Assembly (NCBI GenBank): GCA_947564645.1
Contig: CANOCU010000030.1
Coordinates: forward strand, 1-41,458
Length of the DNA: 41,458 nucleotides
Reading direction: 5' to 3'
From: an uncultured Lachnospiraceae bacterium
GTDB lineage: Bacteria; Bacillota; Clostridia; Lachnospirales; Lachnospiraceae
Part shown: positions 1-41,458 of the stretch, in pieces
Position numbering within the stretch: the stretch's first letter is position 1
How the letters are laid out: every line of letters begins with the position of its first letter
The notes under the pieces: generated by a model
What the model was told of the DNA's origin: nothing
What the model saw: only the letters and a program-made list of their open reading frames with translations
Databases searched by the model: none
Program-made: the position numbers and the translations under genes

Positions 1-395
1 TTCCGGATGAGATCGTTGAAGCGGCGTATATTGACGGGGCATCTGAGACGCAGACTTTCCTTAAGGTAGTGGTTCCGCTTGCCAAGCCGATCATCGCGAC
101 CATCGGCCTGTTTGCCGGAATTGCTTACTGGAATGACTGGAATAACGGCTATGTATATCTGAACAGAAGACAGGATCTGTATTCCATACAGAATCTTCTG
201 AACAGGATCGTGCAGAATATTCAATATCTGCTCCAGTCCGGTGATTCCAATGCGGCGGCCCTGTTAGCTAATCTGCCCACGGTATCGGTGCGTATGGCTA
301 TGGCGATCGCAGGTGTGCTGCCGGTATTGGTGATCTATCCTTTTGTGCAGAACAATTTTGTCAAGGGTATCACGCTGGGAGGCGTGAAGGGCTGA
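1..395 (+). CDS. Carbohydrate ABC transporter permease, MalG-type (C-terminal part)
   Basis: The reading frame is open from the window edge (codons begin at base 3) to the TGA at 393-395, so the gene starts outside. The visible part begins in the cytoplasmic EAA loop: PDEIVEAAYIDGA is the classic EAA motif by which CUT1 permeases contact the ATPase. It is followed by a membrane segment (about IIATIGLFAGIAYW), an extracytoplasmic loop and a final helix, and it ends with the GGVKG tail typical of MalG-family proteins. The glycosidase gene follows 55 bp downstream in the same direction, so the importer probably supplies that enzyme with an oligosaccharide. Family is clear; substrate unknown. Confidence 0.93.
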   Translation, partial: PDEIVEAAYIDGASETQTFLKVVVPLAKPIIATIGLFAGIAYWNDWNNGYVYLNRRQDLYSIQNLLNRIVQNIQYLLQSGDSNAAALLANLPTVSVRMAMAIAGVLPVLVIYPFVQNNFVKGITLGGVKG

Positions 396-450
396 TGTCT
401 GACCGCTTTAGGAATAGGATGTCGTATGGGTCGTACATATGGAGGTAAAC

Positions 451-1755
451 ATGAAAAAAGCAGTTGATTACAGGACCCTGCGAGGGTTCAATTACACACA
501 GCCGGATGCTGTGAATGACAGGGAGTTCTGGACGGATTATCATCATGATATTGTGGACAGGGATATGGGTTATGCCGAGAGACTTCACTTAAACAGCGCG
601 CGGATCTTCTTAAGCTATGATTTCTATAAAGAGAATCCGGAGCGGTTTCTTGCCAATGTGAAGGATTTTGTGCAGACCGCATGGAAACATGGCATTTCTA
701 CCAATCCGATCATTTTTATGGGCTTCCGTTTCCGTGAAGACGAACTTCCACCGGAAGGATTTATGTTGGAGGCCGGTCTTCGGCCGATCGCCAGGACGCT
801 TGAGGATCCTTCCAGCTGGTACATCGGAGAGCAGTATTTTGACGCGCTTTATGATGCGATCGGCAAAGAGGAGGGCCTTCTGTTCTGGGATATCGCGAAT
901 GAGCCCGGCTATACGGATAATTTTGTGACATGGTATGAGGAGGAGCCTTCTTATGTGCAGGATTATCAGGAACGGCCCGACATGGAGGCTTTGCGCTACA
1001 GACAGGAGAAGACCTGGGAGATCGTCCGCCACTTCTGTAAGTATGTGAAGGGCAGGGATCCGGTGCACGATATTGGTATCGGGAATATCTTTATCTATGA
1101 GACGGAGCCAAGTAAAACGGCAGAGCTGGTTGATGTGATCGTGTTCCATGATTATTGCCCTACCAGGAAGCGGATGCGCGATACACTGGAGTATGCGAAG
1201 CAGATGAGTGAAAAATACGGCAAGCCTGTTCTGGATAACGAAATGTGCTGTATCGGCAGAGCCAATCCGTATGAGATGTCCATTGAACTGCATGATGAAT
1301 ATGGTGTGGGCTGGTATCTGTTTGAGCTGATGATCGGTAAGGACATGTGGTCGAGGGTACATGGGGTGGTTTATCCGGACGGCACGGTCAGAGATCCTTC
1401 CATCGTATCCGCCATCTACGGATTCTTCCGCAACAGAGGGGAGAACGCGGTCCGTTCCGACGTGAATCAGGAGGACTATGTGAGAAGAGCCTGCATCCTG
1501 GCGCAGCGGACGCTGCGTAAGGCAAGGCAGAATCAGGGATTTGACCGCAGCCATGATGTGGAAGATCTGTTGGAGGTCTGCGAGTTTGTGGCGAATCTTC
1601 TGGAAGGCGGTGAACTGGTGCCGATGGCATATCCGCCGACGGCTAAGATCGCGGCATACAGGAGGCGTGAGAATGTGGATTCCATGGAAGTTGCGGATTA
1701 CCTGACGGAGCTGATCGACATGCTGAAGAAGGCGTGCCATGTGATAGAGATCTGA
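451..1755 (+). CDS. Cytosolic clan GH-A-like glycoside hydrolase (cellulase/xylanase-like)
   Basis: 434 aa. An in-frame ATG lies at 439, but the Shine-Dalgarno GGAGGT is at 441-446, inside that extension, so translation must start at ATG 451. The protein looks like a TIM-barrel retaining glycosidase related to GH5. WDIANEPG carries the likely acid/base Glu (about E151) and VLDNEMC the likely nucleophile (about E264). There is no signal peptide, so it should act on imported oligosaccharides. The last 100 residues form a charged helical extension beyond the barrel. It follows the ABC permease gene in the same operon and is closed by a terminator at 1765-1805. Exact GH family and substrate cannot be read from the sequence. 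Confidence 0.82.
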   Translation: MKKAVDYRTLRGFNYTQPDAVNDREFWTDYHHDIVDRDMGYAERLHLNSARIFLSYDFYKENPERFLANVKDFVQTAWKHGISTNPIIFMGFRFREDELPPEGFMLEAGLRPIARTLEDPSSWYIGEQYFDALYDAIGKEEGLLFWDIANEPGYTDNFVTWYEEEPSYVQDYQERPDMEALRYRQEKTWEIVRHFCKYVKGRDPVHDIGIGNIFIYETEPSKTAELVDVIVFHDYCPTRKRMRDTLEYAKQMSEKYGKPVLDNEMCCIGRANPYEMSIELHDEYGVGWYLFELMIGKDMWSRVHGVVYPDGTVRDPSIVSAIYGFFRNRGENAVRSDVNQEDYVRRACILAQRTLRKARQNQGFDRSHDVEDLLEVCEFVANLLEGGELVPMAYPPTAKIAAYRRRENVDSMEVADYLTELIDMLKKACHVIEI

Positions 1756-1764
1756 ACGGACAAG

Positions 1765-1805
1765 GCGCAGAGCTGCTTGAGATAGCAAGGGCTTTGCGCT
1801 TTTTT
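1765..1805 (+). terminator. Rho-independent terminator after the first glycosidase gene
   Basis: A 9-bp stem GCGCAGAGC (1765-1773) pairs with GCTTTGCGC (1791-1799) with one G-T wobble, and six T follow at 1800-1805. It separates the ABC/glycosidase operon from the LytTR two-component operon. Confidence 0.85.
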
Positions 1806-1811
1806 GATGCC

Positions 1812-1841
1812 TCCTGTCATGACAGGAAAACGACCGTTCAT
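1812..1841 (+). promoter_or_regulatory. Predicted LytTR-type direct-repeat binding site
   Basis: ACCGTTCAT (1833-1841) fits the LytTR consensus [TA][AC][CA]GTTN[AG][TG] at all nine positions. TCCTGTCAT (1812-1820) is a weaker copy (7 of 9) exactly 12 bp upstream, which is the AgrA-like geometry of two 9-bp repeats on one DNA face. CATGACAGGA is also repeated 21 bp apart (1818 and 1839), and TCCTGTCATGACAGGA (1812-1827) is a perfect palindrome. A TATAGT -10 candidate at 1876-1881 has no good -35, as expected for an activated promoter. It lies just upstream of the LytTR regulator gene, suggesting autoregulation. Confidence 0.6.
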
Positions 1842-1917
1842 GACAGGAAGGAACCGGAGCGCGGACGATGGCCGATATAGTATATGGGGCAGGAAGTGAA
1901 ATGAAAAGACAGGGCAG

Positions 1918-2631
1918 GTGACGAAATTGTTGTCGATCGCGGTATGTGATGATGAGATTCTGGAATGTTGTAATATGGCCGGCAGGATCGGTGCGCTTCT
2001 GGAGGAAATGAAGACGCCATGCATGGTGCGGCAGTTCAACAGCGGACGGGAACTGCTGCAGGCCGAAGAAGACTTTGATATTATTTTCCTCGATATCATC
2101 ATGCGGGAACTGGACGGTATGAGGACGGCGCAGCTTTTCCGGGAAAGAGCTTATGACGGGATACTGGTCTTCGTCTCTTCCAGCCGGAACTATGTGTTTG
2201 ACGCCTACGATGTGGAGGCGTTTCAGTATCTGCTAAAGCCCGTCGATGACCGGAAACTGCGGCATGTATTGGACAAGATCGTGTCAAGGACAAAGGAGCA
2301 CTCCCGGGACTTTATACTGGTCAGCAAGGAACGGCAGAAAAGAAAGCTGTTTCTGGATGACATCTACTATTTTGAGATCCGGGGCAGGGTGATCGAGGTA
2401 CATGGGACGGAGGGCGTTTTCACCTATTATGAGCAGATCGGCGTGTTGGAGAGGAACCTGCAGGGAAAAGGGTTCTGCCGGTGCCATAAGAGCTATCTGG
2501 TCAATCTGCGGCATGTGGACGGGTATAACAGGCAGGAGGCGATTCTTGACTGCAAAGAGCGGGTGATGATCGCCAAGCGGCGATATGAGCAGTTCTGCCG
2601 GGAGATACTGGCGTATATGAAGAATATATAG
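1918..2631 (+). CDS. LytTR-family response regulator (AgrA-like)
   Basis: 237 aa if started at GTG 1918; TTG 1927 is better spaced from AGGGCAGG (1911-1918) and is a real alternative, so the start is uncertain. The receiver domain (about 1-125) shows IAVCDDE, FLDIIM with phospho-acceptor about D59, SSS and LLKPVDD with the conserved Lys. The C-terminal LytTR DNA-binding domain (about 138-235) shows the typical FILV, IYYFEIRGR, FCRCHKSYLVNL and DGYNR blocks. It lies 36 bp upstream of an AgrC-like kinase, the evident partner. No agrB/agrD-type peptide genes are present, so it is probably not a quorum-sensing locus. Confidence 0.92.
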   Translation: MTKLLSIAVCDDEILECCNMAGRIGALLEEMKTPCMVRQFNSGRELLQAEEDFDIIFLDIIMRELDGMRTAQLFRERAYDGILVFVSSSRNYVFDAYDVEAFQYLLKPVDDRKLRHVLDKIVSRTKEHSRDFILVSKERQKRKLFLDDIYYFEIRGRVIEVHGTEGVFTYYEQIGVLERNLQGKGFCRCHKSYLVNLRHVDGYNRQEAILDCKERVMIAKRRYEQFCREILAYMKNI

Positions 2632-2667
2632 GAAAAAGGTATTGGAAAAAGTATAGGGAAAACGGTT

Positions 2668-4092
2668 ATGATGCCAGGTTTTGTGATTGTTTTTATAACG
2701 GCCTTGTGCCGGTTGGGATACCTTTGGGCGGCAGTCAGGTTTTGCAGAAGGTATCTGGAGATCTCGCGGGTCAGAGAGAGGATATGGATAGCGTTTCTTC
2801 TGGGCGGCGGCGTGCTTGGCAGTGCGCTGTATGAAAATTTTGCGGCCCTTCCGAATATTCTGTTTACGCTGGGACAGCATGTGGCATTGATCGGATCGGT
2901 GCTTTTGTTGTTTCGGGGAAGGACAGAGAGGAAGCTTATGACGAGCGCAATCCTGACTGCGGTGACGACGCTTACGGGGAGCTTCGTTACATCGCTTACG
3001 GCGTGTCTGCTGTTGGTCTGGAAGCATACCTGGTATCATATGCCGGTGCCGGTCATTGATATGAGCGAGGAATATCTGATCATTTGCTGTGTACAGTCTG
3101 CGAAGATGCTGACAGTCTGGTGGCTTTCGAGACGGCAGATTTCGTTTCTGGTTCAGGAGAGTCCGCCGCTTATCCGGGTTCGTGAAGTCACTGATCCCGG
3201 ATGGAAGAAGGGACATGCACTCCTGGCGATTCCGCTCTTTGCGGTCACGTTACTGATCGATGTGGCGAACTGGGGTGCAAGTTACGGCGTGATGGTCAGA
3301 AGCGGCGGCAACATGGGGCTGTATTATGATCAGATCTTCAGTCATACGGAATTTCTGATCCTGACGGCGCTGTCTATGTGCGCGGTGGGTTTCTATCTTT
3401 TCGGATTGGACAGGATTTGTCTGGAGCAGACCAAAAGCGCACAGTATCATGCTCAGATCGCGGCTTACCGGATGTTAGAAGAGCAGTATGGACAGGCGGA
3501 GCGTCTGCGGCATGATATGAAAAACCATGTGCTCGCCCTGACGGGGTTATTACGGAACAGAGAATGGGAGAAAATGTCGGAGTATCTGGATAGTATGCGG
3601 GATGGCGGTGGTTTTGGAGCGGCGGAGGAAGCTACGGGAAACAGTGCGGTGGATGCGCTGTTGTATCAGAAGCGGCAGAGGGCAGAAAACAGGCGGATCA
3701 GGTGGCTGTGCGATGTGCAGATCCCGAAGACATGTTGCATCCAGGCATTTGATTTGTGCGTATTGTTTGGAAATATTCTCGATAATGCGCTAGAGGCGTG
3801 TGAGAGGATGGAACGCGGCGGGGGAGTGTGCTATGATGAGCATGAGGGCGCGGCAGTTTCGGAACAGTTTATCGATGTGCAGGCCAGAGCCGTCAAAAGC
3901 TGTTTTCTGTTGGAAGTAAGAAACAGCGTCAGTCCGGTGGAGGAATGCGGGAACGGGAGGAAGAGCCGGCCTGGTATCGGACTCATGAATGTCAGGGATG
4001 TGGTGAGGCGATACGACGGCGTTATGAATACAAAGCTGGAGGACGGTGTTTTTACGATCTCGGTGCTTGTGCCGCATATGACATCAAACTGA
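2668..4092 (+). CDS. AgrC-like sensor histidine kinase (GHKL ATPase)
   Basis: 474 aa. The N-terminal 260 residues contain about six hydrophobic segments with short loops and no large extracellular sensor domain, like AgrC/ComD kinases. RLRHDMKNHV holds the phospho-accepting His (about H282), in the SpoOB-like dimerisation helix of this class. The GHKL ATPase follows: N-box GNILDNALEACE (about 367-378) and G-box PGIGLMNVRDVV near 445. The signal is not predictable. An adjacent in-frame ATG at 2671 is an equivalent start; AGGGAA upstream serves either. It should phosphorylate the LytTR regulator encoded just before it. Confidence 0.9.
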   Translation: MMPGFVIVFITALCRLGYLWAAVRFCRRYLEISRVRERIWIAFLLGGGVLGSALYENFAALPNILFTLGQHVALIGSVLLLFRGRTERKLMTSAILTAVTTLTGSFVTSLTACLLLVWKHTWYHMPVPVIDMSEEYLIICCVQSAKMLTVWWLSRRQISFLVQESPPLIRVREVTDPGWKKGHALLAIPLFAVTLLIDVANWGASYGVMVRSGGNMGLYYDQIFSHTEFLILTALSMCAVGFYLFGLDRICLEQTKSAQYHAQIAAYRMLEEQYGQAERLRHDMKNHVLALTGLLRNREWEKMSEYLDSMRDGGGFGAAEEATGNSAVDALLYQKRQRAENRRIRWLCDVQIPKTCCIQAFDLCVLFGNILDNALEACERMERGGGVCYDEHEGAAVSEQFIDVQARAVKSCFLLEVRNSVSPVEECGNGRKSRPGIGLMNVRDVVRRYDGVMNTKLEDGVFTISVLVPHMTSN

Positions 4093-4191
4093 CTGTTTAA
4101 AACAGAAAGATAAGACCTTCTGCGGATGCCTCCGAAAGAATACAGGAGAGACGTTTTCCGGATAAGGAACACAAAGATTGGAGGAGATGCC

Positions 4192-4677
4192 ATGCATACA
4201 AAGACAATGGAAGGGCTGATCGGTGCAAGAACTAATATGAACCTGATGGATACGCCGATGCGGGTCTACAAGGAAGCCAGGCGCAAGGGTGATCTGGGTG
4301 CAATGGAAAGAGCGATGGGCTATGCCAGTGATTTCAAGGGCAGGGCGGACGAATACAAGGAAGTGGCCGATGAGGGCATGAAGAAAGAAGCCGAGGAGGC
4401 CAAGGAGAAGGAAAAGCTGGAGCTGGAGGAGCTGGAAAAGAAGAGAGAAGAACGAAAGGAAGAGAACAAGGAGCAGACCGGCAGGCCGGAACATGCAGAC
4501 ACGGTGGAGCTGAGCGAAGAAGGGAAGGGATTGATGCATGAGAATCTGGATTCGGCTGGTGATGATCCTTCTGCTTGTGTGGCGGATCCTGCTGCTTTGA
4601 AGGAGCCGGTGCTGTACACAAGCGCCGGAACGGCGAAACCGGCGGAAACAAAGCCGACGGTGTCCGTTTCGGTGTAG
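4192..4677 (+). CDS. Small highly charged coiled-coil protein of unknown function
   Basis: 161 aa. ATG 4192 is preceded by GGAGGAG (4180-4186), which makes it the likely start rather than ATG 4126 in the same frame. The N-terminal 60 residues (MHTKTMEGLIG, then MRVYKEARRKGDLGAMERAMGYASDF) look like a conserved helical domain. Residues about 65-105 are almost only E, K, A and L and should form a single long helix or coiled coil. The C-terminus is low complexity and disordered. There is no signal peptide and no membrane segment. It lies 99 bp after the AgrC-like kinase with no terminator between, so it may be a regulated target or accessory of the LytTR system. I do not recognise a function. 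Confidence 0.7.
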   Translation: MHTKTMEGLIGARTNMNLMDTPMRVYKEARRKGDLGAMERAMGYASDFKGRADEYKEVADEGMKKEAEEAKEKEKLELEELEKKREERKEENKEQTGRPEHADTVELSEEGKGLMHENLDSAGDDPSACVADPAALKEPVLYTSAGTAKPAETKPTVSVSV

Positions 4678-4787
4678 GAACGTGAATTCGGCGTTGCAGT
4701 AGGACAGCAGACGGTAAGATTATGACGGTTCAATACAGGGGAACAACAGTGTATCAGGCAACCACATTAGAAATGAATGGAAGAAAT

Positions 4788-4832
4788 AAGAAATGGCAGA
4801 TCCGGATAGACCGGAGACTGCCATTTCTTTTT
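4788..4832 (+). terminator. Strong intrinsic terminator with internal stem
   Basis: Twelve bp AAGAAATGGCAG (4788-4799) pair perfectly with CTGCCATTTCTT (4818-4829). An inner TCCGG/CCGGA stem (4801-4805/4811-4815) extends it and T residues follow to 4832. The left side is A-rich, so it could also stop minus-strand transcription from the decayed GH13 gene next to it. Confidence 0.88.
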
Positions 4833-4836
4833 CCAA

Positions 4837-5031
4837 TCATTTCAGTTTTTTCCCCGCAACGAGTGCCTGCCAGGGGAGAAGCATGCGCTGTTCTCCAATG
4901 CTGCCCTGTGAAGCATACGGACAGGAAATATCCGAAATTGCAGCATAGTTATTGAGAAAAATCTCATATTCGGACAGGCCTACGACGTAAGGGCGCTCTT
5001 TTTCTGAATAGTTCAATATAACAAGCAATGA
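4837..5031 (-). pseudogene. Remnant of a GH13 alpha-glucosidase C-terminus
   Basis: On the minus strand about 64 codons read as the beta-sandwich tail of oligo-1,6-glucosidase/alpha-glucosidases: LLVILNYSEKE, then YEIFLNNY, then MLLPWQALV, matching the family's usual LVVxNFSxKE...ELLISNY...LxPYEAxV order. The frame is closed upstream by a stop at 5032-5034, and no catalytic barrel is found further upstream. It is therefore a truncated 3' scar ending at the normal stop (4837-4839), right beside the terminator that probably belonged to the gene. Recognised from family knowledge; an alignment would settle it. Confidence 0.65.
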
Positions 5032-5164
5032 TCATAACAGGAAGTCGGTGGAGTTTTCGTGTATTTATGGTAAATCGCGGATAAATAGTTTATACTACTG
5101 GAAATGGACGCTGCAAAAGGCGGATCTGGTCATGGGATCCGTGATAGAAAATATGCAATAAAAA

Positions 5165-5218
5165 CCCTTATAATAAGGGTATAATCAGATTGAAACATCC
5201 TCATTATAAGGATATAAT
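5165..5218 (+). promoter_or_regulatory. Tandem operator/-10 modules upstream of the HipBST-like operon
   Basis: Two related modules of a 15-bp dyad followed directly by TATAAT: CCCTTATAATAAGGG (5165-5179) plus TATAAT (5180-5185), and TCCTCATTATAAGGA (5198-5212) plus TATAAT (5213-5218). They start exactly 33 bp apart, about three helical turns. The first dyad has perfect 7-bp arms around one base. The HTH gene begins 68 bp downstream, so autorepression by its product, usual for toxin-antitoxin operons, is the simplest reading. Confidence 0.6.
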
Positions 5219-5286
5219 AGAATAGATAAAGCACTGTATCGGCATCATATCAGTACAGATAGGATGAAAACAGGAGGAGATCCTAC

Positions 5287-5829
5287 ATGGTTACATTTGC
5301 GATATCGGACAGGATAACGGCAGAAGAGATCAGGAGTATCCGCAGAAAGCTTGAACTTACACAGGCGGAGTTTGCGCGGTTGGTCAACGTTTCGAAGAAG
5401 ACTATAGAGAGATGGGAGACAGGCGGCAAGGAGATTACCGGGCCAATCGTGACGCTGGCGAAGCTGCTCCTGGAATATCCGCAGATCAAAGAGGAACTGA
5501 TGGTCCCAGAGAGGAGCAGTCTGCTCAGACTCTGGTATATGGAAGGCGATAAGGTGTGCACGATCATCGATGTGGATGAGCGTCACAGGAGAGTGAAGAT
5601 TTACAATTATACCAGAGATTATATCGCAAGGGCGTTTGGGAAGAATGAGCATCCGGATTTCGAGGCGTATGAAGCATTTCTTGAATCCAGATGTTTTCCG
5701 AGGAGCAGAGACAAGATGAAACTGATGTTACGGGAATTGGATCTGCCTTTTTATGATCCTTTGATGATCATCGGGAAGACGCAGGGAAGAATGGCAGAAG
5801 ACGATTTCTGGATACGGATCGAGAAGTGA
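5287..5829 (+). CDS. XRE-family HTH protein fused to a HipA N-terminal/HipS-like domain (antitoxin candidate)
   Basis: 180 aa, start supported by AGGAG at 5274-5278. Residues about 10-70 are an XRE helix-turn-helix: RRKLELTQAEFARLVNVSKKTIERWE, with ITGPIVTLAKLLLEYP as the closing helix. The C-terminal half resembles HipA N-subdomain 1, the part that is free-standing HipS in HipBST systems: FLESRCFPRSRDKM...LDLPFYDPLMIIGKTQGRMAED parallels the LLPDSPIVRDRI...FDLLSEIGRDSVGA block of HipA. The HipA-kinase gene follows 43 bp downstream. The protein would thus combine the DNA-binding HipB and the neutralising HipS functions, which is inference. Two operator-like dyads lie upstream. Confidence 0.78.
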   Translation: MVTFAISDRITAEEIRSIRRKLELTQAEFARLVNVSKKTIERWETGGKEITGPIVTLAKLLLEYPQIKEELMVPERSSLLRLWYMEGDKVCTIIDVDERHRRVKIYNYTRDYIARAFGKNEHPDFEAYEAFLESRCFPRSRDKMKLMLRELDLPFYDPLMIIGKTQGRMAEDDFWIRIEK

Positions 5830-5872
5830 CCGGACAAAGGCTGCGGACATACGATAGTGAGTGAGGTAAGCT

Positions 5873-6691
5873 ATGGTAGAACTTTTTGAACGGTTCGGGA
5901 AGACGGATGGCAGAAAGTCTTCCAAAGGGAATCAGCTAAAGTGGGAGAAAGAGGGAGTCTGGTACAAGGCAGATTACACCGGATACGAAGGGTTGGCCGA
6001 ATATGTCGTATCCGTGCTGCTTTCCGGCAGTAGTCTGAAAGAGGAAGAATACGTATCTTATCAAACGGAAGTGATTGTTTATCGTCACAGTCGGTATCTT
6101 GGCTGCAGAAGCAGGAATTTTCTGCCGGCAGGATGGAAACTGATCACATTGGAGCGGTTGTTTCAGAATATGTATGGTGAAAGCCTGAACGGAGCTATTT
6201 ATTCTATCAGGGAGTACGAAGCACGCGTGCGTTTTCTGGTAGAGCAGACGATCAGAATGACCGGGCTGGAGGAATTTGGGGTATATTTGAGTAAACTTCT
6301 GACGATTGACGCGCTGTTTCTGAATGAAGACAGGCACACACATAATATTGCGGTGCTGTTGGATGAGAGGGGACAGTATCACTATTGTCCGGTCTTTGAT
6401 AATGGTTCGGCGCTGTTGTCTGATACAACGATCGATTATCCCTTGACAGGAGATACGATCAGTCTGACAGGGGAAGCAAGAGCCAGGACAATCTGTCAGG
6501 ATTTTGATGAACAGTTGGATATTGTGGAGAAACTGTATGGGCAGCATCTGCAGTTTTCCTATGGACGGAAAGATATTGACAAATTGCTTTCAGAAGAGAA
6601 ATATTATCCTGCGGATATAAAACAGAGAGTGGCGACGATTCTGATGAATCAAAGAAGGAAATACCAGTATTTGTTTGCAGGCAGGAATTGA
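5873..6691 (+). CDS. HipA/HipT-like serine/threonine kinase (toxin candidate)
   Basis: 272 aa, well short of full HipA (about 440) and close to HipT size, so N-subdomain 1 is absent; its equivalent appears fused to the upstream HTH protein. Kinase features are present: a Ser-rich loop KSSKGNQLKW near residues 15-25 as candidate autophosphorylation or P-loop segment, WYKADYTGYEGLAEYV with the ATP-binding Lys and partner Glu, LNEDRHTHN with catalytic D153 and N158, and VFDNGSALL with metal-binding D176. HipA-family kinases arrest growth by phosphorylating aminoacyl-tRNA synthetases (GltX or TrpS in known cases); the target here is unknown. SD GAGGTAAG precedes ATG 5873. Confidence 0.82.
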   Translation: MVELFERFGKTDGRKSSKGNQLKWEKEGVWYKADYTGYEGLAEYVVSVLLSGSSLKEEEYVSYQTEVIVYRHSRYLGCRSRNFLPAGWKLITLERLFQNMYGESLNGAIYSIREYEARVRFLVEQTIRMTGLEEFGVYLSKLLTIDALFLNEDRHTHNIAVLLDERGQYHYCPVFDNGSALLSDTTIDYPLTGDTISLTGEARARTICQDFDEQLDIVEKLYGQHLQFSYGRKDIDKLLSEEKYYPADIKQRVATILMNQRRKYQYLFAGRN

Positions 6692-6748
6692 GAAATATAC
6701 CATTATCCTATAGCGGTTGGAGAGGAATGCAATTAAGGAGGAAACAGC

Positions 6749-7585
6749 ATGCCGATCGGAGTTATCACAAATGCACTGGTAGTAGTCATCGGAGGAATCG
6801 TGGGCGCACTGGCAGGGGACAAGATCAGCCAGTCGTTTAAAGACAATCTGAATACGGTATTCGGGGCGTGCGCCATGGCTATGGGTATCAGCTCGATCGT
6901 GCTGATGGAGAATATGCCGGCGGTGGTCTTTTCAGTCATTGTGGGAACTTCGATCGGGTTGGCCATGCACCTTGGAGAATGGATCAACAGAGCCAGCCTG
7001 ATGATGCAGAAGGGGATCAGCAGAGTGCTCGGAGGAGCGCGGAAAACAAGTGCGGATCGGCCGGGTTATGCAGACGGGACAGGCAGCGCAGAGAAGCCGG
7101 AAGAGGCAGACAGGATAAGCAGCACGGACAAGACGGGCAAAATGGATGCGGCAGGAAAAGCAGGCGATAACGGTGCAGTGCTGGTGACGGCGCTGGTATT
7201 GTTCTGCGCCAGCGGCACTGGGATCTACGGTGCTATCGTAGCGGGCATGACAGGAGACCATTCCATCCTGCTGGCAAAATCCATTCTGGACTTTGCCACG
7301 GCGCTCATCTTTGCCTGTACGCTGGGGATCGTCGTGTCTCTGATCGCCCTGCCGCAGTTTCTCATTTTCATGGCGCTTTATCTGCTGGCGGGGATGATCT
7401 ATCCGCTGTGCACACCGGCTATGATCAATGATTTTAAGGCCTGTGGCGGAATCCTTCTGCTGGCCACCGGATTTCGGATGATCAGGGTGAAGGAATTTCC
7501 GGTGGCGGATATGATCCCGGCCATGGCGTTGGCGATGCCGGTGAGTTATCTGTGGACAAACTATGTTATGCCGTTTATGGGGTGA
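6749..7585 (+). CDS. DUF554 family membrane protein (YdfK-like)
   Basis: 278 aa with an excellent AAGGAGG site at 6736-6742. The start MPIGVITNALVVVIGGIVGALAGDKIS, the FGACAMAMGI block and the later ASGTGIYGAIVAGMTGDHSILLAKSILDF block are characteristic of DUF554 proteins, polytopic membrane proteins of about 230 aa with unknown transport role. This one is longer because a hydrophilic low-complexity segment rich in G, A, D, K, S and T (about residues 96-142) is inserted between two membrane halves, probably a cytoplasmic loop. About six or seven membrane segments. It overlaps none of its neighbours but is co-directional with the exporter-like gene that follows. Confidence 0.88.
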   Translation: MPIGVITNALVVVIGGIVGALAGDKISQSFKDNLNTVFGACAMAMGISSIVLMENMPAVVFSVIVGTSIGLAMHLGEWINRASLMMQKGISRVLGGARKTSADRPGYADGTGSAEKPEEADRISSTDKTGKMDAAGKAGDNGAVLVTALVLFCASGTGIYGAIVAGMTGDHSILLAKSILDFATALIFACTLGIVVSLIALPQFLIFMALYLLAGMIYPLCTPAMINDFKACGGILLLATGFRMIRVKEFPVADMIPAMALAMPVSYLWTNYVMPFMG

Positions 7586-7661
7586 GTACAGGCAAAAGAC
7601 ACCGGAGGCGTTACGGCTTGCGGCCGGTCAGGCCATGAATTGGAAAGGGAAAGGCGGTTCT

Positions 7662-8669
7662 ATGTTGAAACTGGTCAAGATTGCCGTCGGGAGTGCGGCG
7701 TCTATTTTTCTGGCGGATGTGTTGGGATTAAGGTATGGTACCGCCGCCGGCATCATAACGCTTCTGACGATACAGGATACGTCCCGGGAGACGATCATGA
7801 TCTCCGTAAAAAGGATCGCCGCGTTTCTGCTGGCGACTTTTCTTGCTTATATGGTATTTCATGTGGCCGGCTATCATGTGCTGGCTTATGGCATTTTTCT
7901 GTTTCTTTTTGTCGCCTGCTGTGTTTGGCTGCGGCTTGGCGACGCAGTCTCGATCAATGCGGTTCTGGCGACACATTATCTGCTGGAACAGGATATGTCG
8001 CTTTCGTTCATCGGGAACGAGGCGCTGCTTCTGCTGATCGGTGCCGGTACCGGTACGCTCCTCAATCTTTATATACCGGGAAAGGGAAAGGAGATCCGGG
8101 TTATGCAGCGCACGCTGGAGGAGGACCTTCGCAGGGTGCTCTTGCGGATGGCGGAATATATCGGGAAAGAGGACCGGTCGGATTATACGGGCGCCTGCTT
8201 CGATAAACTGCAGGCAGATATTGCCTCCGGCACGAAACAGGCGTATGCTTATATGAACAATACTTTTTTCCAGGAATCGAAATATTTCATTGCTTATATG
8301 AACATGCGGGAACAGCAGACGCTGGTATTGCGGGATATCTATAAGAAGATCCTAAGCATTCGCACGATCCCGCCGCAGACGGAACAGGTGGCGGAGCTGT
8401 TCCATGAGGCGGCAGTTACTTTTGGAGAGTCGAATAACGCAAGAGAGCTGCTGGCGAGGCTGTCGGAACTGCTCCGGCATATGAAGGATTCTGCACTGCC
8501 CGTGACCCGGGAGGAATTTGAGGACCGGGCGGTGCTGTACGGTATTCTGATGGATTTAGAGTACTTTCTGCAGTTGAAGAAGGAGTTTGCCGATTCACTT
8601 ACAGAGGAGCAGGTCAGAAGGTATTGGGGTGGGAAAGAAGATTGCTGTATTGATAGTGCCCGAAAATAA
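7662..8669 (+). CDS. Aromatic acid exporter family (ArAE/FUSC-like) membrane protein
   Basis: 335 aa from ATG 7662, with GGGAAAGGCGG just upstream; ATG 7635 in frame is an alternative. The N-terminal 145 residues hold about five to six membrane helices: KIAVGSAASIFLADVLGLRYGTAAGIITLLTIQ with the GxxxG-rich style of PF06081 proteins, RIAAFLLATFLAYMVF, GIFLFLFVACCVWL and LLLLIGAGTGTLLNLYIP. The remaining 190 residues are soluble and helical (TLEEDLRRVLLRMAEYI and following). That is the usual ArAE_1 arrangement in Firmicutes. Substrate unknown. The gene starts 76 bp after the DUF554 gene and is probably cotranscribed with it. Confidence 0.82.
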   Translation: MLKLVKIAVGSAASIFLADVLGLRYGTAAGIITLLTIQDTSRETIMISVKRIAAFLLATFLAYMVFHVAGYHVLAYGIFLFLFVACCVWLRLGDAVSINAVLATHYLLEQDMSLSFIGNEALLLLIGAGTGTLLNLYIPGKGKEIRVMQRTLEEDLRRVLLRMAEYIGKEDRSDYTGACFDKLQADIASGTKQAYAYMNNTFFQESKYFIAYMNMREQQTLVLRDIYKKILSIRTIPPQTEQVAELFHEAAVTFGESNNARELLARLSELLRHMKDSALPVTREEFEDRAVLYGILMDLEYFLQLKKEFADSLTEEQVRRYWGGKEDCCIDSARK

Positions 8670-8714
8670 TTGACCGTATAGAAAATGAAGAGCAGAGAAA
8701 GGTATGACTGAAAA

Positions 8715-10145
8715 ATGAGAAATGCGATTTCTATTATTAACGAACTACGGGCATATGATTTGGAGCGTGAATGGTTTGAGTTTAAAGTAAACTGGTATAA
8801 GGCGGACGAGTTGGGCGAGTATATCTCAGCGCTGTCCAACAGTGCAGCATGGGAGGGAAAACAGCAGGCGTATTTTGTATGGGGTATTGATGACGTAACG
8901 CATGAGATTAAGGGAACTGATTTTAAGTTCAATCAGGACGTCAGAAATGAACCTTTAAAACACTATCTGGCAAGGAGACTCAGTCCGGACATAAATTTCA
9001 TGTTTGAAGAGATTTGGATTGAGGAAAAAAGAGTAGTTCTACTGACGATACCGGCAGCGAAGGCTGTGCCGACTGCTTATGACAGAGAGCGGTATATCCG
9101 CATTGGTTCCAGCAAAGAGAATCTTAGAAAATATCCGGAAAAAGAGTCATATCTGTTTGATGTATTGCGTCATGGTCATCCGACAATGGAAAATACGCCT
9201 TCGGATTATCAGGATCTCTCTTTTGAAAAGCTTTTAATTTATTATGGAGCAAAGGGATTAAAATTGAATCCCGATACGTTTAGGAAAAACCTGTCATTGT
9301 ACACGGAGGATGGAAAATACAACCTACTGGCACAATTACTTTCCGATGACTCTCATATTCCTGTCAGAGTGGCAATTTTTTCCGGAAGATCAAAAGCGGA
9401 TCAGCTGTATTCGGTGAGAGAATTTGGGAATCAGTGCCTTTTGTATTCTCTTGATGAGATTCTTCGATATGGTGATGTTTTGAATATTATTCAGGCGGAT
9501 GAGACGAATCGCATTGTGGAGCGGAAAGAAGTGCCGCTGTTTGAAAATGATGCTTTTAGGGAGACTGTCATCAATGCATTTGTTCATAATAAATGGATAG
9601 GAGGCAATGAACCAATGATTACAGTTTTCTCGGATAGAATTGAGATACTGTCTCGTGGCTCATTGGCGCCGGAACAGACGATGGAAGGTTTCTTTGCGGG
9701 GGAATCGGTTCCGGTCAACAGAAAGCTTTCTGAGATTTTCCTGCAACTGCATATCAGTGAGAAAACAGGAAGAGGTGTGCCGTTGATTACGGAGCGGTAC
9801 GGAAGAGAAGCATACGAGTTTAGAGAAAATTCCATAGTAGTCACCATACCGTTTCGATGGATTAACAAGGTGGGTGATAAAGTGGGTGATAAAGTGGGTG
9901 ATAAAGTGGGTGATAAAACTTGCCATTTAACACAGACACAGGCGTGCATTTTAGCAGAGATCAGGAATAACCCGAATATTACTAAGCCAAAACTGGCTGA
10001 CACTTTGAAGATTGGAAAGACTACCGTGGATAAGGGAATTGCAGTTTTGAAAGAGTATGGTTTTATTGAGCGGGTTGGATCCAATAAGTCTGGCTATTGG
10101 AATGTTTTGACGACTTATGAGACAGATACAAATTCCATAAAGTAA
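8715..10145 (+). CDS. AlbA_2 (Schlafen-type) / HATPase_c_4 / winged-helix transcriptional regulator-like protein
   Basis: 476 aa. Residues about 14-130 form an AlbA_2 domain: [35 protein letters not shown] and [13 protein letters not shown]. About 275-375 form the HATPase_c_4 domain seen in RecG-like 'divergent AAA' proteins: [28 protein letters not shown] and [16 protein letters not shown]. Four tandem VGDK units (386-401) form a linker to a winged-helix domain (about 402-476, [33 protein letters not shown]). Base composition is more AT-rich than its neighbours, suggesting transfer. Proteins of this layout occur in defence and accessory regions, but no specific function is established. A four-codon ORF (8704-8718, MTEK) overlaps the start codon. 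Confidence 0.85.
9870..9917 (+). repeat. Four perfect tandem 12-bp repeats encoding VGDK
   Basis: The unit GTGGGTGATAAA occurs four times without mismatch. Unit length is a multiple of three, so copy-number change would lengthen or shorten the linker between the ATPase and winged-helix domains without a frameshift. Confidence 0.97.
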
Positions 10146-10363
10146 CAACAAGAGATAAAAAGGGGAAAATACTTAATGCAAAGGGGGAACCCCGGCAGAA
10201 GCTCAGGGAAGATATGTATCGCGTCTATCAGAAAGCATGTGCGGTAAAGAAGGAACCGGCCTATGTATATGACGGGGAAGATACCTATCGGCGGATGCAG
10301 CCCAAGGTGGGCAGAAACGATCCCTGCCCCTGCGGCAGTGGGAAGAAGTGCAGTGGGAAATAA
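10121..10363 (+). pseudogene. Remnant of a SEC-C motif protein
   Basis: An open frame without a convincing start reads through [20 protein letters not shown] into [18 protein letters not shown] and a stop at 10361-10363. [14 protein letters not shown] is the zinc-binding SEC-C motif found at the ends of SecA and many accessory proteins. The canonical ending is GKKYKKCCGK; here it has lost residues and one of the paired Cys. An in-frame ATG exists at 10214 but has no ribosome site. It lies immediately after the AlbA_2/ATPase gene and looks like the 3' scar of a lost gene; a tiny translated protein is possible but less likely. Confidence 0.6.
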
Positions 10364-10426
10364 AGGCGCTCGTTATGGCAGAGTCAAAAGGTGCAGATCA
10401 CATAGAAAGAGGGGGAAAGATTTAAG

Positions 10427-11695
10427 ATGTTCTTACAGGAAAAAATAAGAAACACAATGGAAAAAGCAGTAGAAAACTGCGAGGTGGCAGGCGTTAATTT
10501 GTTGGTGGAGCAAGACGGACAGGAATTGTGCTATTGCGAGGCGGGCATGGCGGACCGGGAGGAGAACCGTCCTATGAGCCGTGATACGATCTTCCGGCTC
10601 TATTCGCAGAGTAAGCCTGTCACGGCAGCAGCGGCGATGATCCTGATGGAGCGGGGAGAGTTGGATCTGTGTCAGCCGGTGTCCGATTTCCTGCCGGCAT
10701 TTGCGGAGCAGTTCTATGTGGTGGAAGGCGACGACATCGGAGATGCGGCGGCCGGTGGTAAAGCGGGGAAAGCGGCGGCCGGCGTTCCGGGTGAGAAAGA
10801 TGGGGAAGACAGGACAGCTGCAAGGAAGCCTGTCCTGCAGCCCATGCGGGTATTTGATCTTCTGCGTATGACCTCCGGACTTGTCTATCCGGACGAGACG
10901 ACGGAGTCCGGCCGGCAGACGGCGAGGGTGTTTGAAGAAATGGACAGGCGGCTTCTTACGGAAGATGCCATGACGACCAGAGCGGTGGCCGATGCATTGG
11001 GCGGATGCGTGCTGGCTTATGAACCGAGCAGTTCCTGGCGGTATGGTACTTCGGCGGATGTGCTGGGCGCGGTAGTCGAGGTGATCTCCGGAATGCGGTT
11101 TGGCGAGTTTCTGGAGAAGGAACTTTTCGGGCCGCTTGGTATGAAAGACACCGGTTTCTGGGTACCGCAGAAGAAACAGGGACGGCTGGCGGTAACTTAC
11201 GAGACGGTCAAAGAAGCGGCGGGCAATTCTCTGGTGCGCTATGAAGGGAATCATCTTGCGATCTGCAATGGAATGGAGAAACCGCCCGCTTTTGAATCCG
11301 GCGGCGCGGGGCTGGCATCTACGCTGGATGACTATATGCGCTTTGCAAGGATGCTGATGCAGGGCGGCATATTGGACGGTGTCCGGATCCTGAAGCCGGC
11401 CACGGTCCGTTACATGACGGGAGCGGAATTGCTGCCGCATCAGCAGAAAGCGTTCGAGAAATGGATCGGACTGGAAGGCTTCAGCTACGGTAATCTGATG
11501 CGGATTTGCAAGAATCCGGCGCAGGCTGCGATCGTTGCGAGAAACGGGGAATATGGCTGGGACGGCTGGCTGGGCGTTTACTTCGCGAACTTTCCGGCGG
11601 AGAAGCTGACGATCCTGATGGGAGCACAGAAGAAGGATGCCGGAACGTTCGCGCTGACCAGGAAACTGCGGAATCTGATCTTTACGGAAATTTGA
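10427..11695 (+). CDS. Serine hydrolase of the beta-lactamase class C / penicillin-binding protein family
   Basis: 422 aa, ATG 10427 with AGAGGGGGAAAG upstream. LYSQSKPVTAAAAMILMERGELDL contains the SxxK catalytic motif (S60, K63) of the EstB/class C fold, and WRYGTSADVLG supplies the second motif Tyr (Y206). FGPLGMKDTGFWVP and the C-terminal GEYGWDGWLGVYFANFP are also family blocks. There is no signal peptide, so it is probably a cytosolic esterase or peptidase rather than an antibiotic-resistance enzyme. A Gly/Ala/Lys/Asp-rich insertion (about 100-135) interrupts the fold between conserved segments. It seems to be a single-gene unit. Confidence 0.88.
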   Translation: MFLQEKIRNTMEKAVENCEVAGVNLLVEQDGQELCYCEAGMADREENRPMSRDTIFRLYSQSKPVTAAAAMILMERGELDLCQPVSDFLPAFAEQFYVVEGDDIGDAAAGGKAGKAAAGVPGEKDGEDRTAARKPVLQPMRVFDLLRMTSGLVYPDETTESGRQTARVFEEMDRRLLTEDAMTTRAVADALGGCVLAYEPSSSWRYGTSADVLGAVVEVISGMRFGEFLEKELFGPLGMKDTGFWVPQKKQGRLAVTYETVKEAAGNSLVRYEGNHLAICNGMEKPPAFESGGAGLASTLDDYMRFARMLMQGGILDGVRILKPATVRYMTGAELLPHQQKAFEKWIGLEGFSYGNLMRICKNPAQAAIVARNGEYGWDGWLGVYFANFPAEKLTILMGAQKKDAGTFALTRKLRNLIFTEI

Positions 11696-11744
11696 CGTTC
11701 CTGAAACTTTATGGAGTAATCGTAAATAGCAGAATCAATAAAAA

Positions 11745-11779
11745 ACGGGACAGGCGTAGGATCATGGAGCCTGTCCCGT
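11745..11779. terminator. 11-bp perfect hairpin, T-run only on the minus strand
   Basis: ACGGGACAGGC (11745-11755) pairs perfectly with GCCTGTCCCGT (11769-11779). On the plus strand the hairpin is followed by ATTAAG, not a T-run; on the minus strand it is followed by TTTTTATT. It may end the plus-strand hydrolase transcript weakly and block antisense transcription strongly. Confidence 0.7.
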
Positions 11780-11784
11780 ATTAA

Positions 11785-11848
11785 GTCAAATATTCCTATA
11801 ATTTGTCAAAATATTATATGGCACAATCACGGAAGATAAGTATAAACT
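11785..11848 (+). promoter_or_regulatory. Predicted AraC-type (YesN) site and promoter for the esterase/two-component operon
   Basis: GTCAAATATT (11785) and GTCAAAATATT (11805) form a direct repeat 20 bp apart. TTTGTCAAAATATTATATGG (11802-11821) differs by one base from 16068-16087 upstream of the importer operon. At the same distance from the motif end, TATAAACT here (11841) matches TGGAAACT there. The motif tail lies where a -35 box would be, as at activator-dependent promoters. Confidence 0.65.
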
Positions 11849-11890
11849 AAATCTATATCATCAAGTAAAATTTTTCGGGAGGGATGTAGT

Positions 11891-12724
11891 ATGAGGACTT
11901 ATCTTGAAGTACCGTATAAGAAGACAACGGGACATGATCTGTATGCAGATTTCTATATTCCTGACGGGGTGGACAAGCCGCCTGTCATACTATGGATCCA
12001 TGGCGGCGGTTGGAAAGATCTGAACCGGAAATGGTGCCTGGTCTATCCGCAGCTGGAAAGGGGCTACGCGGTATGCAGCGTGGATTACCGTTATTCGGAT
12101 GAAGCTCCTTTTCCGGCACAGATGTTGGATTTAAAGGAAGCGCTGCTTTTTGTAAAAGCCAACGGGGACACGTATGGCTATGACAGTACGAAGGTGATCC
12201 TGTCCGGCGATTCCGCAGGCGGACATCTGTGCAGTCTTCTTGCCGTATCGGCAGGAAACAGCGATTGGGAAAGAGCCGGGGAAGACTATGGCGTACAGGC
12301 TGTGGTAGAATTCTGCGGCCCCTGCAGGATCGGGGAGCGTGGCAGGGAAAACGGGGCGGATAATGATATTATCGGGCAGCTTCTGGGCGTTTCGGATCAT
12401 GGCAAGGCGCTCTCCGGCCGGGGCGCGGCAGCTTCACCGGATACTTATATTGACGGAACGGAACCGCCCTTCCTGATTTTGCACGGATCGGCAGACCCGG
12501 CCGTTTCTCCCGACCAGTCACGGATCTTGCGTAATGCGCTGGAAGCGGTTGGCGTCCCGGTACATATGTATCTGGTGCCAGGCGGTGTACATGGTCTTGG
12601 CGGAGAGTTGGTGGACCGTGTGATTCAGGAGTTTCTGGATTATTATATCAAAAACAAGGTTACGGTAATAACACCAGAATTGCAGCCGGTCCATGACAGG
12701 ACGGTGCCGCCCGCTGCCCGGTAA
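11891..12724 (+). CDS. Alpha/beta hydrolase esterase (carbohydrate-esterase-like, BD-FAE/lipase family)
   Basis: 277 aa, start supported by GGGAGGG at 11878-11884. HGGGW (from H37) is the oxyanion-hole motif, GDSAGG gives nucleophile S108, HGSADPAV gives D202, and GGVHGLGG gives H234, so the full catalytic triad is present. There is no signal peptide. It is the first gene of a unit with the YesM/YesN pair (17 bp gap) and precedes a sugar importer and glycosidase, so it probably removes acyl groups (acetyl or feruloyl) from imported oligosaccharides. That role is inferred from context; a general esterase cannot be excluded. Confidence 0.87.
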   Translation: MRTYLEVPYKKTTGHDLYADFYIPDGVDKPPVILWIHGGGWKDLNRKWCLVYPQLERGYAVCSVDYRYSDEAPFPAQMLDLKEALLFVKANGDTYGYDSTKVILSGDSAGGHLCSLLAVSAGNSDWERAGEDYGVQAVVEFCGPCRIGERGRENGADNDIIGQLLGVSDHGKALSGRGAAASPDTYIDGTEPPFLILHGSADPAVSPDQSRILRNALEAVGVPVHMYLVPGGVHGLGGELVDRVIQEFLDYYIKNKVTVITPELQPVHDRTVPPAAR

Positions 12725-12741
12725 AAGGGGAAAGGGAATAA

Positions 12742-14472
12742 ATGTGGAAGAGGAAATTTTCCTTTATTGGAATCCGTGCAAAATTGAGCATCAGCATTAT
12801 GCTGATGCTGTTTGTCATGACGGCATTTATCACTCTGGCGGTCTATCAGATCTATCGACAGGATATTGAAAATACGGAACTTACCTCCATGCAGGATGCC
12901 AACGAGATCCTGTCGGACAACATCAGGAATCTGATCGCAAATGTTGAGGAAAACCTGATGAATGAGATCGGCCGATGTAACGTGTTCGATTATCAGTCAG
13001 CATTGTCAGATACCGCATCCCCCAGCGTTGTGCGGAAGATGAAAGGACTCGCCACGCTGATGCGATTCCGGGGTGTAGAGTGCAAAAATGTTTTTATCCT
13101 CGATAAGTATACATGCCGGTTCTTCTATGACTGTCGGACAGACGGATCAGAGACTACCATAGACGATTTCAGAAAGCAGCAGGTATACCAGGAGATTGCC
13201 GTCGGGCGGGAAACCCTTTTCCAAAGCCGCGGGAGTACCACCTGGAGGAGCTATCCCGACCGACCGGACGAAATCTATATCATCAAATCCTATGTCGATC
13301 CCACTGATATGGATTATAAGGGAATCCTCTGTCTGACGATAGAGAAGGATGCGTTTCGGGCGCTTCTGGGTGAGCACAAATTTGACAGTATTATTTATGA
13401 CGAGCATGGCGGACTGCTTTATGACAGCAGAGAGCCGGATGAGATCCCGGATGCCGGTCAGGGGGAGACATGGGACGAATATCTCAGAGTGGAAAACAAG
13501 ATCCGCCGCAGGAAGGGGGAATGGCGCCTGGTAGCGCTGATCGCCAAGAGCGAAGCCTTCGGTGAGATCGCCGCCTTATTTAAGATGCTGACCGCCGTTG
13601 AAGCAGTTGTCTTTCTTATTATGATCTATATTGTATATAGAGTATCGGCCGGTTTCTTATGGAATATCACTACCCTTACGAACAATTTCAGACAGATCAA
13701 TACCGGAGAACCGCCTTCCAGGATCGTACCACATTCTCACGACGAGACGGCCTATCTGTGTGAGCAGTTTGACGCCATGTATGACCAGTTAAAAGAGAAC
13801 ACCAGACAGATGGTATTAAGCGGTATGCTGTTGGAGAAGGCGGAGTATAATTCTCTGATGGCACAGATGAATCCGCATTTTCTCTACAATACGCTGGAAT
13901 CTGTCAGCGCCATGGCCAAGCTTTCCGGGCAGGAGGACATCGTCAGGGTCATACAGATGCTGAGCCATCTGCTGCGTGCCTCCTTAAGCGGCGGCAGACA
14001 GGAGATCCCGCTCAGACAGGAACTGATCTATATCCGCTACTATCTGGAACTGCAAAGAATCGTGGCCGGCGGGCGGATCACATGGGATATTGTCATGGAA
14101 GAGGGGCTTGAAGAATGTCCAGTACCGAAGCTGATCCTTCAGCCCATTGTGGAGAATGCCATCATTCATGGCTTAAGCGATCTGTTGGACGATGCTATTA
14201 TCATCATTGCGGCAGATGTAAGGGAGGAACGGCTTGTTCTGGAAGTATGCGATAACGGAAAAGGCGAGAGACAGGAAGTTCTTGACAGCCTGCTCTTGCA
14301 GGAGGAGCCACAGGAGAGCGAAGACCGGGCGCATATCGGGATTCGAAGTATCCAGAAGCGGCTGCATATTCTCTACGGCAGCGCTTATGGGCTGGAAATG
14401 TACAGCGAACCCGGTAACGGAATGGTCGTAAGACTTAATCTCCCTTACAGAAAGGGGAATGATCCATGTTGA
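12742..14472 (+). CDS. YesM-type sensor histidine kinase
   Basis: 576 aa. One membrane helix near residues 15-35, an extracellular sensor domain of about 240 residues (Cache-like, not assigned), and a second helix (about 283-305, LTAVEAVVFLIMIYIVYRVSAGFL). A HAMP-like linker, the His_kinase core MNPHFLYNTLESVSAM with phospho-acceptor H379, and a HATPase domain follow, with LILQPIVENAIIHGL (N-box), DNGKG and IGIRSIQKRL. It overlaps the response regulator by 7 nt, indicating translational coupling. YesM/YesN pairs usually sense extracellular sugars or binding-protein complexes and activate adjacent ABC importer genes, which fits the following operon. Confidence 0.93.
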   Translation: MWKRKFSFIGIRAKLSISIMLMLFVMTAFITLAVYQIYRQDIENTELTSMQDANEILSDNIRNLIANVEENLMNEIGRCNVFDYQSALSDTASPSVVRKMKGLATLMRFRGVECKNVFILDKYTCRFFYDCRTDGSETTIDDFRKQQVYQEIAVGRETLFQSRGSTTWRSYPDRPDEIYIIKSYVDPTDMDYKGILCLTIEKDAFRALLGEHKFDSIIYDEHGGLLYDSREPDEIPDAGQGETWDEYLRVENKIRRRKGEWRLVALIAKSEAFGEIAALFKMLTAVEAVVFLIMIYIVYRVSAGFLWNITTLTNNFRQINTGEPPSRIVPHSHDETAYLCEQFDAMYDQLKENTRQMVLSGMLLEKAEYNSLMAQMNPHFLYNTLESVSAMAKLSGQEDIVRVIQMLSHLLRASLSGGRQEIPLRQELIYIRYYLELQRIVAGGRITWDIVMEEGLEECPVPKLILQPIVENAIIHGLSDLLDDAIIIIAADVREERLVLEVCDNGKGERQEVLDSLLLQEEPQESEDRAHIGIRSIQKRLHILYGSAYGLEMYSEPGNGMVVRLNLPYRKGNDPC

Positions 14473-16019
14473 AAATATTGATCGCAGACGATAACCGATT
14501 GACACTTCAGTCCATGGAGCGAACGATCCCATGGCTGGAGTGGGGCTATGAACTGGCAGCAATGGCCGAGAGCGGGTTGGAGGCAGTGGAAAAGGTCAGA
14601 AAACACAGACCGGACATCGTGATACTGGATATCAACATGCCGGGTATGAGCGGACTGGAAGCCGCCAGGGAGATCAATCTGGAACCTGAGAAGCCGGTGC
14701 TCATCCTGCTGTCCGCCTATGATAAGTTTTCGTATGCCCAATCGGGATTTCGCCTGGGCGTTTTTGATTATCTCTTAAAACCGCTGGATAATGAGGAACT
14801 AAAACAGATCCTGGATAAAGCCGCCGCCAGGATCCGCCAGGAACGTGGAAAACAGGCGCCGTCCGTGGAAGCTCTCCAATTAGAAAAGGAGCTATACGGG
14901 AAACTGCTGTTAGACAGTGTAAACCATGTGTCTGAGGCGTCAGTCGAACTGGAGAGGCAGCTGCGGGAGAAATGGCATCCCTATGCGTACACGCTTCTGT
15001 TGGTCAATATGACGGAGGATGAGTCGCAGACGGAAGCGGCGAAGAAAACGATAGAGGCGGCTCTGGCGGACTGTGAGAAACCCAATAACATTAAAACGCT
15101 GTCCGTACAGACCGGAGCCGGTATTCTGATCCTGCTTGCCTGTCAGACACTGCGCCTTGCCCGGGATTATGATCTGACGGCATTACAGGTCGCTAACGTC
15201 ATCGTGGAGCGCTGCCGTAAAGAGCGGTTCACCGTCTGCATTGGTGTGAGCAGCTATGCGGAGAATCTGGAATCCCTGAAAAGTCAATACGAGGAAGCGG
15301 CTTTTGCCATAGACAGCCGGTTTTTTCTGGAAAATAAGACGGTGATCCATTACCGCAGCGTGATGAGCAAAAGTGTTCATAATGAATATGTGCTGAGCCG
15401 GACCATGCAGGCGCTGTGCGGATCGCTGCGGCGTAACCCTGCAGGATCGATAGAGAACCTGGACGCTTTTCTTGTGCTGATCGAGGAAAACAACAGATAT
15501 GATGTAGAGTATGTAAAGAATATCTTTGTCCAGATCGCCTTTTCCGTCTCTCAGGCGTTATATGAGCATAACACCGGCGCCATGCAGATCAAGACGATGG
15601 ATATGATCCTGGAAGAGGTCGGGGAAATCCACAGTATGCAGAGCATCATTGACTGGCTGAAGAAGTATGTGATGGAGAGCGTGCGTATATTGGAACAGGA
15701 CAGACTGTCGGTCTCTATACAGACGAGACGCATCCTTGACTATATCAATACCCATTATATGGAGCACATCGGGCTGAGCGATGCGGCTGCGGATGCGGGG
15801 ATATCCGAGAGTCATCTGTGCAGGCTGCTGAAAAACGAGACCGGAGAAACTTTCGTTAATATCCTGAATAAGATCCGCATCCAGAAGGCGCTGGAACTGA
15901 TCCGTAGCGGCGGCTATAAGGTATACGAAGTGGCCGAAACGGTGGGATTTAGCAATTACGCCTATTTCTATCAGATCTTTAAGAAAATCACCGGACGGGC
16001 GCCCACTGACTGCCTGTGA
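14466..16019 (+). CDS. YesN-type response regulator with AraC-family DNA-binding domain
   Basis: 517 aa. The receiver domain (1-125) shows ILIADDNRL, VILDINMPGMSG with D55 as phospho-acceptor, LSAYDKF and DYLLKPLDNEEL. A middle region (about 130-400) has the usual variable helical linker of YesN proteins. The C-terminal AraC HTH (about 415-517) contains two helix-turn-helix units, ISESHLCRLLKNETGETFVNILNKIRIQKALELI and VYEVAETVGFSNYAYFYQIFKKITGRAP. Start ATG 14466 lies inside the kinase gene. The near-identical elements upstream of 11891 and 16181 are its most likely binding sites. Confidence 0.93.
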   Translation: MLKILIADDNRLTLQSMERTIPWLEWGYELAAMAESGLEAVEKVRKHRPDIVILDINMPGMSGLEAAREINLEPEKPVLILLSAYDKFSYAQSGFRLGVFDYLLKPLDNEELKQILDKAAARIRQERGKQAPSVEALQLEKELYGKLLLDSVNHVSEASVELERQLREKWHPYAYTLLLVNMTEDESQTEAAKKTIEAALADCEKPNNIKTLSVQTGAGILILLACQTLRLARDYDLTALQVANVIVERCRKERFTVCIGVSSYAENLESLKSQYEEAAFAIDSRFFLENKTVIHYRSVMSKSVHNEYVLSRTMQALCGSLRRNPAGSIENLDAFLVLIEENNRYDVEYVKNIFVQIAFSVSQALYEHNTGAMQIKTMDMILEEVGEIHSMQSIIDWLKKYVMESVRILEQDRLSVSIQTRRILDYINTHYMEHIGLSDAAADAGISESHLCRLLKNETGETFVNILNKIRIQKALELIRSGGYKVYEVAETVGFSNYAYFYQIFKKITGRAPTDCL

Positions 16020-16049
16020 TGCTGTAGCCTTTTATATTGTGTTGTGTTT

Positions 16050-16116
16050 GATAAAAAATTGATAGGATTTGTCAAAATCTTATATGGTCTCTTCTTTGAA
16101 AATGATTGGAAACTGA
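16050..16116 (+). promoter_or_regulatory. Predicted YesN-type site and promoter for the importer operon
   Basis: TTTGTCAAAATCTTATATGG (16068-16087) is 19 of 20 identical to the element at 11802-11821. An upstream half-site GATAAAA (16050) lies 21 bp from GTCAAAA (16071), and a further GATAGG sits between. TGGAAACT (16107) lies 20 bp beyond the motif end, the same place as TATAAACT in the other promoter. The gap to the gene start is 64 bp. Confidence 0.65.
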
Positions 16117-16180
16117 ATTTTTACCTGCCGGATGTGGGTATAAAATAAGGATATCAATCAAAAAAGGAGGGACTTTTATT

Positions 16181-17569
16181 ATGAAAAGGAAACTGATGAG
16201 CATTCTTCTTGGCAGCGCGATCGTGGTCGGTTCGCTGGCAGGCTGCGGCAGTTCCGGCAAGGACGTGGCAGCGCCGGAAGCTTCACCGGCCCAGGAGTCT
16301 CCGGCGCCGGAGGCTGAGTCGACAGAGACCGAACCCGCACAGGAAGAGGCGGTGCAGAATGAGGAAGAAGCAGATGCGTCGGAAGGCGGCGGACTTGCAG
16401 GGGAGCTTACCTTGCTGCACTATCTGACGGAGGATGCGAAGCTGCAGGCCCTGGATGACTTGATCGCAGGGTTTACGGCGGAGAATCCGGATGTTACGGT
16501 CAATACCGAGGCGGTGAGCATGGACAATTATCTGGATGTCGTGAAGCTGAGACTGTCTTCCGGTGACGCGCCGGATATCATGTTTGGCGGACCTACGACT
16601 TATCCGGAATTGATCGATGCAGGCTATATTATGGATCTGACCAACGAAGCGTTTACGAGCCGTGTTTCGGAAGGCTCCGTGTCCTTGATGAAAAAAGACG
16701 ATATCGTGTACGGTATTCCCCTGGACCAGATGGCGAATGTGGTCTTCTATAACAAAGATATCTTCGAGGAGCTGAGCTTAAGTGTTCCGACTACCTATAC
16801 AGAATTTATCGAAGTCTGTAAGGCGCTAAAGGATGCCGGTTATGCGGCCTGTGCGGCAGGTTATCAGGATCAGATCTCTCTGGGCGCAAATTATTTTACG
16901 ATTTTCTATGGCGCGCCTTATCTGGCATGTGAGCAGTATGTAGACGAGACGCAGAATCAGGGTAAGAGCTGGCATGATTACCCTACGGTAACACAGGCGC
17001 TCACACAGTTTCGAGAGATTATCGGTTACCAGAACGAGGATTGCAGGACCATTACGACAGACCGTGCGGAACAGATCTTTGCCAACGGCGAATCCGGTAT
17101 GATCATCATCGGTACCTGGGGACTGGGCGCTATCATGAATTACAATCCGGATCTTAATTGCGGCGGCTTCCTCTATCCTTCCGAGGAAAATGCAGCGGAC
17201 AACGCACTGCCGCTCAACACGGATGATACCTGGATGATCTTAAAGGATTCTCCTAATGCGGAGACTGCCAAAGCATTTTTCGAGTATATGACACGTCCGG
17301 AAGTCAATGCCGAGTGGATCGGTACCGTAGGACAGCTGAGTGCATTGGACGGCGTGCAGGCAGATAAGCTTCCGCAGGGGGCGGCAGAGATCGCCGACCT
17401 GATCAACGGTGGATGTAAAGTATCCATGTGGACACAGTACGGAGCTCCCAGCGGACAGTACCAGACGGCTTATTATAACGGATTGCAGGATTTCGCATTA
17501 TCCGAGACGATGACACCGGAGGAGTGGTGCGACAATATGGACAATGAATATGCGGCTGCAAGCAAATAA
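16181..17569 (+). CDS. Sugar ABC transporter substrate-binding lipoprotein
   Basis: 462 aa from ATG 16181, with AAAAAGGAGG upstream; the frame continues to 16106 but that extension lacks a ribosome site and would bury the signal peptide. MKRKLMSILLGSAIVVGSLAGC is a lipoprotein signal with lipobox LAGC (C22). An acidic Pro/Glu/Ala linker (about 30-70) tethers the domain to the membrane. The rest is a cluster B, family 1 solute-binding protein: LTLLHYLTEDAKLQALDDLIAGFTAENPDV, DIMFGGPTTYPELIDAGYIMDLT and GMIIIGTWGLGA. Two permease genes follow. Likely ligand is an oligosaccharide, identity unknown. Confidence 0.94.
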   Translation: MKRKLMSILLGSAIVVGSLAGCGSSGKDVAAPEASPAQESPAPEAESTETEPAQEEAVQNEEEADASEGGGLAGELTLLHYLTEDAKLQALDDLIAGFTAENPDVTVNTEAVSMDNYLDVVKLRLSSGDAPDIMFGGPTTYPELIDAGYIMDLTNEAFTSRVSEGSVSLMKKDDIVYGIPLDQMANVVFYNKDIFEELSLSVPTTYTEFIEVCKALKDAGYAACAAGYQDQISLGANYFTIFYGAPYLACEQYVDETQNQGKSWHDYPTVTQALTQFREIIGYQNEDCRTITTDRAEQIFANGESGMIIIGTWGLGAIMNYNPDLNCGGFLYPSEENAADNALPLNTDDTWMILKDSPNAETAKAFFEYMTRPEVNAEWIGTVGQLSALDGVQADKLPQGAAEIADLINGGCKVSMWTQYGAPSGQYQTAYYNGLQDFALSETMTPEEWCDNMDNEYAAASK

Positions 17570-17586
17570 ACTTACATCATGCCACA

Positions 17587-17654
17587 GCCTGCCGGTTGGC
17601 GGGCCGAAGGAAACGGTAACAGCGGTGAGGGGAGCGTCTGATGCGGCGTTCCCC
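17587..17654 (+). promoter_or_regulatory. Two intercistronic hairpins after the binding-protein gene
   Basis: GCCTGCC/GGCGGGC (17587-17593/17598-17604) and GGGGAGCG/CGTTCCCC (17629-17636/17647-17654) each fold with one wobble pair and neither has a T-run. Such hairpins between binding-protein and permease genes commonly stabilise the upstream mRNA or reduce read-through, giving more binding protein than permease. Confidence 0.55.
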
Positions 17655-17683
17655 TTCATGCTCCCAACAGGAGAGAATATTTC

Positions 17684-18541
17684 ATGAAGAAAAAATTAAA
17701 TTGGAAAAAAGAGTTGGTTGATTTCAGTTTTCTTGCGCCTGCGTTGGTTTTGTTTTTGTTCGTCATCATCATTCCGCTTGTTCAGGGGATCAAATATACC
17801 TTTACGGACTGGGATGGGCTGATGCCAAAGTTAAACTATGTGGGCCTCAAAAATTATGTCACGGTATTCCATGATGCGGATCTGCTGCAGCCTATTGGAA
17901 ATACAATACTTTTCACGGCTGTGACCGTCGTTGTCATCAATGTACTGGGTCTGACGGTAGCTATGGCCGTCAACAGAGAATTTAAGGGGGTCAATATTGT
18001 CAAGAGTATCATCTTCATTCCTCTTGTGGTCAGCCTGGTGCTGGTTTCCCAAATGTGGATGTATGTGTACAGTGATTTCTTTTCCATGCTGGGACTGAAA
18101 AGTCCTCTGATCGACAAGAAAACTTCCATGCTGGGCCTCTGCCTGATGAGCATCTGGCGTGAGATCGGGCTGGCCATGATGATCTATCTTGCCGGATTAA
18201 AGAGCATTCCGTCTGATATCAATGAGGCGGCGATCATAGACGGCGCTAATTTCTGGCAGCGCTTCCGGAATGTTACCGTGCCCTTTCTGGCTCCGGCATT
18301 TACTTATTGTATTCCACTGTGGCTGGCGGCCGGCCTGCGCATGTATGATTATTCTTTTGTGGCAACCTCCGGCGGCCCGCAGCACTCTACGGAGACGATG
18401 GCTTACTATATCTACAGTTATCTGTTTCCCTACAATAAAGTGGGTTATGGCCAGACGGTGGCGATCATTTATCTTGTAGTCTGCATCGTACTTTCCAACA
18501 TGGTAACCCGGACATTGCGAAAGAGGGAGATTGAACAATGA
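17684..18541 (+). CDS. Sugar ABC transporter permease, MalF/UgpA-type
   Basis: 285 aa with six membrane segments; the first is FLAPALVLFLFVIIIPLVQGI, followed by the family signature YTFTDWDG. The EAA loop NEAAIIDGANFWQRFRNVTVPFLAP (about 180-205) contacts the ATPase. The start codon is preceded by a weak site (AGGAGAG at 17669-17675). Its stop overlaps the next permease start as ATGA, so both are translated together. No ATPase gene is present in this operon. Confidence 0.93.
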   Translation: MKKKLNWKKELVDFSFLAPALVLFLFVIIIPLVQGIKYTFTDWDGLMPKLNYVGLKNYVTVFHDADLLQPIGNTILFTAVTVVVINVLGLTVAMAVNREFKGVNIVKSIIFIPLVVSLVLVSQMWMYVYSDFFSMLGLKSPLIDKKTSMLGLCLMSIWREIGLAMMIYLAGLKSIPSDINEAAIIDGANFWQRFRNVTVPFLAPAFTYCIPLWLAAGLRMYDYSFVATSGGPQHSTETMAYYIYSYLFPYNKVGYGQTVAIIYLVVCIVLSNMVTRTLRKREIEQ

Positions 18542-19374
18542 TAAAAACACGAAAAAACAGGATTTTAAATATTGTGCGGATCACGATGCTTGGCCTGTTT
18601 GCCGTGATCTGTCTGGCGCCTTTCTATGTGGCTGTCTGCTATGCTTTTAAGTCAAAGACTGATTTTGCCAGAACAAAGCTTGCGCCGCCGACCTCGCTCT
18701 ATCTTGGAAACTTTGTGGATGCGCTGCATGTCAGGAACTTTTTCGATTCCGTGCGCAACAGCGCTCTTGTGGCCGTATGCATGGTGATCATCATTGTGTT
18801 CTTCTGTTCGGCGGGAGCCTACATCATAGCGAGGAAAAATAACAGACCTTACAACGCCGTATTTTATGTTTTTCAGCTGGTGATCCTGATCCCTTTTCAG
18901 ACGGTCATGTTTCCGCTGTACAAGGAATTGAGTAATATAGGGGCACTTAATACTTTATGGGGTCTTTGTCTTGCACAGGCCGGTGTGAATGTGGGATATT
19001 ATGTATTTCTCTATACCGGATTTATCAAAGGGGTGCCGATCTCCCTGGAAGAGGCTGCCAGAATAGACGGATGCAACCGCTACCAGACTTTTCTGCACAT
19101 TGTATTTCCGTTGTTAAAGCCTATCACTATGACAGTGATCGTACTCTCTTTCCTGGCTTCCTGGAATGACTTTATCATCTCCATGATCATTTGTCAGAAG
19201 CTGGAGAGAAGGACGCTGCCCTTGATGCAGTTCTACTTTTTCGGGGAATATTCCGCGAATGTCAGCGTAGCATTTGCGGCTTCTCTGCTGGCAATGATGC
19301 CTGCGGTCATTATCTATTTCTGTGCTCAGAAATATATTGTGGCCGGTATGACGGCGGGCGCCGTGAAATCATAG
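18538..19374 (+). CDS. Sugar ABC transporter permease, MalG-type
   Basis: 278 aa, six membrane segments. It starts inside the stop codon of the upstream permease (ATGA overlap). The EAA loop is EEAARIDGCNRYQTFLHIVFPLLKP (about 168-193), followed by VIVLSFLASWNDFII, the conserved helix of MalG proteins, and it ends GMTAGAVKS as usual for the family. It forms the channel with the preceding permease; energy must come from an ATPase encoded elsewhere, for which the gene at 32460 is a candidate. Confidence 0.93.
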   Translation: MIKTRKNRILNIVRITMLGLFAVICLAPFYVAVCYAFKSKTDFARTKLAPPTSLYLGNFVDALHVRNFFDSVRNSALVAVCMVIIIVFFCSAGAYIIARKNNRPYNAVFYVFQLVILIPFQTVMFPLYKELSNIGALNTLWGLCLAQAGVNVGYYVFLYTGFIKGVPISLEEAARIDGCNRYQTFLHIVFPLLKPITMTVIVLSFLASWNDFIISMIICQKLERRTLPLMQFYFFGEYSANVSVAFAASLLAMMPAVIIYFCAQKYIVAGMTAGAVKS

Positions 19375-19423
19375 GGATTATATGCCGAAAGAAATCAGAA
19401 ATTTTCAATCGCGAGATTTGTGT

Positions 19424-19469
19424 CTGCGCGCTGCTTGCCACAAACTCGGTATTCGTAAAAGCAGCGCAG
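19424..19469 (+). promoter_or_regulatory. Long intercistronic hairpin before the second glycosidase gene
   Basis: CTGCGCGCTGCTT (19424-19436) pairs with AAGCAGCGCAG (19459-19469), with two extra bases bulged on the left arm. There is no T-run. It ends 14 bp before ATG 19484 and so lies in the leader of that gene; it may control its translation or mRNA processing. Confidence 0.5.
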
Positions 19470-19483
19470 AAATGGTGCATAAT

Positions 19484-20587
19484 ATGAAAAGAAAATGGAC
19501 ACAGAAAGAAATATGGAATTGGTATCAGGCGCAGCCCTGGATCACCGGATTTAATTTTATTCCCAGCGGCGCTATGGATGGTGCGGTCTGGATGCTGCAG
19601 GAATACGATCACGAAAATGCGTTTCGTGACGCTGCGAAAGAAATTGCATTGGCGGCCGGCCTGGGATTTAACAGCATCCGCTTTTTCGTCCCCTTCTATT
19701 TATGGCGGGTGCAGCATGACAGCTTTATGAAAAACTTTGAGGAATTTCTGTCACTTCTGGATAAGTATCATATGACAATGATGCCCATACTTTTTAATGA
19801 CTGCTGTGTGGCGAAGTCCAAGTATCGGGAGCCGGTCCTGGGTCCGCAGCCCGATCCCGTGCCCGGGTACTTTGGAGGGTCGGCAACGACGCCCTTTGAT
19901 GATGATACGCAGAACGGAGACACGGTAGGATATGACATAACCGACGAACCGGAGATGGAGCCGGTGGCAGAGGCTTATGTGAGGGAGATGGCGCGTACCT
20001 TTGGGCAGGATGACAGGATCCTGATCTGGAATATCTGGAATGAGGCCGGCAATTCCCAACGGATGGAAAAGTCGGTGCCATTGATGACAAAAGTATTCGG
20101 TTGGATGCGGGAGGAAGATGTAAAGCAGCCCCTGACTGCCGATGTATGGGGTGCAGGGGCCGATCATCCTTATGGTTGGCTGAAAAATCCCGGTATCTAT
20201 GCGGATGTGGAGCGTGTGGCCATCGAACTTTCGGATATTATTTCCTTCCACTTCTATGGGGACTATTCCCATGCCAGGATGTACATCAAACAGTTGAAGG
20301 AATTTGGGCGTCCGTTAGTCAACACGGAGTGGATGCACCGTCCATACCGCAGCCTGATCCAGACTCATCTGCCCCTGTGGAAGAAGGAGAAGATCGGCAG
20401 TTATTTCTTCGGATTTGTAAACGGCAAGGCACAGTTTCATTGTGTATGGGAATTTATCAAGGAGCTGCCCGACATTGATACCAGACTCTGGATGCATGAC
20501 ATTTTTCATTCCGATTTTACGCCTTATGATGAGGAGGAGATTGAGGTGATCAGAGCGTGTAATCGGGATAAGCGAATTTTCGATTGA
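19484..20587 (+). CDS. Cytosolic clan GH-A-like glycoside hydrolase
   Basis: 367 aa from ATG 19484. The frame extends to ATG 19382, but those 34 residues look non-conserved and overlap a hairpin; no candidate start has a strong ribosome site, so the start is uncertain. WYQAQPWITGFNFIPS is the usual start of this GH5-like group. IWNIWNEAGN carries the acid/base Glu (about E187) and LVNTEWMHRP the nucleophile (about E282). There is no signal peptide. As last gene of the YesMN-controlled importer operon it should cleave the imported oligosaccharide. Related in fold, not closely in sequence, to the enzyme at 451-1755. GH family and substrate unresolved. Confidence 0.83.
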   Translation: MKRKWTQKEIWNWYQAQPWITGFNFIPSGAMDGAVWMLQEYDHENAFRDAAKEIALAAGLGFNSIRFFVPFYLWRVQHDSFMKNFEEFLSLLDKYHMTMMPILFNDCCVAKSKYREPVLGPQPDPVPGYFGGSATTPFDDDTQNGDTVGYDITDEPEMEPVAEAYVREMARTFGQDDRILIWNIWNEAGNSQRMEKSVPLMTKVFGWMREEDVKQPLTADVWGAGADHPYGWLKNPGIYADVERVAIELSDIISFHFYGDYSHARMYIKQLKEFGRPLVNTEWMHRPYRSLIQTHLPLWKKEKIGSYFFGFVNGKAQFHCVWEFIKELPDIDTRLWMHDIFHSDFTPYDEEEIEVIRACNRDKRIFD

Positions 20588-20728
20588 CGGATCGCATGTC
20601 TGTTGATAGCATGTAACTATAGTAAACAAAACGTGCTTTATCAAATAAGTGACATGGAAAAGGAGATGCGGTATGGGGACCATTGAGAAGATGCGACTGT
20701 ACCGATCCGGAGCAGGGAGACATAAAAG

Positions 20729-22003
20729 ATGTATATAGAACGAGTATCTATCAGGAATTATAGAGCTGTAAAGGATATGGATCTTATCTTTACCCCGGGA
20801 GTGAATCTGCTGATCGGTGATAATGGATGCGGTAAAACTTCTGTGCTGGAGGCTGTTGCAGTAGCCTTGTCCGGTGTGCTTAAGGGAGTCGCAGGAGTTC
20901 CGGTAAAGAATATTCTACAGGATGAGATTCATTTTACATTGGAAAAAAGGGGAGATGCTTCTTCGGAAATACATTTTGAGACGCCGACGGAAATAGCATG
21001 TGTGTTGAAGGCACAGGGAAAAGAGTTCTGGTGGAAGAGATCCCGCGAACATGAGAGCGGCAATACCCGGACGAAGATGGAAGAAGACGGGGTTGTCAGC
21101 TGGATGAGGAAGATATCGAATGATCCGGATGCAATGCTGCCGCTTTTCTGTTTTCAGAGTGATGCAAGAATCTGGCAGATGCGTCGAGGTGATTTTGCCA
21201 AAGAATTAAAGAAAAAATTAAACGACAGGCGTTGCGGATATATAGGGTGTCTCGACTATTCACTGGACATCAGGGGGATCCAGGCATGGTGCCTGAAGAT
21301 GGAATTAAATGCATTTCAGAAAAAACGCGAAATTAAGGAGTACGAGGCGTTTAAAGAAAGAGTGGCTGGTTTTATGCAGAAGATCAGTGATCTGGATGAG
21401 CGGCCGGAGCTTTATTTTTCCAGTCAGTTGGAACAACTGGTGTATCAGGAGAAGGATGAAGCCATGCCGGTTTCCAATTTGAGTGCCGGGTATCAATCAT
21501 TGTTATGGATGGTCATGAATCTGACGTATAGACTTGCGCTGTTAAATCCAGAAAAATGGGAGGCTATGGAAGAGGCAGAAGGAATTGTATTGATTGATGA
21601 GATCGATATGCATTTACATCCCAAATGGCAATGGAACATTATCTCTGCGTTGGAAGAGACGTTTCCTAATGTTCAGTTTATTCTGGCGACACATTCACCA
21701 ATCGTGATTTCTTCCTGTAAGAATGAACGGATGATCATGATTGCGGAAGATCAGGAAGTTATATATCTGGAAGATGCCTATGGGTATTCGGTGCAGGATG
21801 TGCTGAACTTTCGACAGGGAACGACGGAGAGGCCAAGGGAGATTAAGAAATTGACAGGACTGTTTGAAGAAGCGATAGAGCAGGATGAATTGGAGCAGGC
21901 AGAAAGACTGATAGAAAAAATGTCAGAAATACTTGGAAGTGACCATATAGACGTACGTGGGGCCAGGGATGAATTGCGGCTGAATCGCTGGGAGGATGCA
22001 TAA
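20729..22003 (+). CDS. ptuA: Septu defence ATPase PtuA (SMC/ABC-like AAA ATPase)
   Basis: 424 aa. MYIERVSIRNYRAVKDMDL is the typical start of RecF/SMC-like ATPases. Walker A is GDNGCGKTS (K36), the ABC-type signature is VSNLSAGYQSLLW (about 250-262), Walker B is GIVLIDEIDMHLHP (D290, E291), and the His switch is in FILATHSPIVISS. The C-terminal 80 residues are helical. The HNH gene ptuB starts 4 nt after its stop. PtuA and PtuB together form Septu, an anti-phage system; no reverse transcriptase is nearby, so this is stand-alone Septu and not a retron. Composition is more AT-rich than the flanking sugar genes. Confidence 0.85.
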   Translation: MYIERVSIRNYRAVKDMDLIFTPGVNLLIGDNGCGKTSVLEAVAVALSGVLKGVAGVPVKNILQDEIHFTLEKRGDASSEIHFETPTEIACVLKAQGKEFWWKRSREHESGNTRTKMEEDGVVSWMRKISNDPDAMLPLFCFQSDARIWQMRRGDFAKELKKKLNDRRCGYIGCLDYSLDIRGIQAWCLKMELNAFQKKREIKEYEAFKERVAGFMQKISDLDERPELYFSSQLEQLVYQEKDEAMPVSNLSAGYQSLLWMVMNLTYRLALLNPEKWEAMEEAEGIVLIDEIDMHLHPKWQWNIISALEETFPNVQFILATHSPIVISSCKNERMIMIAEDQEVIYLEDAYGYSVQDVLNFRQGTTERPREIKKLTGLFEEAIEQDELEQAERLIEKMSEILGSDHIDVRGARDELRLNRWEDA

Positions 22004-22006
22004 GAA

Positions 22007-22753
22007 ATGCTTTATATCAGGAAAGGAACTCCACCGGGAGAAATGAGACGCGCGGTAAGTACGATCAGAAGCAGCCCGGAGTGGAAAGCAATACAAGAAG
22101 GTGATACAAAGGCTGTGCGCGCGGAATTTGATAAACTGCCAAAGGAGATCATTCGTCAAAGTCTGTTGGAAGATCAGCATTATTTATGTGCATATTGTAT
22201 GCGGAAATTGAGGAATGATGGACGGAGTACGATCATTGAGGATTGGGATCCGTTAAGTCACAGCAAGGAACGTGCATTAGATTACGAAAATATGCTGGCG
22301 GTGTGTGATGGTGGAAGGAACTGGAAGGGGAGTGGGCAGCCTGTTTTGTGCTGCGATGCCTGCAAGGCAGATGAAACAGAACTTCTGATTTCGCCGTTAA
22401 ATAAACAGCAGATGGACAGGATCGTATATGATAAAGACGGTTTTATTAGGACGAGTCCAAAACATATGCAATTAGATATAGAATTGAATGATGTGCTTTG
22501 TTTAAACGGCATATGGAAGAAAGGCCGCTTTGTTGCAGATACATCCACAGGACTGGTCAAGGGAAGGCATGATGCGTATCTGCGTTATAAAAGATTTATT
22601 ACGAAATTAGGCAAGAGCGGAAGTTGTACTTCCGCAAAAATAAAAAAGAAAATAAATGAATTAGAGAATGACAGACAGAGACAGGAATATGCTGGCGTTC
22701 TGCTCTATTTCCTAAATAAAAAGTATAATGTTCTGCTCAGGCAGGGGAAATAG
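22007..22753 (+). CDS. ptuB: Septu HNH endonuclease-like protein PtuB
   Basis: 248 aa. Zinc-knuckle cysteines LCAYC (C61, C64) and VLCCDACK (about C116, C119) frame an HNH-type beta-beta-alpha region with IIEDWDPLSHSKERALDYENMLAVCDGG. This order matches PtuB/TIGR02646 proteins. The position that is normally the catalytic His (IEHW or IEHF) is Asp79 here; His85 lies nearby. So the nuclease may be altered, or may use another base. The gene follows ptuA directly and converges on the LacI-family gene. The C-terminal part is helical and basic. Confidence 0.8.
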   Translation: MLYIRKGTPPGEMRRAVSTIRSSPEWKAIQEGDTKAVRAEFDKLPKEIIRQSLLEDQHYLCAYCMRKLRNDGRSTIIEDWDPLSHSKERALDYENMLAVCDGGRNWKGSGQPVLCCDACKADETELLISPLNKQQMDRIVYDKDGFIRTSPKHMQLDIELNDVLCLNGIWKKGRFVADTSTGLVKGRHDAYLRYKRFITKLGKSGSCTSAKIKKKINELENDRQRQEYAGVLLYFLNKKYNVLLRQGK

Positions 22754-22787
22754 AAATCCAGGCGGCATAAACGATATATGCTTCGCT

Positions 22788-23807
22788 TCACACCGGCGTC
22801 ACGCAGGAGAACCGCTTCACAAGCCGCGCCGCGATCTCCACTTTGGAGGTATGGACGACCTTGGAATCGATCTGCTCGATCAGCAGTCTGGCGGCGGTCC
22901 TGCCGATGTAGAGGCGGGGCACATCCATGGTGGTGAGCGCCGGTTCGATGATCCGGCCTTCGGAGATATTGTCGAAGCCGATGAAGGAGATATCCTCGGG
23001 AATCCGGTAGCCGCGGAGCATCAGCGCCTTCATGGCACCGATGGCGATGATATCGTTGTCGGCAAAATAACATTTGGCAAGGGGATCTTTGCGGTCAATG
23101 ATCTCCAACATATCGGCCATGGCTGCCTCGATGGACGGGGAAAGCTTATGGATGACGGAACGGGATGGGGACATCCCGTTCTCCTTGATCGCTTTGAAAT
23201 AGCCTTCCTGCCGCTCGATAAAGTTGGGGATCAGATAACTGGACTGCAGATAGCCGGGCTGCAGCCTGGTACCGGCGATCAGATAGTTGGTGGCGATATA
23301 AGCCCCCTGGGCGTTATTGATCAGTACGCTGGTGCAGTCAAGACCGTCGAAATAGGCGTCTAACAGGATCAGCGGATAGCCGAGAGAGAGAAACTGCCGG
23401 CAGACATCCTGCCTGATCTCCGTGCCGATCAGGATAATGCCCTTACAGTCGGAAATACGCAGATCCGAGAAACAGTCTTCCAGCACGTCCACCTTCTCAT
23501 AGAACTGCATCATCTTTACCGTAAAGTGTTCTTTCTGGCATTCGCTTTTGATCCCGTCGTATAACTCATTAAAGATAGGAGAATAAGAGAGGATCGCGTT
23601 ATGTGTCCTGTAAAAAATGATATAGATGGAGCCGCTGTGAGCGGGATCGCGTTTTACTTTAGTAAAGTCGTAGCCGTATTCTTCGGCCGCTTTGATGATC
23701 CTGGCGCGGGTTTCGGTGCTGACGCCGGCTTTATTATTCAGCGCCATGGAAACGGCAGTGGCGGAAATCCCCAGTTTCTGTGCTAATTCTTTGGCTGTGA
23801 CGGACAT
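22788..23807 (-). CDS. LacI-family transcriptional regulator
   Basis: 339 aa. The N-terminal HTH and hinge are clear: VTAKELAQKLGISATAVSMALNNKAGVSTETRARIIKAAEEYGYD. The periplasmic-binding-like sensor domain follows (GSIYIIFYRTH, IILIGTEI, PLILLDAYFDG, CYFADNDIIAIGAMKAL, ISFIGFDNI, and the usual LTTMDVP). It is divergent from the isomerase-transketolase-kinase operon across a 282-bp gap that contains two inverted repeats, so it most likely represses that operon until a pathway sugar binds. Its 3' end converges on ptuB. Confidence 0.93.
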   Translation of the reverse strand: MSVTAKELAQKLGISATAVSMALNNKAGVSTETRARIIKAAEEYGYDFTKVKRDPAHSGSIYIIFYRTHNAILSYSPIFNELYDGIKSECQKEHFTVKMMQFYEKVDVLEDCFSDLRISDCKGIILIGTEIRQDVCRQFLSLGYPLILLDAYFDGLDCTSVLINNAQGAYIATNYLIAGTRLQPGYLQSSYLIPNFIERQEGYFKAIKENGMSPSRSVIHKLSPSIEAAMADMLEIIDRKDPLAKCYFADNDIIAIGAMKALMLRGYRIPEDISFIGFDNISEGRIIEPALTTMDVPRLYIGRTAARLLIEQIDSKVVHTSKVEIAARLVKRFSCVTPV

Positions 23808-23920
23808 GTTGCGGCCTTCCCTTCTGTTATGATTTATTATGATCTATCTGAACTGTGTCTGCGTTTCAGTCAATAATGATTGGTCGGGATTTGGAATCTC
23901 TTTGGTACCCCCATTCTGAG

Positions 23921-24017
23921 TTTAGTAGAAAAACTAAATATTTGCAAGGAATAAAGTGAGAATAAAGTAAAATACACTTTATTATTTGTTGAAATAAAGC
24001 CGCATCTGCCATAATCT
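23921..24017 (+). promoter_or_regulatory. Operator candidates and promoter of the isomerase operon
   Basis: TTTAGT-N6-ACTAAA (23921-23938) and AATAAAGT-N7-ACTTTATT (23961-23983) are perfect inverted repeats; AATAAAGT is also directly repeated at 23950. TTGAAA (23989-23994) with 17 bp to TAATCT (24012-24017) is the best promoter. Both dyads lie just upstream of it, between the divergent LacI-type gene and the operon. LacI family operators are usually dyads of this size; which one is bound is not known. Confidence 0.55.
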
Positions 24018-24089
24018 TATTCCTATAAATAGGAAAAGCAGGGGCTGATGCAGGAAGCGTATGCAGGACGCCTCAGAATGGAGGACGAT

Positions 24090-25499
24090 ATGGCAAAGAT
24101 CAGACTTGGGTTCGCTCCGACCAGACGGAGTATCTTCAGTGCACCGGCAGCGGTAGAGTATGCTGACTACACGAGGAAGAAGCTGAAAGAGTTGGGGGTT
24201 GATTTCGTGGATATCGACGATATCGCGGAGGACGGCCTGCTGCACGACGACGATGACAGGATCAGGATCGAGGAGAAATTTAAGAAGGAAAAGGTGGACG
24301 GTCTCTTCTTCCCGCACGGCAATTTCGGAACGGAATACGAAGTGGCAAGGCTGGCGAAGAACATGAACCTGCCGGTACTGCTCTGGGGTCCCCGGGATGA
24401 ATGTCCGGATGAAAAGGGAATCCGCCTGCGCGACAGCCAGTGCGGTATCTTTGCTACCGGCAAGGTGTTACGCAGATTCCGGGTGCCTTTTACCTATCTG
24501 ACCAACTGTAATCTGGAGGATCCGGAGTTTGCAGAGGGCATCAACCGGTTCCTGGCAGTCTGCAATGTGGTAAAGACTTTCCGGAGTATCCGCATCCTGC
24601 AGATCGGGCCGAGGCCTTTTGACTTCTGGTCCACGATGTGCAATGAGGGCGAACTGCTTGAGAAATTCAATATTCAGCTGGCGCCGATCCCCATGCCCGA
24701 GCTTACGGCGGAAATGAAGAAGGTGAAGGAAGAGGGCACGAAGGCGGCTGAGGTAGTGGCTTACTGCAGGGAGCATTTCAATATTGCGATCAAGGACGAA
24801 GAACTGCTGAACGTGGCGGCCCTGAAGGTTGCGATCCGGAACCTGGCAGACCGGTACGGATGCTCGGCAGGCGCGATCCAGTGCTGGAATGCATTGCAGG
24901 GCGAGATCGGCATTATGCCCTGTGCGGCGAATGCGCTGTTAAATGAAGAGGGATTCCCGGTAGTATGTGAGACGGATATCCATGGCGCCATCACCGCATT
25001 GATGGTGGAAGCGGCCGGTATGGACAAGAGCAGAGGATTCTTCGCGGACTGGACCGTTCGCCATCCGTTCAACGACAACGGCGAGCTGCTGCAGCACTGC
25101 GGACCGTGGCCTTTAAGCTGTGCGTCCTGCAAGCCGACCATCGGTTATCCGCTGGCATTCTCCCATCCGGGCGCCGTGGAGGCGGAGGCGAAGCACGGTG
25201 ACCTGACGCTGGCACGTTTTGACGGCGACAATGGCGAGTACTCCCTGCTGCTTGGCAATGCGAAGGGAATCGAGGGACCGTACACGAAGGGGACTTACCT
25301 CTGGATCGAGGTGGAGAACTGGCCGAGACTGGAAGCGAAGATCGTGGAAGGGCCGTATATCCATCACTGCGTAGGCATCCACCAGGATGTGGTGCCGGTG
25401 CTGTATGAGGCGTGTAAGTATATCGGCGTGAAACCGGATCTGTACGATGATGTGGAACAGCAGGTGATCGATACGATCCATGGCATTCAGAAGAAGTAA
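24090..25499 (+). CDS. L-fucose/L-arabinose isomerase-family aldose-ketose isomerase
   Basis: 469 aa from ATG 24090, with GGAGG at 24080-24084; ATG 24048 in frame is less likely. The fold is that of fucose isomerase-like proteins: an N-terminal Rossmann-like part (DGLFFPHGNFGTEYEVARLAKNMNLPVLLWGPRDE) and a C-terminal catalytic part. VCETDIHGA (E294, D296) provides metal ligands as in L-fucose isomerase, with a further His in YIHHCVG (H425/426). It opens the operon that contains a two-subunit transketolase and an FGGY kinase, so it should convert an aldopentose or related sugar to the ketose that is phosphorylated next. D-apiose is a candidate substrate by context; D-arabinose or another pentose is possible. 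Confidence 0.85.
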   Translation: MAKIRLGFAPTRRSIFSAPAAVEYADYTRKKLKELGVDFVDIDDIAEDGLLHDDDDRIRIEEKFKKEKVDGLFFPHGNFGTEYEVARLAKNMNLPVLLWGPRDECPDEKGIRLRDSQCGIFATGKVLRRFRVPFTYLTNCNLEDPEFAEGINRFLAVCNVVKTFRSIRILQIGPRPFDFWSTMCNEGELLEKFNIQLAPIPMPELTAEMKKVKEEGTKAAEVVAYCREHFNIAIKDEELLNVAALKVAIRNLADRYGCSAGAIQCWNALQGEIGIMPCAANALLNEEGFPVVCETDIHGAITALMVEAAGMDKSRGFFADWTVRHPFNDNGELLQHCGPWPLSCASCKPTIGYPLAFSHPGAVEAEAKHGDLTLARFDGDNGEYSLLLGNAKGIEGPYTKGTYLWIEVENWPRLEAKIVEGPYIHHCVGIHQDVVPVLYEACKYIGVKPDLYDDVEQQVIDTIHGIQKK

Positions 25500-25535
25500 G
25501 GGTCCAATAAAAAAGAGAAAACAGGGAGGCAAAGA

Positions 25536-26390
25536 ATGAATAAACCAGAATTTGATGCAAAAGCATTGACAGTAAAATCGCTTGCACTTCGCAAGGTGGT
25601 GCTGGATATGATCATGAAGTCCGGCGGCGGCCATATCGGCGGTGACTTTTCGGTTATGGATACACTGGTAACGCTGTACTTTGACCAGATGAACGTAGGC
25701 CCGGAGAACCAGGACGATCCGAACCGCGACTATCTCATTATGAGTAAGGGACATTCCGTGGAAAGCTACTATGCGGTGCTGGCGGCGAAGGGATTCTTTG
25801 AGACGGAGACGGTGGTCAACGAGTTTTCCCAGTTCGGTTCCAAGTTTATTGGGCATCCGAACAACGAACTGCCGGGAATCGAGATGAACTCCGGTTCTCT
25901 CGGGCACGGCCTGCCGGTGAGCGTGGGTATGGCGATAGCCTGCCGGAAAGAGAACAGGCCCAGCCGTGTGTATACGGTGATGGGTGACGGTGAAGTGGCG
26001 GAAGGCTCCGTCTGGGAAGGCTTTATGGCGGCCGGACATTATAAGCTTTCTAATCTGTGTGCGGTGGTGGACCGGAACCATCTGCAGATCTCCGGCACGA
26101 CAGAACAGGTGATGACCCATGAGAACCTGCATGCACAGATCGAGAGCTTCGGATGGAATGTGATCGAGACGGAGGGAAATGATATCGCGAAGCTGCACGA
26201 GGCATTCGAGCAGGCGAAGACCGTGACCGACAGGCCGACCTGCATCATCGCGAATACGATCAAAGGCTACGGCGGCGGTGAGATCATGGAGAATAAGGCC
26301 GCATGGCATCATCATGTACCAAATAAAGAGGAATACGAGGAAATCGTAAAAGCATTAGAGGCTAAGAAGGAGGGCGTACTTCATGAATAA
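25536..26390 (+). CDS. Transketolase, N-terminal subunit (TPP-binding)
   Basis: 284 aa, SD AGGGAGG upstream. It holds the thiamine-diphosphate/Mg half of transketolase: SGGGHIGGDFS, MSKGHSVESYYAVLA, SGSLGHGLPVSVGMA, GDGEVAEGSVWEG (GDG at 150-152) and VVDRNHLQ (N181). Full-length transketolase is about 660 aa, so this is a genuine split enzyme whose partner overlaps by 8 nt downstream. In an isomerase/kinase operon it would transfer a two-carbon unit from the phosphorylated ketose to glyceraldehyde 3-phosphate. Two-subunit transketolases are known for apulose 4-phosphate (AptA/AptB) and for ordinary pentose phosphates; sequence alone does not decide. Confidence 0.92.
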   Translation: MNKPEFDAKALTVKSLALRKVVLDMIMKSGGGHIGGDFSVMDTLVTLYFDQMNVGPENQDDPNRDYLIMSKGHSVESYYAVLAAKGFFETETVVNEFSQFGSKFIGHPNNELPGIEMNSGSLGHGLPVSVGMAIACRKENRPSRVYTVMGDGEVAEGSVWEGFMAAGHYKLSNLCAVVDRNHLQISGTTEQVMTHENLHAQIESFGWNVIETEGNDIAKLHEAFEQAKTVTDRPTCIIANTIKGYGGGEIMENKAAWHHHVPNKEEYEEIVKALEAKKEGVLHE

Positions 26391-27324
26391 GATTCCTAAC
26401 AGGCAGGCAATCTGCGAGACACTGATGGCACATGCCAAAGAAGACAAACATATCTACGCGCTGTGTTCCGACTCCAGAGGTTCGGCGTCCATGACTCCTT
26501 TCTTCAATGCCTTTCCGGAGCAGTCCATCGAGGTGGGCATCGCGGAGCAGAATCTGGTGAGTATCGCGGCCGGTATGGCGCACTGCGGAGAAAAGCCGTA
26601 CTGCTTTTCCCCGGCATGTTTTATTTCCACGAGAAGTTATGAGCAGGCGAAGGTGGACGTGGCTTACTCCAACACGAATGTGAAGCTGATCGGCATCAGC
26701 GGCGGTATCAGCTATGGGGAACTGGGTATGAGCCATCATTCGGCGCAGGATATCGCGGCTATGTCCGCGATCCCGAATATGAGAGTGTATCTGCCAAGCG
26801 ACAGGTTCCAGACGGCGAAGCTGATCGAGAGCCTGCTTATGGATGAGAAGCCTGCTTATGTGAGAGTGGGCCGTAATCCGGTGGAGGATATCTACAGCGA
26901 GGCGGACTGTCCGTTTACGATGGACCGGGCTACCGTACACGGAGATCTGGAGGCGGAGAACGACGTGGCGATCATTGCCTGCGGCGAGATGGTGCGTCCG
27001 GCCCTGGAGGCGGCGAAGATCCTGCAGGATAAGGGGATCAGGGCTGTGGTGGCGGATATGTACTGCGTGAAGCCTCTGGACGAAGATACGGTGGTAAAAG
27101 CGGCGAAGAGCGCGAAGCTGGTGATCACGGTGGAGGAGCATGCGCCTTACGGGGGCATGGGAAGCGCCGTTGCCGTTGCAGTGGGGGCAGCGTGCCCGAA
27201 GAAGGTAATTACCATGGCATTGCCGGACGATCATGTGATCACCGGAAAATCCGGCGCGGTGTTTGATTATTATGGATTGAACGGAGAAGGGATCGCGAAG
27301 AAGGCGATGGAGAATCTTGTCTAA
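26383..27324 (+). CDS. Transketolase, C-terminal subunit
   Basis: 313 aa, overlapping the N-terminal subunit gene by 8 nt, so the two are coupled. It holds the pyrimidine-binding half: VGIAEQNLVSIAAGMA with E55, which activates the TPP cofactor, then YCFSPACFISTRSYEQAKVDVAY, GEMVRPALEAAKIL and EEHAPYGGMGSAVA of the C-terminal regulatory domain. The length matches other split C-subunits. Function and context as for the preceding subunit. Confidence 0.92.
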   Translation: MNKIPNRQAICETLMAHAKEDKHIYALCSDSRGSASMTPFFNAFPEQSIEVGIAEQNLVSIAAGMAHCGEKPYCFSPACFISTRSYEQAKVDVAYSNTNVKLIGISGGISYGELGMSHHSAQDIAAMSAIPNMRVYLPSDRFQTAKLIESLLMDEKPAYVRVGRNPVEDIYSEADCPFTMDRATVHGDLEAENDVAIIACGEMVRPALEAAKILQDKGIRAVVADMYCVKPLDEDTVVKAAKSAKLVITVEEHAPYGGMGSAVAVAVGAACPKKVITMALPDDHVITGKSGAVFDYYGLNGEGIAKKAMENLV

Positions 27325-27404
27325 GTGAAATCCGGACGGCAGACCGGCCCGGAACCGCCTGTGTATCGGCATAGTTTGCAGTGACAAGATGTAAGGAGAA
27401 AAAT

Positions 27405-28892
27405 ATGGGGAATAAATATATAATCAGCATTGATCAGAGTACCCAGGGTACCAAGGCGCTGCTTTTCAGTGAAAAAGGGGAGCTGTGTGTGCGCACGGAT
27501 CTGTCGCACAGGCAGATCGTCAATGAGCAGGGGTGGGTTTCCCATGACGGGGAGGAAATCTACCGGAATACGATGCAGGTGATCCGCAATGTTCTGGAGC
27601 AGGCGAAGGTAAGCCCGGATGACGTGGCGGGTATCGGCATCAGCAACCAGCGGGAGACGGCCATCTTGTGGGACCGGGAGACGGGGAAGCCCATGGACCA
27701 TGCGGTCGTGTGGCAGTGTGCGCGGGCGGCCGGGATCTGTGAGAGAAAAGAGATTCAGGATATGGCGGAGCAGGTCAGACTTAAGACCGGGCTTAAGCTG
27801 TCGCCCTACTTTACGGCGGCCAAGATCTGCTGGCTTCTGGAAAATGCGGAGGGTGCGGCCGGGAAGGCAAAGCAGCACAAAGTGTGTCATGGCACGATGG
27901 ATGCCTATCTGGTCTACAGGATGACGAAGGGTGAGGTTTATGCGACGGATTATTCCAACGCTTCCAGGACGCAGCTTTTTAATATCTTCGAACTGAAATG
28001 GGACGAGGAGATCTGCAGGGCATTTGGCATCGATGCGGCGGATCTGCCGGAGGTAAGAGACTCCAACGCCTGCTTCGGGTATACGGACTGCGAAGGGCTT
28101 TTTGCGAAGCCGGTGCCAATCCATGCGGTGATGGGGGATTCCCATGCGGCGCTTTTCGGGCAGAACTGCAGGAGTGACGGCAAGACAAAGGTGACCTACG
28201 GAACGGGATCGTCCATCATGATGAATATCGGGTATACGCCGATCCTGAGTAAGAACGGACTGGTGACATCGCTTGCCTGGGGCTTAAGCGGTAGACCGGA
28301 ATATGTGCTGGAAGGCAATCTGAATTATACGGGGGCGGTGATCTCCTGGCTGAAAGATGATGTGAAGCTGATCGGGAGCGCGTCCGAGACGGAAGCACTG
28401 GCGAACGAGGCGAACAAGGAGGACGGGCTGTATCTGGTGCCGGCGTTTACCGGCCTTGGCGCGCCTTATTGGGACAGCAATGCCAGAGCGGCTATCATCG
28501 GGATGGACAGAACGACAGGGAAGGCCGAACTGACAAGGGCGGCGCTGGAGAGCATCGCTTATCAGATCACGGATATCGTCCGGGCTATGGAGAAGGATTC
28601 CGAGAAGCGGATCGAGGTATTGCGGGTGGACGGCGGTCCCACGAAGAACCGCTATCTGATGCAGTTCCAGAGCGATATTGCGGGCAGCGAGGTCGCCATA
28701 TCGACGATCGAGGAGTTGTCCGGCACGGGTGCGGCTTTCATGGCCGGCATGGCTTTAGGCTTGTGGGGAGAGGAAATTTTTGATACCATAAACTGGAACC
28801 AGGTAACGCCGCAGATGGAAGAGAATATCCGGGAGAGGAAATTTGCAGGCTATAAGGATGCGGTAGAGCTGGTCAGAACGGGCGAGTCATGA
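27405..28892 (+). CDS. FGGY-family carbohydrate kinase (ketose kinase, glycerol-kinase-like)
   Basis: 495 aa from ATG 27405, with AAGGAG at 27393-27398; the frame opens at 27381. The N-terminal ATPase-fold loop is SIDQSTQGTKALLF, followed by ISNQRETAILWDRETGKPMDHAVVWQCAR, GDSHAALFGQ with catalytic base D245, TYGTGSSIMMNIG, FTGLGAPYWDSNARA and VDGGPTKNRYLMQFQ. Several of these read more like glycerol kinase than xylulokinase, but the operon (isomerase, transketolase) indicates a ketose substrate such as apulose or xylulose. An FGGY apulose kinase is part of the known apiose route. Substrate is unproven. Confidence 0.9.
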   Translation: MGNKYIISIDQSTQGTKALLFSEKGELCVRTDLSHRQIVNEQGWVSHDGEEIYRNTMQVIRNVLEQAKVSPDDVAGIGISNQRETAILWDRETGKPMDHAVVWQCARAAGICERKEIQDMAEQVRLKTGLKLSPYFTAAKICWLLENAEGAAGKAKQHKVCHGTMDAYLVYRMTKGEVYATDYSNASRTQLFNIFELKWDEEICRAFGIDAADLPEVRDSNACFGYTDCEGLFAKPVPIHAVMGDSHAALFGQNCRSDGKTKVTYGTGSSIMMNIGYTPILSKNGLVTSLAWGLSGRPEYVLEGNLNYTGAVISWLKDDVKLIGSASETEALANEANKEDGLYLVPAFTGLGAPYWDSNARAAIIGMDRTTGKAELTRAALESIAYQITDIVRAMEKDSEKRIEVLRVDGGPTKNRYLMQFQSDIAGSEVAISTIEELSGTGAAFMAGMALGLWGEEIFDTINWNQVTPQMEENIRERKFAGYKDAVELVRTGES

Positions 28893-28985
28893 GACAGGTG
28901 ACTGCGGCCGGGCAGCTGATCCGGTGTGATCGGTATGTGGCAAAGAGCAGACTGGACAAAGAGGAGTATTGAGGAGGTAAAGTGG

Positions 28986-30539
28986 ATGCAGCAAGTGGAG
29001 AAATGGGGCCTTTTTGAAGTGAGCAGCAAGGGTAAGAGCGATGGCAATCCGTTTCGCGATTACGCGATGACTGTTACTTTCAAGGGCGACAAGGAAGAGA
29101 TCACCGTCAACGGATTCTATGACGGAGACGGTATCTATAAGGCAAGGTTCATGCCCTCTTATGAGGGGACTTATACGTATAAGATCGAGGGGGATTTTGC
29201 AGATGCGATCGAGGATGCGGAAGGTTCCTTCGAGGCGGTGGCGCCGTCGGCGAATAACCATGGACCGGTAGTAGTGGTGGACAAGGTACATCTGGGATAT
29301 GCGGATCATACCCCTTACTATTCGATCGGAACGACCTGCTATGCGTGGGTGAACCAGCCGATGGAGCGGCAGGAGCAGACGCTTAAGACCTTGAAGAACA
29401 ATGCGTTTAACAAGATCAGGTTCTGCTTTTTCCCCAAGTTCTACGAATTTAACAGGAAAGAGCCGTTGACGTATCCTTTTGAGAGAGGAAACGGAGAAGG
29501 CCTGGACCCGGAGCGTGTGGAGCAGGAGAAATCCTGCCGGATGAGATTCCCGGGTATGCAGGAAACGGAACAGGATTACGCGTTTGATTATACGAGGCCC
29601 AATGTAGAGCATTTCAGACGTTATGACATGCGGATTGCCCAGCTCATGGAGCTGGGCGTCGAGGCGGACATGATCCTGATGCACCCTTATGATAAATGGG
29701 GCTTAAATGAGATGGGTAAGGATGCCTGCGACTGGTATCTGAGATATGTGGTGGCAAGATACGGCGCCTACAGGAACGTGTGGTGGTCGCTGGCCAATGA
29801 GTTTGATTTTATCCGGATTAAGACACCGGAAGACTGGGAGCGTTACGGTCAGATCGTATCTTCCAGTGATCCGTTCCACAGGCTGTTATCGGTACATAAC
29901 GGCGGCCCCAACTATGATTTCTCCAGGGACTGGGTGACGCACTGTTCTCTGCAGAGAGTGGACTTCTACCGGACCACCGAGGATACGGATCAGTTCGTGG
30001 AGAAGTATGGCAAGCCGGTGGTGTGGGACGAGATCTGTTATGAAGGCAATATCGGTTTGGGCTGGGGCAATATTACCGGACAGGAACTGGTGAGAAGATT
30101 CTGGGAGGCTTTCATGCGGGGCGGCCACTGCGGCCACGGCGAGACCTTCATGGATCCGGAGGATATCCTCTGGTGGTCCCACGGCGGTATCCTGAAAGGG
30201 GAAAGCCCGGCAAGGCTGCGTTTCCTGCTGGAGATCCTGAAGGACGTGCCGGGCGGTTATCTGACTAAGGGCGAAGGTATCTTCGACGAGGTAGTGGGAT
30301 GTGCCGGCGGCCATGTAGGCGAAGGCTGGGGCATTTGCTATGACTTTGCGATCCACTATCTGGGCGTCTGCCAGCCAACTTACAGACAGCTGACGCTTCC
30401 GGAAGATGCGGATTACGAGGTGGATGTGATCGATACATGGAATATGACGGTCACGCCGATGGGAGTAAAGAGAGGAATCTGTAGGATCGAGCTGCCGGGG
30501 AACCAGTATATGGCGCTGCGGGTACGCAAGGTATCGTAA
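28986..30539 (+). CDS. DUF5060 / apiosidase-like (DUF4038) / DUF5605 glycoside hydrolase
   Basis: 517 aa from ATG 28986, with GAGGAGG at 28971-28977; in-frame ATG 28926 lacks such a site. An N-terminal beta-sandwich (about 1-85, WGLFEVSSKGKSDGNPFRDYAMTVTF, FYDGDGIYKARFMPSYEGTYTYKIEG) fits DUF5060. The central TIM barrel has TCYAWVNQ, NKIRFCFFPKFYEFN, VWWSLANEFDF with acid/base E272, and VVWDEICYEGN with nucleophile E349 or E353. A C-terminal beta domain (about 450-517) fits DUF5605. There is no signal peptide. DUF4038 is the fold of GH140 beta-apiosidases, and the pathway genes upstream make an apioside a plausible substrate. The terminator follows at 30592. Confidence 0.82.
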   Translation: MQQVEKWGLFEVSSKGKSDGNPFRDYAMTVTFKGDKEEITVNGFYDGDGIYKARFMPSYEGTYTYKIEGDFADAIEDAEGSFEAVAPSANNHGPVVVVDKVHLGYADHTPYYSIGTTCYAWVNQPMERQEQTLKTLKNNAFNKIRFCFFPKFYEFNRKEPLTYPFERGNGEGLDPERVEQEKSCRMRFPGMQETEQDYAFDYTRPNVEHFRRYDMRIAQLMELGVEADMILMHPYDKWGLNEMGKDACDWYLRYVVARYGAYRNVWWSLANEFDFIRIKTPEDWERYGQIVSSSDPFHRLLSVHNGGPNYDFSRDWVTHCSLQRVDFYRTTEDTDQFVEKYGKPVVWDEICYEGNIGLGWGNITGQELVRRFWEAFMRGGHCGHGETFMDPEDILWWSHGGILKGESPARLRFLLEILKDVPGGYLTKGEGIFDEVVGCAGGHVGEGWGICYDFAIHYLGVCQPTYRQLTLPEDADYEVDVIDTWNMTVTPMGVKRGICRIELPGNQYMALRVRKVS

Positions 30540-30591
30540 AAATATTGTCATCTGTCGGCTTGCAGCCGCACAGGCAGAAATATCGTTGAGC

Positions 30592-30629
30592 TTCACGCTG
30601 ATCGCTTCGGTGGTCGGCGTGAATTTTTT
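30592..30629 (+). terminator. Strong terminator of the isomerase-to-glycosidase operon
   Basis: TTCACGC (30592-30598) pairs with GCGTGAA (30617-30623); the stem continues through GATC/GGTC with wobble pairs, and six T follow (30624-30629). Confidence 0.9.
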
Positions 30630-30729
30630 GTTTGCTTTTTTATTGCAGATATTATCCTGTCGCGGCTTTTATTTTTATACGGTGTTTGGTAGAATAAAGG
30701 ATAACAACAATATCCGTGAGGAGGTAAAG

Positions 30730-32331
30730 ATGGGAGTATATCTCAATCCCGGGAACAGTGGATTTACCGGAATTCGAAATGATATCTATGTAGATAAAAG
30801 CGGCCTCATCAGCCTGGTCAATGAGACGATCGAGACGCCAAGGCGCCTGACCTGTGTCAGCAGACCGCGCCGTTTCGGCAAATCTTTTGCGGCGCAGATG
30901 CTGTGCGCTTATTATGACAAAACCTGTGATTCGGCGGCGCTGTTTGATGATCTGGAAATTGCCGGAAATGAGAAATGGAATCAAAGTTACAGGAAACATC
31001 TGAACCAATATGATGTGATCTATCTGGATATAACGTATGTGAAGCCGTTCACGGATCATTATAAGAATGCGCCGGCTTATATCAGCAGGAAGATCACGGA
31101 AGAACTGGCGGCGGCATATCCGGGGCTGGAAGTCAGCGATGAGCTGCCTGCGACTATGGTCCGCGCCACTGAGCTGACCGGCAGCAAATTTATCATGATC
31201 ATTGACGAGTGGGATGCGCCGATCCGGGAAGAGCCCGGGATGCAGAGGGAATATCTCGAGTTTCTACGGATGCTGTTTAAGAGCAGCGGCACGACCAATA
31301 AGATCTTTGCGGCGGTTTATATGACGGGAATTTTGCCGATCAAGAGGGACGGCGGTCAGTCGGCGATCTCGGATTTCAGGGAATATACGATAATTAAGCC
31401 GAGGGGATTTGCAGAATATATGGGATTCACGGAGCGTGAAGTAAGAAAACTCTGTGATGACTGTGGCTGCAGCTTCAAACAGATGAAGCATTGGTACGAT
31501 GGCTATACGCTTCAACATGTTGGATCCGTATATAATCCAAATTCGGTAATGGCCGCTATTCACAATGGGGACTTTGACTCATACTGGACTCGCACTTCGG
31601 CGGCAGAAAGCCTGATGGGATATATCAGCCTGGACTTTGACGGATTGTCAGGGACAATAACAGAACTGATCGGTGGCGGAAAGGCTAAGGTAGACATCCA
31701 TGGATTTGTCAATGATTTTGTGACATTTAAAAATCGGGATGACGTACTAACACTATTGATCTGTCTGGGATATCTGGCCTACGATGAGACGACGGGTTTT
31801 GCCCGTATACCCAATGAGGAGATACGCCTGGAGTTTGCAAGAGTCATCCGTGATGTGAAACGTGACGATACGATCCGGCGGATCCGGGAGAGCGATCAGC
31901 TTATCCTGGATACGGTTCAGGAGAACGCGGAGGCGGTGGCGGCCCAGATCGAGAAGATCCATGCGGAAGAAGCGCCGCTGCATTACAATAACGAACAGGC
32001 GCTGCGCAGCGTGATCAAGCGGGCTTATTTCAGCTATGGAGATGAATATGTGCTGTTTGAGGAGCTGCTGGCGGGAACAGGATATGCGGATATTGTGTAT
32101 CTTCCGAAGCGGGGTTCCACGCTGCCGGCACTGGTGATCGAATTAAAGTGGAACCAGGCGGCAGGGAGTGCGCTGGCGCAGATCCGAAATCGTGACTATC
32201 CGGCAGCGCTTAAGGAATTTGGCGGAGAGATCCTGCTTGTGGGCATCAGTTACGACAAAGGAGCGCCTGCGGGATCAAGAAAGCATAGCTGTGTGATAGA
32301 GAAGGTGTCGCCTGACGGATGTTCGGAATGA
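30730..32331 (+). CDS. AAA-ATPase-like / PD-(D/E)XK nuclease-fold protein
   Basis: 533 aa from ATG 30730, with GAGGAGG at 30719-30725; the frame opens at 30586 inside the upstream terminator and is not used. Residues about 6-215 match the AAA-ATPase_like family (PF09820): VYLNPGNSGFTGIRNDIYVDKSGLI, Walker A SRPRRFGKS (K51) and Walker B MIIDEWDAP (D159, E160). The C-terminus is a PD-(D/E)XK domain (PF08011): GYADIVYLP (D454) and VIELKW (E471, K473). Such genes are present in many copies in Lachnospiraceae and Bacteroidetes; function is not established, with mobile-element or defence roles suggested. It sits alone between two sugar operons. Confidence 0.9.
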   Translation: MGVYLNPGNSGFTGIRNDIYVDKSGLISLVNETIETPRRLTCVSRPRRFGKSFAAQMLCAYYDKTCDSAALFDDLEIAGNEKWNQSYRKHLNQYDVIYLDITYVKPFTDHYKNAPAYISRKITEELAAAYPGLEVSDELPATMVRATELTGSKFIMIIDEWDAPIREEPGMQREYLEFLRMLFKSSGTTNKIFAAVYMTGILPIKRDGGQSAISDFREYTIIKPRGFAEYMGFTEREVRKLCDDCGCSFKQMKHWYDGYTLQHVGSVYNPNSVMAAIHNGDFDSYWTRTSAAESLMGYISLDFDGLSGTITELIGGGKAKVDIHGFVNDFVTFKNRDDVLTLLICLGYLAYDETTGFARIPNEEIRLEFARVIRDVKRDDTIRRIRESDQLILDTVQENAEAVAAQIEKIHAEEAPLHYNNEQALRSVIKRAYFSYGDEYVLFEELLAGTGYADIVYLPKRGSTLPALVIELKWNQAAGSALAQIRNRDYPAALKEFGGEILLVGISYDKGAPAGSRKHSCVIEKVSPDGCSE

Positions 32332-32459
32332 AGTACCGTACTTTTCATGGGAATTTGTGGCAGAGATGACATGGAGGTGCAAGTATCACGGCGTTACCGG
32401 GTTTGGCCGGAGGCTGCGAATCGTAACAGGAAAGACGACGCGGCAGAATGGGAGCAGAC

Positions 32460-33602
32460 ATGAAGGTTGTATTACAGAACTTGACGAAAAAATTCCCCGG
32501 CAGGGGCAGAAAACACGCGGAGGAAGTGACGGCAGTCAATGATTTCACCTTCGAGATCCCGGACGGGGAACTGGTGGGGCTCTTAGGGCCTTCCGGCTGC
32601 GGGAAGAGCACGACGCTCAATCTGATCAGCGGGCTTTTGAAGCCCACCGGCGGACGGATCTTTTTCGGGGAAGATGATATCACCGAGCTGCCGCCGGAGA
32701 ACAGGGGCGTCGGCCTGGTTTTTCAGAATTATGCGCTTTATCCGCATCTTACGGTGAAGCAGAATATCCTGTTCCCGCTTCAAAATCTGAAGGGGAAGGA
32801 CAAGCTGTCAAAAGCGGTCATGCTGGAGAAAGCAAACGAGGCTGCGAGGCTGGTGCAGATAGACGAGCTGATGGACCGCAAGCCCGGAGAGCTTTCGGGC
32901 GGGCAGCAGCAGAGAGTGGCGATCGCGCGTGCACTTGTGAAGATGCCGGATGTGCTGCTGCTTGACGAGCCTTTATCGAATCTGGATGCCCGCCTGCGTC
33001 TTCAGACCAGAGAGGAGATCCGGCGGATCCAGAAGGAGACGGGGATCACCACCGTCTTCGTGACCCATGATCAGGAGGAGGCGATGAGCATCTCCGACAG
33101 GATCGTGGTGATGAAGGACGGCATCGTACAACAGATCGGGAAGCCGCAGGCAGTCTATGACGATCCGGTCAATCTGTTTGTGGCCAGGTTCCTCGGTACA
33201 CCGCCGATCAATGTGTTTGCGGGGCGGTGCAGGGACGGCAGACTGTATGTGGGACAGGATGCGGTGCTTGGTGTTTCGGGCATTGCCGACCAGGAAGTTT
33301 ATGTAGGGGTAAGGCCGGAGGGCTTCGTGCTCTGCGAGGACGGCCCTTTTGTCTGCAGGTTTGGCAGTGTGGAGGTGATGGGCCGTGACATCAGCGTGGT
33401 TTCCGAACATGATGCATCCGTTGGTCCGACAGTCCGGGCGATCATCAGCGCGGAGAACCGGGTGGATACGACAAACGGTACGGTTCGGTTTTCCCTGAAG
33501 CCGCAGAAGGTGTTTCTTTTCAGCAAGGAGACAGAGGAGAGGATTCAGGGCGGCATAACGGAATGCATAAATGGCGTTACTATGAGCGGCCGGAGACTGT
33601 GA
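32460..33602 (+). CDS. Sugar ABC transporter ATPase, MsmX/UgpC-type
   Basis: 380 aa from ATG 32460, preceded by GGGAG; ATG 32448 is an alternative. Walker A GPSGCGKST (K49), Q-loop FQNYALYPHLTV, signature LSGGQQQRVAIARAL (about 144), Walker B LLLDEPLSNLDA and H-loop VTHDQEEAM are intact. The C-terminal OB-fold regulatory domain has YVGVRPEG, as in UgpC/MsmK. These ATPases often energise several importers; the importer at 16181-19374 lacks one, so sharing is plausible. An insertion (GKDKLSKAVM) lies in the helical domain. Permeases and a binding protein follow in the same direction. Confidence 0.93.
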   Translation: MKVVLQNLTKKFPGRGRKHAEEVTAVNDFTFEIPDGELVGLLGPSGCGKSTTLNLISGLLKPTGGRIFFGEDDITELPPENRGVGLVFQNYALYPHLTVKQNILFPLQNLKGKDKLSKAVMLEKANEAARLVQIDELMDRKPGELSGGQQQRVAIARALVKMPDVLLLDEPLSNLDARLRLQTREEIRRIQKETGITTVFVTHDQEEAMSISDRIVVMKDGIVQQIGKPQAVYDDPVNLFVARFLGTPPINVFAGRCRDGRLYVGQDAVLGVSGIADQEVYVGVRPEGFVLCEDGPFVCRFGSVEVMGRDISVVSEHDASVGPTVRAIISAENRVDTTNGTVRFSLKPQKVFLFSKETEERIQGGITECINGVTMSGRRL

Positions 33603-33642
33603 AGAGTAGCACTGGCGTGGATGTTTGGAAAGGAGTGCGGAG

Positions 33643-34551
33643 ATGATGAGGAAGAAATGGAGGGACAGCGGCCTGAAAGGCTGGCTGTATCTTTTGCCGG
33701 CGATTCTTTTTCTGGGGGTTTTTATGGTATATCCCCTGATCGACGTTTTCATCTATTCTTTCGAGGAGGGGTATAATTCCGCTTCGCAGACCAGTTTCGG
33801 GGTTGGCGTTTATAATTATTCTTATGTGCTGCACGATCCGTATTTCCTGCAGGCAGTCAGGAATACCTTTCTGCTGGTGATCATTACGGTACCGCTTTCC
33901 ACAGGGATCGCGCTGTTAGTCTCCGTGGGGCTTAATTCCATCGGACCGCTGCGGAATCTGTTTCAGACGATCTACTTCCTGCCTTATGTGACGAACACGC
34001 TGGCGGTGGGGCTGGTGTTTATGATCCTTTTCAAGAAGACGGTGTACTCGGACGGGCTGATCAATCTGTTACTCACATGGTTTGGCGGGTCTCCCGTTGA
34101 CTTTATCGACGGACCGTACTGTGCGAAGATGTTTGTCCTGTGCTTCTATACGATCTGGGTGGTGCTGCCCTTTAAGATCCTGATCCTGACCAGCGCGCTC
34201 GCCTCGGTAGACAGGCAGCTCTATCAGGCGGCGAGGGTGGACGGTACCTCGGGCTTCCGGATCTTTATGAGGATCACGCTGCCGATGATCGCGCCGATGA
34301 TCTTCTATCTGATCATTACAGGGTTTATCGGCGCCTTCAAGGCTTACAGCGATGTGGTCGCTCTGTTTGGGACGAACTTAAATGCGGCGGAAATGAACAC
34401 CATCGTGGGCTATGTCTACGATATGCTCTACGGGGACAGCGGCGGCTATCCTTCCTATGCTTCTGCGGCGGCAATCCTGCTGTTTGCGATCGTGCTGACG
34501 ATCACGTGTATCAATCTGCTGGTCAGCAAGCGAAAAATTCACTATGAATAA
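33643..34551 (+). CDS. Sugar ABC transporter permease, MalF/UgpA-type
   Basis: 302 aa from ATG 33643 with AAAGGAG at 33629-33635; ATG 33646 is adjacent. Six membrane segments, beginning GWLYLLPAILFLGVFMVYPLIDVFIYSF. The EAA loop is YQAARVDGTSGFRIFMRITLPMIAP (about 195-220). It lies 40 bp after the ATPase gene and pairs with the MalG-type permease downstream. The extracellular loop near GGSPVDFIDGPYC is slightly longer than usual. Confidence 0.93.
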   Translation: MMRKKWRDSGLKGWLYLLPAILFLGVFMVYPLIDVFIYSFEEGYNSASQTSFGVGVYNYSYVLHDPYFLQAVRNTFLLVIITVPLSTGIALLVSVGLNSIGPLRNLFQTIYFLPYVTNTLAVGLVFMILFKKTVYSDGLINLLLTWFGGSPVDFIDGPYCAKMFVLCFYTIWVVLPFKILILTSALASVDRQLYQAARVDGTSGFRIFMRITLPMIAPMIFYLIITGFIGAFKAYSDVVALFGTNLNAAEMNTIVGYVYDMLYGDSGGYPSYASAAAILLFAIVLTITCINLLVSKRKIHYE

Positions 34552-34679
34552 GGGGAGAACATGGATGACTATTTCGGAGCAGGCTGAAAGTAAGGGCGTA
34601 ATCCACAAGAGCCTGCGCGGCGGCTGAACAAATGAGCAGCGGCGGTTGATGTGAAGATGTAAAGAAGGAGAATCCCAGG

Positions 34680-35555
34680 ATGAATCATGGCAGAGACTAT
34701 ATTAGAATAGAGAGGACGGCCAGGGCCCGCAGGACTACGGCGAAAGCGGTCACGTATTTTTTGCTGGCGGTATGGGCGGTGATCGTGTTGTTTCCTTTTT
34801 ACTGGATGCTTTTGACGTCCGTTAAGAGTTACAGTGCGTATAACGCGGAGAATATTCCGCGGTTTTTTACCTTGTCGCCCACGCTGCAGAATTACGCGGA
34901 TGCCTTTACGGCGGTGCCGCTTGGCCGGTATCTTGTAAATACCACGATCTTCACCGTGCTGACCACGGCGTTGATGTTAGTGGTGATTACGCTGGCGGCT
35001 TTTGCCTTCGCAAGGCTTGATTTTCGGGGGAAAAATATGATGTTCGTGCTCTTTCTTTCCCTGATGATGATTCCCGGCGAACTGGTGATCATTACGAATT
35101 TCGTTACGGTCACGAACCTGGAATTGCGCAATACGTTTGCGGGACTGATCCTGCCTTCGGTTACCTCGGTCTTCTACATCTATCTGCTGAAGGAGAACTT
35201 CGAGCAGATACCGGACAGCCTCTATTACGCGGCCAAGGTGGACGGCACATCCGATCTGAAATATCTGTGTAAGGTGATGATCCCGATCTCGAAGCCCACA
35301 CTGATCACCATCACGATCCTGAAAGTGATCGAGTGCTGGAACTCTTATGTCTGGCCCAGACTGATCACGGATGACGAGAATTACTATCTGGTGTCCAACG
35401 GTATCCAGGAGATCCGGGAGAACGGATTCGGGCGAGAAAATATTCCGGCTATGATGGCGGCGGTTGTGGTCATCTCCGTTCCTCTGATCGTGCTGTTCCT
35501 GCTCTTCCGCAATAAGATCATGGCCGGGGTGTCGAGAGGCGGAATGAAGGGGTAG
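34680..35555 (+). CDS. Sugar ABC transporter permease, MalG-type
   Basis: 291 aa, AAGGAG at 34664-34669. Six membrane segments, first VTYFLLAVWAVIVLFPFYWMLLTSVKS. The EAA loop is YYAAKVDGTSDLKYLCKVMIPISKP (about 180-205), followed by WNSYVWPRLI and the GGMKG tail typical of the family. The 128-bp gap to the upstream permease holds no gene that I can support. It works with the permease at 33643 and the binding protein that follows. Confidence 0.93.
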   Translation: MNHGRDYIRIERTARARRTTAKAVTYFLLAVWAVIVLFPFYWMLLTSVKSYSAYNAENIPRFFTLSPTLQNYADAFTAVPLGRYLVNTTIFTVLTTALMLVVITLAAFAFARLDFRGKNMMFVLFLSLMMIPGELVIITNFVTVTNLELRNTFAGLILPSVTSVFYIYLLKENFEQIPDSLYYAAKVDGTSDLKYLCKVMIPISKPTLITITILKVIECWNSYVWPRLITDDENYYLVSNGIQEIRENGFGRENIPAMMAAVVVISVPLIVLFLLFRNKIMAGVSRGGMKG

Positions 35556-35620
35556 GATAGAGGCGCTTGTGCGGACAACGCTGATATGGGACATGATTTG
35601 AAGAAGGAATGGACAGGGCT

Positions 35621-37237
35621 ATGAAAAGAAGACTTCGTTATAAATGCAGAATCAGATATTTGTGTGCGGTGGCTCTGACGGTATGTGGTTCGGTTGTTCT
35701 CGCCGGCTGCCATGGAAGTAAAGGGATAGAGAGCTTTGCCGTGCCGGAAGCATTCGACCTTTCCAGGGAGTATGAGGTCACCTTCTGGGCCAAAAATGAT
35801 ACCAACAAGAATCAGACCGCCATCTACGAGAAGGCGATCGCGGATTTTGAGAATCTTTATCCCAATATTACCGTGAATCTGCGCCTGTATACGGATTACG
35901 GTAAGATCTATAATGATGTGATCACCAATATCGCCACCAATACCACGCCCAATGTGTGCATCACCTATCCGGATCACATTGCGACTTATCTGACAGGGGG
36001 GAATCTGGTGGTGCCGCTGGATGAACTGTTTACGGATGCGAGTTACGGTTTGGGCGGAAGTGAGGTCAGATTTCATGCGCCCCAGCTGGAAGAGATGATT
36101 CCTAAGTTTCTGGAGGAGTGCTCCTTTGGCGGTCATTATTATGCGATGCCCTATATGCGGTCCACGGAAGCCTGTTATGTCAATAAGACCTATGTGGAGG
36201 CGCTGGGCTATACGGTGCCGGAAACGCTGACCTGGGATTTCGTGTGGGAGGTATCGGAGGCCGTCATGGAGACGGACGGGGAGGAGAACTATCTGGTAAA
36301 TGGCCAGAATGTCATGATCCCTTTTATCTACAAGTCCACCGATAATATGATGATCCAGATGCTGCGGCAGAAGGAGGCAGGATACTCCACGGCGGACGGG
36401 GAGATTCGGATCTTCAACGATACGACGCGGGAACTTCTGTATACGATAGCGGACCACACGAAGAACGGGGCTTTTTCCACCTTTAAGATCTCCAGCTATC
36501 CGGCGAACTTTTTCAATGCCGGACAGTGTATCTTCGCGATCGACTCCACGGCGGGCGCGACCTGGATGGGAACCGATGCACCTCTCTCCGACATCAGCGA
36601 GGACAAGATTGTGGAATTTGAGACGGTGGTGAAGCCGATTCCGCAGTTTGACCCGGCGCATCCGCAGATGATCTCCCAGGGACCGTCAGTCTGTATTTTC
36701 AACAAAGAGGATCCGCAGGAAGTCCTGGCATCCTGGCTCTTCGCCCAATATTTGCTGACCAATGAAGTGCAGATCGCTTATTCGGAGACGGAAGGGTATG
36801 TGCCGGTGACTTCCAAGGCGCAGGAAGCGGAGGAATATAAGGCGTATCTGGCGGCCTGCGGCGAGGATGAGGCACACTATGCGGTGAAGATTGAGGCGGC
36901 CAGGCTGCTGCTCGATCATATGGGAGATACTTTCGTGACGCCGGTCTTCAACGGATCTGCATCCCTGCGGGATGCCGCGGGGCAGATGATCGAGAATACG
37001 GTGAAATCCGTGCGGAGGAAACAGACCGTGGATGATGCCTATATGGAGAAACTGTATGCGGATGTGACTTCGCTGTACCGTCTGGATCAGATCGAACGTC
37101 AGAACGGCATGGATTCCGGACGGGCCGATCTGGGAAAACTGCCGCGGACGGCAGTGATCCTGCTTGCCAGTCTGGCGGGAGCGTGGGTATTGATTCTGGT
37201 GTATGTGGCGGCCGGCTTTCTGAGGAAGAAGAAATGA
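35621..37237 (+). CDS. Sugar-binding lipoprotein with a C-terminal membrane anchor
   Basis: 538 aa from ATG 35621; ATG 35609 is in frame but directly abuts its ribosome-like sequence. The signal peptide ends in lipobox LAGC (C30). The body is a family 1 extracellular solute-binding protein: EYEVTFWAKNDTNKNQTAIYEKAIADFENLYPNITV, ITYPDHIATYL, YYAMPYMRSTEACYVNKTYVEALGY and ASWLFAQYLLTN. Unusually, it ends with a hydrophobic helix (about 510-532, RTAVILLASLAGAWVLILVYVAAGFL) followed by RKKK, which would anchor the C-terminus as well. It is the last gene of the importer operon. Confidence 0.9.
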   Translation: MKRRLRYKCRIRYLCAVALTVCGSVVLAGCHGSKGIESFAVPEAFDLSREYEVTFWAKNDTNKNQTAIYEKAIADFENLYPNITVNLRLYTDYGKIYNDVITNIATNTTPNVCITYPDHIATYLTGGNLVVPLDELFTDASYGLGGSEVRFHAPQLEEMIPKFLEECSFGGHYYAMPYMRSTEACYVNKTYVEALGYTVPETLTWDFVWEVSEAVMETDGEENYLVNGQNVMIPFIYKSTDNMMIQMLRQKEAGYSTADGEIRIFNDTTRELLYTIADHTKNGAFSTFKISSYPANFFNAGQCIFAIDSTAGATWMGTDAPLSDISEDKIVEFETVVKPIPQFDPAHPQMISQGPSVCIFNKEDPQEVLASWLFAQYLLTNEVQIAYSETEGYVPVTSKAQEAEEYKAYLAACGEDEAHYAVKIEAARLLLDHMGDTFVTPVFNGSASLRDAAGQMIENTVKSVRRKQTVDDAYMEKLYADVTSLYRLDQIERQNGMDSGRADLGKLPRTAVILLASLAGAWVLILVYVAAGFLRKKK

Positions 37238-37271
37238 TGTGGCAATTTGGTCAATTTTACAAACGAAAAAG

Positions 37272-37306
37272 GCAATTCTTGACATATTGAGAATTGCGTG
37301 TATAAT
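37272..37306 (+). promoter_or_regulatory. Strong sigma-70-type promoter overlapped by an inverted repeat
   Basis: TTGACA (37279-37284), 16-bp spacer, TATAAT (37301-37306). A perfect inverted repeat GCAATTCT (37272-37279) / AGAATTGC (37290-37297) with a 10-bp spacer surrounds the -35 box, an arrangement expected for a repressor site. GGCAATT also occurs 29 bp upstream (37242). It drives the lipoprotein gene at 37420 with a leader of about 105 nt. Confidence 0.75.
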
Positions 37307-37419
37307 TTATGTCGGAATTGAATGAACGCAGCAGAATATTGTTGCGAGACGCAGATGCTGTTATGATAAGCAGCTGGAATGGAAGCTGTGAATGGTAATG
37401 GCGAAAAAGGAGGAGAATT

Positions 37420-38343
37420 ATGAAAAGATTGACAGCATTGTTTCTGGCAGGCACACTTGTACTTGCATGTGTAGGCTGTGGTTCCGACACGAAAGAACCG
37501 GCGGCGGATGCAGCGGCAGCAGAAACGGAAACGGGCACAGAAGACGCAGCTTCGGAAGAGCCGGATGCAGTGGAAGCAGATGCGCAGGAAGAGGAAGGCG
37601 CTGAGGATACAGCAGCCGATGCGGAGGCTGAATCGACAGAAGCTGAAGCGGAAGAGCCGGCAGAGACAGAAGGCGCCAGCACGGAGGAGAAATCCGAAGG
37701 CGTTATGACTTATGCGGAGTATGCGGCAGCAGACCTGGATACGGAAGTGGTTGTGGAGACTTACGTGCAGGCGAAGCAGTCCTGGTGGGAAGATAAGGCA
37801 ACGCTCTACACGCAGGATCAGGACGGCGGTTACTTCATCTATGATATGCCCTGTTCCGAGGAAGACTATGAGAAGCTGACACCCGGTACGAAGATCAAGG
37901 TGACAGGCTATAAGGCAGAGTGGTCCGGTGAAGTAGAGATCATCGACGCGACCTTCGAGATCGAAGAGGGCAATTACGTGGCAGAGCCTGTGGACGTTAC
38001 CACCTATCTCGGTCAGGACGATCTGACAGAATATCAGAACAGATATGTGTCCTTCAAGGGCATGACCGTTGAGGCAGCCGGACAGGATGACGCGGGCAAT
38101 GACGTAGCGTTCCTGTACAAATGGGACGGTTCCGGGCAGGAGGGAGACGACCTGTACTTCAACGTATCCCTGGACGGCGAGACTTATACTTTTACCGTGG
38201 AGTCATATCTGTGTGACAGCTCGACGGATGTCTACAAGGCAGTGAAGGAACTGCAGATCGGTGATAAGATCGATATGGAGGGCTTCCTTTACTGGTACGA
38301 GGGTGCTAACCCGCATATCACTTCGGTGAAGGCAGCGAACTAA
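37420..38343 (+). CDS. Lipoprotein with acidic linker and OB-fold-like domains, function unknown
   Basis: 307 aa, AAAAGGAGGAG directly upstream. The signal peptide ends in lipobox VGC (C20). Residues about 24-93 are almost only A, E, D, T and S: a long acidic, disordered linker. Residues about 95-190 (DTEVVVETYVQAKQ, TLYTQDQDGGYFIYDMPC, LTPGTKIKVTGYKAEWSGEVEIIDATFEI) read as an OB-fold of the type found in secreted proteins, and the C-terminal part (TYLGQDDLTEYQNRYVSFKGMTVEA, KELQIGDKIDMEGFLYWYEGANPHITSVKA) as a second copy. It is exposed on the outer membrane face of a Gram-positive cell. Its own strong promoter suggests high expression. Ligand unknown. Confidence 0.82.
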   Translation: MKRLTALFLAGTLVLACVGCGSDTKEPAADAAAAETETGTEDAASEEPDAVEADAQEEEGAEDTAADAEAESTEAEAEEPAETEGASTEEKSEGVMTYAEYAAADLDTEVVVETYVQAKQSWWEDKATLYTQDQDGGYFIYDMPCSEEDYEKLTPGTKIKVTGYKAEWSGEVEIIDATFEIEEGNYVAEPVDVTTYLGQDDLTEYQNRYVSFKGMTVEAAGQDDAGNDVAFLYKWDGSGQEGDDLYFNVSLDGETYTFTVESYLCDSSTDVYKAVKELQIGDKIDMEGFLYWYEGANPHITSVKAAN

Positions 38344-38577
38344 ATCCGCTGGAGTCAGATGATCTGTTACTTTGCAAGCGGGATCATGAAGAATACAAGA
38401 ATCAGAAGAGGTGTCATATTCGGTCTGACAGACTGTGTATGGCATCTTTTTTGCGTTCGCGTTATGGATGTGGTGTCAGAGTATTGTATTCCGAACACGC
38501 ATCTGATCGACTGCCGAACGAAGGAGGAATATGGCAGAGGATATATGTGCGATTTAAATGACATTGGCCATGAACTG

Positions 38578-38988
38578 TTACGGAAAATCTTTATATACGA
38601 TATAGTGTATCGATTGTCTGTAAATGTAATGAGGGCATATTCTTTCAAAAGTAAGTCTCATATAGTTTGCAAGTCTGGATTCGACTGCTGCGGTATAATT
38701 CTGCTCCATTCGGTCGACTGGATAGCGGACATATAAGAACGCATTTTTGTCAAAAAGATGCTCCAGAAGGTTTTCGCGTATACTTGCACGGGACGAAAAC
38801 TGTTCCAAATATAGAGGAATGCCGCCTGTGATGCCGTACAACACAGCTTTTTTTTCCGGTGTGTATTCGGGAAATCATTTGCCTGTATCCAGATAGTCAA
38901 AGGGCAGAATCTTAAATTGTTCTGTTCGGCGTCTATAGAGCGGGCTTTGGTATCCCAATATCTGATTTTCCATAAAGCTCATAGCTTT
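38578..38988 (-). pseudogene. Decayed archaeal-type ATPase / DUF234 protein
   Basis: On the minus strand one frame reads AMSFMENQILGYQSPLYRRRTEQFKILPFDYLDTGK, then an in-frame TGA (38875-38877), then FPEYTPEKKAVLYGITGGIPLYLEQF and IRENLLEHLFDKNAFLY. This is the C-terminal half of the ATPase_2 family domain. It jumps to VESRLANYMRLTFERICPHY, which resembles the start of the DUF234 nuclease-like domain, so roughly 100 intervening residues seem deleted. The N-terminal Walker regions and most of DUF234 are missing. It is thus inactivated by a stop, a deletion and truncations. The rest of 38344-39157 holds nothing else I can support. Confidence 0.75.
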
Positions 38989-39157
38989 TTGGGGGAATCG
39001 GCTTGTTCATACCTTCTTTGTTTGTTAAAATAAATTCGGCAGTGCAAAAAGAGTTTCAGCTGGTATCCAGAAGGAATCGTGAGTGGTTATTTTCTATTAT
39101 AAAGATTTCTCATGATTCGGATGGAGGATTTTGCAGAAAGGGTAAGGGTAAACAACA

Positions 39158-39511
39158 ATGAAAGAAGACACAAGAGCATTCATAACAGTGAAAGTAAAGG
39201 ATCTGATCGGTGCGCCGTCCTGCTGCGCAGAGGCAAAAGCAGTAGGACAGAGTTGGCTGGACGCGGTGGGCACTGAGAAGGAAGTCGAGGCTACACAGAA
39301 GCTGATTACAGAGGTGGAAGCGGATATTGTGACGATCGATGGCCTGATCGCTTTTGCGGGATCGGAGACGGGAGCGCAGGTATTCGGAGCGGAGAAGGCG
39401 AAAGAAGTGCTGGCGCACGCGGAGGAGATTAAGGCGGCCGGAGCGCAATACTGTGACTGTCCCGCTTGTGCAGCTTGTTTGGCAATCCTGGAGAAGAAGG
39501 GAGAACTGTAA
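39158..39511 (+). CDS. Small Cys-rich protein of the clostridial family often labelled 'Hsp90-like'
   Basis: 117 aa. Conserved features are APSCCAEAKAVGQSWLDAVGT near the start, EVEADIVTIDGLIAFAGSETGAQVFGAEKAKEVLAHAEEIKAAGA in the middle, and a YCDCPACAACLAIL cluster with four Cys at the end. Six or more Cys in two clusters suggest metal or Fe-S binding. Relatives are widespread in Clostridia and often carry the name 'molecular chaperone Hsp90', but there is no similarity to the HSP90 ATPase that I can see. Cytosolic. It lies between a pseudogene and a two-component operon; role unknown. Confidence 0.8.
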   Translation: MKEDTRAFITVKVKDLIGAPSCCAEAKAVGQSWLDAVGTEKEVEATQKLITEVEADIVTIDGLIAFAGSETGAQVFGAEKAKEVLAHAEEIKAAGAQYCDCPACAACLAILEKKGEL

Positions 39512-39642
39512 TCGTTCCGGCAAATCTATTATGCGGATCGTATCTGCGAACAGCGTCCAGGAGGGGTGGTAGGAAGCAGATCAGACAGCACCTGAAGGTG
39601 GAGAGAAGGAGTTTTGTTTCATATATCTGAAAGGAGAGTGTC

Positions 39643-41370
39643 TTGCGTAGGAAAGAAAAGCAATCATTTGTCCGGAGGATGAATCTGATGATGGGAATCC
39701 AGATGGCGGCAGTCTCCGTGCTGCTCATTCTCTTCGCGGTGTCGGTCTATTCGGCGGCCTGGAAGGAGACGGATATCGCGGCCGGGAATTTCCTGCATAT
39801 CTATGCGACGCAGATCGAGAACCGCATCCAGAAGGTGGATACGCAGCTGACGACGATCATCAATGAAGATGCGGATCTGCAGCTGTTGGAGAGTGAGGAC
39901 GAGGCGAAGAGACATTATGCCTCTGTGCGGCTGGCCCAGAGTATCAGCGATATCATAAAGATAGATCAGAGTGCAGATATTTTCGTGATCACGGAGGCGG
40001 ATCATGATATCTGTATCGATGCGAAGGCGGATAACCTGCTTTACAGTGATAAGAACAGCCTGCGCAAGATGTTTATGGATTATGTGGAGCTGGGGCAGCA
40101 GACAGACGGGTGGAAATTCCAGAAAGTCGGAGAAAATTTCTATCTGTACAGGGCCATTGTGAGGAACAGGCGCGTCACGGCGGCAGCGATCTCGGTGGAT
40201 TCTCTGCTAACGACAGTCTCACTGAAAGATGTGGATACTTACGGTTTTGTGCTTGCCGATGCAAAGGACATGGTCAAAGGGTATGCAGGATCCCTGCTGT
40301 TTGATAAGGGGACGGATATCAGTGTCGATGCGCTCCGTGCAGGACATAACCTGGAGAACAGGGAGGATCTGCTGGATGGCCGGGTGCGGTTGTACTCCTA
40401 TGGGAACCTGACAAATGTGTTCCGTCATTTATACAAGAACGCCCTCTTCATCCTGGCTGTGATCGCGTTGCTGTGTATATTTGATCTGTATTTTATGGGA
40501 ACGGAGCGGAAACAGATCATACAGCCGATGAAGGGAATGATCGGGGATATGGAACGGATCCGCGGCGGCGATTATGAACTGCGGGTGGAGGAGCGGGGGG
40601 ATAGTCGGGAATTTTCGCTGCTGTCCCGGACCTTCAACGAGATGATGGATGAGATCGTGAATCTGAAGATTCGTTTCTATGAGAAGCAGTTGGCCTTAAG
40701 CGATGCGGAGCAGAAATATATCCGTCTGCAGATCCGGCCTCACTTTTTCCTGAATGCGATGACGACGATTGCAGGAATGAGCGCGAAGAAGAAAAATGCG
40801 GAGATCGGGAAATACATCAACGCGCTGTCAAAGAACATACGCTATATGTTCAGTTCCGGGCTGCATACGGTTTCCGTAAAGGAAGAGCTTCATCATGTGG
40901 AGAATTATTTCGAGATGCAGGAAATGAGGTACGCCGGCTGTATCTTCTATTTTATTGAGATGCCGGAGGAGCTTGCGGACTGGCAGATCCCGCAGATGCT
41001 GATCCATACGCTGATTGAGAACGAATATAAATATGGAATCTCTCAGGGGCATTCTCTGATGGTGCTGATCAAGATCAGCGCCGCACTGTATGACGGAGAG
41101 GAGATGCTGCTGATCGAGATCGAAGACGACGGAAAAGGGTATCCGGAGGAGGTACTGACGGCTATTGACCAGGACGGGACACAGCAGAAAGCGGATGGGA
41201 CAAGAGTGGGACTCTGGAGTGTAAAGCGCCTGCTTGAGTTGATGTATGACAGGAAGAACCTGTTCCGGATCTCCAATATAGTGCCTCACGGCGCGTTAAA
41301 CCAGATCTATATTCCGCGGGAAGCGGTCAACCAGCGAAGCAAAGAGTATATGGACGAGCAGGGGATTTAG
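39643..41370 (+). CDS. YesM-type sensor histidine kinase
   Basis: 575 aa with a TTG start supported by AAAGGAG at 39630-39636 (6-bp spacing); the next ATG (39679) lies within the first membrane segment's lead-in. It has a membrane helix MGIQMAAVSVLLILFAVSVYSAAW, an extracellular sensor region of about 220 residues, a second helix (about 265-285, LFILAVIALLCIFDLYFM) and a HAMP domain (KQIIQPMKGMIGDMERIRGGDYELRV). His_kinase IRPHFFLNAMTTIAG (H367) and the HATPase with HTLIENEYKYGIS and DDGKGYPEEV follow. A response regulator starts 33 bp downstream. It may control the importer at 32460-37237. Confidence 0.92.
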   Translation: MRRKEKQSFVRRMNLMMGIQMAAVSVLLILFAVSVYSAAWKETDIAAGNFLHIYATQIENRIQKVDTQLTTIINEDADLQLLESEDEAKRHYASVRLAQSISDIIKIDQSADIFVITEADHDICIDAKADNLLYSDKNSLRKMFMDYVELGQQTDGWKFQKVGENFYLYRAIVRNRRVTAAAISVDSLLTTVSLKDVDTYGFVLADAKDMVKGYAGSLLFDKGTDISVDALRAGHNLENREDLLDGRVRLYSYGNLTNVFRHLYKNALFILAVIALLCIFDLYFMGTERKQIIQPMKGMIGDMERIRGGDYELRVEERGDSREFSLLSRTFNEMMDEIVNLKIRFYEKQLALSDAEQKYIRLQIRPHFFLNAMTTIAGMSAKKKNAEIGKYINALSKNIRYMFSSGLHTVSVKEELHHVENYFEMQEMRYAGCIFYFIEMPEELADWQIPQMLIHTLIENEYKYGISQGHSLMVLIKISAALYDGEEMLLIEIEDDGKGYPEEVLTAIDQDGTQQKADGTRVGLWSVKRLLELMYDRKNLFRISNIVPHGALNQIYIPREAVNQRSKEYMDEQGI

Positions 41371-41402
41371 TATAACCAACGCAGGCAAAGGAGAAAGCCA
41401 GG

Positions 41403-41458
41403 ATGCGTATTTTGATAGTGGATGACGATACGGCGATCATTGAGGTGATCAGGGATAC
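41403..41458 (+). CDS. Response regulator, N-terminal fragment (cut by the window end)
   Basis: ATG 41403 with AAAGGAGAAAG upstream. The visible residues MRILIVDDDTAIIEVIRD are the first beta strand and acidic pocket (DDD) of a receiver domain. It follows a YesM-type kinase, so a YesN/AraC-type output domain is likely but lies outside the window. Confidence 0.88.
   Translation, partial: MRILIVDDDTAIIEVIRD

Follow-up and report, generated by a model that had tools for sequence, protein, structure and literature searches.

An operon in the genome of an uncultured Lachnospiraceae bacterium appears to be a D-apioside catabolic unit that would run the transketolase pathway for apiose with an isomerase other than ApsI, a reading to which we give a probability of about 85%. 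It draws on the anatomy of the operon, on the kinase and transketolase clades and their diagnostic residues, and on the replacement of the isomerase by an ApsI-type enzyme in related operons, all of which can be read directly in the sequence. Apiose is a component of the pectin RG-II and of flavonoid apiosides in the diet, and the transketolase pathway converts it to apulose, apulose 4-phosphate, and finally dihydroxyacetone phosphate (DHAP) and xylulose 5-phosphate. The pathway (AptA/AptB, AplK, and ApsI) is known from Pectobacterium and relatives (Carter et al. 2018, as cited in an excerpt of PMC13001218).

Operon organization and conservation

The window, by which we mean the whole 41,458-nucleotide stretch analyzed (GCA_947564645.1, contig CANOCU010000030.1, positions 1 to 41,458), contains a LacI-family regulator gene on the reverse strand (22788 to 23807; Pfam LacI and Peripla_BP_3), divergent from an operon on the forward strand. 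This operon encodes a FucI-family isomerase that is a proposed D-apiose isomerase but no ApsI orthologue (ISO; 24090 to 25499), the N-terminal, AptA-type subunit of a transketolase (TKN; 25536 to 26390; Transketolase_N) and its C-terminal, AptB-type subunit (TKC; 26383 to 27324; Transket_pyr and Transketolase_C), an AplK-type FGGY kinase proposed to act on apulose (KIN; 27405 to 28892; FGGY_N/C), and a DUF5060/apiosidase-like/DUF5605 hydrolase proposed as an intracellular apiosidase (HYD; about 28986 to 30539). The matches to Transketolase_N, Transket_pyr and Transketolase_C, FGGY_N/C, DUF5060, Apiosidase, DUF5605, and LacI all lie above the curated Pfam cutoffs. TKN and TKC overlap by 8 nt (26383 to 26390), and a GGAG(G) ribosome site, read directly in the sequence, precedes all five starts. 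A forward-strand intrinsic terminator (30592 to 30623) consists of a 14-bp stem and a T run (z = -5.4 against shuffles). Every part of the operon named in the initial annotation, from the LacI regulator to the terminator, was recovered by coordinates, Pfam domains, and terminator fold. The terminator sits just beyond position 30539, where the stretch first described ends.

By our own thresholds, ISO, TKN, TKC, and KIN were all present in 50 of the 59 loci found via the isomerase, which indicates that the operon is more than a chance arrangement. At least one of the four was missing from L018, L019, L034, L046, L049, L057, L059, L060, and L062; the L049 contig is 3.6 kb long, and for the paralogue L060 the operon lies elsewhere in the genome, at L215. 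Among related loci, the overlap was exactly 8 nt in 43 of 54 TKN/TKC pairs, and an apiosidase-like hydrolase was present in 23 of 59. Listeria monocytogenes and Monoglobus also have an operon of this kind.

Transketolase and kinase phylogeny

In a careful, unrooted transketolase tree made from 50 of the 94 sequences of a quick tree, a single branch (100/100) split 27 Apt-side sequences from 23 other split transketolases. The window transketolase fell inside the Apt side, together with AptA/AptB from the E. coli, Klebsiella, Rahnella, and Sodalis apiose clusters, and the paralogue from its own genome (L064) fell outside. This tree left out the long sequences L182, L212, and L217, the duplicate L065, and some of the window-type sequences and of the other split ones; L204, at first labeled window-type by identity, grouped with the other split transketolases and was counted there, and the Rhizobium locus L220 gave no sequence. 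The quick tree agreed, with a value of 99* for AptAB, Caballeronia, Streptomyces, window-type, and ApsI-linked sequences plus L212.

D469 is an active-site residue of E. coli transketolase (PMC5073344, in excerpt). At the equivalent site, assigned by our own alignment to the E. coli enzyme, leucine was found in all AptAB (6/6), ApsI-linked (4/4), and window-type (38/38) sequences, and 40 other transketolases had D (38) or E (2). H124, K-C90, D-C92, Y-C111, and H-C119 divide the Apt type from the others in the same way. Of the sequences outside the careful tree, L212 and L217 had the Apt-type leucine and L182 had W. Judged by the tree and these residues, TKN/TKC is a split transketolase of the AptA/AptB type, as the initial annotation had supposed.

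The careful kinase tree took in 12 of 54 window-type, 25 of 29 GlpK-labeled, and 4 of 8 far sequences; the GlpK-labeled sequences left out (L144, L032, L118, and L023) were placed in or near such operons. AplK, ApsI-linked, and window-type kinases, 21 sequences in total, formed one clade (100/98) against 25 glycerol-kinase-like sequences. The quick tree joined the long kinase L162 to the AplK side, and the careful tree placed it basally. We then compared the sites of GlpK Q246 and F270 (numbered by alignment to the PDB sequence), which we take to have a role in glycerol binding. Serine occupied both sites in 5/5 AplK, 4/4 ApsI-linked, and 52/52 window-type sequences, and glutamine and phenylalanine in 25/25 GlpK-like sequences, in a count that left out L001, L104, L023, L032, L118, and L144. 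KIN itself has the two serines at these glycerol-pocket sites; it has Y135 where AplK has L. Clade and residues together identify KIN as an AplK-type kinase, in keeping with the earlier proposal of an FGGY apulose kinase.

Score alone would name KIN a glycerol kinase: it passes the GlpK subfamily model NF000756 (590.4 bits; cutoff, 498), lies just under the cutoff of TIGR01311 (582.5 bits against 590.35), and has glycerol kinases as its closest PDB relatives. Transketolases matching TKN are also widespread, occurring in 36 of 41 genomes of the class (the window's own genome included and fused forms counted), as would be expected if the operon held an ordinary duplicate pentose-phosphate transketolase and a true glycerol kinase. 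We consider this very improbable, because the trees (100/100 and 100/98) and the pocket residues set both enzymes apart and the genome already encodes a GlpK-type kinase (L067) and the split transketolase L064, each on the other side of its tree. Neither enzyme clustered with pentose-phosphate or xylulose enzymes in the phylogenetic check that had been suggested for them; both went with AptA/AptB and AplK.

An isomerase outside the ApsI clade

The family label of ISO is soft, its match to Fucose_iso_C (26.0 bits) being below the cutoff of 29.3. We rejected ISO as an ApsI orthologue, since it is 25 to 27% identical to ApsI of enterobacteria (assigned by gene position in the Rahnella, Sodalis, and Klebsiella clusters) and belongs to a separate clade. 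E294, D320, H336, H425, and H426 of ISO are common to the ApsI-type sequences (23/23 aligned). In five genomes of the same class (L107 to L110 and L217), TKN, TKC, and KIN are accompanied by an ApsI-type isomerase, 39 to 45% identical to that of Rahnella, in place of ISO, which makes the two isomerases look interchangeable; HYD was found in four of these five operons. The transketolases of L109 (ApsI type) and L214 (ISO type) are sisters (100/100), and both loci have the order TKN-TKC-HYD-KIN; beyond it their isomerases are of different types and they differ in a LacI gene. The kinase tree did not pair their kinases as sisters (80/62), and the L214 isomerase is 61% identical to that of Listeria. 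Enterobacterial and clostridial ApsI-type sequences join with only 89/72 support in the isomerase tree.

The proposed role of ISO follows from its place in the operon and from its substitution by ApsI-type enzymes in related operons. The apiose isomerase proposed in the initial annotation is a FucI-family gene whose place an ApsI-type isomerase takes in five related operons, and it is no ApsI orthologue. ISO would add a third way of carrying out the first step, next to ApsI in Pectobacterium and two oxidoreductases proposed in Escherichia. According to an excerpt of PMC13001218, the Escherichia cluster (E. coli SE15) shares AptA/AptB and AplK with the window but has no isomerase, two SDR oxidoreductases being its proposed replacement; bacteria with Escherichia clusters grow on apiose despite having no ApsI, and growth on D-apiose was shown for three E. 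coli strains that have the AptA/AptB/AplK cluster.

Of eight ApsI-clade loci opened, three (L111, 45%; L112, 37%; L113, 35%) contained no Apt-type transketolase or AplK-type kinase; ApsI-like genes alone are therefore no proof of apiose use. Relatives of ISO (43 to 61%) likewise occur in other contexts, such as L119, where the adjacent kinase is only 25% identical and no transketolase was found.

The sole NCBIfam match of ISO is the sulfoquinovose-isomerase model NF048012, which would fit a sulfo-transketolase pathway built on a sulfoquinovose isomerase and SqwGH. The match reaches 97.2 bits against a cutoff of 700, the operon has neither a sulfoacetaldehyde enzyme nor a second isomerase, and the sulfo-transketolase route, as described in an excerpt of PMC11659671, has no kinase. 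We rejected ISO as a sulfoquinovose isomerase (SftI/SqvD) on its score and the missing partner genes, and we regard the pathway as a whole as scarcely credible here; our transketolase trees contained no SqwGH reference. The genome of Faecalicatena faecalis has a sulfoquinovose-isomerase-like gene (413.8 bits), and the transketolases listed there are located elsewhere.

Hydrolase and the proposed pathway

HYD resembles GH140-type apiosidases, which we take Pfam Apiosidase (PF13204) to represent, in its apiosidase-like catalytic domain, a weak match that is above the curated cutoff (55.6 bits; cutoff, 26.5). It differs from them in that weak score and in having DUF5060 ahead of the domain and DUF5605 behind it. 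No signal peptide was seen by eye, and we could find no activity assigned to the DUF5060/DUF5605 hydrolase family.

An apioside taken up into the cell would be cleaved by HYD in the cytoplasm, releasing beta-D-apiose, which ISO would convert to D-apulose. KIN would phosphorylate C4 of apulose, and TKN/TKC, as a dedicated split transketolase, would use glyceraldehyde 3-phosphate as the acceptor for the two-carbon ketol taken from apulose 4-phosphate, yielding the central metabolites xylulose 5-phosphate and DHAP. Presence of the sugar would cause LacI to free the operon. All of the substrates and reaction directions are inferences of ours, as are the cytoplasmic hydrolysis and the inducer. Apiose catabolism by the transketolase route, as first annotated, is supported for the transketolase and kinase, which go with AptA/AptB and AplK, and has to be modified for the isomerase.

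The operon shares with the Pectobacterium-type pathway the split transketolase and kinase clades and the 8-nt AptA/AptB overlap. It differs in an isomerase from another FucI-family clade, in a LacI regulator where enterobacteria have a sugar-binding regulator, and in an apiosidase-like hydrolase without a signal peptide. The L. monocytogenes locus (L104) keeps LacI, ISO (69%), TKN, TKC, and KIN in order, but has after the kinase a beta-glucoside PTS and, in place of HYD, a full-length Apiosidase-domain protein (313 bits across 3 to 318 of 320), a 44% relative of which is encoded at L114. By gene order, we mapped this locus to lmo1031-1036 and the preceding LacI gene; in an excerpt of PMC2996996, a table labels lmo1031-1036 as hypothetical, transketolases, glycerol kinase, PTS, and hypothetical.

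Gut Lachnospiraceae, Monoglobus, and Listeria probably have in common an apioside operon in which a D-apiose isomerase from outside the ApsI clade runs the first step, having been swapped in place during evolution, and in which interchangeable apiosidase-like hydrolases, the DUF5060/DUF5605 family among them, set apiose free intracellularly. Gut Firmicutes would gain a specific, testable gene set for apiose, "glycerol kinase" and "hypothetical" labels would be corrected, including those of lmo1031-1036 under our mapping, and the isomerase would be a changeable pathway step, filled by ApsI, the proposed Escherichia oxidoreductase pair, or ISO. Carter et al. (2018) reported apiose use by Clostridia, according to an excerpt of PMC13001218. 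No paper on this operon was among the literature matches listed, which covered few subscription papers, and Carter et al. may already list such clusters.

Transport and regulation

Nine of 59 relatives encode a substrate-binding protein (SBP) that shares 49 to 59% identity with its counterpart in the Rahnella apiose cluster; for the E. coli SE15 SBP, the value is 44%. The L043 SBP, the only one compared with the PDB, best matched 5ibq/4ry0 (363 bits), then 2fn8 (209), and scored 105 bits or less against the E. coli-type ribose-binding protein. We take 5ibq to hold apiose and 4ry0 to hold ribose. Some of these nine relatives also have ribose genes, and RbsD (six related loci) and RbsK (five), as marks of ribose use, suggest that the SBP may serve ribose. 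No RbsBAC-type transporter or apiose-type SBP lies beside the window operon.

These genes, and a nucleoside-hydrolase-like gene in eight related loci, would suit an operon that serves some other pentose or ketose, such as nucleoside-derived ribose, D-arabinose, or erythrulose, through a kinase and transketolase of its own; the Apt/AplK clade would then extend beyond apiose. So would the other kinases adjoining ISO relatives and a Caballeronia cluster that groups on the AptAB side and encodes a GolD/DthD dehydrogenase but, within the part read, neither a kinase nor an isomerase. We nevertheless think this unlikely: the kinase and transketolase group most closely with those of clusters linked to growth on apiose (PMC13001218, in excerpt), and 23 of 59 loci encode an apiosidase-like hydrolase, which, like the ApsI-type replacement of ISO in five operons, favors D-apioside catabolism.

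A LacI of the window's cluster was found in 47 of 62 sources clustered. The gap between LacI and ISO holds two palindromes, both weak. One, searched for in the window only, is AATAAAGT-N7-ACTTTATT (23961 to 23983). The other, a candidate operator, is the perfect palindrome TTTAGT-N6-ACTAAA (23921 to 23938), which occurs once in the window, although 52 of 100 shuffles give at least one site at two mismatches; its exact form recurs in 4 of 72 upstream stretches, the window included.

Gene content and distribution of the operon

The operon at 24090-30539 consists of five genes, each preceded by a ribosome site, which encode a FucI-family isomerase (ISO), the N- and C-terminal subunits of a split transketolase (TKN and TKC, overlapping by 8 nt), an FGGY kinase (KIN), and a hydrolase (HYD). 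A LacI gene diverges from it and a strong terminator ends it, the arrangement that the initial annotation had described. The nearest ISO relatives (97% identity) belonged to uncultured Lachnospiraceae. Within our genome collection, ISO, TKN, TKC, and KIN were all present in 50 of 59 ISO-bearing loci, the other 9 lacking at least one part, and an apiosidase-like hydrolase was present in 23 of the 59. Blautia parvula, Eisenbergiella tayi, and two species of Faecalicatena are among the named carriers. Beyond this collection, we found the operon in Listeria monocytogenes and Monoglobus pectinilyticus. When 398 genomes were sampled evenly across the phylum, 11 of them, the window's own counted, had an ISO relative at E ≤ 1e-120, and transketolase genes lay within the ~1.5 kb examined on either side of it in 5 of the other 10.

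The transketolase and kinase group with the apiose pathway

The initial annotation had proposed D-apiose catabolism and asked whether the transketolase and kinase cluster instead with pentose-phosphate or xylulose enzymes. As references we used the aptA, aptB (transketolase), and aplK (apulose kinase) sequences of E. coli SE15, named by locus tag in an excerpt of PMC13001218, which also reports growth on apiose for three E. coli strains with the SE15-type cluster and for E. fergusonii. TKN and TKC shared 41% and 34% identity with AptA and AptB, but TKN was also 42% identical to another split transketolase of its own genome, so identity alone settles nothing. The transketolase tree placed both subunits on the AptA/AptB side, separating 27 Apt-side rows from 23 other split transketolases with paired supports of 100/100. 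Among several columns common to the AptAB, ApsI-linked, and window-type rows and absent from other split transketolases, the one aligned with E. coli D469 held L, where the others had D or E. An excerpt of PMC5073344 gives D469 as an active-site residue. In our view, losing it would suit a substrate from which a ketone (DHAP) remains.

KIN scored at glycerol kinase level or slightly under, and its top PDB relatives were glycerol kinases; in the kinase tree it joined AplK (100/98). Q246 and F270, which we take to be glycerol-pocket residues of GlpK, were serines in 61 counted AplK, ApsI-linked, and window-type rows and in 0 of 25 GlpK-like rows. However, KIN retains Y135 where AplK has L, which counts against the likeness suggested by the two serines.

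A different isomerase

In Rahnella, in Sodalis, and on a Klebsiella plasmid, the genes for AptA, AptB, a 472-aa FucI-family protein, and an FGGY kinase are consecutive and preceded by those for a transporter (sugar-binding protein [SBP], DUF2291, RbsA, and RbsC). From its position we infer the FucI-family gene to be the D-apiose isomerase ApsI; the PMC13001218 excerpt lists apsI as missing from Escherichia and present in Pectobacterium. ISO was 25-27% identical to these isomerases, and the isomerase tree separated 18 ApsI-side rows (100/99), within which enterobacterial and clostridial rows joined at just 89/72, from 17 ISO-side rows (100/100). Acidic and histidine residues, presumably the metal site, were common to all 23 aligned isomerase rows.

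An ApsI query matched 136 of 291 class genomes at E ≤ 1e-10. With wide flanks, Apt-type transketolase and AplK-type kinase adjoined the ApsI-type isomerase in five of eight ApsI-clade loci (L107-L110 and L217, four of them also with HYD) and were not found in L111, L112, and L113. Two related operons, L109 and L214, were sisters by transketolase, and both are ordered TKN-TKC-HYD-KIN; past these genes, the isomerase and one LacI gene differ. The kinase tree does not resolve the pair as sisters. The isomerase appears to have been replaced in place between related operons, our main argument that ISO performs the role of ApsI.

Given the clustering of transketolase and kinase, the apiose reading was upheld, and the operon most likely encodes a variant of the transketolase apiose pathway, with substrates predicted from sequence. 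The separation of ISO from ApsI was not foreseen and is what is new relative to the known pathway.

Hydrolases and uptake

HYD contains DUF5060, Apiosidase, and DUF5605 domains; its sole PDB match was 4n0r, a putative glycoside hydrolase, and N271-E272 and E349 were conserved across 18 aligned members. The L. monocytogenes copy (L104:4004-13086) looks like an apioside operon, with a beta-glucoside PTS followed by a protein that matches the Apiosidase model from end to end (313 bits); relatives of this protein and the PTS (44% and 42%) occur in another locus, L114. For Listeria, our guess is that the PTS imports an apiosyl glucoside. According to an excerpt of PMC2996996, lmo1031, lmo1032, lmo1033, and lmo1036 are absent from L. 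innocua, and lmo1034 and lmo1035 are present.

In nine Lachnospiraceae loci, an SBP 49-59% identical to that of Rahnella lay near the isomerase, usually accompanied by DUF2291, RbsA, and RbsC. Some of the nine also carry the ribose genes RbsD/RbsK, so that transporter may serve ribose. In the window, two ABC sets (16106-19374 and 32448-37237) flank the operon. The cluster at 10427-20587 encodes a beta-lactamase-family protein, a BD-FAE esterase, a histidine kinase with an AraC-type response regulator, an SBP, two permeases, and a GH5-like protein, and may supply plant glycosides to the operon. A nucleoside-hydrolase-family gene (L051:13714-14643, L012:13702-14586, and L054:13868-14797, for example) lay close to the operon in eight loci, Pfam IU_nuc_hydro having been run on the L051 copy only; the gene product could act as a furanosidase on apiofuranosides.

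Related clusters and other neighbors

A cluster from Caballeronia (L219:5995-10301), which the transketolase tree puts on its AptAB side, has a GolD/DthD dehydrogenase and a DUF2291/ribose-type transporter, with no isomerase annotated within this stretch. Two clostridial loci (L121 and L122) pair an isomerase 29-30% identical to ISO with a single-frame transketolase of ~594 aa, L122 also having a kinase (21%). A two-gene Septu-type defense pair (20729-22753), made up of an AAA ATPase (PtuA model, 479 bits) and a PtuB-like protein (131 bits), separates the sugar ABC/GH5-like cluster of the window from the LacI gene. Immediately past the terminator, 30586-32331 encodes an AAA-ATPase-like/PDDEXK_9 protein, relatives of which also occur near the operon in two other loci (L006 and L010).
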